A stretch of DNA of 64,000 bases, taken from contig NZ_CP009528.1 of NCBI RefSeq assembly GCF_000970025.1, positions 186,001 through 250,000 of the forward strand, read 5' to 3'. Position numbers and translations under genes: made by a program. This DNA comes from Methanosarcina barkeri MS. Lineage in GTDB: Archaea; Halobacteriota; Methanosarcinia; Methanosarcinales; Methanosarcinaceae. Under the pieces are notes generated by a model, which did no database searches, was not told where the DNA came from, and saw only the letters and a list, made by a program, of their open reading frames with translations. This document shows positions 1-64,000 of this stretch, piece by piece. Position 1 is the stretch's first letter. Every line of letters starts with the position of its first letter.

Positions 1-2
1 AT

Positions 3-119
3 ATTCCTTTGGACATAGCTTTTAGGGATGTTATTTTTATCGGGATCTTTTGCGTTATTTTGTTCTTTATTCTGGTCCTCACTGTGCGTCATAGTGTTCG
101 GATAGCACAGAGCAGTTAA
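3..119 (+). CDS. C-terminal end of a membrane protein (partial)
   Basis: An open frame enters from the left edge and stops at TAA 117-119, leaving 38 residues. They form one long hydrophobic stretch (FIGIFCVILFFILVLTV) followed by a short basic tail, RHSVRIAQSS. This looks like the last transmembrane helix of a polytopic protein, for example an ABC-type permease, but too little is visible to name the family. The gene runs in the same direction as the metal ATPase 280 bp downstream. The gap between them is AT-rich with no other gene. Confidence 0.5.
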   Translation: MPLDIAFRDVIFIGIFCVILFFILVLTVRHSVRIAQSS

Positions 120-399
120 ACTCTTCTCACATGTATATTTTTTCTTTATTTTCCCTTTAAAAGGCTTAAGGTAGCTTGGTTTCGGTTTCCTTTCCCGGTA
201 TTTGTTTGTGAATTTTTTGAGTATTTTTTCATTTTTTCCTGTTTTTATCCTTTGAAATTAACCCTTTGAATTAGCTGGTTATAACATAATTTCTTTTTTC
301 TCGCAAGATATTTGGTTCTTTTAGCTTCATTAGCTTCAAATATATCAGAAATTCTAATATACTTAAAAATAAAATTAAAATCAGGGGAATTGGGAAAAT

Positions 400-2862
400 A
401 TGCAGTCTGATGACAAAGAAATAGGTCTCGAGATTTCTAAAACTCAGGTAAACGCATCTCCATCTCATGATAATGACCACAATTCCGGAGAGAACATGCA
501 AGGAAATTTCCGTAAGTCTTACGAAGAACGCGGGAACAAGCCTGCCGAAAATATGATACATCAGAGCTCTCTCGAATCCCAAAAGATGCGTCCTGAAGAG
601 AAATCGCTGGACTATGGACAACTTGAAGAAGTGAAGCTTGGGACTCCTGAGCAGCGTGAAGAAATGAAACATGAACAGCACGGTGAAGATGAACACAAGG
701 GACATGAACTGCAAGAAGAGTTGAAACACGATCCTGGCGAAGTGAAACGCAAACAGTATGATGAGATGAAGTATAAGCAATATGGCATGAAAGATGAGGG
801 AACGAAGCATGAAGGCATGAAACACGAAGGAATGAAGCATGAGGGAATGGAACATGAAGGCCACGAGGTTGCGGGTGGAAAAGGACACGGCAATCATCAT
901 GCCCACATGCTTGAAGATTTCAAAAGGCGATTTATTGTTTCTTTCGTGTTAACTTTCCCGATTTTGCTGCTCTCGCCTATGATCCAGGACTTTTTTAACT
1001 TTGAGCTTCGTGTTCCAGGTGCGGATTATCTAACCTTTTTGCTTTCTTCGGTCGTTTATCTCTACGGCGGGTATCCGTTCCTAAAGGGAATTAAAGACGA
1101 ACTTTCTGAAAAGTCACCTGGCATGATGACCCTTATAGCCATTGCAATCAGCGTGGCCTATTTTTACAGCTCGGCTGTGGTTTTCGGGCTTCATGGTAAG
1201 GTCTTTTTCTGGGAACTCGCGACTCTTATCGATGTAATGCTGATCGGGCACTGGCTAGAGATGCGTTCGGTTATGGGAGCTTCAAGAGCTCTCGAAGAGC
1301 TGGTAAAAATTATGCCTTCGGTTGCCCATCTGAAAAAAAATGGCGATGTTGTTGATATCGCAGTTGACCAGCTAAAAGTCGGGGACAATGTTTTAATCAA
1401 GCCCGGGGAAAAAGTTCCTGTAGACGGCACTGTTGTGGAGGAGACAAGCAGTGTCAATGAATCCATGCTTACCGGAGAGTCGAAGCCTGTCACGAAAAAG
1501 CCGGGAAATGACGTTATTGGCGGTTCGATTAATGGAGAAGCGGCTTTTGTTGTCAGGGTAGAAAAAACCGGAAAGGATACCTATCTCAGCCAGGTTGTCG
1601 AACTTGTCAGGGCTGCCCAGGAAAGCAAATCAAAAACCCAGGACCTCGCAAACCGGGCTGCTATGTATCTAACAATCATAGCTCTTACTGTGGGAGCTCT
1701 TACTTTTATTCTCTGGCTTATTTTCGGCCAGCAGCTTGTCTTTGCGCTGGAAAGGGCCGTTACTGTAATGGTTATTACCTGTCCGCATGCCCTTGGGCTT
1801 GCAATCCCTCTGGTAGTTGCAGTTTCGACGTCCATTGCTGCAAAATCCGGGCTTCTCATCCGGGACAGGCAGGCATTTGAAAGAGCACGCAATCTTCAGG
1901 CTATTATTTTTGACAAAACCGGCACATTGACCGAAGGTCGGTTTGGGGTTACAGATATAGTTTCTCTTTCAGGCGAAGAAAATGAAACAGGGGAGAATTT
2001 AAAAGATAGCAATGAAAGAATCTTGAGTCTCGCAGCTTCCTTGGAAGCCAGTTCGGAACACCCCATTGCAACAGGCATTCTGGAAAGTGCAAGGGAAAAA
2101 GGAGTGCAAACCCAGGCTGTGGAAGAATTCAGTTCAATTCCTGGAAAAGGTGTACAGGGTCTGGTTGATGGAAATAAATTTCTTGTTGTGAGTCCTGGCT
2201 ATCTTGAAGAAAACGGAATTGCTCTCAAAAATCAAAAGATTGAAGAAATCGAAGCGCAGGGAAAAACTGTTGTGTTCTTGCTTGAGGAAAGCAAAGTACT
2301 TGGAGCTGTTGCACTTGCCGACATTATCAGGAAAGAGTCCAGGGAAGCTATCTTGAAACTTAAAAGCATGGGAATTAAGTGTCTCATGCTTACAGGAGAT
2401 AATCGTTATGTGGCAGCCTGGGTATCTAAGGAACTGGAGCTTGACGACTATTTCGCAGAAGTCCTTCCTCATGAGAAAGCTGAGAAGGTCAAGGAAGTTC
2501 AGGCGGAATACATTACAGGTATGGTTGGAGATGGAGTTAATGACGCGCCTGCCCTGGCTCAAGCTGATGTAGGGATAGCTATTGGGGCAGGTACTGATGT
2601 TGCAATTGAGACCGCTGATATTGTTCTGGTGAAAAACGATCCGAGGGATGTGGTTGATATCATTGGACTTTCTAAAAAAACATATTCCAAAATGTATCAG
2701 AATCTCCTCTGGGCAACATGGTATAATGTTTTTGCCATTCCTCTTGCAGCCGGGATACTCTATGGATATGGAATCTTATTGAGCCCTGCTATAGGTGCCG
2801 TTTTCATGAGCCTGAGCACTGTGATCGTAGCAATAAACGCTAAAACTTTAAAGATGGGGTGA
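400..2862 (+). CDS. copB: Copper-type heavy-metal P1B ATPase, CopB-like
   Basis: This is an 820-residue P-type ATPase that exports soft metals across the membrane, most likely copper. Seen in order: a hydrophilic N-terminus (residues 1-168) rich in His and Met, with repeated HEGMK-like units; paired helices near 175-265; the TGES actuator loop; the ion-site motif CPH at residues 461-463; the phosphorylated Asp 505 in DKTGT; SEHPIA in the nucleotide domain; and GDGVNDAPAL in the hinge. CPH instead of CPC is the mark of the P1B-3 (CopB) group. There is no CxxC ferredoxin-like metal-binding domain; the His/Met tail probably replaces it. A purine-rich AGGGGAA sits about 12-18 nt before the ATG, and an A/T-rich possible TATA element lies near 359-372. 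A 38-residue ORF follows 4 nt downstream. Confidence 0.93.
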   Translation: MQSDDKEIGLEISKTQVNASPSHDNDHNSGENMQGNFRKSYEERGNKPAENMIHQSSLESQKMRPEEKSLDYGQLEEVKLGTPEQREEMKHEQHGEDEHKGHELQEELKHDPGEVKRKQYDEMKYKQYGMKDEGTKHEGMKHEGMKHEGMEHEGHEVAGGKGHGNHHAHMLEDFKRRFIVSFVLTFPILLLSPMIQDFFNFELRVPGADYLTFLLSSVVYLYGGYPFLKGIKDELSEKSPGMMTLIAIAISVAYFYSSAVVFGLHGKVFFWELATLIDVMLIGHWLEMRSVMGASRALEELVKIMPSVAHLKKNGDVVDIAVDQLKVGDNVLIKPGEKVPVDGTVVEETSSVNESMLTGESKPVTKKPGNDVIGGSINGEAAFVVRVEKTGKDTYLSQVVELVRAAQESKSKTQDLANRAAMYLTIIALTVGALTFILWLIFGQQLVFALERAVTVMVITCPHALGLAIPLVVAVSTSIAAKSGLLIRDRQAFERARNLQAIIFDKTGTLTEGRFGVTDIVSLSGEENETGENLKDSNERILSLAASLEASSEHPIATGILESAREKGVQTQAVEEFSSIPGKGVQGLVDGNKFLVVSPGYLEENGIALKNQKIEEIEAQGKTVVFLLEESKVLGAVALADIIRKESREAILKLKSMGIKCLMLTGDNRYVAAWVSKELELDDYFAEVLPHEKAEKVKEVQAEYITGMVGDGVNDAPALAQADVGIAIGAGTDVAIETADIVLVKNDPRDVVDIIGLSKKTYSKMYQNLLWATWYNVFAIPLAAGILYGYGILLSPAIGAVFMSLSTVIVAINAKTLKMG

Positions 2863-2866
2863 TCTA

Positions 2867-2983
2867 ATGCTGGGAATATTTCATACTAAAAACATACTCA
2901 TTTTCGCTTCCCTGACTTCAGCAGCAATCGGAGTTATTTCAATGCTTATGGGGAAAAAGGGGAAAATAAATTTGAAGTCGTGA
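2867..2983 (+). CDS. Small possible membrane peptide after copB
   Basis: ATG at 2867 opens 38 codons ending at TGA 2981-2983, only 4 nt after the copB stop, so translation could be coupled. The peptide has one hydrophobic helix (ILIFASLTSAAIGVISML) between a short polar N-terminus and a strongly basic tail (GKKGKINLKS), the layout of a single-pass small membrane protein. I do not recognise a family. It could be an accessory subunit of the ATPase or a chance ORF. Spacing and composition favour a real gene, but no homology is claimed. Confidence 0.45.
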   Translation: MLGIFHTKNILIFASLTSAAIGVISMLMGKKGKINLKS

Positions 2984-3017
2984 ACAAAAACTCCAGTAAA
3001 AAGCTGCTGGAAAGGAT

Positions 3018-3470
3018 TCAATTTAGAACCGGGTTGCTATCATTCCCTACAGTTGAGGACCTAATTTCTGTCTTGTTTTTATACAGGTTGATTCCGCTTT
3101 TATCTTTTATCGTAGTTTCCAGTTCGTAGGTGGAATCTTTTTTTCTTGGAAATTCGAGCACAATTGGATTTTCAGTTGAAACGTTTCCGTAAAATTCTTT
3201 ATTATCGCTTTTGAGGGTTTTTCCATTTTCTCTGAACTCATAGTTCACGTAACAATCAAATATGGAATCTGGATTTCTCGGGTTGTAAGTAAATACGAAC
3301 TGGTCTTCATAGCTTCTGGATTCGCTCACGAACGCCTCCAGAGAATTCTTCTCCAGGATATTATCTCGGTCTCTTACTCCATCTTTTCCAGCAGGGTTGT
3401 TAACCAGCCCTGCAATTATCACGGCACTTACAACCATAAGAATAGCCATTAATAATTTGGATGTGTTCAT
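3018..3470 (-). CDS. Hypothetical exported or membrane-anchored protein
   Basis: The 150-residue product begins with a signal-anchor: after MNTSK comes the hydrophobic run LLMAILMVVSAVIIAGLV. The rest is polar and rich in Tyr, Asn and charged residues, with a pattern that suggests a small beta-sandwich (FVFTYNPRNPDSIFDCYVNY onwards). There is one cysteine in the mature part and no lipobox, so an N-terminal membrane anchor with an extracytoplasmic domain is most likely. No family is recognised. It converges on the copB pair and is followed in the same direction, upstream, by the small membrane protein at 3525-3743. Confidence 0.7.
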   Translation of the reverse strand: MNTSKLLMAILMVVSAVIIAGLVNNPAGKDGVRDRDNILEKNSLEAFVSESRSYEDQFVFTYNPRNPDSIFDCYVNYEFRENGKTLKSDNKEFYGNVSTENPIVLEFPRKKDSTYELETTIKDKSGINLYKNKTEIRSSTVGNDSNPVLN

Positions 3471-3524
3471 ACCTATTTAGATATAAGATCTCCATTTTTA
3501 TTTACCGGTTTTTTCCTGTCTGAT

Positions 3525-3743
3525 TCATTTCCCCAGCTCCAGAAGCCTCTTAGGACGCCGGATGAAATAGTATAAAAAAGCTCCCACGATATAGGTTAAA
3601 AAAATAATTATGACCCATATAAGGCGTGTGTTTCCTATATCTGTCTCATTCTTCGCACAGTCAATAAGAATCCATATCCAGAAAACAAAGGAAAGTAAAC
3701 CAATGAATGCGAAAAGAATAAAAATATAAGAAAAGCCCATCAT
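3525..3743 (-). CDS. Small two-helix membrane protein, PLDc_N-like
   Basis: The 72 residues contain two transmembrane helices separated by a short loop carrying WIWILIDCAKNE, then a conserved aliphatic-aromatic second helix and a basic end (YYFIRRPKRLLELGK). This is the pattern of the PLDc_N (phospholipase D nuclease N-terminal) family, which occurs as free-standing small membrane proteins in archaea and Gram-positive bacteria. No enzymatic domain follows, so it is not a phospholipase. Its role is unknown. It probably shares a transcript with the exported protein downstream at 3018-3470. Confidence 0.72.
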   Translation of the reverse strand: MMGFSYIFILFAFIGLLSFVFWIWILIDCAKNETDIGNTRLIWVIIIFLTYIVGAFLYYFIRRPKRLLELGK

Positions 3744-4138
3744 TTCATTAACCTCAAATTTTTATTTTTAGACTCAGCCTTATAAATTAATATCTTTCTA
3801 AAATTATGCACTATAGTGAGATTTTAATACTTAAATATTTTTTATTGAAAAATATGTAATTTTATTCAATTCATTTATTAACCAGTATCATTTTGGTCTT
3901 TTGTACAACTTATTACTAGTTCATTGATTCCAAAGTATATAAGGAATGAATTTTTGAAAATCACTAAAAGCACGGAAAAACCACTGAAAGTACGGAAGAC
4001 ACGGAAATAAGTAGTAAAGACGTGTTTCTTCCGTGATTTTCGTTTTTCTGTGGTTGTAATATTCAAATCAAATCACTCTGCAACCGGCTGTTTTTTCCGT
4101 GTTACAGAATCCCATGTGACTTTAAAATAACATTTGCA
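3744..4138. other. AT-rich intergenic stretch with no supported gene
   Basis: This stretch has TATA-like runs near 3825-3845 (TTAAATATTTTTTATTG) that could promote the leftward gene at 3525-3743. A patch near 3960-4060 is full of short variants of TTCCGTG / CACGGAA in both orientations, a dispersed low-complexity pattern. The 62-codon ORF lying over it is judged a by-product of that pattern. Confidence 0.5.
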
Positions 4139-4460
4139 TCATAAGCTGTAATACTTCATCCCTTTCTCAATTTTATATTTCCATTTAAAAATGACTGGCT
4201 TTTCGTTTACCTAGCCTATATGTTAACTAATCATTTACCTTAATTCCTTTATTGAATCAACTCTTATTCCTCTCAATAAGCTTCTGGTTATTTTACTGAA
4301 AAAACTTTCAATAATATTTAGCTACGAATCATGTTGGGTGTGAATACGAATTCAAATTTATCAGGAAGAGTTCCAGGTATTCCAGAGTTTCCATTGAAGT
4401 ATGTGTTTTGTGATTATCATCAAAATTTTTATCTTTTCTTTTTTTCAGACTCTGTTCCAA
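4139..4460 (-). pseudogene. IS630-family transposase relic (C-terminal part)
   Basis: Read on the minus strand in shifting frames, this region gives the conserved C-terminal half of IS630-type DDE transposases: DDNHKTHTSMETLEYL (the catalytic 'DNH' block), then after a frameshift GTLPDKFEFVFTPN, then after another shift IIESFFSKITRSLLRG and IRVDSIKELR (around the final catalytic Glu), and finally VNEKPVIFKWKYKIEK before a stop at 4139-4141. Several in-frame stops and shifts show that it is dead. The N-terminal half and the element's terminal repeats could not be located, so the limits given are only those of the readable part. Confidence 0.75.
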
Positions 4461-5147
4461 AATCTAGTGATTTTTGCATTTCTTGATTGAAAATCGGAAT
4501 CCGTAAGAATAATCAGGTTTTCATCAAAATCAATATTCGACATCTAAATACTTCAATCCCAAAATTGTATTTCAAGGGTGGGGACCAATTACAAAATCGA
4601 GTGATTTTTTATTTTATGTCCATCACTGGATTTTGATACTGAATCTTTTTTCAACTGAATCTATAAATTATCACATTTATATATTTTACAATGTTGTAGT
4701 ATGCTTGTTGCCGAAAGTAGGTATTAAATAATATAACTTATCTATATCCTTAATAATTTAATGATTAATATTAAGAGTTAACAACAAAAATATGAAGCCT
4801 ATTAGTATATCTATATTTATTTTAATTTAAACTAAAATTTTTACTTTATTATACAATATAATAAATATAAATTTTTCTTATTTTAATCTCTAACAGCTAC
4901 AATTGAAAAAATCAAGATCCTCAGATTATCTCAAAACTAAATTTGATTGTACAATTGGGAGGCAAAATTCGACTTAAAGGTGAATATCCATCTGAATTTC
5001 AAAACATTTTCGATTCAAATTTAAACTAAACAATATCAATTATTCAATTGTGTAACTGAGTCGAGTTTTAAGACAGCCTGAATACAAATTGTATCGAAAC
5101 CTCAGGATTTCGAAGATTATACAAATTATTTATGGAGAGTGGAAAGT
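4461..5147. other. AT-rich intergenic stretch
   Basis: No gene is supported. The left part (4461-4640) may hold further decayed sequence of the IS630 element, with a short phrase related to 'aaaatc-agtgattttt' appearing twice (near 4460 and 4590). The remainder is very AT-rich and serves as the upstream region of the GAF-domain gene. GGAGAG at 5134-5139 is that gene's ribosome-binding site. Confidence 0.5.
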
Positions 5148-5876
5148 ATGAATTCTAAATATATTACTGGTCAAGAATCCACAATGTATCAGGCGCTATT
5201 GGATAAGAATAAGTTACTGGTAGATGAAAACAATGCGTTAAAGGAAGAGATACAGAGTCTAAGAACATGTCTGGCACAGGCTGAAGGACTTGAACAGACT
5301 ACAGGTAAAATTGATCTGGATTATAAGCAGGTAGAAACACCCTATAATGAACGCGAGAAACAGTTGATGTTTGATCTCGATGCAATGACTAGATTATATA
5401 AAATCAGCATTTTATTCGTTCGCGAAGGCAATCTTGAACCAGTTCTTGTCGAAATAGTCGATGCAGCAATTGCAATTTCTGGCGCTGACTTTGGCAATAT
5501 CCAACTACTGGACCCTGAATCATCTGAACTTAAGATTGTAGCTTCTCGTGGATTTCCCAAATGGTGGCTGGACTTCTGGAACAGTGTATCTGTGGGAAAT
5601 GGAACTTGTGGTACGGCTCTTGGACGCAAAGAGAGGGTAATTGTCGAGGATGTTGAACAAAGCCCTATTTTCGTAGGTACTCCTGCTCTGGAAATCCAGC
5701 TTAAAGCTGGAATACGAGCAGTACAGTCTACACCAATTGTCAGCCAGTTGGGAAAACCACTTGGTATGTTCTCAACACAATACAAAAAACCACATAAACC
5801 AGACAAAAAAACACTTCAAATGTTGGATCTTCTAGCTCTCAGTGCAGCCGATATTATCGAAAGAGCACATATCTAA
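5148..5876 (+). CDS. Single-GAF-domain protein with N-terminal coiled coil
   Basis: The product has 242 residues from ATG 5148. A GTG at 5139 is an alternative start, but it overlaps the ribosome-binding site GGAGAG (5134-5139). Starting at ATG also aligns the first 18 residues with the start of the kinase at 6181. Residues 12-42 form a coiled coil (ALLDKNKLLVDENNALKEEI). One GAF domain covers about 75-235, with VDAAIAISGADFGNIQLL and AVQSTPIV. No PAS, kinase or output domain follows. The GAF is nearly identical in DNA to the second GAF of the neighbouring kinase (5424-5590 against 6967-7133), so the gene looks like an internally deleted duplicate of it. It could bind the same ligand and act as a partner or decoy. 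Confidence 0.85.
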   Translation: MNSKYITGQESTMYQALLDKNKLLVDENNALKEEIQSLRTCLAQAEGLEQTTGKIDLDYKQVETPYNEREKQLMFDLDAMTRLYKISILFVREGNLEPVLVEIVDAAIAISGADFGNIQLLDPESSELKIVASRGFPKWWLDFWNSVSVGNGTCGTALGRKERVIVEDVEQSPIFVGTPALEIQLKAGIRAVQSTPIVSQLGKPLGMFSTQYKKPHKPDKKTLQMLDLLALSAADIIERAHI

Positions 5877-6180
5877 AAAACATCAAGTGCTGACTGTGTG
5901 AATAAAACCTCTGAAGAAATACAATTCTTGTCCATTGGTCATTGGTTAAGGAATTATCTTGCCTGAAAGCTATCGATTTTGCATTAGAAGCCGTCGTTAA
6001 ATTTCAGCTCCTTTAATTTGTTAAGTGAAATATCTCAAAAAATCAGTGTCAATAGAAGCAAAAACTATCATCCTATCTGTAATAACTATTGGGGATGTTA
6101 ATCAAATATTAAAGTAAAAAATGATTTAAGAGAACCTAATCAGCAAGATAGAATTAATCTTAAAAGGTCAGTATAAAAAT
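5877..6180. other. Intergenic region between the two GAF genes
   Basis: Nothing coding is seen in these 304 bases. An AAAGGTCAG close to 6165-6173 could serve as the ribosome-binding site for the kinase. Confidence 0.4.
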
Positions 6181-8928
6181 ATGACTACCAAACATACTGA
6201 TGGCTGGGAGCCTATAACATACCAGGCGTTATTAGATAAGAATAAGCTACTGGTGGATGAAAACCGTGCCTTAAAAGACGAAATACAGAGCCTAAGAGCA
6301 TATGTGAAGCAGGATAAAGAATCTGATTATGATGTTGATAAACTAGATCTGGAGAAAAGGCAAGCACATCTTCTGATAAAAGCCGATCTAGAAGCACTGA
6401 ACCGAATACATGAGCTGAGTACAAAACTTTTGGGATCGGAAGGGATCCAGCCAATATTAAAAGAAATAATGAATGCAGCAATCTCTGTCGTGGACGCACA
6501 AATGGGTACCCTGCAACTTCTTGAGGATGATTCGCTACATATTGTTGCGCATTATGGTCACAAACAGCCTTTTTTGGATTATTTTACATCTGCTGATAAC
6601 GTGGCTTCAGTTTGTGGAAAGGTGATGCAACGTGGAGAGCGTATTGTTATTGAAGATATTGAAACAAGTTCTATATTTGCTGGGACACCTTCTTTGACTG
6701 TGATGCGTGAGGACGGAGTACGAGCGATTCAGTCCACACCGATGTTAAGCCGAACGGGTAAACTTCTTGGTATCCTTACGACTCAATGGAACTTTCCTTA
6801 TTCTCCAAACGAGCATGATCTCTGGAGGCTTGACCTACTAGCGCGTCAGGCAGCTGACATGATAGAGCAGGCCAGGTCAGAAGAAGCATTGAATAATAGC
6901 AAACAACGTTTAATTGCCGACCTTAATGCTATGACCAGGTTGCATAAGATTGGTACTCTGTTTGTTCGTGAAAGCAATCTTGAACCAGTTCTTGTCGAAA
7001 TAGTCGATGCAGCAATTGCAATTTCTGATGCTGACTTTGGCAATATCCAATTATTGGATCCCGAATCATCTGAACTTAAGATTGTAGCTTCTCGTGGATT
7101 TCCCAAATGGTGGCTGGACTTCTGGAACAGTGTATCTGAGGGAAATGGAACTTGTGGTACGGCTCTTGGATGTAACGAGAGAGTAATTGTCGAAGATATT
7201 GAACAAAGTCCAATTTTTGTCGGTACTCCTGCTCTGGAAATCCAGCTTAAAGCTGGAATACGAGCGGTTCAATCTACACCAATTGTCAGCCGGTCAGGAA
7301 GATTACTCGGCATGTTCTCAACACATTATAAAAAACCACATAAACTACAAGATCATGATCTTCAGTTAATTGACCTTCTAGCTCAGCAGGCGGCAGATAT
7401 TATAGAGCGAGCGCAAATCGAAGAGATGTTACGTAAGTCCGAAGAGCGTTTCCGTGTCGCTTTACAGGGATCTTCTATTGTAATTTCCAGTCAAGACTGT
7501 GATCTGAGATACACGTGGGCTTATAACCCTTCGCTTGGTTTTAACCTGGAAGATATTCTAGGTAAAAATGATTATGATATATATCAATTAGATGATGCTG
7601 AAACTTTTGTTTCTATCAAAAAGCAGGTTTTGGCTAGTGGTGTTAGCAGATGTGATGAAGTGGTAATCCATAGGCCTATTTCCGCTGGTGGAGACTTATT
7701 CCATGAGATGACCACTGAGCCATTGCTTGATGCTACAGGAACCATCGGTGGAGTCATCTGTATTGCAGTTGACATTACCGAGCGCAAAAGAGCTGAAGAA
7801 GCATTAAAAAAAGCAAATGATACTTTAGAAGAAAAAATTAAAGAGCGTACAGTTGAACTTGAAGGGGCTTATAATTCATTACTTGAAAATAAAATGAGAT
7901 TAAGTGAAGCCCAAAAAATAGCTCATCTAGGAAATTGGGACTGGAATCTGTTGACTGATGAATTCTACTGGTCAGATGAAATATACAATATTTTTGGACT
8001 TGACTCTCTAAAATTCGATGAGACTTATGATTCATATGAGACTCATGATGCATTTTTTAATCTTGTTTTTCCAGAGGATAAAGAATCTGTGAATAATGCT
8101 TTTAAAGAAGCTTTTTACGGGAAATCTTTTGAAATTGATTTTAGAGTTCTCTCAGCTAATAGAGAAGAACGCATACTTTATGCACAGGGGCAAGTAATTT
8201 TTGATGAGAAAAACATGCCTATTAGAGTTAGAGGAATAGTTCAAGATATAACTGAACGTAAAAAAACAGAAGAAGCTCTGGTAAAACTCGAAAAAATCCG
8301 CATAAAAGAGATTCACCACAGAATCAAAAATAACTTGCAGGTAATCTCTTCTCTTTTGGACCTACAGGCCGAAAAGTTTGAGGATAAAAAAGTCAAACAG
8401 GCTTTCAGTGACAGTCAGAACCGTGTACTTTCAATGTCTCTAATCCACGAAGAACTCTACAAAGGAGGGCAGACAGAAAAACTGAACTTCTCCGCATATC
8501 TTAAAAAGCTGGCTGATAACCTGTTGATGACTTATAAACTTAGCAGCATAAATATCCGCTTGAATATGGATATGGAAGAGAACGCATTTCTTGATGTGGA
8601 TACTGCGGTTCCTTTAGGCATAATTGTTAATGAACTAATTACCAATTCTCTCAAACATGCATTTACTGAAAAGAAAGAAGGAGAAATTGGAATTCAACTT
8701 CGCAGACATGAAGAAATTATAAATGGAATTAACAAGTCCGAGTTCTGTCTGGTAGTTTCAGATAATGGAAAAGGAATTCCTGAAGGTCTGAAGTTGGAAA
8801 GTGTCGAGTCACTTGGCATGCAGTTAATAAACATTCTAGTAAATCAGTTAGATGGAGAGCTTAAATTGAATAGGAAAAAAGGTACTGAGTTTACTGTAAG
8901 GTTCAAGGTAACAGAAAAAAACACTTAA
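6181..8928 (+). CDS. Sensor histidine kinase: coil-GAF-GAF-PAS-PAS-HisKA_2-HATPase
   Basis: This is a 915-residue soluble sensor kinase; no membrane helix is seen. Order: coiled coil 14-42; GAF 1 about 75-228; GAF 2 about 247-408; PAS 1 about 417-537; linker coil 537-575; PAS 2 about 575-693; HisKA_2-type dimerisation and phosphoacceptor region with EIHHRIKNNLQVISSLLDLQ (His 712 or 713); ATPase domain with N-box NELITNSLKHAF (Asn 818), G1 DNGKGIPEG and a G2-like SLGMQLI. This HisKA_2 arrangement is common in Methanosarcina cytoplasmic sensors. The GAFs lack an obvious haem or tetrapyrrole motif, so the signal is unknown. No response regulator lies next to it. GAF 2 is almost identical to the free GAF protein upstream. 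Confidence 0.93.
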   Translation: MTTKHTDGWEPITYQALLDKNKLLVDENRALKDEIQSLRAYVKQDKESDYDVDKLDLEKRQAHLLIKADLEALNRIHELSTKLLGSEGIQPILKEIMNAAISVVDAQMGTLQLLEDDSLHIVAHYGHKQPFLDYFTSADNVASVCGKVMQRGERIVIEDIETSSIFAGTPSLTVMREDGVRAIQSTPMLSRTGKLLGILTTQWNFPYSPNEHDLWRLDLLARQAADMIEQARSEEALNNSKQRLIADLNAMTRLHKIGTLFVRESNLEPVLVEIVDAAIAISDADFGNIQLLDPESSELKIVASRGFPKWWLDFWNSVSEGNGTCGTALGCNERVIVEDIEQSPIFVGTPALEIQLKAGIRAVQSTPIVSRSGRLLGMFSTHYKKPHKLQDHDLQLIDLLAQQAADIIERAQIEEMLRKSEERFRVALQGSSIVISSQDCDLRYTWAYNPSLGFNLEDILGKNDYDIYQLDDAETFVSIKKQVLASGVSRCDEVVIHRPISAGGDLFHEMTTEPLLDATGTIGGVICIAVDITERKRAEEALKKANDTLEEKIKERTVELEGAYNSLLENKMRLSEAQKIAHLGNWDWNLLTDEFYWSDEIYNIFGLDSLKFDETYDSYETHDAFFNLVFPEDKESVNNAFKEAFYGKSFEIDFRVLSANREERILYAQGQVIFDEKNMPIRVRGIVQDITERKKTEEALVKLEKIRIKEIHHRIKNNLQVISSLLDLQAEKFEDKKVKQAFSDSQNRVLSMSLIHEELYKGGQTEKLNFSAYLKKLADNLLMTYKLSSINIRLNMDMEENAFLDVDTAVPLGIIVNELITNSLKHAFTEKKEGEIGIQLRRHEEIINGINKSEFCLVVSDNGKGIPEGLKLESVESLGMQLINILVNQLDGELKLNRKKGTEFTVRFKVTEKNT

Positions 8929-8963
8929 GTATATCAGCTACAATTAAGTATATCAGCTGCAAA
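8926..8963 (+). repeat. 19-bp duplication starting at the kinase stop codon
   Basis: Two adjacent copies of a 19-bp unit beginning TAAGTATATCAGCT start at 8926 and 8945. The first TAA is the kinase stop codon itself. They differ at one base near the 3' end. Confidence 0.7.
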
Positions 8964-9150
8964 CCTATAACCCTTGATTAAATGAGAGGCAGTGTCTCAA
9001 ATTTGCTGTAAATTTGAAGTCAAGTTTTGCGTACTATGAAGAAAATTGATCTTCTGATTTGGAATTTTCTACCCAATAACTTCTTGAGATTTGTGATTTT
9101 AAGAAATAATTGGCATACTACCTATTATACTGATCCTGATATCCAGTTTT

Positions 9151-9201
9151 TATCTGTTCCTTAAAATTATCTGTTCCTCAAAATTATTTGTTCTTCAAAA
9201 T
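9151..9201 (-). repeat. Three 17-bp repeats across the end of the MFS gene
   Basis: Units at 9151, 9168 and 9185 (plus strand TATCTGTTCCTTAAAAT and variants). The two right-hand units lie inside the coding sequence and encode its last residues, EEQIILRNR plus the stop. The left-hand unit lies just beyond the stop. Confidence 0.75.
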
Positions 9202-10516
9202 GCCTGAGTCGGAAGTTGAGCAAAAAGACTGTGTAGATTACCAGGCCTGCAATCAGGAAAGAGGCTCCAGCAAGTTTTTCATATAAAAGGCCGCCAAGGA
9301 TAAGTCCGGTGATGCTGGCAAGGCCTCCGAAACTGCTGGCAATCCCCTGTATCGTACCCTGGTACTTTCTTCCTACAACTTTTGATAAGAGTGAGAGAAA
9401 GGAAGGCCACATAAGTCCGTCTCCAAGTGCAAAAAACCCTGCTGCAAGGTAGGTAAGGAAAATATTTCCAGGAATGAGAAGCAGGAAATTCGTACCGAGC
9501 ATCAGGCTTCCGAAGATTATAAGAGCTGCATCCGAATATTTTCTTGAAACCCTGGGAAGTACAGTACTCTGTACGATTATCAGAAGTCCGCTCAATACTG
9601 TAAAGTAAACGCCCATTTTTGCAATACTCCAGTTGAGAGTTGAAATTGCGTGCAGGGGAAAAGCTGTGTAGAATACATTGTAACCGAGGTCGATTAGAAA
9701 GTACAGTCCCAGCATATAGGGGATATTTTGAAGTCTCATAATCTCCCTGAATTCAGGTTTTTTCGTTTCAAACGTAGTTTTGCATTCCCTTATTTCATAA
9801 CTGAAGATTTTTCTTACTTTCTCGGCTTCTTCAGGCTCCCCAGGAGCGCACTCTTTACTTTCGGGAAGATAAGATATAATCAGGAATGTTCCGATAAGTG
9901 AGATTACTATTGCTCCAAGCACAGGGGCTACATTTCCATACATTGTTAAGCTCAATATTCCGGCAAGGGCAGGGCCAACTATAAATCCCAGGTTTTCGGA
10001 AATTGCCATTTTCCCGAAGTTTTGGCTCCGATCTCTTTCTGCAGTAATATCAGCCAGATAGGCATTGGCTACCGATACATTTCCTCCGGTCAGCCCGTCA
10101 AGGGCTCTGGCGAAAAAGAGCACTGCAAGGGGCAGGGTAACGGTAAAAGCTCCCAGAACTCTTGAATCGATTTTAAACAGGCTTATTACCGGAAGAAAAA
10201 GAGCTACAAGGAAGATAATCCATGAGAGAAGAGTCCCTAGCTGGCTTATAAAAAGTATCTTTTTACGGCCGTAAGTATCAGACCACCTACCCAGAATAGG
10301 GGCTCCTACTAGCTGAAAAGCCGGATACATCGCACTTGCCAGCCCATAAATGAAAGCGTTCCCTCCCAGTCGGTTAACCAGAAACACCAGAAACGGGAGT
10401 ACAATACTAAACCCGAGCGTGCCTATGAAATTTACAGCAAGAATTGGAAGGAGGGAAACGTTTTCTCCTGTACGAAGGTCTGAATTATTTTTCTTGCCTT
10501 TGTTTTCCTTTTCCAT
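9167..10516 (-). CDS. Major facilitator superfamily transporter
   Basis: The product has 449 residues with about 12 hydrophobic helices and the MFS signature between helices 2 and 3 (GRWSDTYGRKKILF). It also has ARALDGLTGGNVSVANAYLA around helix 5, typical of the tetracycline-efflux (TetA-like) drug:H+ antiporter branch. A central hydrophilic loop of about 40 residues (residues 215-258) separates the two halves. The start is supported by GAGGAAAG directly before the ATG. The substrate cannot be told from sequence. It stands alone, and its 3' end is built of tandem repeats. Confidence 0.88.
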   Translation of the reverse strand: MEKENKGKKNNSDLRTGENVSLLPILAVNFIGTLGFSIVLPFLVFLVNRLGGNAFIYGLASAMYPAFQLVGAPILGRWSDTYGRKKILFISQLGTLLSWIIFLVALFLPVISLFKIDSRVLGAFTVTLPLAVLFFARALDGLTGGNVSVANAYLADITAERDRSQNFGKMAISENLGFIVGPALAGILSLTMYGNVAPVLGAIVISLIGTFLIISYLPESKECAPGEPEEAEKVRKIFSYEIRECKTTFETKKPEFREIMRLQNIPYMLGLYFLIDLGYNVFYTAFPLHAISTLNWSIAKMGVYFTVLSGLLIIVQSTVLPRVSRKYSDAALIIFGSLMLGTNFLLLIPGNIFLTYLAAGFFALGDGLMWPSFLSLLSKVVGRKYQGTIQGIASSFGGLASITGLILGGLLYEKLAGASFLIAGLVIYTVFLLNFRLRHFEEQIILRNR

Positions 10517-10612
10517 CTTTCCTCAGGATTCGTTTTCGGAAACCTATTCCCAGGGTTTTCGGACTCCCTTTTTCTTTTCATATCACCGGTATATTCAGCT
10601 TTCAGATAACAG

Positions 10613-10963
10613 CTACTTCTTATGGACAGTTTTCTCTTTAATTCTAAGAACCTCAGTCCATGCCCTTTTCCCGCACCCCGGGCACCTGAGGTACTTTTTA
10701 TTCACACCATTGGGACTGATGAAATCTTCAAGTTTTGAAACCTCGAACACTTTGCCGCATCTGGGACAGAGGTAGGAAAAATTTTTTGCGTGCCATACTA
10801 CAAGCAGGACAAGGACCCCGGCTATTATCATGATCCAGAGGTACCAGTATCTCGCAAGCAGGAAAACCGATGATATCATGATTACTGCTATGAACACAAA
10901 AAGCACTTGAGAGGTTCCGTACCAATCGCTTCGCGTAATTTCCCAATATTTGTTTTTGTCCAT
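10613..10963 (-). CDS. Membrane protein with C-terminal zinc ribbon
   Basis: Of 116 residues, about 21-60 form two adjacent transmembrane helices (VLFVFIAVIMISSVFLLARY and YLWIMIIAGVLVLLVVW). They are followed by a cytoplasmic zinc ribbon with the pairs CPRCGK and CPGCGK about 27 residues apart. A GGGGGGTGA ribosome-binding site precedes the ATG by 4 nt. Similar helix-helix-ribbon proteins of unknown role are frequent in Methanosarcina. The ribbon may bind zinc for a protein or nucleic-acid contact. It is likely its own transcript, 97 bp upstream of the MFS gene start in the same direction. Confidence 0.75.
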   Translation of the reverse strand: MDKNKYWEITRSDWYGTSQVLFVFIAVIMISSVFLLARYWYLWIMIIAGVLVLLVVWHAKNFSYLCPRCGKVFEVSKLEDFISPNGVNKKYLRCPGCGKRAWTEVLRIKEKTVHKK

Positions 10964-11277
10964 AGTTCACCCCCCCGATTCTGCTTCTTTTCTGATCCTT
11001 TATCGGATAATTTATACTGGAAAATAGGAGTTGTAGTTATTTCAGTATTTTTGTCCTTTCTATCCGGGTTAAATCATGGAAAAGTTATTTTTAAGCTGCA
11101 GGACACATTGAATAATTTATGGCAAGTACTTATGTTAAAAAACAAGGAAAGTTTCCTGGGTCTGGATAACTTGGGTTCAAGGTGGGACTAGTCCTGGAAT
11201 CCCGTTTATCGGATTGGCTGTAGAGCAGAATAGTAAAGAGATTCCTAATAAGGGCTCAGTCATTTCTTTTATTTCTT
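10964..11277. other. Intergenic region without supported gene
   Basis: About 314 bases between a leftward gene start and a repeat array. It contains C-rich and AT-rich patches, including the upstream signals of the zinc-ribbon gene (10964-10980). No frame here has plausible codon use or a ribosome-binding site. Confidence 0.4.
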
Positions 11278-11464
11278 TCTTCATTGTTTCTTCATTGTTT
11301 CTTCATTGTTTCTTCATTGTTTCTTCATTGTTTCTTCATTGTTTCTTCATTGTTTCTTCATTGTTTCTTCATTGTTTCTTCATTGTTTCTTCATTGTTTC
11401 TTCATTGTTTCTTCATTGTTTCTTCATTGTTTCTTCATTGTTTCTTCATTGTTTCTTTCATTCA
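11278..11464 (-). repeat. Sixteen-copy 11-bp tandem repeat at a gene 3' end
   Basis: The plus-strand unit is TTCATTGTTTC, repeated about 16 times with almost no variation. On the minus strand the unit AATGAAGAAAC runs out of the stop codon of the gene at 11462-11863 (TGA at 11464-11462, followed by ATGAAAGAAAC). Because 11 is not a multiple of 3, the array is open in several frames and gives false Phe/Ser/Leu-rich ORFs. Confidence 0.9.
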
Positions 11465-11863
11465 TTTTTTTAGTTGATTTGTCTTTACTACAAGTCCTTC
11501 AATTGTATCTTCAGAGTACCAGACCAGAACCTCCAGGCGTTCCGAGCATCTGCAAAATGCATCCTGTACAGAAACCTGAGTGCCCTGGTCGGGGTCGTCC
11601 AGATGCCTCCAGTCATCATTAACAAAAAGCCATAAACTTCTTACACTGCCTGCCGGATAGGGCATCAGTTCAAGCCAGTACCGAGTCGCTATGCCGGTTT
11701 TCACAGCTACTCGACTTGGCTCGACTGCTTTCTGAACTTCCGGGGCGCCTGGCAATTCTTTAGGGGCAGTCACAGATTCTGATGTGGATTCTGATGGGAT
11801 ATCTGCTTCTGATAGGTTATCTGTTTCTGATGGATTATCTGCTTCTGATGAGATATCTGTCAT
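11462..11863 (-). CDS. Hypothetical protein with acidic Ser/Glu-rich N-terminus
   Basis: The product has 133 residues. The first 45 are a low-complexity acidic tail of SEADNPSETDNLSEAD-type repeats. Residues 55-130 look like a compact domain with aromatic and arginine pairs (TRYWLELMPYPAGSVRSLWL, then NDDWRHLDDPDQGTQVSVQD and LEVLVWYSEDTIEGLVV). No family is recognised. The globular part and its balanced composition argue for a real gene. The stop codon abuts a large 11-bp repeat array, which could alter or extend the C-terminus between strains. Confidence 0.65.
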   Translation of the reverse strand: MTDISSEADNPSETDNLSEADIPSESTSESVTAPKELPGAPEVQKAVEPSRVAVKTGIATRYWLELMPYPAGSVRSLWLFVNDDWRHLDDPDQGTQVSVQDAFCRCSERLEVLVWYSEDTIEGLVVKTNQLKK

Positions 11864-12100
11864 TGTTTACCCTTTTAGTTTAACTGCTAACGCAATATAC
11901 TCATCCCTGAGTTCACTAATTAGTATACAATGTAAATTATATATTTACTAACGAAAATATGTTTAGAAACTAGCATCCCATAAGGTATATGCCCCTCTAC
12001 CCCAATTCTCATGGCCTTGAAGGCTGCAGATTTTTATCTAAAATTAAAAATAAAATGTTTTAACCTGAGAGTTTCAGGTTATGAACCCTTAGTTCAGATC

Positions 12101-13579
12101 TCAGGTCCTGCAAACTTCGCTCTTTCTGAGCCAGTCAATATCGGACTGGTACAGGAGTCTGAGATCTTTAAGCCCGAGTTTCAGCATGGCAAGCCTGCTG
12201 ACTCCGAGTCCCCAGGCAAGGACAGGGTCTTTAATCCCTAGAGGTTCACTAACTTCTCTTCTGAAAACGCCTGCCCCTCCAAGTTCAACCCAGCCCAAGC
12301 CGTCAACATAAACCTCAGGTTCCACACTTGGTTCGGTGTATGGGAAATATCCGGGACGGAAGCGAACTTCTTCGAAGCCCATCCTGTGGTAGAATTCTGC
12401 CAGCAAGCCTAGCAGGTCTGCAAAAGACATATCCTTGTCCATTACAACCCCTTCAAGCTGCTCGAATTCTGGAGTATGAGTAGGGTCAATGGTTTCCCTG
12501 CGGTAAGCTCTGTCAATGCAGAAAGCTTTTACAGGTGATATTGGGTGGTCAGCCAGATATTTGACAGTCACGGATGTTGTATGGGTTCTCAGCACATTGC
12601 GTCTGGAAAGTTCCTTATCCCAGGTTCCACCCCAGCCGCAGGAATCGATTTCTCCTCCGTGCTCGTGCATTGCAGCAACCTTTTCAAAGTATTCAGCCGG
12701 AAGCTCGCAGGTGCTGTCAAGGTGGAAGGTATCCTGCATATCCCTTGCAGGGTGGTCCTGAGGCTGGAAAAGGGCATCGAAGTTCCAGAAAGAACTCTGG
12801 ATGATCCCGCCTTTAATCTCGGCAAAACCCATTTCCAGGAAGATCTGGCGCATCTGCTCTATAAGGCGTCTGTAAGGATGAATCTTGGCTCCGTAAAGGG
12901 GTTTGGGAGTAATATCAAGACGGTAAGGCCTGAACTTCTTGTTCTTCCAGGCCCCGCTCTTCAGTAACTCGGGTGTAAGTTGAGCAATTTCCTCTTCAAG
13001 GACAAGACCCTGGGTAGCAAGTTCGTTTCCTGCATCAGTTATGGAAACAGTCCTGAATTTTTCTTCGTGTTTTATGACAAGTTTCCGCTTGAGCAAGTCC
13101 TTTATTGTTCCTTTGTCGGACCCGAGCTCTTCAAGGGTCTTTGCTTTGCCTGTGAAAGCCGAAAGGGTTTCCTCATCTTTTCCTGCATTCACTTTTCCCG
13201 ATGGCACTATTACTCCGTTTTCAACCTTTGCCCATCCTTTTTTTACAAGCCAACCGGTTGCAATCCCTACCATTTTTGGAGAAAAATGACTCCTCAGCTC
13301 TTCAAGCGAAGTAGGCTTTTTCAGAAAGTCAATAATCTGGCGCTCCGGAAGCCCGTTCTTTGTGTACTCTTCTCCTTCTTTTGTAAGGGAATAACGTTCA
13401 AGCACCTTTTCGGAAACTGAAACCAGCCCTTTTTCCTCAAGCATGAAGGCTGCCTGCATTGCCGCATCCACCTGCAAACCTGATTTCTCCTCCAACCTTT
13501 CGGGGGCAGCAGATCCTATTTCCTCAAGGGCAAGCAAGACCTTTTTTTCGTTGATTGTGAGGTTGTCCTGAATACTCAT
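12101..13579 (-). CDS. pheS: Phenylalanyl-tRNA synthetase alpha subunit
   Basis: This is the catalytic alpha subunit of the heterotetrameric enzyme that charges tRNA-Phe. Of 492 residues, the first 200 or so hold winged-helix DNA-binding-like folds typical of the archaeal/eukaryotic form. The class II catalytic core follows, with [34 protein letters not shown] (motif 2) and [18 protein letters not shown] (motif 3). Length and layout match archaeal PheS. The beta subunit gene is not in this window. A GGAAGTGA lies about 10 nt upstream of the ATG. trpS lies directly upstream in the same direction with a 151-bp gap, so the two may be co-transcribed. Confidence 0.96.
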
Positions 13580-13730
13580 ACATGATCACTTCCTGACGTT
13601 CCTGATAATATTAAGAGTTTGATAATTATGACTGATCATTTTTATAAAATTTATTTTTTAAAATTGTTTTTGTGAATTTATTTGGTAAATCTACTTTGCA
13701 AAGTTACTTTTTGTAAAGTTACTTTACAAA

Positions 13731-15152
13731 TTACTTTTTGTATATTATTTTGTACTCATCGAGGTGTTCCTTTGCAAGTTCCCGCTTTTCCTGATGGTCC
13801 TTGAGGAACTCATACATCTTCTCGGCCGCAAGCTGCTTGCATGAGCCGCACATCCTGGTTCCTGAGACGCATTCCTGCCTGATTTCCAATAATTCCTCAT
13901 CGTCTCCAATCAGGTGGAAGAGCATCAGTTCGAAGACTGAACATTCATCGGGTTTTCCGCCAAGTTTTTTCTGTTCTTCCAGGGTTACACAGCCACCGGT
14001 CTTTGCCCTCTTTACCTTTTTTGCACCTTCTTTCGGGTCGTCAGTCAGAGCGATATAACTGTCAGGGACACTGCTCGACATCTTTCCTCCCTGCAGCCCA
14101 CTCATAAAGCGGTGATAGGTAGATGCAGGGGGAATGAAAGCATAACCTCCGAAGTCAGCGGCTACTTCAGCTACAATTTCGTCCAGTATTTTTCGGGTGA
14201 GTTTAATTTCACTGGCGGATTTCGAGGCATCTTTAAGCTCGGCTGTGAAGCATTTCTTTTTCTCAGGATGGTTTATTTGCAAAACAAATCTTTCTAGGAA
14301 AGGATAGTCAGGAGTTTGAAGTATGTCCATGTGCTCTTCATAGAGTTTCACTTTACCTGGAATGCGTTTTTTAAGCTCCTTTAAGGCTTCTTTTGGAGCC
14401 CCTTTGCCGCGCACGCTCAGGTATTTTCCTCCATTTGCGTTTTCTCTCTCTTCTACCCTGAACATGCTCATCTTGCCCGCAAGCCCTCTTGTAAGTCGGA
14501 GGTGAGGGTCCTGGTCAGGTCCAACAGGCACTACAACCGGCTTTGGTCCACCAAACTCTTCAAGTTGGGGCTGTAGAATATCGGCAGCCTGGGTTGCTAC
14601 ACTGATCATATGGGATAGGTTTGTCTCTCCTGAAAAACCATAGATTGCACTCAGTTCCGAGAAATTGACCTTGACCCCGAGTTCAAATGCCAGGTCTTTA
14701 ACGCTTTCACAGCCTGACTGAAAGTAAATAAGGCCATCGGGCTTAAAACCGAGAGCGATAAGACTTAGTATATATTCTTCTACTCCGATTTCCCTGCACT
14801 TCTGCCAGGAAAAACCCCGTACTGAGAAAGCCTCTCTATCTGCAATCCCGACAAAAGCTGAAGCTCCCATTTGCTGGTGCCAGATTATCTGGTCCATAAC
14901 CATCTTGTGCCCGAGGTGGACCTTCCCTGAAGGCATAAAACCGTCCATAACTGAAAAAGGGGCACCCGTCCTCATGGCATCGGCAATCTGTTCGTAATCA
15001 CGGTGCCCGAAGATAACTCTTCTCCGCATATACATATGCGGGGAGGGGATTTCAGGAAGCACATTATCAAATGGAGAAATCCCGAATTCTTCGAATAACT
15101 TGGAATAGTCATTAATCTCGCTTGAACTCCATGGGTCAAGTTTATTAGTCAT
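13731..15152 (-). CDS. trpS: Tryptophanyl-tRNA synthetase
   Basis: This class I synthetase charges tRNA-Trp. The frame is open up to 15377, but the start taken is ATG 15152. It is preceded by GAGGGACTTT and begins the conserved protein ([20 protein letters not shown]). The 75 codons above it look unlike any TrpRS. The resulting 473 residues contain the HIGH-type motif PSGKVHLGH, the tryptophan pocket region and the KMSKS-type motif [12 protein letters not shown]-terminal residues [20 protein letters not shown] form the tRNA-binding tail. It lies upstream of pheS in the same direction, a synthetase pair. Confidence 0.95.
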
Positions 15153-15456
15153 AAAGTCCCTCGTTGGCTGCCGATTTTCTGGGAAAAGCCTCAGGCAGGC
15201 AGCTTTATCTTGCTGAAAATTATTAAAGATATTAACGCAGTTCCAGCTAAACTGCTCTTTAAAAATACGTGCTAATATGTAAATGTTTATCTTCGGGAAG
15301 ACAGTTCCAGACTCATACTGTTTTTCCAGAGGTACGAGGCTTTTAAATCTCCTGGTTTGCATATCCCGACTAAACACAGGTTATAAGAAATATAAATGTA
15401 CCAGAAGAACGCTAGAGAAAAATATTGTAAAGGGACATCTTGCAACTTATTCCTTT
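15153..15456. other. Upstream region of trpS
   Basis: 304 bases that include the false 5' extension of trpS. On the minus strand a TATA-like ACATTTATATTTC near 15386-15398 could be the trpS promoter, giving a leader of roughly 200 nt. No coding signal is supported. Confidence 0.4.
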
Positions 15457-16683
15457 TTACTTTTCGCAAACTTTTTCAAAAGGATATGGCAGTTTTGCTC
15501 CTGCCGGAATCCTATCAACAAATTCCAGAAACTCCGGATCGTGCATCGGAGCCAGGTTTTTCTGCTTCTGGAAATAATGATAGCTCCTGATTTTCTGCCA
15601 GGCTTCCTTTAAGGATTCCTCTTTTATATTCCCAAAACTGAAAGGCGGATACGGACCGGCTTTTGTATCTCCGTCTGTCGTTATATGCATCCAGCGCCTG
15701 CCTTCCATTGCGCCGAGCATCTGACCTTCAAAATAAGTGTTCGCAAACATCCGCGGACCTTCGGGGCTGGAATTTATCCTGTGGTACATCTCAAGGATGT
15801 TTTTCCTATCTTTGTCAGTAATTACAGGCTCATCCCTGGTTTTTGGCATTGCTTCCCAGACTGAAAATTCATGGACTCCAAGTTTCCATGCAAGGTTATA
15901 GAGCGCAGGTAGTTCCTGTATATTTGAGGGAGATGCGTGTGTTGTCATTACAACCACGAGCCCGGCTTCAAGTGCCAGTTTTATGGTAGAAACCGCCCTT
16001 TCATATGCTCCACTGGAATTTCGGGCAGCGTCGTGTTTTTCAGGATTAGTTGAGTAAATACCTACCATAAGGGAATGGAGCCCTGCGTCTTTCAGGCGGG
16101 AAGCCGTTTCTGCTGAAAAGTCCGTACCCCAGGTGGAACAGTTTACTATAGCCCGCTTCTTGTCCACATACCTTATTAGCTCAAAGACTTCTTCCCTCAG
16201 AAGAGGATCATTTTCAGTAAATGTGATAATGAAAGTGCCGGATTCAAGGGCTTCATCGATTATTCTTTTTATAGTACCGGTATCCAGCTCATCTGCAACC
16301 GTTCCTGGTGGGTATCTCAAACTGCTCTGGTGGGTAAGTTCAATGGACACGGTTTCAGGAATGTATTTTCCGAGAGCTATCTGTATCTCTGCAAAAATAA
16401 GACGTTTGAAGGCCGGACTCGGGATTGGAGGGAGCCAGGCTGAGGCAATAACTCTATCCTCTTCTACAAGGGCTAGCTTTTCTTCCTTCAGGCGGGAATT
16501 CATCTTTTTCAGGATAGGATTGAAAGCTACTTTCAGGGTCCCGTTTGCCGTAAGCTCCAGAACATCCCCTGCATTCCTGAGGCTTACTGACAGCCCGGGC
16601 ATTGAGAAAATTTCTATCTTTTTTTCCTCTGCTTGAACTTCTCTCAATGAAACTTCCGGTGTGCCCTTTTTTTCATAAGTCAT
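15457..16683 (-). CDS. Radical-SAM-like protein lacking the cluster cysteines
   Basis: The 408 residues have the overall layout of radical SAM/SPASM-type enzymes. A first beta strand IELTHQSSLRYPPG (residues 118-131) is followed by ELDTGTIKRIIDEALESGTF, IITFTENDPLLREEVFELI (the 'GGEP' region, here TEND), and later barrel strands (SLMVGIYSTNPEKHDAARNS). In normal members the first loop is CxxxCxxC and binds the 4Fe-4S cluster. Here all three cysteines are replaced (Ser, Tyr and Gly), and only two Cys occur in the whole protein (NCSTWG and VCEK). A conventional cluster therefore cannot form. The fold may have been kept for a non-catalytic role such as peptide or substrate binding. The AT-rich upstream region holds a tandem repeat. 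Confidence 0.8.
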   Translation of the reverse strand: MTYEKKGTPEVSLREVQAEEKKIEIFSMPGLSVSLRNAGDVLELTANGTLKVAFNPILKKMNSRLKEEKLALVEEDRVIASAWLPPIPSPAFKRLIFAEIQIALGKYIPETVSIELTHQSSLRYPPGTVADELDTGTIKRIIDEALESGTFIITFTENDPLLREEVFELIRYVDKKRAIVNCSTWGTDFSAETASRLKDAGLHSLMVGIYSTNPEKHDAARNSSGAYERAVSTIKLALEAGLVVVMTTHASPSNIQELPALYNLAWKLGVHEFSVWEAMPKTRDEPVITDKDRKNILEMYHRINSSPEGPRMFANTYFEGQMLGAMEGRRWMHITTDGDTKAGPYPPFSFGNIKEESLKEAWQKIRSYHYFQKQKNLAPMHDPEFLEFVDRIPAGAKLPYPFEKVCEK

Positions 16684-16734
16684 TCTTTCTTCACAAGTTC
16701 CTGATTTGCCTGCTGGATATTTATAATCAACCCT

Positions 16735-16877
16735 TTTTAAAACAATTCTTTTTAAAACAACTCTTTTTAAAATAACCCTTTTTAAAATAATCCTTTTTAA
16801 AACAGTCTTTTTTAAAACAATCCTTTTAAAACAATTCTTTTTAAAACAACTTTTTTAAAACAGCTCTTTTTAAAACA
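16735..16877. repeat. Degenerate ~15-16-bp tandem repeat
   Basis: About nine imperfect copies of a unit like AACAATTCTTTTTAAA lie between the aIF2-beta stop and the start of the radical-SAM-like gene. The variation between units suggests an older array than the 11-bp ones. The flanking stretches (16684-16734 and 16878-17043) hold no gene. Confidence 0.75.
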
Positions 16878-17043
16878 ACCTTCTTAAACAAGGCTTGACC
16901 GAAAAATAAGCCGTCCCTATATTTTCCGGAGGCTTAACGCTGGAGTGCAAGCTCAAATCTAAAAGAAAAATTTAGGCTGCTCGGACACGAAAATGGAATA
17001 ATCGGCCTGAGCTACTTTAAAAAATATAAAATAAGCTTAAACC

Positions 17044-17652
17044 TCAGATCCTTTCTGAAAAGGCGAGGTTTCCGCTGATTTTCTTTATTTTTACTTTGAC
17101 CACGTCGCCTTTTGAGGCTCCGGGTACGAAAACCGTATACTTGTCTATCTTTGCAATTCCGTCACCTTTGGACCCGACTGCATCGATCCGGAGCTCATAG
17201 GTTCCGCCTTCTTCGATGGCATCCCTGACAACTACATTGCTGACCTTTCTCTTCTTGACAGGTCTATGAGCGCCGCAAGCAGAACATCTCAGGACAAGTA
17301 CCCTGTCCACTTTGACAAGCTGGGTGTCCGGGCGTCCGCATTCCGAACACATAACGTATTCGTCCACATAAGCCTGAATGTTATCAGAGATCTGGGCTCT
17401 CGTAAACCTTCCCTGGAAGACTGCACGTGTGCCTTCTATTTTCCCTGCAGTCCCAAGTTCCCTGGTGAGATATTTCATCAGGTGGTCAGGGTCCCGGTTA
17501 AGGATATCTGCAATATTTCCGAAGTTTTCAAGAATTGTAGTTTTTCCTTCGGAAAAGATTCTGGGCTCAGGGATTACGAATCGAGCATCCGTAGTCTCGG
17601 TGTCAGGCATTTTTGCCATTGCACGGTTCAAAAGCTCTTCGTAATCGTACAT
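17044..17652 (-). CDS. Translation initiation factor aIF2 beta with TRAM domain
   Basis: The beta subunit of archaeal initiation factor 2 takes part in delivery of initiator tRNA to the small ribosomal subunit. Residues 1-130 are the usual IF2-beta/IF5 fold: the N-terminal helix, [20 protein letters not shown], and a zinc ribbon [20 protein letters not shown] then RCSACG. Residues about 140-202 add a TRAM domain ([20 protein letters not shown] and [15 protein letters not shown]), a predicted RNA-binding beta barrel that the ordinary factor of about 135-140 residues lacks. The start is supported by AAGGAG 7 nt before the ATG. It follows the L10e gene by 35 nt in the same direction, a translation operon. 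Confidence 0.94.
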
Positions 17653-17687
17653 GTTATTGCTCCTTTTGATATTAACAGTTTAACTGG

Positions 17688-18434
<747 letters not shown>

Positions 18435-18711
18435 ACTAAAATTTGTTGTAACGGACTTCCTTTCCGGTTCCTTTCCGCATATAAATGTTTGCATTAAGTT
18501 TGTGAAAAACCGTCTAGCAAACGATTCAGTATGAGATATGTGCATATAGAGATACCTGCCTGTATTTACATTTATCTGTAAACCTGTCCTGGTGGACTTC
18601 AGCAGACAGCTACTGTATTTTCCCGGCTCCCTGATAGGAATTCGAAATTAAGTTTTTATAACCTCTGAAAATTTGTATATTCTGGGCTTCAGCAACTTAC
18701 TCCCTAACTAC

Positions 18712-19833
18712 TTAGTGGTTTATAAGGTTTATTGATGGTTCAGGGTACTTTTCCAGAAATCCTGCAAGTAGCCCGAAACAGCCTGAAAGCATCATGCTCC
18801 CGAAAGGTGCGGCAAAATGCAGTTTATTTGAAATCTCCTTTCTGATTTCGGATTCAGAAAGCTTTTCAAGAATTTCTCTTTTTGGGCCCGTAACTAATAT
18901 AGATCTAACCTGCTCAAATCCAAAAGCTTCCTTTATGTATGCACCGTGCCCTCCGTCTTCGAAAACATCTTCAAAAGCAAGCTTTCCGTCGGCAAGCTTT
19001 ATAACGTAATCCTGAAGTTTTTCGGGGTTCATGAGGAAAGTGTGATGCTCAAAAACTGCCGTGATCCTGTTTTCATTCACAAGTGCTCCCAGAGTATGCC
19101 CGTTTCCAATATTAACCACAACAGCCGGCTGTACAGCCGCAGGGTCAGTAAGCGCTCCAAAGATGGCTGCTGGCCCGGTATCCATGAAAACTGCTTTCGT
19201 TTTCCGGCTTCCTGCGGCTTTGAGAAGAGAATCTGCCTGAGCTTTCATTCGGGTAAAAGCCTCAGGAATTTCCTCGGGCTTGTACACAAAGTTCTCAAGT
19301 TTTCCTCCCTTATCAATGAGTTCTCGAAGGAGTTCAAAGCGGTAGATCCTGTTGCTCTTCTCAGGGGCATTTCCATGATCCTGTACTGCCACGGCAAAAT
19401 TTGTAGGCATCTGAACTTCAAACGTCGAAAGCGCAGCCGAAGTCGATACCGGATTGAAATCCTGCATGACAATTTCCTGTGCATTCTCTTCGGATGCAAG
19501 TTTTTTTGCTTCGGCTTCGGAGACGATTTGAATCCCGAAAGCCTTCACTTTTTCAATGTTATCATTGATGGTCAGAGCAGCCTGTTCAGTAGCGTACACC
19601 GGAAAACCTGCCTTTAGATGAGATTTGATAGCAAATGTTGAAGGGCCTCCTCCCATTATGTTTCCTGTAAATACTATTGTCTTTCCCTTTTTGGTTGCTT
19701 TCCGTACTTTTTTCGCAATTATTTGAGTGGGAGCAGGCATGACCATAAGCAGGCTATTTTCCACTTCTTTTTCTGAATTGAAGAGTAGAATATCCTGCGT
19801 ACCTGTTCCTACATCCGTTGCAAGTATTAACAT
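18712..19833 (-). CDS. DUF1786 family protein (actin-like ATPase fold)
   Basis: The product has 373 residues from ATG 19833. The frame is open to 19899, but the upstream codons are an AT-rich hydrophobic extension (NYVLIIYYLYFNSL), and the conserved protein begins at MLILATDVGTGTQDILLFNS. That Asp-x-Gly-Thr-Gly-Thr phosphate loop, VFTGNIMGGGPSTFAIKSHL, MDTGPAAIFGAL and VVNIGNGHTLG are the nucleotide-binding strands of an ASKHA-type fold. DUF1786 proteins are widespread in methanogens and lack an experimentally settled function that I can name. There is no operon partner in this direction. Confidence 0.85.
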   Translation of the reverse strand: MLILATDVGTGTQDILLFNSEKEVENSLLMVMPAPTQIIAKKVRKATKKGKTIVFTGNIMGGGPSTFAIKSHLKAGFPVYATEQAALTINDNIEKVKAFGIQIVSEAEAKKLASEENAQEIVMQDFNPVSTSAALSTFEVQMPTNFAVAVQDHGNAPEKSNRIYRFELLRELIDKGGKLENFVYKPEEIPEAFTRMKAQADSLLKAAGSRKTKAVFMDTGPAAIFGALTDPAAVQPAVVVNIGNGHTLGALVNENRITAVFEHHTFLMNPEKLQDYVIKLADGKLAFEDVFEDGGHGAYIKEAFGFEQVRSILVTGPKREILEKLSESEIRKEISNKLHFAAPFGSMMLSGCFGLLAGFLEKYPEPSINLINH

Positions 19834-20147
19834 ACCTGAAGCATTGGTTAATAAACTATTAAAATATAAGTAGTAAATTATTAAAACATAGTTAAGCAAG
19901 TGGAAGTAAGCAGGGCACTGGAGAGCAGAACCCTATACGAAATTGGCCAGAATATTGAGTTAATTCGGATACTGAGTTAGTCAGGATAGCTAGTTGGTCA
20001 GAAATGCTAGTTGGTCAGAAATGCTAGTTGGTCAGAAATCAACAGTCAAGTGCAGGACCAAAATCATAATTTCCTGAATACCGCATTAAGGGCATTTTCA
20101 CTGTGTTTTAACTATCAAAAGTAAAGGCTATACAATCAACTCTGTTT
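19834..20147. other. Intergenic region containing a three-unit 17-bp repeat
   Basis: 314 bases without a gene. Inside lie three perfect 17-bp copies (19989, 20006, 20023) of GCTAGTTGGTCAGAAAT. The repeat is more than 100 bp downstream of the debranching-enzyme stop, so it is not anchored on a stop codon. Confidence 0.75.
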
Positions 20148-22127
<1,980 letters not shown>

Positions 22128-22663
22128 GTATACTTAATTTGAGTCGAGTTATTAAATAGCTGTGTGTTTGAAAAAAAGCAATGCGTTGCTGTAAACGATT
22201 AATTCATTTTTATGTACTTGTTCATATACTTGTGAATTCTGTATTTTTTACTTCTATATCTAATTTCTAAAGAGTTTCTTATTAAGGGCTTGCGATCTTG
22301 AGACATAAGAATTCCTTTTTTATTTTTCCCGAGGGTTTTTTTGCAATAATCTGGACTTGAACTCTTTTGCTCAGTAAGATATTCTCAAAGCTCTGATTCC
22401 GGATGAAACAGGGGATGCCGTATGACAAATTATTTTGACTCATAACCTTGACCCATAACCTTGACCCATAACCTTGACCCATAACCTTGACCCATAACCT
22501 TGACCCATAACCTTGACTCAAATCTCACGTACATTTTTTATAGAAAATATTATAAATTTTAAACTATATAATTAACATACAACAGGCAATGGAAAGCCTG
22601 AACTCTTTGATACTTATCTTTAATACTTATTTCCTGAATTTTTCAAAAATGAGTGGTGGGTCT
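22128..22663. other. Divergent intergenic region of the glycogen genes
   Basis: It carries both promoters and, at 22438-22516, six copies of a 13-bp tandem repeat (CATAACCTTGACC). AT-rich TATA-like runs near 22545-22570 (TATTATAAATTTTAAACTATAT) probably drive the rightward glycosyltransferase. The 79-codon minus-strand ORF over the repeat is discarded. Confidence 0.6.
22438..22516. repeat. Six-copy 13-bp tandem repeat
   Basis: Perfect or near-perfect copies of CATAACCTTGACC lie between two divergently transcribed genes, about 50 bp upstream of the probable TATA region of the glycosyltransferase. Confidence 0.85.
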
Positions 22664-23845
22664 ATGAAAAAGATTAGAATCGGAATGTTTTCCTGGGAAA
22701 GTTTGTACTCAATACGTATAGGAGGAATTTCTCCCCATGTATCCGAACTCTCCGAAGCTCTTGCAGCAGAGGGACATGAGGTCCATCTCTTTACGCGAGG
22801 TCATGAAGACAATGATGAAATAATCAACGGTGTCCATTATCACAGAGTTGCCTGTGATCAAAATGGGGGAATAGTGGAACAGATGGATCGGATGTGTGAT
22901 GCTATGTACTACCGGTTCCTGGACGTAAGAGAAAGAGCAGGTGAGTTTGATATTCTGCACGGGCACGACTGGCATCCGGTAAATGTTCTCTGCAGGATAA
23001 AAGCTCAGTTTGGGCTACCCTTTGTGTTGACCTTCCACAGTACCGAATGGGGGCGTAACGGAAACAGTTACGGAGGCTGGTGGGAGGCAAATGAAATATC
23101 TCATAGAGAGTGGCTTGGAGGGTATGAATCCTCTGACGTGATTGTGACCTCGCCAATATTGAAGGAAGAAATTAAGCAAATTTACAAAATTCCCGATTAT
23201 AAAATCTGGAAAATTCCTAACGGCATAAACGTGGGAAAGATAAAAAGAAATATTGACCCTGGAGACGTGAAAAAGCACTATGGTATTAACCCATTCCTTC
23301 CAGTTGTGCTTTTCACGGGAAGGATGGCATATCAGAAAGGTCCTGACCTGCTAGTCGAAGCTGCGGCAAGAGTCCTGAAAAAAAGGGATGCCCGATTTGT
23401 ACTTATCGGAGATGGGGGAATGCGCCCTCATTGTGAATACCAGGCCCAGAAACTTGGCATCGGGAACTCGTGCAATTTCCTTGGGTATGCCCCGGATAAC
23501 ACTGTAATAGACTGGTTTAACGCCTGTGACCTTGTATGCGTGCCCAGCCGGAACGAGCCCTTCGGAATCGTTGTTCTTGAAGCCTGGGATGCAAAAAAAC
23601 CGGTAGTTGCAAGCGATGCAGTCGCTCTTGTGGAGAACTTCAAGACAGGTGTTGTTGCTTATAAAGAGCCTTCTTCTATTGCCTGGGGACTCAACTACGT
23701 CCTTGAAGGGCTTGGCCACAACCGAATGGGGAAAAAAGGGCATGATGTTCTCAAAAAGAAATATAACTGGAAAAGAATAGCTGAAAAGACCCTTGAAGTA
23801 TATGAAAAAGTGATTGAAAACGGGCCTTATCATAAAAGTATGTGA
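22664..23845 (+). CDS. GT4 glycosyltransferase, probable archaeal glycogen synthase
   Basis: The product has 393 residues from ATG 22664. The frame is open to 22589, but GGTGGGTCT directly precedes 22664 and the conserved protein starts MKKIRIGMFSWESL. It has two Rossmann-like halves: the N-terminal acceptor half with GGISPHVSELSEALAAEGHE and LHGHDWHPVNVLCR, and the C-terminal nucleotide-sugar half with VLFTGRMAYQKGPDLLVEAA, VLIGDGGM and the E-x7-E retaining motif in PSRNEPFGIVVLEAWDAKKP. This is the form that acts as glycogen/starch synthase in many archaea. Other sugar acceptors are possible. It lies divergent to the debranching enzyme. Confidence 0.88.
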   Translation: MKKIRIGMFSWESLYSIRIGGISPHVSELSEALAAEGHEVHLFTRGHEDNDEIINGVHYHRVACDQNGGIVEQMDRMCDAMYYRFLDVRERAGEFDILHGHDWHPVNVLCRIKAQFGLPFVLTFHSTEWGRNGNSYGGWWEANEISHREWLGGYESSDVIVTSPILKEEIKQIYKIPDYKIWKIPNGINVGKIKRNIDPGDVKKHYGINPFLPVVLFTGRMAYQKGPDLLVEAAARVLKKRDARFVLIGDGGMRPHCEYQAQKLGIGNSCNFLGYAPDNTVIDWFNACDLVCVPSRNEPFGIVVLEAWDAKKPVVASDAVALVENFKTGVVAYKEPSSIAWGLNYVLEGLGHNRMGKKGHDVLKKKYNWKRIAEKTLEVYEKVIENGPYHKSM

Positions 23846-24065
23846 GAAAAGCAAAAGAAACTCGACCGAATAAAATTTCACCTAAAAGAATAAACAACTT
23901 ATAGCTACTGAATAAACAGTTCCATAAAAATGCTATTCTGGTTCTGTAAAATCTTCGGGAAATTATAATTTACTCCAGCCAAATTGAACCTATATAGCTG
24001 TTCAGCCTCCGAAGATTTTACAAGTCCCTGTTATATTCATGCATTTAATTGCTGCAACAAAAAAT

Positions 24066-24075
24066 ACTTTATATC
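24066..24075 (+). promoter_or_regulatory. TATA-like promoter element of moaB
   Basis: CTTTATATCT lies about 48-57 nt before the ATG at 24123, giving a predicted start of transcription near 24095 and a short leader. AGGTGG at 24112-24117 is the ribosome-binding site. Confidence 0.45.
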
Positions 24076-24122
24076 TCCTTGATCAGTTGCATTGTTTAGC
24101 CTCGTGGCTATAGGTGGTTTTC

Positions 24123-24662
24123 ATGAAAGAATCTACACCGGAAATTCACAAAAAAGAAGCAAAAAAATTCTTTTCTTTTGCCTTAATCACAATTTCGACC
24201 TCAAGATATGAAAAATACGGAAATCCCGCCTCACCTGAAGATGCCGATGACATTTCAGGCAAAAATATGAAGGATCTTCTCGAAGCGGCCGGCCATAAAA
24301 TTTCTTTTTACAGGCTGGTTTCCGACGAAAAAACCTCAATTACAGATGCAGTTTTTGCTGCTCTTGACAGCCCCGCAGATATTATTATTACTAGCGGAGG
24401 CACAGGGCTTGCACCAAAAGACATTACAATTGAGTCTGTTACCCCTCTTTTTGAAAAAGAGATCTCAGGTTTCGGGGAACTTTTCAGGTATAAAAGCATT
24501 GAAGACATAGGAACGTCGGTAATCCTTACCAGGGCTGTAGCAGGCGTAATTAAAGGAAAAGCAGTGTTTTGCCTACCGGGGTCGCCTAATGCTGTGAAAT
24601 TGGCAATTTCTGAGATTATAATTCCTGAAGCCGGGCATATTGTCAGGCATGTGAGGGAATAA
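24123..24662 (+). CDS. moaB: Molybdenum cofactor biosynthesis protein MoaB/MogA
   Basis: This is a 179-residue MoCF-domain protein of the MoaB/MogA group, which adenylates molybdopterin before metal insertion (molybdenum or tungsten, needed for formylmethanofuran dehydrogenase in methanogens). The signature IIITSGGTGLAPKDITIESV and the later VFCLPGSPNAVKLAISEIII form the pterin-binding pocket. A GTG at 24114 is in frame, but it overlaps the AGGTGG ribosome-binding site, so ATG 24123 is preferred. It appears to be a single-gene transcript with its own TATA element. The N-terminus is about 20 residues longer than the minimal domain. Confidence 0.92.
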   Translation: MKESTPEIHKKEAKKFFSFALITISTSRYEKYGNPASPEDADDISGKNMKDLLEAAGHKISFYRLVSDEKTSITDAVFAALDSPADIIITSGGTGLAPKDITIESVTPLFEKEISGFGELFRYKSIEDIGTSVILTRAVAGVIKGKAVFCLPGSPNAVKLAISEIIIPEAGHIVRHVRE

Positions 24663-24696
24663 ACTTTTACATGTTTTAGTAAATTCGCTTCTTATA

Positions 24697-24825
24697 GAGC
24701 CTATCCCAAAAGCCACTTTACTCTTAATCGTGGGAATTCTCAGAATTGTTTTCATGATCATGAGCTTGATTGAGTATTCAAAATACAAGGCCTAAGAAGC
24801 AAATTTCAAGTTTTGGGATAAACTC
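24697..24825. mobile_element. 129-bp MITE-like element with 15-bp inverted ends
   Basis: GAGCCTATCCCAAAA (24697-24711) matches the reverse complement of TTTTGGGATAAACTC (24811-24825) in 13 of 15 bases. A second inverted pair, GCTTCTTA (24688-24695) and TAAGAAGC (24793-24800), lies around and inside it. It has no coding capacity. Ends of this kind resemble IS5-group termini, which is an inference from memory of such elements. Confidence 0.5.
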
Positions 24826-24922
24826 ATAAAATAGATAGTTTGAAGAAGAATACTCCTATATTCAGCAGCAAGAACACTTCAATATGTAAATATTCTTGTA
24901 TATCCTTAAATACAGCTTTTTT

Positions 24923-25190
24923 GGGTTCTTCCGACCTTCCGCAAATGTCTTGAAGAAAATAACATTTTTCCTGTTATCGTTTTTGGGCATTTGCTCAAAT
25001 TTGCAATTATTATCTCAACTGAAGCTTCCGGAATTATAGAGGTTAGAAGCTTTCAATGAGGGCACAAAATTGAAATGTGTAAAATATTTCAAAAACACAT
25101 GCTTGAATAAGCAGGGAAATTTTCAGAAAAAACGATAGCAAGAAAAATTGTGAAAATTGAATGGACATCTGCGGAAAGGCAGGTTCTTCG
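24923..25190. mobile_element. Inverted-repeat element of about 268 bp
   Basis: The stretch 24923-24985 (containing CCGACCTTCCGCAAATGTC) and the stretch 25124-25190 (containing GGACATCTGCGGAAAGGC) are imperfect inverted repeats over about 60 bp, enclosing about 140 bp of non-coding DNA. The right arm (25124-25177) recurs as a direct copy of the same length at 31568-31621, showing that this is a dispersed element and not a local hairpin. It merges with the 102-bp MITE at its right end. Confidence 0.5.
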
Positions 25191-25283
25191 TTGTTTTGTG
25201 TGGATATCCTCATAATGTCCTCATAAAAACCAATGTGGTCTTGAATTGAAAATCATCTTACCCATAGAGAATGGCGGAGAGCC
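25182..25283 (+). mobile_element. 102-bp MITE, copy 1
   Basis: GGTTCTTCG at one end and the inverted CGGAGAGCC at the other bound a 102-bp non-coding unit. The same unit, in reverse orientation and equal in length, lies at 31701-31802. The internal sequences agree through ATCCTCATAATGTCCT and beyond, with scattered mismatches. Confidence 0.75.
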
Positions 25284-25373
25284 CTATTTTGTAATTTTGT
25301 CAATGTTCTTATCAGCAAAGAGATGTTGTTTAAAGTGGCTTTTAGGTGTAATTTCAGGTAAAATAATCAATGA

Positions 25374-28300
25374 TTAACTGGTTGAGGCATTAGTCATTAA
25401 AATCTTGAATATTTTATTTTCAATCATCTCAATATATGGGCAATCAGGACCAAATTTGTTCTCAAGTATTTCAAGGGAACGTTCCAATAAAGGTAAAGCT
25501 TTTTCGTGCTCTCCTCTCTGATAATAGAATTCTGCTAGATTGTTTAGAGTCATTGAAACGGTTAGGTTTTGTATATCCAAAATCTCATAAATTTCAAGTG
25601 CCTTTTGATAAAGGGGAAGTTCTTTTTCGTACTCCCCTCTCTGATAATAGAGTTCTGCGAGATTGTTTAGGGTTGCTGCAACATCTAAGTTTTGCATACC
25701 CAAAACCTCATAAATTTCAAGTGCTTTTTGATAAAGTGGTAGTGCTTTTTCGTCTTCTCCTCTCTGAAAATAGAGTGCTGCTAGATCGTTTAGGGTTATT
25801 GCAACATCTGAGTTTTGTGTACCCAAAGTTTTTTCCCTAATTTCAAGTGCCCTTTTATAAAGTGGTAGTGCTTTTTTGTACTCTGCCATCTTATGATAGA
25901 TTACTGCTAGATTGTATAGAATTATTGCAACATCTAAGTTTTGTATACCTAAAACCTCATAAATTTCAAGTGCTTTTTGATAAAGTGGTAGTGCTTTTTC
26001 GTGCTCTCCCACATTACGATAGAGTGTTGCTAGGAGGTGTAGGATTATTGCAACATCTACGTTTTGTATACCCAAAACCTCATAAATTTCAAGTGATTTT
26101 TGTAAAAGTGGTAATGCTTTTTCGCGCTCTCCTATCTGAATATAGAGTGTTGCTAGAACGTTTAGGGTTATTGCAACATCTGAATTTTGTGTACCCAAAA
26201 CATTTTCCCTAATTTCAAGTGCTCTTTTATAAAGTGGTAGTGCTTTTTTGTACTCTGTCATCGTATGATAGATTACTGCTAGATTGTATAGAATTATTGC
26301 AACATCTGGATGCTGTGTACCCAGCACCAATTCACTGATTTCTAAGCTTCTTTTATAAAATAAAAGCGCTTTTTCATACTCTCCTATCTCAGAATAAAGT
26401 ACTGCTAGCTCGTTTAGGGTCGCTGCAACATTTGGGTGCTGTGGGCCCAGCACTTTTTCCATAATTTCAAGTGATCTATTATAAAGTGAGAGCGCTTTTT
26501 CGTACTCTCCTACATTACGATAGAGTCCTGCGAGATTGTTTAGGGTCGCTGCAACATCTGGGTGCTGTGGACCCAGCACTTTTTCATTAATGTCAAGTGA
26601 TCTTTGATAAAAATGCATAGCTTTTTCGCAATCTTCAATCTCACGATAGAGTGTTGCAAGATTGTTTAGGGTTATTGCAACATCTGAGTTTTGTGTACCC
26701 AAAGTTTTTTCCCTAATTTCAAGTGCCCTTTTATAAAGTGGTAGTGCTTTTTCGTACTTTTTCATATTAGAGTAAAGTGTTGCAAAATCGTTTAGTGTTG
26801 TTGCAACATCTGGGTGCTGTGGGCCCAGCGATTTTTCCTTAATTTCAAGTACCATTTGATAAAGAAATCGTGCTTTTTCGTATTCTGCCACCTTAGAATA
26901 AACTACTGCTAGATTGTTTAGTATTGTTGTAGCAAATGGGTGCTGTGGGCCCAGCACTTTTTCCATAATTTCAAGTGATCTATTATAAAGTGATAGTGCC
27001 TTTTCGTATTTTCCCATATTACAGTAGGATGATGCGAGATTGTTTCTGGTTATTAAAACAGATTTGTGTCCCGGTTCGAGTTCGGTTTCGAGAATTTGAA
27101 GCATTTCTTCATATATTGGAGTAGTTAATTGCCAGAACGCTGCTCTGTCGAAGGGACCTGATACAGAAATAAACCATTCACATAATTCTTCTGCTTCAAG
27201 TGCTTCTTTTGCATGATAGAAGGCTTCGGTTAGGGCGTTTTCGTGTTCTGGGGTTATTTCTTTGATATCTATATTTTCTAGCTTTTTGCTGTAAAAATCA
27301 AGTAGATACTTATGGATATTCTTTCGATCTGTGGGATCATGGAATTCCTTAAGGCTTTTTCTCATCAACTGGTGAACAGAGCATTTTCCATCAGTATCTT
27401 TTTTGATAAAGGAAAACTTAATCAGTTCTGAAAATGCGCCAGCAGGATATCCTGAATCAAACTTTCTCATTAATATTTCGAAAAGGGCTCTGTCCCAGGA
27501 ATTGGGTACTGAAAGCACTTTGAGAGCTCGAATTTCGTTATCATTCAGATATTTCACGAATGTGTTGAATATCTCTTTCTGCGTCTTTCCAAAGTCCTCA
27601 GAGACTGGCTGTCTTTTCTTGCTAATCTTTTCATAGGTATCAACAGACAGATTAAGGTAGTATGGAACCCCTTCACTGGCTTTGATAATTACATTCTGAA
27701 TGTCCTTATTTTCAATACCACAATCTTCTAAAAATTCTTGACAATAACTCTCTGGAAGTTCATCTACTGGATGTTGTTCCAGATACATTTTCCAGTCTTC
27801 ATCACATTCGGGAACCCATAACAATTCATTTCTTCCACAGATTACCCATGAAACTCCTTTCATGTTTGGAATCAGGTTTTCCCTTATCCATTCATCTTTT
27901 TCATGAAAACCGCCTTTATTCCTCAGGCCATCCCAGAGAGCTTCGTAAGTGTCAATAAAGATGTAAGCTTTTGAATTCATACAAGCTTTTGAATTCATAC
28001 CTAAATAACTTGTAAAATCTGCAGCAAAAAAGCCAGGCAATAATTTCTCTATTTCAGAGGCTTCCATAGCAACAATTTTATTGATGTCTATAGCTTGTTC
28101 CTTGAAAAATCTTTTAATGTTCTCGGGAGCATTATTTATAATATCCCAGATCGATCTTGCAGGTCCAAATTCATTAAGGACGTCTATTATTTTACTGACA
28201 AATTTTCCTTCTTTAATCACAGGATAGTTCTCTTCTAGCAGAGGAATTTCAGGGTGGAGTTTTTTCCAGTATATAGCATGAGCAATATTGAAAAGGTAAA

Positions 28301-28604
28301 ACTTAGCTTTGTATTTTTCCTGAATCTTGTTTCTCAGGGCGATTAAAAAAGTTCCGACTTCTCTATAAGTTTTTGTGTTCAGATCAATAGCTGCCCAGAG
28401 TATTTCGGGATACTCATCATCCAGTATCTTTTGCAATTCTTTCTGCAGCTTGCTTTTCCCGATTCCGGCAATTCCATGATAAAATAGTACGTTGTATTCT
28501 AAATTTCCCGAATTCTGGATGTTTTCTCTGAAAGTCTGAATGCAGACTTCCCTATCAACAAATACTCTATCTTTTCCAAAGTATGTTGTAGGACCGATTG
28601 GCAT
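25374..28604 (-). CDS. STAND-type NTPase with 13 TPR (kinesin-light-chain-like) repeats
   Basis: The product has 1076 residues from ATG 28604. A GTG 12 nt upstream lies over the GGAG ribosome-binding site. N-terminal NTPase: Walker A GIAGIGKS (residues 44-51), Walker B AYIFIDTYEALWDG near 217-230, and the sensor-like strand GVSWVICGRNELLW. A winged-helix-like segment follows (about 330-440, ending VHQLMRKSLKEF). From about residue 510, 13 tetratricopeptide units of about 42 residues (LGPQHPDVAATLNNLAGLYR, then GEYEKALSLYNRSLEI) run to the end. Such proteins act as signal-sensing ATPase switches; in bacteria and archaea some are antiviral (Avs-type). No effector nuclease or TIR domain is seen here, so the output is unknown. 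It is a paralogue of the gene upstream. Confidence 0.88.
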   Translation of the reverse strand: MPIGPTTYFGKDRVFVDREVCIQTFRENIQNSGNLEYNVLFYHGIAGIGKSKLQKELQKILDDEYPEILWAAIDLNTKTYREVGTFLIALRNKIQEKYKAKFYLFNIAHAIYWKKLHPEIPLLEENYPVIKEGKFVSKIIDVLNEFGPARSIWDIINNAPENIKRFFKEQAIDINKIVAMEASEIEKLLPGFFAADFTSYLGMNSKACMNSKAYIFIDTYEALWDGLRNKGGFHEKDEWIRENLIPNMKGVSWVICGRNELLWVPECDEDWKMYLEQHPVDELPESYCQEFLEDCGIENKDIQNVIIKASEGVPYYLNLSVDTYEKISKKRQPVSEDFGKTQKEIFNTFVKYLNDNEIRALKVLSVPNSWDRALFEILMRKFDSGYPAGAFSELIKFSFIKKDTDGKCSVHQLMRKSLKEFHDPTDRKNIHKYLLDFYSKKLENIDIKEITPEHENALTEAFYHAKEALEAEELCEWFISVSGPFDRAAFWQLTTPIYEEMLQILETELEPGHKSVLITRNNLASSYCNMGKYEKALSLYNRSLEIMEKVLGPQHPFATTILNNLAVVYSKVAEYEKARFLYQMVLEIKEKSLGPQHPDVATTLNDFATLYSNMKKYEKALPLYKRALEIREKTLGTQNSDVAITLNNLATLYREIEDCEKAMHFYQRSLDINEKVLGPQHPDVAATLNNLAGLYRNVGEYEKALSLYNRSLEIMEKVLGPQHPNVAATLNELAVLYSEIGEYEKALLFYKRSLEISELVLGTQHPDVAIILYNLAVIYHTMTEYKKALPLYKRALEIRENVLGTQNSDVAITLNVLATLYIQIGEREKALPLLQKSLEIYEVLGIQNVDVAIILHLLATLYRNVGEHEKALPLYQKALEIYEVLGIQNLDVAIILYNLAVIYHKMAEYKKALPLYKRALEIREKTLGTQNSDVAITLNDLAALYFQRGEDEKALPLYQKALEIYEVLGMQNLDVAATLNNLAELYYQRGEYEKELPLYQKALEIYEILDIQNLTVSMTLNNLAEFYYQRGEHEKALPLLERSLEILENKFGPDCPYIEMIENKIFKILMTNASTS

Positions 28605-28770
28605 GTATATCTCCACAGGCCAGTTTTCCGATCAACTAAGCTTCCGACCTATTGAAGTATTATTCAAGTCGTCCTATATTACAGTACTGAAATCTTTCAA
28701 TTAACTTCAAAAATCAGACAAATGAAGCTCATCAATAAAAGATCTTGAGACGGCTCAAAATTAGAGAATT

Positions 28771-31431
28771 TTATTCTTGGTATAAGTAAATTATACCATA
28801 AAATGAGTAATATTGACTCCACTTATTTACTAAGTTTCCAGAAGCCAATATCAGATTACTCATCAATTGTAAGAAATAAGGATAATTGAGTCCGAGTCTC
28901 GTACTATCGATGATATCCACAGCCCGTTCGAATAGAGGTAAGGCTTCCTCATATTTCCCTATATTCGTATAAAATATCGCTAAGTTATTCAATGTTACAG
29001 CAACATCTGGATGCTCTGGTCCTAAAGAATCCTCTAATATTTTGAGTGCTCTTTGATAATATGGAAGAGATTTTTCATAGTGTCTTGCATTATTATAGAG
29101 TAATCCGATATTGTTTAAGGTTGTTGCAACATTTGGATGTTGTGAACCCAGCACTTTCTCACGAATATCAAGTGCTCTTTGATAATGTTGAAGTGATCTT
29201 TCGTAATTCTCCATACTTGCATAGAGCCCACCGATATTGTTTAAGGTTGTTGCAAAATATGGATGTTGTGAACCTTGTGATTTCTCAATTATTTCAAGTG
29301 TTCTTTGATAAAGTTGCAGTGATTTTTCGTACTCTCCCATATAATGATAAAGGCCTGCAAGATTGTTTAGTGTTGTTGCAATATCTGGATGTTGTGGGCC
29401 CAACACTTTTTCATTGATATCAAGTGCCCTTTGATAAAGTGGAAGTGCTTTGTCGTAACACCCCATTTGAGAATAGAGTAACGCGAGATTGTCTAGTACT
29501 GTTGCAACGTATTGGTGTTGTGGACCCATTACTTCTTCGACTATTTCAAGTGTTCTTTGATAAAGTGAAAGTGCTTTATCATAATGTCCCATTTCAAAGT
29601 AGAGTAATGCGAGATCATTTAGTGCCATTGCAACTTCTGGGTGTTGCGGACTAAGCATTAGTTCATAAATATCAAATATCTTTTGATAAAGTGGAAACGC
29701 TTTATCATAACGTCCCATCATTCGATAAAGTTCGGCGAGACCATTTAGTGTTGATGCAATATCTGGGTTTTGCGGGTCCAGAATCTTTTCACGAATGGCA
29801 AGTGCCATTTGAAAAAGAGGGAGTGCTTTTTCGTATTCTCCCGTACTTTTATAGAGTAACGCGAGATTGTTTAGCGTTGTTGCAACGTCAGGATGTTGCG
29901 GACCGAGTTCTGATTCAAGAATTCGCAGTATTTCTTCATACATAGGGGTAATTAATTGCCAAAATGCTGCTCTATAGAACGGATCAGATACAGAAATAAA
30001 CCATTCGCATAATTTTTCTGCTTCAAGTGATTCTTTTGCATGGTAGAAGGCTTCAGTCAATGCATTTTCGTTCTCTTGGGTTATTGCTTTAATATCAAGA
30101 TCTTTTAGTTGATTGCTGTAGAAGTCAAGCATGAAATTATGGACTTCTTTTTTCAAATCTGGATCTTGGTAATCCTGCAAGCTTTTTCTCATAAGCTGGT
30201 GCATGGAACATTTTCCTTCCTCATCAACGTCCATGAAAGAGAATCTATGCAATTCTGAAAAACTGGTTGCAGGATATCCAGTATTAAATTTCTCGATTAG
30301 GGTTTTGAATAATTCACGGTTCCAGTATCTTGGAACCGATAAGACTTTTAGTGTCTCTTTTTCTTCCCTGTCAAGATATTTGACAAACCTACAGAAAATA
30401 CCTTCTGGAACCTTTGCAAAGTTTCCCGGTGTGGGCTGCTCTTTTTGCTTTATTTTTCTGTAGATATCGATGGAGAGTTCAAGGTAGTAGGGTACGCCTT
30501 CACTGCTTTCAATGAGTATATTCTGGATATCCTTTTCAATGATTCCGCACTGTTTTAACAGATCGAGAGCATCTTTTTCTGGAAGTTTTCCAATTTTACG
30601 CTGGTCAAGGTAATTTTTCCAGTCCTCATCCACTTCTTCCCAACGAAGGGATTCTTTTCCACAGATTACCCACAGACAAGATTTTTGTATGTTTTCAATA
30701 AGTTTTCTGAACCATTCGTCCCTAGAATTAAAACTTCCTTTGTCTCTTTCTTTTTCCCAGAGAGCTTCGTAGGTGTCTATGAAAATGACTGCGGATTCTG
30801 AAGTGTTCTGCAGGTGATCCGCAAGGTCATGGGCCAAGTAAACAGGTAACCGTTCGTATATCTCTGTAGGTTCAAGATCCGGAAGTTTTGAAATATCTTC
30901 TTTGCGTTTCAGAGCCCATTTTTGGTAACGTTCAGGTAAACTTTTGGCAAGGTTATACACGTTTGGTATCAGGTTTACAGGAACAAATTCGTCGCAGATG
31001 TCCAGAACATCGCGAACAATGCTGTCTTCGGAGTAATTTTCTTTTACTAGGGGATTATGAGGGTTGATTTTTTTTAAGTAGGTGGCAAGGGCAATGTCAA
31101 AAGAGTTGAATTTGATGCCGTATTTCTGGTGCAACTGGCTGGAAAGAATTTCGAAGAACTTATAAGGCTGCCTGTATTGTTCGGTAGCGAAGTCTATTGA
31201 AGTCCATATAACTCTTGTGTGCTGGTTCGATTTGTTGTGTTTTTCGAGCAAAGTTGGAAGTTTCTTTCTAAGACTGGTTTTTCCAATTCCGGCAACGCCA
31301 TAATATACCAGGATACTGTAGTTTTTTTGGTCGATGTTCCGGAAGGCGTTTTCAAAAGCTTCGATGAACTCTTTCCTGTCAACGAATGGACATTCTACTT
31401 TTTCATCAAAATCTGTAGGACAAACTGACAC
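28771..31431 (-). CDS. STAND-type NTPase with 8 TPR repeats (paralogue)
   Basis: This is an 886-residue paralogue of the downstream gene with the same plan: Walker A GVAGIGKT (residues 46-53), Walker B AVIFIDTYEALWEKE, CLWVICGKESLRWEE, a winged-helix segment ending MHQLMRKSLQDY, then eight 42-residue TPRs (LGPQHPDVATTLNNLALLYK type). The final segment (SNLILASGNLVNKWSQYYSF) differs from the paralogue. The start is GTG at 31431, fixed by GGAGG with a 6-nt spacer. The two genes differ mainly in the number of repeats (8 against 13), as expected when the TPR array grows or shrinks by recombination. They lie in tandem with a 166-bp gap. Confidence 0.88.
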   Translation of the reverse strand: MSVCPTDFDEKVECPFVDRKEFIEAFENAFRNIDQKNYSILVYYGVAGIGKTSLRKKLPTLLEKHNKSNQHTRVIWTSIDFATEQYRQPYKFFEILSSQLHQKYGIKFNSFDIALATYLKKINPHNPLVKENYSEDSIVRDVLDICDEFVPVNLIPNVYNLAKSLPERYQKWALKRKEDISKLPDLEPTEIYERLPVYLAHDLADHLQNTSESAVIFIDTYEALWEKERDKGSFNSRDEWFRKLIENIQKSCLWVICGKESLRWEEVDEDWKNYLDQRKIGKLPEKDALDLLKQCGIIEKDIQNILIESSEGVPYYLELSIDIYRKIKQKEQPTPGNFAKVPEGIFCRFVKYLDREEKETLKVLSVPRYWNRELFKTLIEKFNTGYPATSFSELHRFSFMDVDEEGKCSMHQLMRKSLQDYQDPDLKKEVHNFMLDFYSNQLKDLDIKAITQENENALTEAFYHAKESLEAEKLCEWFISVSDPFYRAAFWQLITPMYEEILRILESELGPQHPDVATTLNNLALLYKSTGEYEKALPLFQMALAIREKILDPQNPDIASTLNGLAELYRMMGRYDKAFPLYQKIFDIYELMLSPQHPEVAMALNDLALLYFEMGHYDKALSLYQRTLEIVEEVMGPQHQYVATVLDNLALLYSQMGCYDKALPLYQRALDINEKVLGPQHPDIATTLNNLAGLYHYMGEYEKSLQLYQRTLEIIEKSQGSQHPYFATTLNNIGGLYASMENYERSLQHYQRALDIREKVLGSQHPNVATTLNNIGLLYNNARHYEKSLPYYQRALKILEDSLGPEHPDVAVTLNNLAIFYTNIGKYEEALPLFERAVDIIDSTRLGLNYPYFLQLMSNLILASGNLVNKWSQYYSFYGIIYLYQE

Positions 31432-31567
31432 TCAATTCCTCCGAAATTCAGTCCCTTATCAGCTTAAGTTTCCACTCTTTTGAACTATTATTCAACTTGT
31501 CATATATTACACTACTGAAATCTTTTAATTAATTTCAAAAATCCAATAAATGAAGCTCATCAACATT

Positions 31568-31621
31568 CAGAAAAAAAGATAGCAGAAATAATTATGGGAA
31601 TTGAAAGGACATCTGCGGAAA
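31568..31621 (+). repeat. Second copy of a 54-bp dispersed repeat
   Basis: From CAGAAAAAAAGATAGCA to GGACATCTGCGGAAA, this matches 25124-25177 in the same orientation, with a few mismatches. It is the arm of the inverted-repeat element near 24923-25190. Here no inverted partner is visible, so this is a fragment. Confidence 0.6.
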
Positions 31622-31700
31622 TCCAGGTGAAAACTTGAATTTATTCTTTAATATCCCTGAACTCGTAAAAAAGAAGATTTAGTCTGTAATTTTTAATATT

Positions 31701-31802
31701 GGTTCTTCGCCATTCTTTATGGACAAAATGATTCTCAATTCAATACCGCATTGGTTCTTATTAGGACATTATGAGGAAATCCACAAAAAACAACGAAGAG
31801 CC
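31701..31802 (-). mobile_element. 102-bp MITE, copy 2 (inverted)
   Basis: The reverse complement of this 102-bp stretch aligns end to end with 25182-25283. The ends are GGTTCTTCG and CGAAGAGCC. It sits just 7 bp beyond the stop codon of the Ig-like gene. The two MITE copies thus face each other across the STAND-TPR pair. Confidence 0.75.
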
Positions 31803-31809
31803 TTAATAT

Positions 31810-32511
31810 TTATCTAGAGACTTCGTGATGAGCAACCGCTTTTTTGTAAAGCTCAGATGGTAGACTCGAGGATCCATGAAGTTCAGGTGGTTTATAGTTC
31901 TTTGGGACAAGGAATGCAGCGACTTTTGTTGCGTATACATCTCGTCCACCCGTATCTATATCGCACTTCCATTTACCATTGCAGTTAATTGTTTTTAATG
32001 GATGAGCCCAAGTGGGTTTATTCCACCATCCTAAATTTGGAACGTATATAAAGACAGCAACCCTATAGGCTGAAGTACTTACACCTTTAACTGTGCCTGA
32101 AGCGTATCCTGCGGTTCCATAACGTGACACGGAAGTAATTTTTATTTTTGGATTCTCAGCTAATACTGTTATTTTTACTTTCTCAGAGTCTTTTAGACCT
32201 TTGGCTTTCGCGCTGAATGTTACAATATAGTTTCCCTTCTGACCAGTTGCAGGTTTCCAGGTAAACTTCCCAGTGCTCGCAACCAACCTGGCTCCACGTG
32301 GTAGACCTGTAGCAGAGTATGTTACTTTATCGCCATCAGGGTCTTTTGCTGTGGGAGTAAAGCTTAACGTTTTCCCTTCATAAACTGTTTTACTGCCTAT
32401 AGGATTAAGTACTGGAGGATGGTCAACAGAAGCTGAGGTAATTCCTGTTGTCATCAACATGAAACACATTAGTATTGCAAAGAAAAACGGTCTATTCAAC
32501 TTAGTCTTCAT
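31810..32511 (-). CDS. Secreted protein with Ig-like (He_PIG/cadherin-like) domain
   Basis: The product has 233 residues. An N-terminal signal peptide (basic MKTKLNR, hydrophobic FFFAILMCFMLMTTGITSA) is probably cut after TSA. Residues 32-120 are a putative Ig-like domain of the dystroglycan/cadherin type: VLNPIGSKTVYEGKTLSFTP, KDPDGDKVTYSATGLPRGA and STGKFTWKPATGQKGNYIVT. Residues 125-233 are a second beta-rich domain (VFIYVPNLGWWNKPTWAHPL, with a Cys pair NCNGKWKC) that I do not recognise by name. It probably acts at the cell surface in adhesion or carbohydrate binding. A 12-bp repeat array lies just upstream of the start. Confidence 0.8.
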   Translation of the reverse strand: MKTKLNRPFFFAILMCFMLMTTGITSASVDHPPVLNPIGSKTVYEGKTLSFTPTAKDPDGDKVTYSATGLPRGARLVASTGKFTWKPATGQKGNYIVTFSAKAKGLKDSEKVKITVLAENPKIKITSVSRYGTAGYASGTVKGVSTSAYRVAVFIYVPNLGWWNKPTWAHPLKTINCNGKWKCDIDTGGRDVYATKVAAFLVPKNYKPPELHGSSSLPSELYKKAVAHHEVSR

Positions 32512-32535
32512 TTAACCACTCCTATACATCACGTA

Positions 32536-32631
32536 TAACACAAATTATAACACAAATTATAACACAAATTATAACACAAATTATAATACAAATTATAACA
32601 CAAATTATAACACAAATTATAACACAAATTT
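32536..32631. repeat. Eight-copy 12-bp tandem repeat
   Basis: Units of TAACACAAATTA (one TAATACAAATTA, last TAACACAAATTT) are spaced exactly 12 bp. The array starts 24 bp before the start codon of the leftward Ig-like gene, so it occupies the expected promoter or leader region. Confidence 0.9.
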
Positions 32632-33391
32632 TCGGTCTATGATGTCCGAGCTCATAATTGAGGTTTCTATCATTGTGATATTTCCTCAATGCTCGAACCT
32701 AAATCTTCATTCTGGGGTTTCGACTCCAAAATTAGTTTCTTATTCTGGAAAAAGCATTGATCTTCGGATCTACTAAAAAGTTAAGTTTTGTGAACACATA
32801 TTTCAGAATCGCTTCCGAATGCAGTACTAAAAGAATTTTTAGAAAATTAAGATTCGTATCTGAAAATATTGTGGCTCTTTTTATTCAGTTGATACTATAT
32901 TATCCGCCTACTATTTTATTGATCTTTTACCAATAATGCTCTTAATAAAAAACAAAACAACAGTAACAAAAATCATCTACATCGCTCAAATACTTATATT
33001 TATTCATTATATACAACGAAAAATGACGAAATATTTCATAAAAAGTAGGCCGTCGGCAAATCAAGTACTTGAATTATATTATTGAACAGGATCACAGATC
33101 AGTAAAGCGGATAATTTATCGAATGTAAGGCTTTCAGTCTTTTTATATGTCCATTGTTCCGGACCTCAATGAAACTGGAACTGATTTGTGTTCCTTGCAC
33201 AAAGACGCAATCATTTGTCATACTGAATTTTTAATCATGGCAATATCAACTATGTAAAAATGGACAACCAAAAGCCCTTTTACGGAGAAAAACTAATTTT
33301 TTATGGGTTATGGAGATCCTGATACAAAAATAACATATTCCTGCAATTACAATCTTTTTCTGGGGAGAAAGTACACTTCTGAGGGGTTAAA
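32632..33391. other. Long intergenic region, no gene recognised
   Basis: 760 bases separate the divergent Ig-like and cobO-like genes. TATA-like sequence (ACTTATATTTATTCATTATATAC, in two overlapping parts) occurs near 32991-33015 and precedes a short ORF of 20 codons (ATG 33023) that ends at TGA. The stretch 33040-33330 is less AT-rich than the rest and could hold a small RNA, but no known RNA motif was recognised. GAGGGG at 33381-33386 belongs to the next gene. Confidence 0.35.
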
Positions 33392-33913
33392 TTGGTTAAA
33401 GGCCTGGTTTATCTTTACACGAGGGAAGGAGAAGGAAAGACCACAAACGCCTTTGGACTGGCTCTCAGGGCTGTAGGCCACGGGTACAGTGTAATAATTA
33501 TCCAGTTCATGAAAGGCAGGAAATACATAGGGGAGTACAAAATAAAGGACAGACTAGCTCCGGAATACGAGATCCACCAGTTTGGAAGGGAAGATTTCAT
33601 AGACTTCAAGAATCCCATGCCTCTGGATTATGAACTGGCGGAAAAGGGCCTCGAATTTGCAAAGAAAGCCCTGAAACGGAAACCAAGGCTCCTGATACTG
33701 GACGAGATAAATCTTGCAGCCCACTTTGGCATTGTGAAGACTGAAGATCTCCTCAAGCTGCTGGATGATATTCCGGAAGAAACCACAGTCGTCCTGACAG
33801 GGAGGAGGGCTCCTGGAAAACTGATAGAAAGGGCAGACCTTGTAACGGAGATGAGGCTTATAAAGCACCCCTTCGAGAAAAACGTCCTGGCAAGGGAAGG
33901 GCTTGAATATTAA
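33392..33913 (+). CDS. cobO: Cob(I)alamin / corrinoid adenosyltransferase (CobA/CobO/BtuR type)
   Basis: This 173-residue P-loop enzyme transfers the adenosyl group of ATP to cob(I)yrinic acid diamide or a similar corrinoid in cobamide synthesis. Visible motifs are the phosphate loop TREGEGKTTNAFGLALRAVG (usually GNGKGKTT; here the first Gly-Asn is Arg-Glu), VIIIQFMKG, PRLLILDEINLA (Walker B-like) and VVLTGRRAP. The start is TTG at 33392, chosen because GAGGGG lies 5 nt upstream and no ATG or GTG is better placed. Methanogens need corrinoids for methyltransferases, which fits. It stands alone, with a degenerate gene following. Confidence 0.9.
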   Translation: MVKGLVYLYTREGEGKTTNAFGLALRAVGHGYSVIIIQFMKGRKYIGEYKIKDRLAPEYEIHQFGREDFIDFKNPMPLDYELAEKGLEFAKKALKRKPRLLILDEINLAAHFGIVKTEDLLKLLDDIPEETTVVLTGRRAPGKLIERADLVTEMRLIKHPFEKNVLAREGLEY

Positions 33914-34068
33914 CTTCTGCAATATCTATTATCCCCAAAATATACGTTTTCTGTATGTGTAATATAAAATCTATGATAATTCTTTATGCCGGCAGAGTTG
34001 GAAAACAGTTCTTCTTCTGGGGTGAAAACCCGGCTGAAAAGGAAATCCAGGGTGTTTGGCGGGGGTGA

Positions 34069-34282
34069 ATACCTAAAAACTCAACTGCAAAGCCTTATCC
34101 TTATGATTTGGGTTTTGAAAACCTTTTTTCTGCCCTTGAGCTGCTTCTGGGTAGTCCTTCCAAAAAGGCTTGGAAAATTTCCCTTATGGCGGGAAGAAGA
34201 GGATTTGCTTGAAGTACTGGAGGGCATTTACAAAGAAGCTTCGCCTTCAGGGATGATGATCTTCCTTGGAGAACGTAAATGA
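34069..34282 (+). pseudogene. Frameshifted small gene of unknown function
   Basis: Two frames together give a plausible protein. Frame 1 (from about 34072) reads KPYPYDLGFENLFSALELLL and GSPSKKAWKISL. Near 34185-34195 coding character moves to the other frame, WREEEDLLEVLEGIYKEASP then SGMMIFLGERK, ending at TGA 34280-34282. The continuous 98-codon frame (33986-34282) instead has an implausible hydrophobic middle. The simplest reading is one ancestral gene with a single frameshift and a lost 5' end. No family is recognised. A 15-bp duplication follows the stop (AACGTAAATGAATT twice). Confidence 0.4.
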
Positions 34283-34338
34283 ATTAACGTAAATGAATTT
34301 TTGAAATCATAAGTAAGATCATAAGTGAGATCATAAGT

Positions 34339-34377
34339 GAGTACTCTTATGAGTACTCATTCATGAACATTTTTTTA
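34339..34377. terminator. Probable terminator between convergent genes
   Basis: Two copies of the self-complementary GAGTACTC (34339-34346 and 34351-34358) flank TTAT and can form an 8-bp stem. A T-run (34370-34376) follows on the plus strand. It lies between the end of the rightward relic and the end of feoA. Confidence 0.5.
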
Positions 34378-34451
34378 TAATTTTCTAAATTAACTACTCC
34401 GGCAGGCCTTTCTCCTATGTCATCTTCTTTGCCTTTTCGTTGAGAGGTGAA

Positions 34452-34703
34452 TCAGTAACTAACGTAAATATTATTTGCTATTTCCTTATCAACAGCATAT
34501 CTTGTCTGGTCAACTTCAAAAAGATACGAAGGGGACCTTCTAAGTAGCGTGATTGGCATGCCTGGAAGGATACCCATAGCTATCAGCTTCTGTAGAATTC
34601 CCGGGTTCTTCGTTTCAAGGTGGTCAATTTTTCCGGTTTTTCTGGGTTCCATTGCGCAGAGAGTTATAGCTTTCAGATCAAAATGTGAGTTTTTAGTTAC
34701 CAT
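34452..34703 (-). CDS. feoA: FeoA, ferrous iron transport accessory protein
   Basis: The 83-residue SH3-like FeoA domain works with FeoB in Fe(II) uptake, in the cytoplasm. Typical features are LKAITLCAMEPRKTGKIDHL, the turn LIAMGILPGMPITLLRRSPS and the end FEVDQTRYAVDKEIANNIYV. It is the last gene of the feo operon. Its ATG (34703-34701) lies inside the end of the small zinc-ribbon gene, a 7-nt overlap, so the two are almost certainly translated in a coupled manner. A length of about 75-85 residues is usual for the family. Confidence 0.93.
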   Translation of the reverse strand: MVTKNSHFDLKAITLCAMEPRKTGKIDHLETKNPGILQKLIAMGILPGMPITLLRRSPSYLFEVDQTRYAVDKEIANNIYVSY

Positions 34704-34864
34704 TTGAAAAACTTCCTTATGGATTGAATAATCTTTGCTTCTTGTACAAGTTCATATCCGCAGTTTGGACAGCACTGCTTGTTACAGCTGTGAAGTTTTC
34801 CGCAGCCGGTGCATTTCGTTTCATCAGCTTTCTCAAATTCATTTCCGCAGAGTGGGCATTTCAC
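34697..34864 (-). CDS. Small zinc-ribbon protein between feoB and feoA
   Basis: A 55-residue ORF begins with GTG 34864-34862, which overlaps the feoB stop TGA (34863-34861) as GTGA, and ends at TAA 34699-34697 inside the feoA start region. Sequence features: KCPLCGNEFEKADE, then TKCTGCGKLHSC, then NKQCCPNCGYELVQEAKIIQ and the basic end SIRKFFKW. There are nine cysteines, six in three CxxC pairs, enough for one or two zinc (or iron) sites, and a C-terminal amphipathic helix. Position suggests a role in ferrous iron transport, like that proposed for FeoC in bacteria, although it is not recognisably homologous to FeoC. The gene is short enough to be missed by automatic annotation. Confidence 0.8.
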   Translation of the reverse strand: MKCPLCGNEFEKADETKCTGCGKLHSCNKQCCPNCGYELVQEAKIIQSIRKFFKW

Positions 34865-37083
34865 AGGTTAACCCCCAGCAGTTTTAACAGGTTATTTACT
34901 ATAAAGCCTGTAAAAAATGCAAATGGGAAAATGAAACCCGAAATTGCAAGGGCTGTTTTAAAGCCTCTTTCTTTTATTGTCATCATAAACTGGGCTATAC
35001 ACGGCATGAAAAGGGTAAGAGTAATGGCTGCAACTACGAGTTGCACGCCTGTCAGTAATCCTGAGTCATGCATTCCATAAAGTCCCGCTGCCCCGAAATC
35101 TCTCCTGAAAAAGCCGAAAAGGAAGACATCAGCTGCATCAGGAGGCAGGCCTATCCAGACTGTTGGGTATTCTATGATTTTCAGGGCGAGGGCAAAAAGG
35201 CCTGTTAGCTTGCCTATCCAGATCAGAACACTTGCCAGTACAAATAGCGGCAGAACTTCCAGAAAATACCAGTGCATTCTGGAGTAAGTTTTAACCAGTA
35301 CGTTCGAAAGTTTAGGTTTCCTGAGAGGAGGCATTTCAAGTATGAAGGTCGGGGCTTCTCCTGGCAGTATTCTGGAAGCCAGGAAGCCTATCAGGACGAA
35401 CTCCAGTAATATTACTACAGACCAGATAAGCAGGCTCTCAGGGCTTTTCGAAAGTATTGAAAGAATAATGCCTAACTGTGCCGAGCAGGGAATCGCAAGA
35501 GCCAGCAGGATATTTGCAATAAGCCTTTCCCGCTTTGTCTCAAGGGTTCGGGTAACCATTGTAGCCATTGTCGAACAGCCAAATCCTAGCACCATTGGGA
35601 TTACCGCCCTTCCGCTGAGCCCTATTTTCTTAAACATGCCATCAAGGAGCAGGCCCAGTCTTGGAAGATAACCCGTGTCTTCTATGATGGAAAACACAAG
35701 GAAAAAGGCTCCCACTATCGGAAGTATAAGGGCAATCGCGTATGTTACAGCCTGGGTAAAAATCCCGTATTCTCCCACAAAAAGGTCCTGCAAAGTCGGG
35801 TAAGGTACAAGCGATACGAACTTTTCAGTTACAAAGGGATTTATATATCCTCCAAAGACCGTATTTTCTAGAAAATCAACAACCGTTCCCGCTGCAAATA
35901 CGCCTACAAACAGATAGAGCCCGAAGTACAGGATTAAAAACAACACAGGTATCCCAAGCAAAGGATGGATGAGAATACTGTCAATTTTCTCGGAAAAACC
36001 GAGATTTCTATTCTGTATTTTACTTCCATTTATTCCGGTATCTTCCTCTGCTCTTCTTTTTATTCCAGTATTTTCCTCTGCTCTTCTTTTTATTCCAGTA
36101 CCTTCCTCTGCTCTTATTTTTTCGACTTTCCCACTACCTTTTCTCTCGATTATCTCAGGTATTATCATTACCTGTTCTACGATTTCGTTTACATGCTCCT
36201 GGCGCTTCAGGGTGAATAGGTAGGAAAGAGGAACTTCAGAGATCTTTGAGGCAGCTTCTACAAGTTTCTGAATTTCTTCGGAGCTTTTTTCATGGCTTTC
36301 TTCCCCACAATATGTGTTTTTTTGAGCTCTGCGCAGGTATTCAAGGGCTGTTCTATCTTCCTGGAGCAGTAGGAGTGAGATCGCTCTTTTTGAGATTCCG
36401 GTTGAGATTTCGGCTGAAATTTCGGCTTCTTTTGCGGGATCAAGCAAACCTTCAACTGCTTTGATATATGGCTCAATTTCTGTACCGTAGTCAAGTTTTT
36501 GCTCAGATTTTTGCGCGTCATCTCCAGGGGTAAACTCCGAAATTGCAGTTTTAAGTTCCTCTATTCCTTTTCCTTCTCTTGAAATCGTTCCAACAACTGG
36601 AATTCCCAGCAATTGACTGAGTTTGGATATCTCGATTTCAATCCCTCTTTCTTCTGCCTCATCCATCATATTTAGAACAAGAATTAAAGGAAGCCCGGCT
36701 TCAAGGAGCTGCAGGGTGAAGGAAAGCATCCGTCTGAGGTTTCGGGCATCTACCACATGGAGGTAAACTGAAGTTTTTTCTTCAAAAAGCAGAAGTTGAG
36801 ATACTCTTTCTTCCTCACTTATAGGGAGCAGGGAGTACATCCCGGGCGTGTCAATGATTTCATATTCTTTTTCTCCTATCCTTACTTTTCCATGAGTGAT
36901 TTCAACTGAGGTTCCCGGATAATTGGAAACCAGTGTATAACTTCCAGAGAGGGCATTAAATAGGCTGCTTTTTCCCACGTTAGGGTTTCCTATAAGTATG
37001 ATTTTCGGAAGCTCTTTTCCTGGAATGCATCTCGTTTTTCCACAGCAGCATTCTCTTTCAGGGCAGGTAACTGGTAGTTTCAT
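34861..37083 (-). CDS. feoB: FeoB, ferrous iron transporter with G domain
   Basis: The product has 740 residues from ATG 37083. The frame extends to a TTG at 37107, but that codon lies in the regulatory box, and MKLPVTCPERE is the natural start. A Cys-rich tip comes first (Cys 7, 12, 13, 14, 19). The G domain has G1 GNPNVGKS (32-39) and G3 DTPG (78-81). A helical spacer follows, then a linker near 320-350 made of three 10-residue repeats (RRAEENTGIK type), and a polytopic transporter domain with two Gate motifs (GCSTMATMVTRTLETKRERL and the LFMPCIAQFM region). It imports Fe(II) across the membrane. It is first in the operon with the zinc-ribbon gene and feoA, behind two DtxR-like boxes. Confidence 0.95.
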   Translation of the reverse strand: MKLPVTCPERECCCGKTRCIPGKELPKIILIGNPNVGKSSLFNALSGSYTLVSNYPGTSVEITHGKVRIGEKEYEIIDTPGMYSLLPISEEERVSQLLLFEEKTSVYLHVVDARNLRRMLSFTLQLLEAGLPLILVLNMMDEAEERGIEIEISKLSQLLGIPVVGTISREGKGIEELKTAISEFTPGDDAQKSEQKLDYGTEIEPYIKAVEGLLDPAKEAEISAEISTGISKRAISLLLLQEDRTALEYLRRAQKNTYCGEESHEKSSEEIQKLVEAASKISEVPLSYLFTLKRQEHVNEIVEQVMIIPEIIERKGSGKVEKIRAEEGTGIKRRAEENTGIKRRAEEDTGINGSKIQNRNLGFSEKIDSILIHPLLGIPVLFLILYFGLYLFVGVFAAGTVVDFLENTVFGGYINPFVTEKFVSLVPYPTLQDLFVGEYGIFTQAVTYAIALILPIVGAFFLVFSIIEDTGYLPRLGLLLDGMFKKIGLSGRAVIPMVLGFGCSTMATMVTRTLETKRERLIANILLALAIPCSAQLGIILSILSKSPESLLIWSVVILLEFVLIGFLASRILPGEAPTFILEMPPLRKPKLSNVLVKTYSRMHWYFLEVLPLFVLASVLIWIGKLTGLFALALKIIEYPTVWIGLPPDAADVFLFGFFRRDFGAAGLYGMHDSGLLTGVQLVVAAITLTLFMPCIAQFMMTIKERGFKTALAISGFIFPFAFFTGFIVNNLLKLLGVNL
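36031..36120 (-). repeat. Three in-frame 30-bp repeats within feoB
   Basis: Units at 36031, 36061 and 36091, each exactly 30 bp (plus strand TATTCCAGTATTTTCCTCTG and variants), encode ten residues each in the linker between the GTPase region and the membrane domain. The period is a multiple of 3, so the frame is kept. Confidence 0.85.
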
Positions 37084-37099
37084 ACTTTTGCTCTCATAT

Positions 37100-37113
37100 T
37101 TAGGCAAACCTAA
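37100..37113 (-). promoter_or_regulatory. DtxR/IdeR-like iron box 1 upstream of feoB
   Basis: TTAGGCAAACCTAA is a palindromic 14-mer (TTAGG-N4-CCTAA) lying 17 nt before the feoB ATG. The half-site TTAGG/CCTAA is that of DtxR-family metal-dependent repressors. It overlaps the in-frame TTG at 37107, which is why that codon is not used as the start. Confidence 0.7.
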
Positions 37114-37131
37114 TTTTTAATCTGTTCATAT

Positions 37132-37145
37132 TTAGGCAAACCTAA
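37132..37145 (-). promoter_or_regulatory. DtxR/IdeR-like iron box 2 upstream of feoB
   Basis: This is an identical copy of TTAGGCAAACCTAA, 32 bp from the first centre to centre, about three helical turns. A TATA-like CTTAAATATT (minus strand, 37146-37155 region) abuts it, so a bound repressor would cover the core promoter. Confidence 0.7.
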
Positions 37146-37753
37146 TATTTAAGCCTATGCTAGCAGCATGAAGCTCTGAAGTTTATTGTACAAAACCAAA
37201 AGTTTGAAAATTTTTTGACTCATAATAAAGCCTTTAGCCTGAATCTCGAACTTAAATTTCAATTTGAGAGTCTATTTCAAAACCAATTTTTAATCTCACT
37301 CTGTAAGATTTTCGGAATCATTTTTCTAAGTCTGTGACTCAATTTTTCCCGGTTAACTAAACATGCATGAGTTTAAGTTCCAATATTAGCGAACCAATGA
37401 AAAAGTAATATTTTTGAAAAGGAAATACTATGAAATATATATATCTTGTAATTCTTTTTGGAAAAGTTGAATGGAAAAAATCAATTTTGTGATTGTTATT
37501 TTAATTTCGCTAGTATTTATATTTCCACTAATATTATAATTCATAAATATAACTCTTATATTGCATGTATTTGAAATCGCCTTTGTTGGCAAATCCCATG
37601 CTATAAAATGAGGATAGAATTTACTAATGTTTATCCTCCTCAAAAGATGCTGGACGATTTATTGATAACGTGAATACATCTGCCAACATCGGTGGATTGA
37701 AAACTAACATTTGCAAAATTGAGTGAGTTATAACATATTGGGGGAGTCAACAA
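37146..37753. other. Intergenic region between feoB and the cupin gene
   Basis: About 600 bases without a supported gene. The region 37425-37560 is very AT-rich and may contain the cupin promoter or a longer leader. GGGGGAG at 37740-37746 is the ribosome-binding site of the cupin gene. A 71-codon minus-strand ORF at 37428-37643 has Ile/Asn-rich AT-driven composition and is not accepted. Confidence 0.45.
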
Positions 37754-38329
37754 ATGAGTCTTAAAAAGACACTGGGTATTTTGCTGGCAGTTTGTTTTTT
37801 ACTATCAATTGCTGCAACTGCAGTAAGCGCTAAAGAACTGCCCAGTATGGCTGGAAAGAAGACATGTGAGGCAGAGGTATGCAAGAAAGTAGATAAGCCA
37901 AAAAATAAAATGAAAGGATTTTCTATCGATATCGAAAAGGCCACTTTGGAAAATAACTATTTCCGCAAGGTGCTCTATACCTCAAAGTACAGCCAACTGG
38001 TAATTATGAGTCTCAATCCCGGGGAAGATATCGGAATGGAAGTGCATGAGAAAAACGATCAGTTTCTCCGCTTTGAGGAAGGACAGGGAAAGTGCATAAT
38101 TAACGGTAACGAATATGAAGTCGGTAACGGATCTGCGGTGGTTGTGCCGGCTGGTGCCCAGCACAATGTCATTAACACTTTGAAAACAGGTTCTCTGAAA
38201 TTCTATGTAATCTATTCACCGCCTGTTCATAAGGACGGCATTATACGCGCCACAAAGGTCGAAGCCGAAGCCAATCCAGAGGAATATGACGGCGTGCCTA
38301 CGGAATACACTAAGGAGATAATATCATAA
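37754..38329 (+). CDS. Secreted cupin-fold protein
   Basis: The product has 191 residues. A signal peptide (MSLKKT, then LGILLAVCFLLSIAATAVSA, cut after VSA near residue 26) is followed by a single-domain cupin. Motif 1 is GMEVHEKNDQFLRFEEGQG and motif 2 PAGAQHNVINT. The metal-ligand His and Glu in motif 1 (HEKNDQF-type) are partly changed from the standard HxHx4E, with one His (VHEK) and a downstream His (AQHN) retained. Most archaeal cupins of this kind are cytoplasmic, so the export signal is unusual. The ribosome-binding site GGGGGAG lies 7 nt before the ATG, and a hairpin terminator follows. The substrate is unknown. Confidence 0.85.
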   Translation: MSLKKTLGILLAVCFLLSIAATAVSAKELPSMAGKKTCEAEVCKKVDKPKNKMKGFSIDIEKATLENNYFRKVLYTSKYSQLVIMSLNPGEDIGMEVHEKNDQFLRFEEGQGKCIINGNEYEVGNGSAVVVPAGAQHNVINTLKTGSLKFYVIYSPPVHKDGIIRATKVEAEANPEEYDGVPTEYTKEIIS

Positions 38330-38343
38330 GAAATAGGAATAAA

Positions 38344-38375
38344 TGCTTTATATCCATAAAGCACTTTTCTTTTTT
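38344..38375 (+). terminator. Hairpin terminator after the cupin gene
   Basis: TGCTTTAT (38344-38351) pairs with ATAAAGCA (38356-38363) around a 4-nt loop and is followed by CTTTTCTTTTTT. It begins 15 nt after the stop codon. Confidence 0.6.
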
Positions 38376-38520
38376 ATATTTTGAACTAAATATCTGAATT
38401 TCTTTGAAAACATTTGTTTGCAGAAATAATGGCTGCGGTTAGTTTTGTATCCTCTTTTTGATCTATTTTTAGGGAGTTTGTACGAGAGATTCAAAAGTCA
38501 AATTTTGATTTTTGAGTTAG

Positions 38521-38670
38521 GCTTAGTAGTCTGCATCTCAGTAGTCTATGGCTTAATAGTCTACAGCTTAATAATCTATGACTTAATAGTCTATGGCTTA
38601 ATAGTCTACGGCTTAATAGTCTATGGCTTAATAGTCTACAGCTTAATAATCTATGACTTAGTATTCTATG
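38521..38670. repeat. Ten-copy 15-bp tandem repeat
   Basis: There are ten units of the type GCTTAATAGTCTATG. Units 3-5 and 8-10 form a higher-order pattern (ACA/ATG/ATG endings), suggesting duplication in blocks of about five. The array lies 22 bp beyond the stop of the FilR1-like gene and about 190 bp beyond the cupin stop. Confidence 0.9.
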
Positions 38671-38692
38671 GGTCGACACGTTGCTGTTTATT

Positions 38693-39478
38693 TCATTTTA
38701 TTTTCCTGCTCATATCCCTGTAGTATTCGAAAAATTCTTGTCCCCATTTTATTGCCTGTGGTTCGAAACTTATCACATACTGACGGTCAAACCTGCCATT
38801 TTCGTTAAACAAGCCCATAGTCATTATTCCGTTAGATATAGCAATTAGCGCGGGGATTTCAATTTCTTTTTTTTCCAGAATGTAAAGACTTGAGTTTTCA
38901 ATTTTGAGAAATTCTTTTCCTTCTGCTTTGAAATCTTTTACAAGCCGTAAGTATACAGCTTCACTCAAAACAAGGGAAATTTCAACGCCTTTTCGTGCAA
39001 GGATGAGAACAAGAGCCGGAAGTTGAGGATGAAAATACGAATAAAACATGTGGATATAGGTTGAGTTAGAAAGGTTTTTTACAAACTCCGGGTTCAGATC
39101 AAAAGTATGACTAAGATCCGGTTCTATGAGGCGATAGTTTCCAAGCTCGTTTATCTTATCTACAAGATGGGGTGGAATAGGGGCAAGCTTTCTGTCGGCC
39201 CAGAACTCTTCTTTCTTCTCAAACACTGATAGGGTCTCAATCAGGGGTTGCATTTTTTCAACGACGATTTCCCCTATTGCACTAAGCTGGTATATTCCTT
39301 CTTCATGTATTACCAGACCCTCTTCTTTTAACTTCTTTATCTGAGGAAGAAGAGCCGTCCTCGGTACCTGAAGCTCCTCAAGTATCTCTTCGATGTCCTT
39401 AGGGCCTTCTTTCAGGAGCAGAAGAAAATCTTTTCTCTTTTCTGAAAACAGGATAAGATCAAGCAAGCCGGGGTTCAT
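38693..39478 (-). CDS. FilR1-type winged-helix transcriptional regulator
   Basis: The product has 261 residues. Residues 8-75 form a winged helix of the ArsR-like group (FLLLLKEGPKDIEEILEELQ and VPRTALLPQIKKLKEEGLVI). The rest is the FilR1/DUF1724 ligand domain (IPPHLVDKINELGNYRLIEP, the strand pattern FYSYFHPQLPALVLILARKG and IPALIAISNGIMTMGLF). This family is largely confined to methanogens and includes regulators of methanogenesis genes in Methanosarcina. No target is apparent from the neighbourhood, since it faces a long non-coding region. Its own upstream DNA may hold an autoregulatory site, but none was recognised. Confidence 0.88.
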   Translation of the reverse strand: MNPGLLDLILFSEKRKDFLLLLKEGPKDIEEILEELQVPRTALLPQIKKLKEEGLVIHEEGIYQLSAIGEIVVEKMQPLIETLSVFEKKEEFWADRKLAPIPPHLVDKINELGNYRLIEPDLSHTFDLNPEFVKNLSNSTYIHMFYSYFHPQLPALVLILARKGVEISLVLSEAVYLRLVKDFKAEGKEFLKIENSSLYILEKKEIEIPALIAISNGIMTMGLFNENGRFDRQYVISFEPQAIKWGQEFFEYYRDMSRKIK

Positions 39479-39787
39479 TTTATAGTCTCCGTCCTGAACT
39501 TATGAAAAAAGGTTTTGTTCGCCGGTTCTGTTTTTATGGTTCGCTTTTTTAAATCCTTTATGAGTGCCAGACTGCTAATAAAGGTGTCGAAATTATTTGA
39601 AAACTTCGTCCTGTTTCTTTCCAAATTGGGAAAATAGCCATAATTTAACGAATTTATGGATAAAAATCCTGTTATTATCCTTATTTTCTTTTTATCTACT
39701 TCATGCGAGTCCAGAATAAATTGATAAGCTCATTTAAGCGAAAAGACAATCACAGAATCCTGAACAAACTTAACTTTTAGCTTATAC

Positions 39788-39883
39788 CTTACTTATTGCT
39801 TACCTCACTCATTGCTTGCCTGACTCATTGCTTGCCTGACTCATTGTTTACCTAACTTATTGCTTTCCTAACTTATTGTTTAC
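39788..39883. repeat. 16-bp tandem repeat, array A (6 units)
   Basis: The units resemble CTAACTTATTGCTTTC. The left three are more diverged (CTCACTCATTGCTTGC type). Confidence 0.85.
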
Positions 39884-40087
39884 CTAACTGCAATTATTCA
39901 GCCTATCAAAACATGTCTATTGATATTGATTATAGTGAAAACGAGGAATCCGAAAAATAACCTCTGAAAAATGAAGAAACACAGTCAATCGCCAACAATT
40001 TAAGAAAATCAAGTTACAAAAATATGTCTATTGAATTTTAATGAAGATATCTATTGATTCTGCTTTATATAGGCTAAATAGTTACAC

Positions 40088-40167
40088 CTAACTTATTGTT
40101 TACCTAACTTATTGCTTTCCTAACTTATTGCTTTCCTAACTTATTGCTTTCCTAACTTATTGCTTAT
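40088..40167. repeat. 16-bp tandem repeat, array B (5 units)
   Basis: This array uses the same CTAACTTATTGCTTTC unit as array A, starting exactly 300 bp further on. The units are nearly identical to each other. Confidence 0.85.
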
Positions 40168-40579
40168 ATCTATTTGAAAGTTTAATTACTGTCAGTTTTT
40201 ATAAAATTTAACCTACTGCCGGCATTAATCTAAAACTTAAATTGCTGCCAGTACTAAACTCGGAAGCTGAACTCATTTCCACTATAAATCCGGAGGTTCA
40301 CCTGACTGCTTTTCGGTTTTCTAGGAAACGTTGATATAGAAGATAATGAGAAAAGGGAGAAGCCTGGATGAATGGTAAATAACTCCAGGTAAGTGACAAG
40401 TAACTTCGAGTAAATGGCAAGCAGTTTTCAGAAGTAAATAATCTTTTTATTTATTGATTGTATAATTTCTTTTGTAGTAATATATAATAATGTATATATT
40501 ATAATAAGGTATAAATTATAATAATATGAATGTTTCATAATTGTCAGAATGAATTTTACAATTAATGTGAGGAAGGTCA

Positions 40580-40840
40580 ATGGAGAAAGAAAAGTTATAC
40601 AGGTTAAAAGCCGAAGCAAATCAGCTTTCCCCTATTCTTAATGTCGGAAAGAATGGGGTAACGGACACTCTGATTGAGGAACTGAACAAGCAGATAAAAG
40701 CTAACAGACTTGTGAAGGTAAAGGTGCTGAAAAGCGCTGAAGAAGGAAAAGACTTAAAGGTTATCGCGGAGGAAATTGCTGCTGCTACGAGATCCACTGT
40801 GATAGAGGTACGTGGAAGGACCGTGGTTCTTTACAGGTAA
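40580..40840 (+). CDS. yhbY: YhbY/CRM-domain RNA-binding protein
   Basis: The 86 residues are one complete CRM domain: KLYRLKAEANQLSPILNVGK, then NGVTDTLIEELNKQIKANRL and VIAEEIAAATRSTVIEVRGR. The loop GKNG corresponds to the GxxG RNA-contact motif. Single-domain homologues bind pre-50S ribosomal RNA and assist large-subunit maturation. GAGGAAGG lies a few nt before the ATG. The last codons (TAC AGG TAA) are the seed of the 17-bp repeat array that follows. Confidence 0.93.
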   Translation: MEKEKLYRLKAEANQLSPILNVGKNGVTDTLIEELNKQIKANRLVKVKVLKSAEEGKDLKVIAEEIAAATRSTVIEVRGRTVVLYR

Positions 40841-41013
40841 GAATTCTATACAGGTAAGAATTCTATACAGGTAAAACTTCCATACAGGTAAAACTTCCAT
40901 ACAGGTAAAACTTCTATACAGGTAAAACTTCCATACAGGTAAAACTTCTATACAGGTAAAACTTCTATACAGGTAAAACTTCTATACAGGTAAAACTTCT
41001 ATACAGGTAAGAG
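40827..41013 (+). repeat. Eleven-unit 17-bp repeat seeded by the yhbY stop codon
   Basis: Unit 0 (40827-40843, TTCTTTACAGGTAAGAA) includes the last codons and the TAA of yhbY. Ten further units (TTCTATACAGGTAAAAC type) follow at exact 17-bp spacing, with C/T alternation at the fourth base of the unit. Confidence 0.92.
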
Positions 41014-41481
41014 TTAAGATGCAGGAATTATCCTTTTCCGAACTCCTATTTTTGGTGAGCCTTTCGAATACAAAGCCTAGCTTTTGTTTAAATAAGAATA
41101 ACTTCCTGCCTTTTAAATGAGGAATAAGGTTTTTGTAGTGTCTCTGTAATAGGTTAAAGTCTATAAGTATGTAGTTGCTTTAATATAAATTCATTATATA
41201 TTTCGTTATGTTGGTAAGTTATTTATTCTGCAAAAGCAACATCGAGTTGCAAATTATTCGCACACGATTCACGGGTGTTTCATTATTTCAAACCAGTCCC
41301 CGATAATTTATATAAAAGTGAATGAATAAATACACTGAATTACTATATAGAAAGTCAAAATTCCACAGTATATGCACTTTAAGTGCTGGAAGTTTCTTAA
41401 AACGGTTGAGTTGGGGTATTTCCCCTTTTGTTTTCAGATAGACCAGGGCAGAGCAAAACCCAACCCTCCGGAGAGATTGTT
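41014..41481 (+). promoter_or_regulatory. alaS upstream region with TATA element
   Basis: A strong TATA-like TTTATATAAAAG lies at 41307-41318, predicting a transcript start near 41335-41340 and a leader of about 145 nt before the ATG at 41482. CCGGAGAG at 41469-41476 is the ribosome-binding site. No other gene is seen here. The long leader is noted, but no known regulatory RNA is recognised. Confidence 0.5.
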
Positions 41482-44253
41482 ATGCTTGAAGATGAATATC
41501 AACTTGAATTTTTCAAAAATAACGGGTTCGTCCGGAAGCAGTGCCAGTCATGTGGCAAATTCTTCTGGACACGTGACCCTGACCGAAAGACATGCGGAGA
41601 TGCGCCCTGCGATCCTTATACCTTTATAGGAAACCCAATTTTTTCCAGGGAATTTGATATCTCCCAGATGCGTGAGTATTACCTCTCATTCTTTGAGGAA
41701 AGAGGGCACACAAGGATCAACCGTTATCCTGTAGTTGCTCGCTGGAGAGATGACCTTTATCTTACCATTGCGTCCATTGCAGATTTTCAGCCTTTCGTAA
41801 CTTCAGGACAGGTTCCCCCACCTGCAAATCCCCTAACGATTTCCCAGCCCTGCATTCGCCTGAACGACCTGGACTCGGTGGGCAGGAGTGGTCGCCATCT
41901 TACAACCTTTGAAATGATGGCACATCACGCCTTCAATAAAAGGGATCACGAAATCTACTGGAAGGAACATGCCATGGAACTTTGTGATGAACTCCTTACC
42001 TCACTTAAGTTAGATCCCTTTGCTGTAAGTTACAAGGAAGAGCCCTGGGCAGGCGGAGGAAATGCAGGGCCCTGCGTTGAGGTTCTTGTACACGGGCTTG
42101 AGCTTGCTACCCTTGTTTTCATGGACCTGAAAGCCGACAAAAAGGGTGACATTCTCATCAAAGGTGATACCTATTCTAAGATGGATAACTACATTGTTGA
42201 TACCGGATACGGGCTCGAACGTTTCGTCTGGGCTTCGAAAGGGTCACCTACAATATATGACGCACTTTTCCCTGGCATAGTAAACGAACTCATGGGGCTT
42301 GCAGGGCTTGAGCATGAACTGGATAACTCCGAATATGCAAATATCCTGGCTCAGAATGCTCGGCTTGCAGGGTTTATGGATGTAAGTGAACAGTCAAACC
42401 TTCTGGAACTCAGGAAAAAGGTCGCTTCAAGCATCGGAATGACCGTGGATAAACTCTCGGCTATAATGGAACCTGTAGAAAAGGTCTATGCAATTACTGA
42501 CCATACACGCTGTCTGACTTTCATGCTTGGAGACGGGATCATTCCTTCGAATGTCAAAGCAGGGTACCTTGCGAGGCTTGTAATCAGGCGGACTTTACGC
42601 ATGATGGATGACCTTGACATCCGTATCCCGCTTTCCGAAATTATGGATATGCATATAAAGGATATGCCGGAGTATCCCGAATTCAGGGAAAATTTCCCGG
42701 TCATACAGGACATCCTGGAATCCGAAGAAGAGAAGTTCCGCAATACAATGGAAAGAGGCCGCAGGATCATTCAGAAATCGGCATCTCATTTCAAGAAAAC
42801 CGGGGAAAAGATTCCTTTATCTCAGTTAACTGAACTTTACGATTCTCACGGAATCCCGCCTGAGATGGCAAAAGAAGTAGCATCCGAAATCGGAGTGGGC
42901 GTAGAATTCCCTGACAACTTCTATTCCATTATTGGTGAACTGCATAACAAGGCCGAGGAAAAGGAAGAAGAAGTAGTTCCATTTGCAGACCGGCTTAAAC
43001 ACCTCCCAAAGACAAAGCGCAGTTTCTATGACGAGCCCACGCGCCTGGAATTTGAGGCTGTTGTACTGGATGTCTTTGACAACAACGTAGTGCTGGATAA
43101 CACCTTTTTCTACGCTGAAGGCGGTGGACAGCCTGCAGATATGGGAACAATCGCTACCGCGTATGCAGTATACAAGGTTGTGGATGTCCAGGTCTACGAC
43201 GGCGTAATAGTACATACCATAGAGAACCCTGAAGGGAATCTTGATATCCGCAAGGGTGACATTGTCAATGGTAAAGTGAACGAAAAGCGCAGGATGACCC
43301 TTGCCAGACACCACACGGCAACCCATATCGTAAACGATGCAGCCAGAAAAGTTCTTGGAAAACACATCTGGCAGGCCGGTGCCCAGAAGTTTGAGGACCA
43401 CTCAAGGCTTGATCTTTCCCATTACAAGCATATCTCTCCTGATGAAGTGAAGCAGATAGAGCTTCTGGCAAATCGCACGGTTATGGAAAACAAGCGTGTT
43501 GTTACGGAGTGGATGTCAAGGACTGAAGCCGAGCAGGAATATGGCTTTGGGCTCTATCAGGGTGGAGTACCTCCAGGAGAAAAAATTAGAGTTGTAAAGG
43601 TCGGAGACGATGTTGAGGCCTGTGCAGGTACGCACTGCGTCAGTACAGGAATTGTCGGCCCGATCAAAATCCTGAGGACCGAGAGGATCCAGGATGGAGT
43701 TGAAAGAGTTGAGTTTGCAGCAGGAGTTGCAGCCGTACGTGCCATGCAAAAGATAGATTCTCTCCTGGCAGATTCCGCAAAGACTCTGAGTGTGCCTCCA
43801 GAGCAGCTTCCGTCAAGTGTTGAGCGTTTCTTTGGGGAATGGAAAGACCTCAAGAAAGAAAACGAGAAACTCAAGGAAGAAATTGCCCGCGCCAGGGTTT
43901 ACAGGCTGCTGGGAGGAGCTTCCGAGGTTGCAGGTCTCAAGGTTATTGCCGAATTCATTCCTGAAGCTGATTCCCTTGAACTCCAGAAGACCGCTACTGA
44001 ACTCATGAAATATGAAGACGTGGTATCTCTTCTCGCAAGTGATGCCGAAGGAGTTAAGCTCATTGCATCTGCCGGACAAAAAGCCTTAGGCTGCGGAATC
44101 AATGCCGGCAGCCTTGTCCGCGAGATGTCGAAGCTTGTAAACGGAGGCGGAGGCGGAAAGCCTGCTCTTGCTATGGGCGGTGGAACTGACCCATCTAAAA
44201 TTCAGGACGCGCTTGCCCGTGGGCTTGAACTCGTAAAAGAAGCCTGCAAATAA
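41482..44253 (+). CDS. alaS: Alanyl-tRNA synthetase (archaeal type)
   Basis: The product has 923 residues from ATG 41482, placed after GGAGAG. The frame continues 18 codons up to a TTG with no homology. The N-terminal archaeal cysteine cluster (CQSCGKFFWTRDPDRKTCGD) comes first. The class II catalytic core follows, with RINRYPVVARWRDDLYLTIA and FEMMAHHAFN. Next are the tRNA-recognition helices, then the editing domain with its zinc ligands HHTATH (about 610-615) and CAGTHC (about 713-718), and the C-terminal domain ending in the glycine-rich VNGGGGGKPALAMGGG. It charges tRNA-Ala and clears Ser/Gly mischarging. Confidence 0.97.
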   Translation: MLEDEYQLEFFKNNGFVRKQCQSCGKFFWTRDPDRKTCGDAPCDPYTFIGNPIFSREFDISQMREYYLSFFEERGHTRINRYPVVARWRDDLYLTIASIADFQPFVTSGQVPPPANPLTISQPCIRLNDLDSVGRSGRHLTTFEMMAHHAFNKRDHEIYWKEHAMELCDELLTSLKLDPFAVSYKEEPWAGGGNAGPCVEVLVHGLELATLVFMDLKADKKGDILIKGDTYSKMDNYIVDTGYGLERFVWASKGSPTIYDALFPGIVNELMGLAGLEHELDNSEYANILAQNARLAGFMDVSEQSNLLELRKKVASSIGMTVDKLSAIMEPVEKVYAITDHTRCLTFMLGDGIIPSNVKAGYLARLVIRRTLRMMDDLDIRIPLSEIMDMHIKDMPEYPEFRENFPVIQDILESEEEKFRNTMERGRRIIQKSASHFKKTGEKIPLSQLTELYDSHGIPPEMAKEVASEIGVGVEFPDNFYSIIGELHNKAEEKEEEVVPFADRLKHLPKTKRSFYDEPTRLEFEAVVLDVFDNNVVLDNTFFYAEGGGQPADMGTIATAYAVYKVVDVQVYDGVIVHTIENPEGNLDIRKGDIVNGKVNEKRRMTLARHHTATHIVNDAARKVLGKHIWQAGAQKFEDHSRLDLSHYKHISPDEVKQIELLANRTVMENKRVVTEWMSRTEAEQEYGFGLYQGGVPPGEKIRVVKVGDDVEACAGTHCVSTGIVGPIKILRTERIQDGVERVEFAAGVAAVRAMQKIDSLLADSAKTLSVPPEQLPSSVERFFGEWKDLKKENEKLKEEIARARVYRLLGGASEVAGLKVIAEFIPEADSLELQKTATELMKYEDVVSLLASDAEGVKLIASAGQKALGCGINAGSLVREMSKLVNGGGGGKPALAMGGGTDPSKIQDALARGLELVKEACK

Positions 44254-44361
44254 GTCTGCAAGTAAGTCTGAAAAAAAGAAGTCTACAGGAAGTCTACAGG
44301 TAAGTCTGAAGATTCCGGGTTTTTAATTCCCGGCAATTTCTTCTTTTATCTTTTTCTTCCC

Positions 44362-44520
44362 TTTCAATTGTTTTTCAATTGTTTTTCAATTGTTTTTCAA
44401 TTGTTTTTCAATTGTTTTTCAATTGTTTTTCAATTGTTTTTCAATTGTTTTTCAATTGTTTTTCAATTGTTTTTCAATTGTTTTTCAATTGTTTTTCAAT
44501 TGTTTTTCAATTGTTTTTCA
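44362..44520 (-). repeat. Fourteen-copy 11-bp repeat at the end of the methyltransferase gene
   Basis: The plus-strand unit is TTTTTCAATTG. On the minus strand the unit ATTGAAAAACA starts from the last Asp codon and TGA stop (44520-44518) of the methyltransferase gene. It is almost perfectly homogeneous and lies between the convergent ends of alaS and the methyltransferase. Confidence 0.92.
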
Positions 44521-45555
44521 ATCATTAAAGATAACTTCACAAAGAATTGCAGTCCCGTCTTTTACAAAGAGATGCACGGTTTTATTCCCTTCAAGGCCTT
44601 TTTCAACCTCATTCCGCACTTCCCAGTATTTTTCGGGCTTTACTCCTGCCCTGAGTACAACACTCCCGATATTCTTGCCTTTAAGGAATTTATTGATCTC
44701 TTTTGGTTCAAAGGGGCAGACCTTCAGTACTAGGTAATGATTTTTGATCATGGACTGTTTTATCAGGGCATCCGAGGTCAATAAAAGCCTTTTTTTGTCG
44801 ACTCTGAAAAGCTCAAAACCTCCCATAAGAGGCCCTGCCATCTGCACCATGGATTCCACAAGCTCAGGCAGCAGTCCGGCTGCAACTACCGATGGTTCAG
44901 GCTCGTAGGCGTTAAGTTTCATTTTGTCAGTTTCCTTTACCTGCGGGAGCCCATATTTTGAAACCAGCCCTTCGCCTGCAGGCAGAGCTACAGCCATGCG
45001 GTCATACTGCTTCAGCCCGCCTAAGTAAAGGGTTAGGCGGTTGAGCTGCCCGTCCAGCGAGATGTATTCTTTTTCGCAGTCAAAAGGAATCCTTTCAGGC
45101 GGCATCTGGGGCGGAGCTTCAAAAGCAAAATTTCGGGTTTTTTCGCCGTAAGCAGCCAGTACATTCGGAATGCCAGGCTCAAGGCTTGAGACATGCCTTT
45201 CGCTTTCTTCGGCCGGGCGGAAGGGGTCAGAAAAGATTACGTCAACGGCCGGGATCTGCTCTATGACTTTTGGGTCAAGGGCGTCCCCGCAAATGAATTT
45301 CACGTTGTCAAGCCCGTACATTGCGCAGTTCTGTTTTGCATACTCGATTTTTTTGGGGTCGATTTCCACTGCATACACGAACTCGCACTGCTGGGCAAAA
45401 AAGACGGTTTGCCCTCCTATCCCGCAGCTTATGTCAGCCAGAACTTTACATCTCAAACGCTGCGCCCTGTAGCGGGCAATGGGCTCAGGGGTCGCAAAGC
45501 GCAGGCTTTCCTTATCCCCATGCAGGGGCTTCTCAAATTGTTTTCTCCGTGCCAC
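44518..45555 (-). CDS. SAM-dependent methyltransferase, THUMP-like (RNA-modifying type)
   Basis: The product has 345 residues. A class I Rossmann methyltransferase occupies about 35-130: motif I LADISCGIGGQTVFFAQQC (the usual DxxxGxGGxT loop), the acidic strand VYAVEIDPKKIEYAKQN, CGDALDP, and motif IV-like IFSDPFRP. The C-terminal half (200-345) contains the THUMP-like fold (KNHYLVLKVCPFEPKEINKF, then GSVVLRAGVKPEKYWEVRNE). The closest known activities are RNA guanine-N2 or tRNA methyltransferases. The exact substrate cannot be told. It converges on alaS. Confidence 0.8.
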   Translation of the reverse strand: MARRKQFEKPLHGDKESLRFATPEPIARYRAQRLRCKVLADISCGIGGQTVFFAQQCEFVYAVEIDPKKIEYAKQNCAMYGLDNVKFICGDALDPKVIEQIPAVDVIFSDPFRPAEESERHVSSLEPGIPNVLAAYGEKTRNFAFEAPPQMPPERIPFDCEKEYISLDGQLNRLTLYLGGLKQYDRMAVALPAGEGLVSKYGLPQVKETDKMKLNAYEPEPSVVAAGLLPELVESMVQMAGPLMGGFELFRVDKKRLLLTSDALIKQSMIKNHYLVLKVCPFEPKEINKFLKGKNIGSVVLRAGVKPEKYWEVRNEVEKGLEGNKTVHLFVKDGTAILCEVIFND

Positions 45556-45704
45556 GTCGATCAGGAGTAGTAGATAGTTTATGAGATTTAAAGACGACTG
45601 AAAAAAGAAGATTGTAGAGCTTCTGCTCGCTACGCAAACGCTCGCTTTATCCGCGTTCTGTCAGGAGAATACTGGCTAAAAATGCAGGTATTATCACTTT
45701 ACTT

Positions 45705-46187
45705 TTATTCAACTTCGGAAATTATCACGACGTAGTTTTTTCCGTATTTTTCGGCACAGGCCGGACAGGTAGTATACCACATGTACCATTTCTTGATTTC
45801 CAGGCCCTGGCTTTTTGCGTAGGCTTCAAAGTCCTGGCACCATTCTCCTGTTTTTTTAAAGTCTCCCTCATAGACTTTGCTCAAAAATTTCCCGCCCAGG
45901 GTTACGTTTTCGGCACCGTCTACTTCTTTATCAACAGCCAGATAAATATCCATGTTGCTTTCTGAGGTGTGGTCTGACAAACAGAGCCAGTCCGGCATTT
46001 CTGCGCCTGCTCTGGCGACTTTCTCGTTCATCCGCGTGATTACCTCTCCAAAATTCAGAGGCATGTAAAACTGCGTGGTAACCGAGTCCTTGATGAACCT
46101 TTTATTGTTCCATTCAAACAATTTTCCGTCCCAGGGAGTGGGGTCAAATCGAGGACAACATTCAGGAGTTTCGAGGTTGGTGGTCAT
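45705..46187 (-). CDS. GyrI-like small-molecule-binding protein (possible hydrolase)
   Basis: The product has 160 residues. N-terminal CCPRFDPTPWDGKLFEWNNK, central MPLNFGEVITRMNEKVARAG, LCLSDHTSESNMDIYLAVDK and C-terminal KKWYMWYTTCPACAEKYGKN are characteristic of a conserved archaeal/bacterial family often labelled 'hydrolase' that resembles the GyrI-like (SOUL-type) barrel. The CPAC pair near the end and the CC near the start could coordinate a metal. No partner gene is adjacent. A role as a general ligand-binding protein is possible; function is not established. Confidence 0.75.
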   Translation of the reverse strand: MTTNLETPECCPRFDPTPWDGKLFEWNNKRFIKDSVTTQFYMPLNFGEVITRMNEKVARAGAEMPDWLCLSDHTSESNMDIYLAVDKEVDGAENVTLGGKFLSKVYEGDFKKTGEWCQDFEAYAKSQGLEIKKWYMWYTTCPACAEKYGKNYVVIISEVE

Positions 46188-46741
46188 AATTTTTCACCCT
46201 GTTAAGTAATGACTTTATGTATTATTTCAGGGTTCTGATTTTAATCTTTTTTGTAAAAGTTACTTCCCAATAAAAAATATATTTTTATGTCAATGTTTTA
46301 TATGTCAATGCTTTATAGCTGATCTCATAGTCGGCTATACGTCTCTCTACAGTGACAGTCACTTCCAGCCTTGAACCATCTGTAGCTATAAACTTTTGTT
46401 AGTGGTAAAATATTAAAACCCAAATTTGACAGAAGCGTATATTGTATAATGTCTGAACGGGCTTCATGCTTCTGTTTTCTTCATACTACTCAAAGTTTTA
46501 TCCCGCATCTTATGATTTTTTGACATTTTTCAGTTTTCCAAAATGTAATGTGTCGATACAACGTGTTTTGTGTAAGAAAATACTGTATTGATTAGTAAAA
46601 TCTGTCAAATTAAGGTTAAAATCTAAAACTCAAGGGTTACATAAGGTAACCACTTACTAAAAATCTAATTTCCAATCCTGAAAGGAACGATGTATTAGAA
46701 TATCAAGCTATGACAAAATTTTTGGATTTAATTCGCGTCTT
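46188..46741. other. Intergenic region downstream of the III-D operon
   Basis: 554 bases with no gene. The phrase TATGTCAATG is repeated near 46287 and 46303, upstream of the leftward GyrI-like gene, with TATA-like sequence nearby. No CRISPR repeat is found at this end of the operon. Confidence 0.5.
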
Positions 46742-48730
46742 TTAAGGTGGGCTGATATTAAATGGATCAGGTAACACTGGGCGTTCTTTGTATTCATTAA
46801 TAGGATTGATCTGAAGATACCTGGTTAAATCAGTGTTAGGTCCATTCCATTCCATCATCTGAAGAAGCATTTTTATCCTATCAACTTTGTTAAGCTGACT
46901 TTCTTCTTCACCGATCTGATCCAATATGTACTTCTCAAAAGTTTGAATTAACTCCTTTTTCGATTTTTCGGGTACTTTATGTACAGCTTCATGCCATGAA
47001 TCCCCATCAAACAACTTGCGATATCTCTCATCCCTTTTAGATTCATAAAGTTTAGGTTCTATCTTAATTGCACCCATCCCAAAGGGTTTTCCCATTCCTA
47101 GTGAATGACGATATTCTTTTCCTTTTTCTCCAGGAAGTGTCAAAGCCCACAGTAATGTACCCAATTCAAAGTCTCTTAAGTTTTCAAAATAGATGCGGAA
47201 TGAAAAAATAACTCCTGATTTTATCGGTTTAATTCTCGTATACTGTGTAGGCGACTTTTCAATATTTCTGTCTAATTCTTTTATATCTTCTAATTTTACT
47301 TCGCCTTTATGCCAATACATCTTATAGCCACGAATCACAGTATCGTCTGGTGAAGGAGTTGCATAGTGAGCTAAATTTACCTTTTGATCAGGATCATGGA
47401 ATTTATGCATATCCTGAACTAGATAATGCTGAAATGTCGTAGGCTTGGGGGATGCAAGGATTTTTGGAGTAACGGTCTCTTCATCAAACCAAATACCTTC
47501 ATCTGCATATTCAACTCTTGCATCCGTAAAAAATACCCTGCCTGCTCTGGAATCTGTTTTTCCATGTATATATCCAAAAATAGCTTCAGCAATGTCTATC
47601 GCATTTTCTGATCTGAGGTATTCCGGTACGAAGCCAATCGGACTGTTGATATTTGTTTTTTGAGGGAATATAGCGGGAACTCTAAAATTTGGGCAATGAC
47701 CAAAGAAGAAAACTTCTCCACCTCTTTCAACATAAAATATTGGAAGCCCTTCGATTAAACAACCTTGGATGTCATTAAAAGGTGGTTCTTTTTGAAAAGG
47801 TGTCAGCCCGGAAACATAATTTTTTATTGCTTGTTCATTAATTTTTAGTTCTTCTGCTTCTTCATTCTTCTCCAAAATAATAACATGACTATTTCGATTA
47901 GATTGTATCTCGTTATTTGTTTCTAACATATTTCCGGAGCATACAAGGAAACCTTTGTACTTTCCATTTCCGGGAGAACCTAAATCCTTAATATAAGTAT
48001 ATTTATTCCCTTTTTTACTTTCTAATATATCTGCATTAAAGCTGATTTCATGGTACTGAGGTTTATATTCATCATCATTAAGTTTTTTAAAACCATTAAT
48101 AGCATTTTCGGGAATATTTTTTTCTTTAATTTTCAAATATGCAGTTTTATCTGGAAATCCAAGTTCTAAAGGTCTTTTAGCGGGCTTTACCCACCACTCG
48201 TTGCTATGTTTTATCAGATATCCTGCATTTACTTTATTACCGGATTTCCCCAGTATATTTTTATAAGGTTCACTTAGCGGGTCATTTTGTGAAGATGCAA
48301 CAGCCCTGTATGTCATCTTTGTATCATCTGTTACCCACTGCATTTTTCCATATCCTACAATCTCTACCAACGATCTAATCATTCCGCGTAAGCTACTACC
48401 GGGAATTACTGGACAATTTTTCTGCTCACGGTAAAAGAAATGGGCACATTCATTTTTCTGATCATGATCTAATTCATAAAATTTTTTATCTCCGTATTTA
48501 CTAAAAAAAGAAGGGGTCATAGGACAGCGGACATACAAGGGAGACTCAGTTTTCATGGTACATTTTATGTAACCAGTATTATTTGTGTATGAATCTTGAT
48601 CTGGTAATTCAGTAACTGTCACCAATTTATCTGGTAAAGGTATAAAATTGTAAGGAGCATATGCCCAAAAAGATTTTTTAGCATTTCTGTCAAAGCGTTT
48701 TTTTGTAGGATTTGAATGTTTTGGTAACAT
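46742..48730 (-). CDS. Type III-D RAMP protein, TIGR03986 family (Cas7 with insertion)
   Basis: This 662-residue RAMP-superfamily protein is a Cas7-like backbone subunit. The RAMP signature PVIPGSSLRGMIRSLVEIV lies near residues 102-120. A long insertion (about 130-400) follows, and the C-terminal glycine-rich loop is LGMGKPFGMGAIKIEP. Conserved blocks around QNDPLSEPYK and FFTDARVEYADEG match the TIGR03986 family, found with Csx10 and Csx19. In III-Dv complexes the corresponding subunit is the 'Cas7 with insertion' near the 3' end of the crRNA. It is the last gene of the operon. Its ATG shares one base with the csx19 stop (TAATG). Confidence 0.88.
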   Translation of the reverse strand: MLPKHSNPTKKRFDRNAKKSFWAYAPYNFIPLPDKLVTVTELPDQDSYTNNTGYIKCTMKTESPLYVRCPMTPSFFSKYGDKKFYELDHDQKNECAHFFYREQKNCPVIPGSSLRGMIRSLVEIVGYGKMQWVTDDTKMTYRAVASSQNDPLSEPYKNILGKSGNKVNAGYLIKHSNEWWVKPAKRPLELGFPDKTAYLKIKEKNIPENAINGFKKLNDDEYKPQYHEISFNADILESKKGNKYTYIKDLGSPGNGKYKGFLVCSGNMLETNNEIQSNRNSHVIILEKNEEAEELKINEQAIKNYVSGLTPFQKEPPFNDIQGCLIEGLPIFYVERGGEVFFFGHCPNFRVPAIFPQKTNINSPIGFVPEYLRSENAIDIAEAIFGYIHGKTDSRAGRVFFTDARVEYADEGIWFDEETVTPKILASPKPTTFQHYLVQDMHKFHDPDQKVNLAHYATPSPDDTVIRGYKMYWHKGEVKLEDIKELDRNIEKSPTQYTRIKPIKSGVIFSFRIYFENLRDFELGTLLWALTLPGEKGKEYRHSLGMGKPFGMGAIKIEPKLYESKRDERYRKLFDGDSWHEAVHKVPEKSKKELIQTFEKYILDQIGEEESQLNKVDRIKMLLQMMEWNGPNTDLTRYLQINPINEYKERPVLPDPFNISPP

Positions 48731-49296
48731 TAAACCACCCCTTTTATAGTATCCGCTCTAATACCTACCAGTCGACTGAATTGTATATAGGCCTGACCAT
48801 CGTCATCGTAATTTATATAATGACGTATCTTAAGCTTCAAGTCCTCTTTTATATCAACTGGGGGAGAATGCCGTAATCCTCCAGATCCATGTTCCCACAG
48901 AAAAAAACCATCATTGCTATTCTCTAATCTGGTACCCCATAAAAGCATAGTCTCATCAAAATATTCTATCTCTTGTCCTTGATTATCAATCACCAAGCGG
49001 GCTTGCCAGCTACAATAATCAGTTTTCCAAATGAATAATTCACCAGTAGTTCCAAATACCCTTGCCATCTGAAGGGTTTTTGCTCTCAGTGCAGGTCCAA
49101 ATAATTTAGATGACAAGTGAATCTTATCATCTCTCAATTCACCCCATATTACTCCATCGTCAGCATGAACTAATAACCACTTGAGATCATAAGCTTTAGC
49201 CTGTTCCTCAAACCATGCCGTTATATTGCCTCCAAAATCAGCAGGAACACTTAGCGGGAGGATTTTATACTTTAGATTCAAGATCTTTGGTTTCAT
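48730..49296 (-). CDS. csx19: Type III-D subunit Csx19 (TIGR03984 family)
   Basis: The product has 188 residues. The conserved core is AYDLKWLLVHADDGVIWGEL, LSSKLFGPALRAKTLQMARV, then FDETMLLWGTRLE, GGLRHSPP and HYINYDDDGQAYIQFSRLVG. These match the TIGR03984/Csx19 family, a small subunit that is restricted to subtype III-D. In III-Dv structures it sits on the Cas7 backbone. It overlaps the gene upstream by 4 nt (ATGA arrangement) and the one downstream by 1 nt, so all three are translationally coupled. Confidence 0.88.
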   Translation of the reverse strand: MKPKILNLKYKILPLSVPADFGGNITAWFEEQAKAYDLKWLLVHADDGVIWGELRDDKIHLSSKLFGPALRAKTLQMARVFGTTGELFIWKTDYCSWQARLVIDNQGQEIEYFDETMLLWGTRLENSNDGFFLWEHGSGGLRHSPPVDIKEDLKLKIRHYINYDDDGQAYIQFSRLVGIRADTIKGVV

Positions 49297-50720
49297 GCTG
49301 CAATACCTCCAATAAAATCACTTACATAATTTTCAAGCCTATCCCTGTCACCTACAATTTCTATCTTTCCATTATTTTTTTTATTGATTTCCCATACATG
49401 TTGTATGTTAAAACTTTCTTTATATGTTAGTTTTGCATTCAGTCCACGCAGACGTCCTCTTCCCACACTTGCTTCACCACCTAATGGTAAATCGCCAGTC
49501 CATAAATCTTTCAGCAAGAGTAGTAAGAGTCCTATTTGAGCATTTTCTGGTTTTTGGATCTGTACTTTAAATTTAACGTTTGTTCCCTTCTGCTCAAAAA
49601 TAGGTTGTTCATCAAAAAGTGCTGTAGGGAGAGAGCTACCGGTGAAACGGTCAATCTTAATACGTTGTTGTACAAGATTCAGAGGATTTGTGATTTCGTT
49701 CTCAGTTGTTATTAGCTGACTTGCAGAAGCTTTATCTGCAGGAGATTTGATTTCTGGACCAAATAATCTGTTTATCATTTCGCTGGCTTTTTCTTCGCTC
49801 CCAATAGTTTTTGTAATACGAAATGCTCTTGCTCTTAATGAACCCGCCAAGCTGGTACCACTTAAAACAGGAATTGACTCTCCGTTTCGGTTTGAATGAA
49901 GATGAACTATATCCGGAGCATCGGTTTTATCATACCCTGACCTAATGATCATGGAACCATCAAGAGAAAAAGTGGCATTCATTGTGAAAAGGTATCTTTT
50001 ATCAATTAGGTTACTTTCATTAATGCCTAGTAAAGTTAAAATGTTCTGACCACGCTTTTCCTCCTTCAGATCCTCATTCAGCCAATTAATTAGCCCTTTA
50101 GGAGTTGTTAAGTTGTAGCGGCAGACATTCCATTCTTTTATCTTACAGCTACCAAACCCTCTTCTCTTACGAAAACCTAAAGATATTTCTCCCTTTTCCA
50201 ATCCTTTTAAAGCAATAGCCAGACCAAGAAGTAGTTTTTCTTTTCTTGTATCTTCTTTCGGGAGCAATAGTTCCATTTCGATAAGGAAACAAGTACCGGC
50301 TTCAATCAGTTCAAAATCAAATTTGTGTTTATCTTTTGCTGTTCGAGTCTTATTATCTATTTTTACTCCGTCTCTCAATTCTACTTTTGGTTTTTCACCC
50401 AATGAATCATTAACAATAAGTAGACTTTGTTCACCTTCATCGTCTTCCTGATTACCGAATAGGTTCATATATAGTGATTTTTTGTCACCTTGTTGTCCGT
50501 AACCATGTTCATATTCCCTCAAATAACTTCGTAAAGCACCGGCTAAAGACGCGCCAGTCAAAAGAGTCTTACCTTCTAATGGATCCACTGCTAATGGGAT
50601 ATCCACCAGTTCATCGTGGTCACCTGCGCCAAAATATGTTGGTGTTTCCAAGATAAGGCTTCCACGGATAATTATTCTGTCTACAATCTCTCGACTTTTC
50701 AACCAATGAGAATTATCCAT
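49293..50720 (-). CDS. Two-domain Cas7 (Cas7-2x-like) of the III-D complex
   Basis: The 475 residues contain two consecutive RAMP/Cas7 units. Unit 1 (about 12-230) has LLTGASLAGALRSYLREYEH and the glycine-rich LGFRKRRGFGSCKI. Unit 2 (about 240-460) has IPVLSGTSLAGSLRARAFRI and LGGEASVGRGRLRG. A tandem fusion of this sort is the Cas7-2x backbone subunit of III-Dv effectors. Each Cas7 unit may cut target RNA at 6-nt spacing, but the catalytic Asp could not be assigned with certainty. It overlaps csx10 by 8 nt and csx19 by 4 nt. Confidence 0.87.
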   Translation of the reverse strand: MDNSHWLKSREIVDRIIIRGSLILETPTYFGAGDHDELVDIPLAVDPLEGKTLLTGASLAGALRSYLREYEHGYGQQGDKKSLYMNLFGNQEDDEGEQSLLIVNDSLGEKPKVELRDGVKIDNKTRTAKDKHKFDFELIEAGTCFLIEMELLLPKEDTRKEKLLLGLAIALKGLEKGEISLGFRKRRGFGSCKIKEWNVCRYNLTTPKGLINWLNEDLKEEKRGQNILTLLGINESNLIDKRYLFTMNATFSLDGSMIIRSGYDKTDAPDIVHLHSNRNGESIPVLSGTSLAGSLRARAFRITKTIGSEEKASEMINRLFGPEIKSPADKASASQLITTENEITNPLNLVQQRIKIDRFTGSSLPTALFDEQPIFEQKGTNVKFKVQIQKPENAQIGLLLLLLKDLWTGDLPLGGEASVGRGRLRGLNAKLTYKESFNIQHVWEINKKNNGKIEIVGDRDRLENYVSDFIGGIAA

Positions 50721-52275
50721 TGTTTACCTCCTTGGATGCTTTGTGAAGAACTGCATCAATTAGACGAGCAGTGTATTCACGAGCTAGATTATCATTTAAC
50801 TCTGGTTTTATATTTCCTAATGAGGGTAAGTTATTTTTATTAACTTGAAGTGCATCCCAAACACTTTGTGGATTTGCTGTAAATTCCTTAATCCACTGTT
50901 CCAGTGATTTTCTTTCAATCTGGGCATTTTGAAACTGATCACTTGCAGTTTTTTTCATTTTATCCAGGTGACCTGTAACTATGGACAAATCATCCTCACT
51001 TAAAGATCGACGAACTATCACGCGCATGCGGGACAACTGAGATTTCTTTGGGATGGATTCTTTTGTTATTTCTAATTTGTTAACTGCCTTGATTAAATCT
51101 CGATCCAGCTTTTCTTTAGTCATCCTGCTAACAATTCTTTTAGCCAAGCACAAGCTATCCGGATCTTTCATTTCGTAAGGTAAAGTAGATTCTTTTAACT
51201 CCCCTTTTTCTGCTTTAATTCCATTTACTTGGTGCCAATTGACAGCAATTCGTCCATACCCTTCTTCTCTTTTTTCTCCAATACCAATAACCTTAAGTGT
51301 TTCTAATCGATCAAGTAATTCTGACCTTTTTTCGTAAACAAATACACTGCCCGCTCGAATGGCTAAAACCTGAGGAAGGGGAAGATTCCAAGTATTATTG
51401 AAACCTCCTCTTACCCGCGTGCTTACAAAGGTTTTTTTAAGGGACTTAGAGTCTGTGCCTAAAATGGAATTGAGGCTTGTGCTATAAGCTCCAGTATTCT
51501 TGTCACGGATAAGAGTATCACTTAAAAGAGTAATTACTACTGTATTGTTTCCTTCGTTGCCAACAGGAGAGTATTCTTCCCAATTCTCAAAACTGTTTAT
51601 GTTATTGATCTTTACATGTCCATAGCCTGCAAGATGTGATTTCCCAAAATTAAAGACTACTTCTTCTGTTAATAAATTTTTAATCTTTTCAAAACATAAT
51701 TCATTCTCAGCTAATATAACACTGGAGAAATCTTGATCAGCTTCCAATGCTTGATAACGAAAAATTGTACTTTCTCCAGCAGTCTCTCTTTGTCTATTCG
51801 CACGAAAGATATGTATTTGGACTTGATTAGAAGGTTGATATAAAATAATTCCTTCTTCCTCATCGATTTCGAACAAATGACAAAAAGGTTCAGAAACTTT
51901 TTTCCAATTTTTTTCAGGATCATACTCTACGTTGTCAGAATAATCCTCTGTGGCAAAGTCATATATTATGTTATCAGGATCGCCTTTTTCTACATGCCAT
52001 GAAAGAGGAGTAGGTAAAGATCGGCTATAATCTTTATTTGAAGGATAAGCATTTAAGAAGCTTACAGCTCCATCAAAAAAAAGCTCTCTAAATTCAGTGT
52101 CTTCCGCATCGATTGAGTACTTCGTTTTTCCTTGGAGATACTTGCCTATCAATGCCCCTCTAATTACACTGCCAGGAATAAATTCAAATCCAATCGCACT
52201 GTTTGGATCCCCTCCACTTATATCATTTACCAATAAGGGTTCTAATAAATGTATATTGAAAGTCAATGCTTTCAC
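50713..52275 (-). CDS. csx10: Csx10: Cas5-like subunit with helical C-terminus
   Basis: The product has 520 residues. The N-terminal RAMP region (1-360) has NIHLLEPLLVNDISGGDPNS, FIPGSVIRGALIGKYL, FGKSHLAGYGHVKI and GEKREEGYGRIAVNW, all characteristic of Csx10, the Cas5-like subunit that caps the crRNA 5' handle. About 370-520 is mostly alpha-helical and charged (RIVSRMTKEKLDRDLIKAVN and following), reminiscent of a fused small subunit (Cas11). In the fused III-Dv form Cas7, Cas5 and Cas11 are one protein. Here the Cas7 part is the separate gene just upstream, with a 4-nt overlap. The Cas11 assignment is inference from helical character and length. Confidence 0.87.
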   Translation of the reverse strand: MKALTFNIHLLEPLLVNDISGGDPNSAIGFEFIPGSVIRGALIGKYLQGKTKYSIDAEDTEFRELFFDGAVSFLNAYPSNKDYSRSLPTPLSWHVEKGDPDNIIYDFATEDYSDNVEYDPEKNWKKVSEPFCHLFEIDEEEGIILYQPSNQVQIHIFRANRQRETAGESTIFRYQALEADQDFSSVILAENELCFEKIKNLLTEEVVFNFGKSHLAGYGHVKINNINSFENWEEYSPVGNEGNNTVVITLLSDTLIRDKNTGAYSTSLNSILGTDSKSLKKTFVSTRVRGGFNNTWNLPLPQVLAIRAGSVFVYEKRSELLDRLETLKVIGIGEKREEGYGRIAVNWHQVNGIKAEKGELKESTLPYEMKDPDSLCLAKRIVSRMTKEKLDRDLIKAVNKLEITKESIPKKSQLSRMRVIVRRSLSEDDLSIVTGHLDKMKKTASDQFQNAQIERKSLEQWIKEFTANPQSVWDALQVNKNNLPSLGNIKPELNDNLAREYTARLIDAVLHKASKEVNNG

Positions 52276-52961
52276 GGCATCACCTTTTCACAAAATATAG
52301 TAAAATAATTTTCAGTAACGTTTATTCCGTTTTCATCACAAAGAACAGCAACAAGTTTACCCCTCCCACGATTACGACCCGTACCAGCTCTCCTGAAAGC
52401 TTTTATGCAAGCTGCTAACAAAGGCAGATCCAAACCAGATGGATCTTTTGTAAACGATAATTTCGCCTCAAATGATGTTTCCCTAAGCACTACCCTCATT
52501 GAACGTAGAGATCCCTTTTCAGGTGCTCCTGATTTTTCATCAATCGAAGTCTGACGACGAATAGAAGTTAGAGAATTCAGTATATCTTCACTACTTAATC
52601 TCATTGAGCTGCGAGATTTTTCGAGTTCGTATGCAACAGATTTTCTCAAATCCACTGGCAAAGTGGCATTACTTATGTGAAGTATAGCTTTATCTGAATC
52701 GCTACTTCCTGGACTTCCAAAAAGATGCTTTGAAGATCTATAGAATTCTTCTTGGAATTCCAAGTCATAATTTTGCTCATTTAAGGAAAAAAGGATATTT
52801 GCACATTCTTCTTCAAGTAAGCCTTTCAGAGTTCTTCCATTCAAAAAAGGTAATCCGTATTTGTCATGCATCACTTCTATATCTACCAGACCCGCTAAAC
52901 CGTCTCCCCTTCCAAAAGTCGAGTCACTTTTTGTAGTAAACTTTAACCAGAATGTCTTCAT
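52272..52961 (-). CDS. Stand-alone Cas7 (Csm3-like) subunit
   Basis: The 229 residues form one RAMP domain of the Csm3/Cas7 group: TFGRGDGLAGLVDIEV, PFLNGRTLKGLLEEEC, a long middle loop (RLSSEDILNSLTSIRRQTSI) and a C-terminal glycine/arginine loop RRAGTGRNRGRGKL. It would bind crRNA in the effector backbone next to Csx10. It overlaps cas10 by 4 nt upstream and csx10 by 4 nt downstream. It most likely corresponds to the N-terminal part of the fused Cas7-5-11 of III-Dv systems. Confidence 0.85.
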   Translation of the reverse strand: MKTFWLKFTTKSDSTFGRGDGLAGLVDIEVMHDKYGLPFLNGRTLKGLLEEECANILFSLNEQNYDLEFQEEFYRSSKHLFGSPGSSDSDKAILHISNATLPVDLRKSVAYELEKSRSSMRLSSEDILNSLTSIRRQTSIDEKSGAPEKGSLRSMRVVLRETSFEAKLSFTKDPSGLDLPLLAACIKAFRRAGTGRNRGRGKLVAVLCDENGINVTENYFTIFCEKVMP

Positions 52962-54631
52962 TTTCTGCCCCCTTCAAGCCAAACAAAAAAATCGAGAGCT
53001 TCAATTGCATCAAAGCAAGTACAAGTATTATCAACCCAGCCCGTTTTGTCAGAGCCTTCGTTGTTTTTTATTTTAGGGAGTGGTTGTTCTTTTGGAAGCG
53101 AATCATTATATATTTTTATGAATTTTTCAACTTCGTGGGGTCCATTACGTAAAGTCTCTCTAAGGCGCATGATTTTGTTATGTTTACCCTCCCATTCTTC
53201 ACCCTTGAATTTTGAAATGATTTCTTCAAAAGTGTTCCAGGAGCGCCAGTCTATTCCAACAGATTCCCCTAGACGTAATGGACGCATGGTTAAATTGCCA
53301 CATATTTCTGATGAGCCTTCTTTCCATTTGATCTTATATTCCCGCTTTCTAATGTTCTCAATACTTTCAATTACTCCACCAGAAGCAAAGTGCCAATCCA
53401 GGGCAGAAGTTTTTCCTTCTTCAGAGGGGAAGGCTTTTTCTATATCATTTATACGTAATTTTGCCGACTCTGCTAAGTTGTTTGCCAATTTTAAAGCCTG
53501 ATAAAATGGATAATGGGTTTTTACAATAGCTATCCCAGCTCTAGCGGAGATCGGATATCCATCGCTCAACTTTTTGTCATCTGATGTCAATTGGCGTAAC
53601 AGTAATTCAGAAAGAGTTAATCCCAATCGACCATCGCAAACAAAAGTTATATCATCGCCACCAAAAACAATTGGTCGAAAAGGTAATTTATTTTGAAACT
53701 CTACTACTCCTCCGATTTTGCATTTTCCATCTTCATCTTTTTGAGATTCAAGCAACCTAATTATGGCAGTTCTGATTGCCTTACTACTTGTTTCTTCAAT
53801 TGAATCCGAAAGAGCACGAATGGAATTTATGTATTCACGGTTGTCTTTCCCATGTCTTTTTGAATATTCGGAAATTCTTTTTCCCATTCCATTTCCATCG
53901 ATATGAACAACAGCAATGTAACTAGATTCATTTTTGGAACCGATTTCATTGAAATCATATACAAAATCTATACCAAGAGCTTTTTCATCCTTATTTAGAA
54001 ATTTGTTGCGAAGTCTGTCATTAGATGAACGAAAAAAATCCAATTTTGTAGATATCTCTCTCGAAACCCTAATTTCTTTTCCATCATCTTTTCTAGTCTC
54101 TGAAGCTGGAAGACCTGTATACTGACAAGAAGCATTCACCCCAATTCCAAGAAGAGGGGATGAGTAAATATGATTGTATTTTTTTTGTGTTATTTTTTTA
54201 TGGAGAGTGTCCCTTACTTTTTTTTCAAGGGTATCTAGGCTATCTTTATCCCATATGAAGTTGTTATGAGCGATAATTAACTGTAAGCCTGGTGCTTTTA
54301 AAAGAACTTTTTTAGTATATTCTCGTGTAAATTTTTTAGCAATATCCAGATTCTTGAATAAAATAACGGTGTTTCCTCCCCCAGAATAAACAAGCTCTGA
54401 ATCCAAATTATCTTTCTCAATCGTTTTACTGTTTAATGTTCTAAAATTTAAATCCAGATTAGTTTTTTCTATATTTGTCTTCCCAATCTTTTTCAATTCC
54501 TCGTAGACCATCTCATGAGTTACAAAATTAACTAGCCCAGAGGCTCCGATGTTCTGTTTCAGGTTATTGCTTCCAAAAATATAGTCCTGAATTCCAACTG
54601 TATCTATAACCGTGACTGTAAATTCTGCCAT
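52958..54631 (-). CDS. cas10: Cas10, HD-less, with GGDD cyclase motif
   Basis: This is the 557-residue large subunit of the type III effector. The first palm-like domain carries VYSGGGNTVILF (81-92). The second carries HIDGNGMGKRI (243-253) and the cyclase motif FGGDDITFV (323-331), so synthesis of cyclic oligoadenylate on target RNA binding is expected. No N-terminal HD nuclease domain is present (the protein begins MAEFTVTVIDTVGIQDYIFG), and the length is at the low end for Cas10. Therefore direct DNA cutting by Cas10 is unlikely. The C-terminal helical part has a Cys pair (CTCF). The CARF gene next to it is the natural recipient of the signal. Confidence 0.92.
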   Translation of the reverse strand: MAEFTVTVIDTVGIQDYIFGSNNLKQNIGASGLVNFVTHEMVYEELKKIGKTNIEKTNLDLNFRTLNSKTIEKDNLDSELVYSGGGNTVILFKNLDIAKKFTREYTKKVLLKAPGLQLIIAHNNFIWDKDSLDTLEKKVRDTLHKKITQKKYNHIYSSPLLGIGVNASCQYTGLPASETRKDDGKEIRVSREISTKLDFFRSSNDRLRNKFLNKDEKALGIDFVYDFNEIGSKNESSYIAVVHIDGNGMGKRISEYSKRHGKDNREYINSIRALSDSIEETSSKAIRTAIIRLLESQKDEDGKCKIGGVVEFQNKLPFRPIVFGGDDITFVCDGRLGLTLSELLLRQLTSDDKKLSDGYPISARAGIAIVKTHYPFYQALKLANNLAESAKLRINDIEKAFPSEEGKTSALDWHFASGGVIESIENIRKREYKIKWKEGSSEICGNLTMRPLRLGESVGIDWRSWNTFEEIISKFKGEEWEGKHNKIMRLRETLRNGPHEVEKFIKIYNDSLPKEQPLPKIKNNEGSDKTGWVDNTCTCFDAIEALDFFVWLEGGRK

Positions 54632-54647
54632 AAAAAACCTTCTTGTG

Positions 54648-55853
54648 TTAAGATGTCAACCATTCTTTTAGATACATCGAAAGATTTGGAATCTGTTCAG
54701 CACCAAACACCCTAAACTTGTTTTCTAAATGCCACTCTTCCTCAATATCTTTTCTAATTCTTTCAGGACTTGCTTTGGGGTTTGTTTCTGAGGCAAAACA
54801 TACCACTCCTATTTTTGCTTCATCCCCACCTAGCTGCTGACCGCGGACATAGGCTTCAAATAACTTTTCCTTTACAATATGTTTTTTGCTTGCAGTTGTA
54901 CAAGAAACTACGAATAATTCATACCCTCTTAAAATAGCCACATCTAACTCAAATTTATCATCGTTGAATTTGGCTCCTAAAATATGATCATGGATTTTAC
55001 ATTCCTCAGCTACTTCTTGAAACGCTAATAGTGCATAGTCTTCCAACCAATTACCATCAAACCATTTAGCCAAATTCTCAACATCTTTTTTCCATTTTTT
55101 TGCTAGCTCCTCTAATGTGCTGCAATCTTTCCAAAAATTAGCCAAATTTTCAAATGGCGGATCAACAGGCAAAATTACATTTTTCAGTTCGCGTTTGTTC
55201 AGTATTTTACCCAAGTCTTTGGACCTTAATTTATCGTCACACCATTTCCTAAATTCTACAAATAGATCATTTGCCAAAACTTCACAAATCTCAGGCATAA
55301 ACACTTCTCTTTTATTATCTATTCTGTACCCATGCAAAGAAAAGAGTTCTTCAATTGATGGTTTGACAGATAGACTTACAGGTATTCTTTTTGACGAAGA
55401 ATCTCTTTTATCTATTACTAATTCCAAGCTACGAGCATCAAGATAACTAAAAACAGAATCTTTATCTGCATCTAAAACGGCCTTATATGCATTTACTGCC
55501 ATAGCCTTTGTTCCACCAGTGTAGTTTAGCCCAAGTTTTTGTTTCCCTTTTGAGTATTCAATTATTTTTGTGTATATATTTCTGGAGTTTGATTCATCTA
55601 CAGGAATTTTAGTCCACCTTTCTGAAGGAATGTTAAGTATTGTGATAAGATTATTTGCGATTTGGTCTGTTTTAGAAGTGTGAATTAAGATAATATGGGA
55701 AGATGGCTTTGCAAGTAAGTGATAAACAACATAATTTGGTAAAGGATTTGTACCGATCAATAGAAACAGGTAGTCACTTCTATAATCAGCAAATTTGTCA
55801 GACTCATTTCTTTTTGCACTTATTATATCCAAAGTTTGAATCCTCCTTTTCAA
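54648..55853 (-). CDS. CARF-domain effector with PD-(D/E)xK-like fold (Card1/Can2-like)
   Basis: The product has 401 residues. An N-terminal CARF domain (about 1-160) has LFLLIGTNPLPNYVVYHLLA, SSHIILIHTSKTDQIANNL and LGLNYTGGTKAMAVNAYKAV, which is expected to bind cyclic tetra- or hexa-adenylate. The C-terminal region (260-400) has the nuclease fold order NWLEDYALLAF, then KFELDVAIL, then ELFVVSCTTASKKHIVKEKL and QLGGDEAKIGVVC. The Asp of ELDV is kept, but the usual ExK (ECKT-like) is replaced by SCTT. It could be an altered active site or an inactive one. It lies in the operon 16 nt before cas10. Alternative label: Csx1-like. Confidence 0.82.
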   Translation of the reverse strand: MKRRIQTLDIISAKRNESDKFADYRSDYLFLLIGTNPLPNYVVYHLLAKPSSHIILIHTSKTDQIANNLITILNIPSERWTKIPVDESNSRNIYTKIIEYSKGKQKLGLNYTGGTKAMAVNAYKAVLDADKDSVFSYLDARSLELVIDKRDSSSKRIPVSLSVKPSIEELFSLHGYRIDNKREVFMPEICEVLANDLFVEFRKWCDDKLRSKDLGKILNKRELKNVILPVDPPFENLANFWKDCSTLEELAKKWKKDVENLAKWFDGNWLEDYALLAFQEVAEECKIHDHILGAKFNDDKFELDVAILRGYELFVVSCTTASKKHIVKEKLFEAYVRGQQLGGDEAKIGVVCFASETNPKASPERIRKDIEEEWHLENKFRVFGAEQIPNLSMYLKEWLTS

Positions 55854-55871
55854 AGCTATGTATTAAAATAG

Positions 55872-56546
55872 TCAGAATTGTATTTTCCTCACAGTCCCAA
55901 ACCCCTTAGCAACCCCCTTTCCCACTCCCATAAAATCCGGAATCAAAAAATTAACTATAAAACCACCTGTAAAAGAAGTAAAATCCATATTTTTGTACTT
56001 TGAACGTCTGACTTCCACATCAACATCGCATTTTATGGTATCAGGAACCGTATATCCAAAAGCTTTTGACATGGAGAGCAAATTTCCTACAAGCGTTTTC
56101 CTGAGGATTTCCTTTTTTTCTTCAGGGTTTCTGGTCTCAAAGAACTTTTCTTCATTTTCTTTATTAAGGGCAAGCCAGGGAGTGAGAAATTCGTAAAAGT
56201 AGAGGTTTTTTGTAAGGCCAAAATCCTGCTTTTTAAGCCTCAGAGACCTTTCAGTGATTTCAAAGTCCTCATGAGGAAGAGTAACCGTATCAAATTTATC
56301 AAATAAACCTTTTAAAATTTCTGCTCCTTCATTTATACCAACCACTAAAGGCATTCTATCAAGAACTTTGTACTGCACAAGAGGGTAACGGTAATAATAT
56401 CTGTCAGTGTTATGGTTGTGGAGCTGATCGTATTCATTGAATTTTGACGCAAAGAAACCACGTATCTGATTTGCGTTCCCTTTGAACTCTTCTGAGCCTT
56501 CAAAGGTCATTTCAAGAGTTTTGAGCTTAATATTTTCTGGAGTCAT
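55872..56546 (-). CDS. cas6: Cas6 crRNA-processing endoribonuclease
   Basis: The product has 224 residues and is a RAMP-fold endonuclease that cuts the CRISPR transcript in each repeat. An N-terminal His-rich segment (YDQLHNHNTDRYYYRYPLVQ) holds the expected catalytic His. The core LVVGINEGAEILKGL and the C-terminal glycine-rich loop GVGKGVAKGFGTVRKI are typical of Cas6. It is the first gene of the cas operon, 18 nt before the CARF gene, with an AT-rich upstream region (56547-56682) that probably holds the operon promoter. It is the only Cas6 in the window, so it may serve both arrays. Confidence 0.93.
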   Translation of the reverse strand: MTPENIKLKTLEMTFEGSEEFKGNANQIRGFFASKFNEYDQLHNHNTDRYYYRYPLVQYKVLDRMPLVVGINEGAEILKGLFDKFDTVTLPHEDFEITERSLRLKKQDFGLTKNLYFYEFLTPWLALNKENEEKFFETRNPEEKKEILRKTLVGNLLSMSKAFGYTVPDTIKCDVDVEVRRSKYKNMDFTSFTGGFIVNFLIPDFMGVGKGVAKGFGTVRKIQF

Positions 56547-56682
56547 GGGAAATACAACGAATTTTTAATAAGTATCATTTTAATTTAATTTGTATTTATT
56601 TTACCCTAAATTACTTGTAACATAAATAAATTTTGATATTTTACGGATAAACTTTTTTACAAAAATAAAACTTTGTTTATAT

Positions 56683-57873
56683 TTAAGTAAACTCTTTTGT
56701 CCTTTTGTTAACACTTTGCTCAATTCTTTCAAGCCCAGCCGCGTAATCCGTATGTTTGTAATAGTTTACCCACGGGTCTAAAACTTTAGAAATATTCTTA
56801 ATAATACTATTATAAGCCCGATTTTTATTTTTATCATCAAAGTTTGATTTTTCTGCGCTTACTATGCTCTCAATGATCTCAATTACCTTCTCAATAGACC
56901 CTTCAGTAGGTATGATTTTTATATTTCTCTCCAATCCATTCTCATCGATAATCTCTTGAAAATAGAAGCCCCCGAACTCAAACCCGTTCACTGCATTCCC
57001 AACATAGGTTTTTTCTTTGTTAAATTCAAGGCCCACTACATCCAGAACAGCCTCAACTCTGTCAGAATTGATCCATTCCTTTGAAAGGATCACAAAGTCA
57101 TCTGCAAAACGAACAAGGTGCTCAACCGAATCCCCTTCAACGTTCTTCAGCCCGATTTCAGCCCACTGGTTATCAAACTGGTCAAGATAAAAGTTTAAAA
57201 GAAGAGGTGAAATTATTCCACCCTGAAGCAGCCCTTTCCCTGAATATTTTCCGGAACTGCTTTCAACTGAACCTTTTTTAAGCCAGTCCTCGATCAGAGA
57301 AAGTATTAGCTCATCTTCAATTCTTGTTTTAAGGACTGTCATGAGCTTATCATGCGGGACGCTGTCAAAACAGTTCTCAATATCTCCCTTCAGGTAATGG
57401 ATGCTCCCGGTTTCAAGCCATTTGTAAACTTCAAGGCTGGCGAGTTTTGCAGACCTGTAAGCACAGTAGCCGTAGGAGCAGTTTTCAAAATCAGCTTCAA
57501 AAATCGGCTCAAGAATGAGTTTTACAGCTCCCTGGACAAGCCGGTCTTTTAAGGTAAGAATTCCAAGCTGCCTTGTCTCACCGTTCTTTTTTGGAATTTC
57601 GACTCTTTTCACTTCGCCAGCAGCGTACTTTTCACTTTTAAGTTCTTTCTTTATCGAGCGGATGAAGTTTTCAACCCCTGAAGCCTCTACCTGCTGGATA
57701 GTCAGAGAATCAAAACCAGTTCCTTTTGTATTTCTGTTCAAATTCTTCCAAGCGGTGTAAAGAACTTCGTCTTTCAAAATTAGCTTTTTAAGTTTTTTAA
57801 ACCGCTTTTCAGGATTCCTTTTCGCTTTATTATACAGTTTTAATTGAATTTCGGCCAGTTTTTGCTTCTGAAT
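56683..57873 (-). CDS. CRISPR-linked reverse transcriptase (group II intron-derived)
   Basis: This is a reverse transcriptase with motifs RT1-RT7: KKNGETRQLGILTLKDRLVQ, HYLKGDIENCFDSVPHDKLM, GLLQGGIISPLLLNFYLDQF, and the catalytic HLVRFADDFVILS (FADD in place of YADD). A truncated thumb/X region follows (VLDPWVNYYKHTDYAAGLER). There is no DNA-binding or endonuclease domain, and no intron domain V is visible downstream. Coding similarity extends upstream of the first TTG (57777): IQKQKLAEIQLKLYNKAKRN and PEKRFKKLKKLI are the RT0 region. The only suitable start is ATT at 57873, 7 nt after GGAGGT (57886-57881); no ATG, GTG or TTG exists between it and the upstream TAA. This gives 396 residues. 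If ATT is not used, the gene starts at TTG 57777 and lacks RT0. Confidence 0.85.
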   Translation of the reverse strand: MQKQKLAEIQLKLYNKAKRNPEKRFKKLKKLILKDEVLYTAWKNLNRNTKGTGFDSLTIQQVEASGVENFIRSIKKELKSEKYAAGEVKRVEIPKKNGETRQLGILTLKDRLVQGAVKLILEPIFEADFENCSYGYCAYRSAKLASLEVYKWLETGSIHYLKGDIENCFDSVPHDKLMTVLKTRIEDELILSLIEDWLKKGSVESSSGKYSGKGLLQGGIISPLLLNFYLDQFDNQWAEIGLKNVEGDSVEHLVRFADDFVILSKEWINSDRVEAVLDVVGLEFNKEKTYVGNAVNGFEFGGFYFQEIIDENGLERNIKIIPTEGSIEKVIEIIESIVSAEKSNFDDKNKNRAYNSIIKNISKVLDPWVNYYKHTDYAAGLERIEQSVNKRTKEFT

Positions 57874-57886
57874 CTCAGATACCTCC
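57874..57886 (-). promoter_or_regulatory. Strong ribosome-binding site before an ATT codon (RT gene)
   Basis: GGAGGT (minus strand, 57886-57881) is the full anti-16S complement. The next in-frame coding position with homology starts with ATT at 57873. A TATA-like GCTAAATATATC lies farther upstream (about 57936-57925). Confidence 0.6.
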
Positions 57887-57942
57887 GTAAATGATTCTTA
57901 ATTTTCAATCATCTACGGAGCTTGATATATTTAGCTGCGAAG

Positions 57943-57963
57943 AATTCGGCTTTTTTCCGAATT
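57943..57963. other. Hairpin with AATTCGG/CCGAATT arms near the array's distal end
   Basis: AATTCGG (57943-57949) and CCGAATT (57957-57963) enclose a T-rich loop. A similar hairpin with TTCGG/CCGAA arms lies at 59432-59448 beyond the other end of the array. Function unknown. On the plus strand neither is followed by a clear T-run. Confidence 0.4.
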
Positions 57964-58032
57964 AGAGGTCTTGATACGTGTTTTCTTGGAACTGTTTTTC
58001 AATAAAAACAGAGACAGATATCCATAGAGAAA

Positions 58033-58942
58033 GGTTCAATCCTTTTTTGTGGAGTCTACTTATTGACACTAGACGGGTAAATGATCTTTTCTTTGGAAAA
58101 GAGTTTCAATCCTTGTTTTCGTGGAGTCTACTTCTCGACATTTCAGGGATGACTTAATATGGTATCAGAGTACGGGTTTCAATCCTTGTTTTCATGGAGT
58201 CTACTTCTCGATATAGAAAATATGAATGATTGTATTAGAGATATAATAGTTTCAATCCTTGTTTTCGTGGAGTCTACTTCTCGACGCTTAGAAATAAAGA
58301 GGAGAAATTTGATGAAAACTAGTTTCAATCCTTGTTTTCGTGGAGTCTACTTCTCGACCTAAAAAATAGCAGACAAGTTTGGGAAGAGAAAAGGTTTCAA
58401 TCCTTGTTTTCGTGGAGTTTACTTCTCGACAGAAACTCGAAAACCAACCGACAAAGTCTGAAATTGTTTCAATCCTTGTTTTCGTGGAGTTTACTTCTCG
58501 ACTGGAATACAGTCTTCGGTTCAAGAAAGCAAAGAATAGTTTCAATCCTTGTTTTCGTGGAGTCTACTTCTCGACCCTAAATCTGACCAAAGATTGAAGG
58601 AGGCAACTCTAATGTTTCAATCCTTGTTTTCGTGGAGTTTACTTCTCGACATAAAAATATATGACGGAAAAGGAAAAGAAATAAGTGTTTCAATCCTTGT
58701 TTACGTGGAGTTTACTTCTCGACCAGAGACATGGGCTCTGGTAGATATATCTCCTCAAAGTTTCAATCCTTGTTTTCGTGGAGTCTACTTCTCGACTTTT
58801 AATAATCTTTCAGATGCTTACAAGAATCTGGCGTTTCAATCCTTGTTTTGGTGGCTTCTACTTCTCGACGCGATTGAGAACAAAATATGGTCGTTGCTAA
58901 ATCTGGTTTCAATCCTTGTTTTGGTGGCTTCTACTTCTCGAC
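58033..58942 (-). CRISPR. CRISPR array 1, 13 repeats of 37 bp
   Basis: Repeats begin GTTTCAATCCTTGTTTT and end CTTCTCGAC on the plus strand. Starts: 58033 (degenerate), 58103, 58176, 58249, 58322, 58394, 58466, 58539, 58614, 58687, 58760, 58833 and 58906. Spacers are about 34-38 bp. The reverse complement ends in ATTGAAAC, the usual 8-nt 5' tag of type I/III crRNAs, so transcription is inferred to be leftwards, with the leader at the right. The leftmost repeat is decayed, as expected for the leader-distal end. The two rightmost repeats share GGTGGCTTC where the others have CGTGGAGTC or CGTGGAGTT. The distal end points to the RT gene 160 bp away. Confidence 0.97.
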
Positions 58943-59108
58943 AGGACCGTTTTCCTGATTTTCAACAAATTCTCTGGAAATTTAGAACCTAAAAACAAAC
59001 ATCAAGAAACTTCTTTTTTGTTTGAACTGTCTAATATTTGAAATATACTTGTTTTTGTTTTGGTTAACTAAATTTGGTCGTCGACAAATAGCTAAAGGGT
59101 ATATAAGG
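58943..59108 (-). promoter_or_regulatory. Leader and promoter of CRISPR array 1
   Basis: The AT-rich sequence directly after the last repeat has homopolymer runs and the motif CCTTATATACCC (minus strand, 59108-59097), a TATA element placed to start transcription near 59070, about 130 nt before the first repeat. Confidence 0.6.
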
Positions 59109-59528
59109 ACGGGTACCATTTAAATTTTTGCATTTTCGCTTATAGGATATCAAAATTATTTATTTGATAATGTACATATGTAATCACTTTTAAAAAATAA
59201 TTTACGAAGTTGAATATGAAAGATACATTTTAACTTTTAGTTAAATGATGACAGTCTCACACAATTGTGAATTTCATATCTTTGGTCAAAAGAAAAAAGA
59301 AGGTGTTCTTTTAAAATACTTCAAGCTAGTTATTTTAAATGTTACTTATTGATATTGCTTTTTTGAAAACTAAAAACTCAAATTGAGTAAAAGCGTGATT
59401 CTTCAGGAAAACGGAAGTACAATTTCCAGAATTCGGTTTTTATCCGAACTCTTCGCGAAATAATATTTGTAGATCCATAGGATTAAAAGAATATGGAAGT
59501 TACTCAAATACATAGGAGGTAATTCAAG
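59109..59528. other. Non-coding stretch between leader and cas1 relic
   Basis: About 420 AT-rich bases with no gene. It includes a hairpin (TTCGG 59432-59436 and CCGAA 59444-59448) resembling the one at 57943-57963, and the ribosome-binding site AGGAGGT (59514-59520) of the cas1 relic. Confidence 0.45.
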
Positions 59529-59678
59529 ATTCGGTTAATTGTTGATGAATACGGGACTTATATACATAAGAAGAGCAACCGGTTTATTTTCGTTGATAAG
59601 ACTGAAAAGCTGCTCAAAAAAGGATTTTCGGCAGATAAGGTCTCACAGATTCTTATTTTTTACTCTACAGGTCTTTAA
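59529..59678 (+). pseudogene. cas1: N-terminal fragment of cas1
   Basis: The frame from ATT 59529 to TAA 59676-59678 encodes 49 residues: RLIVDEYGTYIHKKSNRF, then IFVDKTEKLLKKGFSADKVS and QILIFYSTGL. These match the conserved N-terminal beta domain of Cas1 integrase (normally MRLxVDxYG at the start, SADxVxQIxIxxSTG at the end). The catalytic C-terminal domain is absent; the next gene follows after 15 bp on the other strand. The first codon is ATT where ATG would be expected, 8 nt after AGGAGGT. The fragment cannot integrate spacers. It is evidence of a former adaptation module next to the RT and array. Confidence 0.75.
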
Positions 59679-59693
59679 GGTTCTGTAGTTTTT

Positions 59694-59954
59694 TCATGCA
59701 TAGTTTCTATTCCTGAGTCGGGAAACTGAAGGATTATTACCTACTCTACGCACAAATAAACGGTGGCCTGGACGCTCTTTTCTTGCTCTTAAACTAACAT
59801 CTTTAAGGTGATCACCTACCGACACAAGGTCATTAGCATCAACATCTATGGCTATTATTTTTCCACTGTATCGTTTTTCCCATTCTTCCTTATGGGCTTC
59901 ATAGATATTTTTTGCTTCTACATCGAATTTATCAGGATCTGACATTGTGCTCAC
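59694..59954 (-). CDS. Small protein of the DUF5678-like type
   Basis: The product has 86 residues. Residues 10-60 contain NIYEAHKEEWEKRYSGKIIA and IDVDANDLVSVGDHLKDVSL. The end is strongly basic (RARKERPGHRLFVRRVGNNP). This is the pattern of a short archaeal/bacterial family (DUF5678-like) of unknown function, in some genomes found with toxin-like partners. No partner is adjacent here. The start ATG 59954 is preceded by AAAAGGTGAGC. Its stop lies 15 bp from the cas1 relic, with the two ends converging. Confidence 0.65.
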   Translation of the reverse strand: MSTMSDPDKFDVEAKNIYEAHKEEWEKRYSGKIIAIDVDANDLVSVGDHLKDVSLRARKERPGHRLFVRRVGNNPSVSRLRNRNYA

Positions 59955-60332
59955 CTTTTCGAGTAGTTCTTTGCTGTGAATATGTCTTGTTATCTAAATA
60001 ATAATATCGGCTCTTAATCCCTGCTTTAGGCATTTTCCGGCTTACAGATATTTTGTTATATAGTCACAAGCCAGATTAAGATATTATTGCCCTATCTTCT
60101 TTCATATTACCGTTTTCGATTAAGGTTTAATGTCTGAATTTGCTTATGGATTTATTAGTTTTTAGATAGGCAATGAAACCCGAAACTATGTTTCAATCCT
60201 TTTTTCTTTGCCTCTATTTCTTGATTATGTTTTGACAGATGTCAAAAATTAAAAAATTAAAGAGAAAAAAAGTTTAAATCTGAATTTTTGCGGTATTTCG
60301 GGATACTTTTACCACTTCCCAACTTTTCCAGC
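59955..60332. other. Intergenic region with an orphan CRISPR repeat
   Basis: 378 bases. Apart from the degenerate repeat at 60190-60225 no feature is recognised. Purine/pyrimidine runs occur near 60250-60275. Confidence 0.5.
60190..60225 (-). repeat. Orphan degenerate CRISPR repeat (array 1 type)
   Basis: It begins GTTTCAATCCTTTTTTCTTT and ends TCTATTTCTTGAT. It matches the repeat of array 1, especially the right-end variant with GGCTTCTACTTCTCGAC, in most positions. No second copy lies at one spacer distance on either side. It is a relic of an array or of an early integration. Confidence 0.6.
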
Positions 60333-60899
60333 TCAGAAAGCAATATCTTTTGGTTTAAAGTACTCTGGATCAAAATTTTTCCCCAGCCACGCCACTGTAT
60401 GTTCGTATTCCTCATGTTCAGGGTCTTCCAAGATATCGAGCATCTCTTCATAGCCTCCTGTTCCTCCTATATCTTCAGGGGCTGCTGCTCTTTTTCCTGC
60501 AGTGCAGACTGGATATTTCGCTCCTTTTCTTTTCGGAAGGATTTCCTCAAGCCGGACTTTTATCTCCCAGTTGTCCTCGAAATCGTAGGTGTACAGAGCA
60601 ACCTTATTTTCCGGAGTGAAGTATTTGGAAAGCTTAGCTTTATTTTCCGGTACAAGGGGCTCACAGAAAGTTTCACAACCGTCATCTGTTTCCCCTATTT
60701 TTTCAAGTTCACCGGTTTTTGGGTTTTGCACCTCGAATTCATGCAAATGGTAATCTTTCCAGTTCATTACAGTCTGGATAGTCTTATGAAGGTCCAGAAA
60801 AGTATAATTTTCCGGAACCTGGATTCGCCGCCAGATTTTAGGACTAATACCTTTTATTGAAAGTTTTAATTGGTATATCTTTTTAAACGTGTCTTTCAT
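60333..60899 (-). CDS. Plasmid pRiA4b ORF-3-like protein
   Basis: The 188 residues match the PRiA4_ORF3 (IS1096 TnpR-like) family: YQLKLSIKGISPKIWRRIQV, FLDLHKTIQTVMNWKDYHLH, then YTYDFEDNWEIKVRLEEILP and the C-terminal RAAAPEDIGGTGGYEEMLDI. The family is common on plasmids and mobile regions and has no settled biochemical function. It carries no catalytic motif that I recognise. Between two CRISPR arrays it may be cargo of a mobile or variable region. Confidence 0.85.
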   Translation of the reverse strand: MKDTFKKIYQLKLSIKGISPKIWRRIQVPENYTFLDLHKTIQTVMNWKDYHLHEFEVQNPKTGELEKIGETDDGCETFCEPLVPENKAKLSKYFTPENKVALYTYDFEDNWEIKVRLEEILPKRKGAKYPVCTAGKRAAAPEDIGGTGGYEEMLDILEDPEHEEYEHTVAWLGKNFDPEYFKPKDIAF

Positions 60900-61099
60900 A
60901 CAGTTATTCCCCAGAATAAACGACCGCTAACATCAACTAATTTCTGCTAACGTTCGTTCGCTTCTGCTAATATTAATTAATTTCTGGCAATATTCATTAA
61001 TTTTTGCTAATCTTAGATACTATTCAATAGTATCCTATAATATTCAATGATATCTAACAATACCCAGCAACATCACAAATTATTTGGTACCATTTGATA

Positions 61100-61408
61100 C
61101 TATTCAACGATTTCCATAAAACGGATAAAACCGATAGCATGTATATGAATTTCTTTTATGATGTTTTTATGGCAGGAAGTGATAAAATTCTGGATCGTTT
61201 CTAAACATTCGTCTATAGATAAGTCTCTAAAAATTTCAAACCACGTTTCCGTATGTCTCATGTATGAAATGTTGAAAAGCCTATTTCCTGCATATTCCAT
61301 GCGTGCAAACTTTGTTTCAAAAGATGTAGATATTGCCTGCAGGTCTGGGCATGCGTACTTCGCGCAGAAGTAAAAATAGCTGCGGTACCACTTCGTATAA
61401 ATATTCAT
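61100..61408 (-). CDS. Hypothetical protein, unknown family
   Basis: The product has 102 residues from ATG 61408; an earlier ATG at 61426 is in frame. The composition is soluble and helical, rich in aromatic residues: NIYTKWYRSYFYFCAKYACP, then FARMEYAGNRLFNISYMRHT and ETWFEIFRDLSIDECLETIQ. It ends in a His/Ile-rich tail. No motif is recognised, but codon use and the balance of charged and aromatic residues suggest a real gene. It lies just to the right of the PRiA4-like gene within the inter-array region. Confidence 0.5.
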   Translation of the reverse strand: MNIYTKWYRSYFYFCAKYACPDLQAISTSFETKFARMEYAGNRLFNISYMRHTETWFEIFRDLSIDECLETIQNFITSCHKNIIKEIHIHAIGFIRFMEIVE

Positions 61409-61454
61409 CATGTAGTTAAAGCGCATCTCTTCCGGTGGAGAATTGATGTATTCA

Positions 61455-61490
61455 GGTTTTAAAAACGATTATTGGAGCTTGCTCGCGAAT
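61455..61490 (-). repeat. Orphan degenerate CRISPR repeat (array 2 type)
   Basis: The stretch ends ATTATTGGAGCTTGCTCGCG plus AAT, close to the decayed first repeat of array 2 (ATTGGATCTTGCTCGCGAAT at 62006-62025). The 5' half is poorly conserved. It stands alone, about 500 bp before array 2. Confidence 0.55.
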
Positions 61491-61565
61491 TTTATATTGA
61501 AAATAGATATATTCACAAACTGATAACTATTACTATAAAAGTGTCTTACTTAGTAAAAGTAAAAA

Positions 61566-61949
61566 TCATAATCTTAATTTCTGCTTATAAATCATCTTTT
61601 TTCCGTATCCATTATATTTGTGTAACATAATTCTTGTACCGTTGGCTTCTATTTCTGCATATCCAGTAACAGGATAAAACATAAAAAACTTAATTGTGCC
61701 ACCCCAGCTCCTATGTAATGTTATAGCTTTTAACTTTCTAATTTTAACTTTACCCGATATTACATTATACCTATAATTTCTCTCGTAATCATTACCCCAG
61801 TTACCTACACTTGTTACTTTTCCGGTAAATATGCGAGCCATGTTACAGTGTATAACTCTATCTCCAAACGCCTTAACATATTTTGGCTTACTTATTTGGG
61901 TTTTATTATTATTTTTACTACCAAATAAATTTTTAAGGAAATCTAGCAT
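61566..61949 (-). CDS. Hypothetical protein next to CRISPR array 2
   Basis: The product has 127 residues from ATG 61949; an alternative ATG lies at 61955. The frame extends to 61991, but that start lies within the first CRISPR repeat. Residues 1-12 (MLDFLKNLFGSK) are a short amphipathic helix. The rest is beta-rich with many Lys, Tyr and Asn: YVKAFGDRVIHCNMARIFTG, VTSVGNWGNDYERNYRYNVI and VTGYAEIEANGTRIMLHKYN. No family is recognised. It is enclosed between the orphan repeat at 61455 and array 2, so it may have been inserted into, or captured by, an older array. Confidence 0.55.
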   Translation of the reverse strand: MLDFLKNLFGSKNNNKTQISKPKYVKAFGDRVIHCNMARIFTGKVTSVGNWGNDYERNYRYNVISGKVKIRKLKAITLHRSWGGTIKFFMFYPVTGYAEIEANGTRIMLHKYNGYGKKMIYKQKLRL

Positions 61950-61984
61950 TTTCATCGCCTGATATACTTCGCAAAAATATAAAA

Positions 61985-64000
61985 GTTTCAATCTTTCTCT
62001 TTTTTATTGGATCTTGCTCGCGAATAGTATATACACAACTTACTTAAAAAGCATTGCTCACGAATCGAGTTTTCTGAGAATGTATGCCCAAAAGCTGTAT
62101 GTTTCAATCCTTGTTTTAATGGATCTTGCTCACGAATACGTGACCTATCATGAGCTTTCCAAGAGGACGCCCTGTGTTTCAATCCTTGTTTTAGTGGATC
62201 TTGCTCACGAATATATCTAGACGGTGACAATGTAGTCCATATAGTTCCGTTTCAATCCTTGTTTTAGTGGATCTTGCTCACGAATCCCTCAAGTCATGGG
62301 AGTTCTTTCTTGACGAGAAGTTTCAATCCTTGTTTTAGTGGATCTTGCTCACGAATATTTTTGAATGTCTCCAACCGTCCCCGGTTCTCTGTGTTTCAAT
62401 CCTTGTTTTAGTGGATCTTGCTCACGAATAAGAGGTAAAAGAGTCAAACTTCTTGAACGTATTGAGTTTCAATCCTTGTTTTAGTGGATCTTGCTCACGA
62501 ATACCTCTTTAAATTCATTCAAATTGTATCCACAATTTTGTTTCAATCCTTGTTTTAGTGGATCTTGCTCACGAATTCGGAGAAGCTGCTGGTCCAGCAT
62601 TATCAATTATTTCGTTTCAATCCTTGTTTTAGTGGATCTTGCTCACGAATATATCTGTGTATTACAATAGGCTGCAAATACTACACTGTTTCAATCCTTG
62701 TTTTAGTGGATCTTGCTCACGAATATTGGAAAGTGTGTTGAATGTGAAAAGGTGGGAAGTTTCAATCCTTGTTTTAGTGGATCTTGCTCACGAATGAAAT
62801 TCCTATCCCCCAGAACGCTTACTACAGCAATGTTTCAATCCTTGTTTTAGTGGATCTTGCTCACGAATATTTTTGGACAAGGTGAATATATGAAGGCAAC
62901 CTTGTTTCAATCCTTGTTTTAGTGGATCTTGCTCACGAATCTCTTTTTTCTCTCCGACCCATTTCTCGGTTGTTAAAAAGTTTCAATCCTTGTTTTAGTG
63001 GATCTTGCTCACGAATCAGATAGAAAGCATGGAATCAGAGACAAGGAAGTTGTTTCAATCCTTGTTTTAGTGGATCTTGCTCACGAATTCAAGCTTTTTT
63101 GTTTCATCTGTCAGGAGTTTGTTAGTTTCAATCCTTGTTTTAGTGGATCTTGCTCACGAATAAATGAACTGACATATTGGGGATGTATAGACCTAAACCA
63201 GTTTCAATCCTTGTTTTAGTGGATCTTGCTCACGAATAATAAGATGAAATAGGAGATATGAGAAAATGAGGTTTCAATCCTTGTTTTAGTGGATCTTGCT
63301 CACGAATTCATTGTTTTAATCTCCTTTCAATCATCCAATTATGTTTCAATCCTTGTTTTAGTGGATCTTGCTCACGAATATGAACCAGAACAACGGATGG
63401 AATATACATTATCTTGTTTCAATCCTTGTTTTAGTGGATCTTGCTCACGAATAATTGATAATGAAGTCGAAAACATGGTTGACCTTCCGTTTCAATCCTT
63501 GTTTTAGTGGATCTTGCTCACGAATGTATGGAAAATGTCACAAATATGTAAAAAAACACCAATGTTTCAATCCTTGTTTTAGTGGATCTTGCTCACGAAT
63601 ATATGTTAATAAGCGACTTAACAACAGAGGAGATGATGTTTCAATCCTTGTTTTAGTGGATCTTGCTCACGAATTTCTATAAGCGTTCACTTCTTGGAGA
63701 AGACGGGTATAGTTTCAATCCTTGTTTTAGTGGATCTTGCTCACGAATATGTCATTTGAAAGTTCCTTTCTTATTTTATTTTATAGTTTCAATCCTTGTT
63801 TTAGTGGATCTTGCTCACGAATTTTTGGATCATTTTGGGATGCAGATCAGTGGTTTTCGTTTCAATCCTTGTTTTAGTGGATCTTGCTCACGAATCCCTG
63901 AGATAGTCACACCTTTGATATCTAGACTAGGTTTCAATCCTTGTTTTAGTGGATCTTGCTCACGAATTTCGTCGGGGTCAAATCTTATACATCCCTGTAG
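61985..64000 (-). CRISPR. CRISPR array 2, 28 repeat units visible, runs off the right edge
   Basis: The 37-bp repeats begin GTTTCAATCCTTGTTTT and end TTGCTCACGAAT. The first two units (61985-62025 and about 62029-62065) are decayed, the next (62101) has one change (AATGG), and 25 further repeats from 62176 to 63931 are uniform, with spacers of about 34-39 bp. The last visible spacer is cut by the window end. As in array 1, the reverse complement ends in ATTGAAAC and decay is at the left, so the leader lies beyond 64000 and transcription is leftwards. The repeat shares its first 17 bases with array 1, but its 3' half differs. No cas gene of another subtype is seen next to it here. Confidence 0.97.

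What the first reader, a model, noticed from the sequence alone, without database searches (positions are those of the whole stretch)
56683..57873. Stand-alone reverse transcriptase beside a III-D locus
A group II intron-derived RT with FADD active site, no ribozyme domain V found around it and no Cas1 or Cas6 fusion lies between cas6 and the distal end of array 1, in operon direction. RTs in CRISPR loci normally act with Cas1 in spacer capture from RNA. Here the only cas1 is a 49-codon relic, so the RT has either lost its partner, works with Cas1 elsewhere, or does another job.
Basis: partly seen in the sequence, partly recalled or inferred. Interest (0 to 1): 0.75.

Follow-up and report, generated by a model that had tools for sequence, protein, structure and literature searches.

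The report
Orphaned CRISPR reverse transcriptase in Methanosarcina
A methanogen carries a reverse transcriptase gene tamed from a mobile intron and wired into a CRISPR immune locus; relatives show it normally travels with a spacer-inserting enzyme, Cas1, which this strain has recently lost, so here the gene is probably stranded.

Summary
In detail: window 56683-57873(-) is an intact 396-aa group II-intron-type RT with an FADD core, no ribozyme and no Cas1/Cas6 fusion, between cas6b and the distal end of array 1 of a III-D locus. It is a known kind: RT-CRISPR clade 1 (Toro 2017), branch 11 (Silas 2017). (2) Here that Cas1 is a 49-codon relic, recently lost; the intact cas1 left belongs to a distant I-B locus with other repeats and leader. 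The RT is probably orphaned; Cys137 replaces an otherwise invariant Arg/Lys. (3) RT and linked cas1 have no ATG/GTG/TTG start; both appear to start at AUU/AUC/AUA behind a conserved Shine-Dalgarno. (4) Array 1 spacers look antisense to mRNA, but RT-less type III arrays show the same bias, so this is no evidence of RNA capture. The tree separates the clade from RT-Cas1, but the AU test is not decisive (p 0.07).

The parts
56683..57873 (-). Stand-alone group II-intron-derived RT (396 aa), start codon ATT; FADD core, truncated X/thumb domain, no DNA-binding or endonuclease domain
57882..57886 (-). GGAGG Shine-Dalgarno of the RT, 8 nt before the ATT; conserved in four sister species whose start codon is ATC, ATC, ATA or ATT
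55872..56546 (-). cas6b
   Evidence: Pfam Cas6b_N and Cas6b_C
54648..55853 (-). Card1-like CARF-PD(D/E)XK effector
52958..54631 (-). Cas10d with GGDD motif
   Evidence: PADLOC Cas10d 8e-154; motif read
46742..52961 (-). III-D effector RAMP genes (Cas7-like, Csx10, Cas7-like, Csx19, TIGR03986 RAMP)
58033..58942 (-). CRISPR array 1: 13 repeats, 12 spacers; repeat family distinct from the I-B repeats; leader-distal end faces the RT
58943..59143 (-). Leader of array 1: 73% identical to the RT-array leader of G006, 42-45% to this genome's I-B leaders
59529..59678 (+). Relic of the RT-linked cas1 (49 codons, ATT start with GGAGG at 59515-59519); first 43 codons without amino-acid change against G006 and G023
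62101..63967 (-). CRISPR array 2 (I-B repeat family), runs past the window's end

Best explanation
The gene is a domesticated group II-intron reverse transcriptase of the methanosarcinal RT-CRISPR clade (clade 1 / branch 11). In the clade it belongs to an adaptation-and-processing module (cas6b, RT, own array with its own repeat and leader, cas1, cas2, often a CARF-HTH regulator) that pairs with different type III effectors. Shown: anatomy, linkage, clade, missing ribozyme, effector swapping. Strongly indicated by comparison: the non-AUG start. Inferred: the RT copies captured RNA into cDNA, which Cas1-Cas2 integrates at the leader end of array 1, as RT-Cas1 does. In this strain cas1-cas2 was deleted recently, leaving a 49-codon relic, so the array is probably frozen and the RT orphaned and at the start of decay.
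For: Twelve CRISPR-linked RTs form one clade, 100/98. An RT-type cas1 (>=48% identity to that of G006) occurs in 9 of 186 genomes of the order; 8 of them also carry this RT, seven in the same locus and G176 about 13 kb away on the same contig. Effectors beside the unit differ: III-D here, G006 and G028; III-B G011; III-C G030. Array repeats and leaders of RT loci form a family of their own. None of eight genomes with a broken RT has that cas1, against 8 of 12 with an intact RT (Fisher p 0.005; not corrected for kinship). The relic has 0 nonsynonymous and 13 synonymous differences from G006 over 43 codons, hence a recent loss. RT Cys137 stands where all 36 other RTs have Arg or Lys. RT and linked cas1 share the unusual AUU-type start.
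Against: G030 and G024 also have an intact RT without that cas1, and RT dN/dS between G000 and G030 is 0.155, close to pairs of lineages that keep cas1 (0.07-0.14). With kinship taken into account only 2 independent pairs support the RT-Cas1 link, none oppose it, and the sign test cannot reach significance. RNA capture by this clade was not found assayed in the papers read, and the spacer strand bias is not RT-specific.
Confidence: 0.62

Rival explanations
1. The RT works in trans with the Cas1-Cas2 of the I-B locus at 3.48 Mb, so adaptation into array 1 or the I-B arrays still uses RNA.
For: An intact I-B cas1-cas2-cas4 exists in the genome; in G170 this RT lies between an I-B-type cas1-cas2 and a III-C effector, beside an array with an I-B-like repeat; RT dN/dS is low although local cas1 is gone.
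Against: Array 1's repeat (5' half) and leader differ from the I-B ones, 42-45% leader identity. The I-B spacers lack the strong strand bias of array 1. The I-B Cas1 is only 38% identical to the lost one.
Confidence: 0.17
2. The RT has a Cas1-independent job, such as making cDNA from crRNA or target RNA as part of defence.
For: RT intact without the linked cas1 in G000, G030 and G024, always close to cas6b and an array; dN/dS 0.155 between G000 and G030.
Against: Truncated or broken RTs in eight genomes, most of them with cas6b and a type III effector still beside the fragment, suggest that the RT is dispensable for interference. No match to the curated DRT or retron models near their cut-offs. 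The G000 copy has lost an otherwise invariant Arg/Lys.
Confidence: 0.14
3. It is an ordinary mobile group II intron or a remnant of one that happens to sit in the CRISPR locus.
For: TIGR04416 score 286 bits, near its cut-off of 300; nested among intron RTs.
Against: No domain V or D1-D4 around it or around six relatives checked, while the control introns score; one clade kept in CRISPR loci of several genera; no endonuclease domain.
Confidence: 0.03

Closest known systems
RT-CRISPR clade 1 (Toro et al. 2017, PMC5541045) = branch 11 (Silas et al. 2017 mBio, PMC5513706)
   Same: Methanosarcinaceae, group II-type RT without intron structure, unfused, next to cas6, beside arrays, with III-A/D or III-B/C effectors
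   Different: Silas reports no cas1 in the locus; here relatives carry cas1-cas2-CARF across the array and this strain carries its relic. Non-AUG starts and broken copies were not mentioned in the passages read
RT-Cas1 and Cas6-RT-Cas1 fusions (Marinomonas MMB-1, Thiomicrospira 7KFT)
   Same: Group II-derived RT tied to Cas1-Cas2 and a type III effector
   Different: Not fused; separate branch of the tree (AU p 0.07, so not formally excluded); independent recruitment according to Silas and Toro
Group II intron RT/maturase (LtrA, GsI-IIC, Roseburia)
   Same: RT domain; best PDB sequence matches
   Different: No ribozyme, truncated X domain, no D/En domains

Membership tests
RT-CRISPR clade 1 / branch 11 | Group II-intron-like RT domain in a methanosarcinal genome | tested here: met
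   same-genus loci include M. spelaei and Methanosarcina sp. STD2_179
RT-CRISPR clade 1 / branch 11 | RT gene separate from Cas1, next to cas6 and a CRISPR array of a type III locus | tested here: met
RT-CRISPR clade 1 / branch 11 | No recognisable group II intron RNA | tested here: met
   positive controls
RT-CRISPR clade 1 / branch 11 | Monophyly with the published clade members | tested here: inconclusive
   One clade of 12 CRISPR-linked RTs, 100/98; the published accession sequences themselves were not in the tree
RT-Cas1 fusions | Cas1 domain fused to the RT | tested here: not met
   The ORF ends 4 residues after the matched part of the X domain; no Cas1 domain
RT-Cas1 fusions | Phylogenetic union with RT-Cas1 | tested here: inconclusive
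   Best tree separates them; AU test of one joint clade p 0.07
RT-Cas1 fusions | Spacer acquisition from RNA | not testable with these tools
   Needs an acquisition assay; spacer strand bias is not RT-specific
Mobile group II intron | Ribozyme domains flanking the ORF | tested here: not met
Mobile group II intron | Complete maturase X domain with or without D/En | tested here: not met
   GIIM positions 12-59 of 80 only, below cut-off; protein ends at 396 aa
Defence RTs (DRT/UG, retrons) | Match to the curated family model at its cut-off | tested here: not met
   retron 45 of 235 bits, Drt3a 43 of 200, Drt2 26 of 390

The most novel reading that the evidence does not exclude
The two key enzymes of this adaptation module, the RT and its Cas1, are both translated from AUU/AUC/AUA initiator codons behind Shine-Dalgarno sequences, conserved across five species (RT) and three species plus the relic (Cas1), while cas2 and cas6 of the module use AUG. 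This would be a shared translational brake on spacer acquisition, and it would explain why standard annotation truncates these genes.
Probability: 0.55. Interest if true: 0.6.

Novelty: new member of a known kind. Interest (0 to 1): 0.45.

Why it matters
It turns a puzzling case (an RT in a CRISPR locus without Cas1) into a recent loss: the partner is known from relatives and its relic lies 1.7 kb away. That gives a matched set of strains (RT with Cas1, RT without Cas1, RT broken) in which the function of the archaeal CRISPR RTs could be tested. The paired AUU-type starts suggest a regulatory link and a reason why gene finders may miss or truncate these genes. The spacer control warns that antisense bias is a type III trait and must not be read as proof of RNA-derived spacers.

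Tried and rejected
(1) Spacer strand bias as proof of RNA capture: 266 RT-linked spacers are 223 pyrimidine-rich against 32 purine-rich in crRNA sense, I-B spacers 320/194 (p 4e-16), but RT-less type III arrays give 49/11 and the same mean (0.195 against 0.190, p 0.60); rejected as RT-specific evidence. (2) Protospacers: none in the phage collection (array 1 spacers and part of G030's), none for four array 1 spacer cores in IMG/VR; only two weak partial hits in 31 Methanosarcina genomes. (3) Relaxed selection: whole-gene dN/dS (0.155) does not separate G000/G030 from cas1-bearing lineages, and the two cas1 losses look independent, so it cannot date the RT's release. (4) Fisher test of RT integrity against cas1 (p 0.005) loses force with kinship: two independent pairs only; it also counts G013 and G019, whose fragments are weak or cut by a contig end. 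(5) Ribozyme search in the window at E<=5: nothing. (7) No structure prediction was made: it would not separate the explanations.

Full report
Observation. The frame 56683-57897(-) is open for 404 codons. The protein has RVT_1 (6e-29), a partial maturase X domain (GIIM positions 12-59 of 80) and 286 bits to the group II RT/maturase model, cut-off 300. Its catalytic motif is FADD. Defence-RT and retron models score far below their cut-offs. No group II RNA domain lies within 40-64 kb at E<=5. The same kind of search finds D1-D4 and/or domain V in true introns of this genome (L001, L002), in an intron inserted in a relative's locus (L045), in a Cloacimonadota genome (L061) and on bacterial plasmids (L103-L105), but nothing at this RT (L003) or in six loci that carry relatives of it (L040, L042, L044, L063, L064, L066). 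The locus order on the minus strand is array 1, RT, cas6b, Card1-like CARF nuclease, Cas10d, III-D RAMPs.

Clade. In a 37-row tree, twelve CRISPR-linked RTs from the order form one clade (100/98) that lies among group II intron RTs, apart from four cyanobacterial RT-Cas1 proteins and the Thiomicrospira Cas6-RT-Cas1. A joint clade with RT-Cas1 costs 8.1 log-likelihood units, AU p 0.07, so it is disfavoured but not excluded. Silas et al. 2017 (PMC5513706) describe this class: branch 11, mostly Methanosarcina, RT next to cas6, no cas1 in the locus, independent recruitment. Toro et al. 2017 (PMC5541045) call it RT-CRISPR clade 1 and find no intron structure. The find is therefore a new member of a known kind.

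What relatives add. In G006, G011 and G023 (same genus) an intact cas1, cas2 and CARF-HTH gene lie beyond the array, divergent from the RT; G007, G110, G184 and G082 also carry them in the locus, and G176 has such a cas1 about 13 kb away on the same contig. Beside the unit of cas6b, RT and array stand different effectors: III-D (window, G006, G028), III-B (G011), III-C (G030). RT-locus arrays share a repeat family and a leader distinct from the I-B ones. The RT-type Cas1 occurs in 9 of 186 genomes; 8 of these have this RT, and the ninth (G042) has a cas1 with two stops and no RT match at E<=1e-50. Eight genomes hold broken RTs (G004, G008, G009, G013, G015, G019, G025, G028; G013 and G019 are weak or contig-limited cases) and none has that Cas1; in several an I-B array abuts the RT fragment, as if one deletion had taken array, cas1-cas2 and the RT's first half. 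The Fisher p is 0.005, but only two independent pairs remain after kinship, so the link is suggestive.

This strain. The relic at 59529-59678(+) matches the first 44 residues of that Cas1; 43 codons show 13 synonymous and no nonsynonymous differences from G006, so the loss is recent. No relic of cas2 or of the CARF gene is left in the window, and G030 lacks all three at its locus. The genome keeps an intact I-B cas1-cas2-cas4 3.2 Mb away, with other repeats and leaders. RT residue 137 is Cys where 34 of 36 others have Arg and two Lys, and residue 301 is Gly where the others have Leu or Val; with an otherwise intact frame this fits early decay but does not prove it. Overall dN/dS (0.155 against G030) is not clearly raised.

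Start codons. The RTs of G000, G030, G011, G006 and G023 have no ATG, GTG or TTG at the expected start; eight nt behind a GGAGG present in all five stands ATT, ATC, ATC, ATA or ATT. The linked cas1 starts at ATT in G011, G006, G023 and the relic, with a stop codon directly before it in G011 and G006; G007, G110 and G082 have ATG. The stretches before any conventional start are under strong purifying selection: cas1 codons 2-25 have 0 nonsynonymous and 5-7 synonymous differences per pair; RT codons 2-33 have dN/dS 0.01-0.18 where it can be computed. The simplest reading is initiation at AUU/AUC/AUA. Two literature searches found no report of this for cas1 or for archaea (a limited library).

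Spacers. RT-linked arrays are pyrimidine-rich in crRNA sense (223/32, mean +0.19; array 1 11/1), as expected for antisense to the purine-rich mRNAs (window genes -0.11); I-B arrays are nearly neutral. RT-less type III arrays of the order show the same (49/11, +0.195), so this is a mark of RNA-targeting type III arrays. In Marinomonas, the III-B system with RT-Cas1 acquires spacers in either orientation and the observed strand bias depends on interference (PMC5576922). No convincing protospacers were found.

Verdict. A known class with a clearer anatomy: an adaptation-module RT whose Cas1 partner has recently been lost here. RNA capture remains inferred.

Noticed in passing
L045 (G007) 8137-11160, minus strand: The CRISPR RT gene of this relative is interrupted by a complete group II intron (D1-D4 at 10214-10331, domain V at 8529-8604, own RT ORF): an intron-derived host gene invaded by an intron.
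   Followed up: partly
window 58033-58942; L041, L042, L044, L063, L066, L067, L181, L192: Type III arrays of Methanosarcinales, with or without RT, hold spacers strongly pyrimidine-rich in crRNA sense (antisense-like), I-B arrays do not; could serve as a composition test of which effector an array serves.
   Followed up: yes
L046 ~10393, L047 ~9414-9471, L050 ~9612-9669: In RT-broken strains an I-B array directly abuts the RT fragment, suggesting deletions by recombination that removed the RT array, the cas1-cas2 side and the RT 5' half.
   Followed up: partly
window 55872-57873 against L040: cas6b dS to G030 is 0.095 but RT dS is 0.33: the two neighbouring genes have different histories (recombination near the cas6b-RT border).
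   Followed up: no
L076 (G042): RT-type cas1 with two internal stops in a genome where no RT of this clade was found: the converse loss.
   Followed up: no
window 44362-44522 and 11276-11462: Nearly perfect 11-bp tandem repeats (TTTCAATTGTT x 14.6; TTTCTTCATTG x 16.9).
   Followed up: no
G000:C2:979096-979437 (L006): Second, partial Cas1-family match (35.6 bits) within a 308-aa frame, away from the CRISPR loci seen here; possibly a solo or casposon-type Cas1.
   Followed up: no
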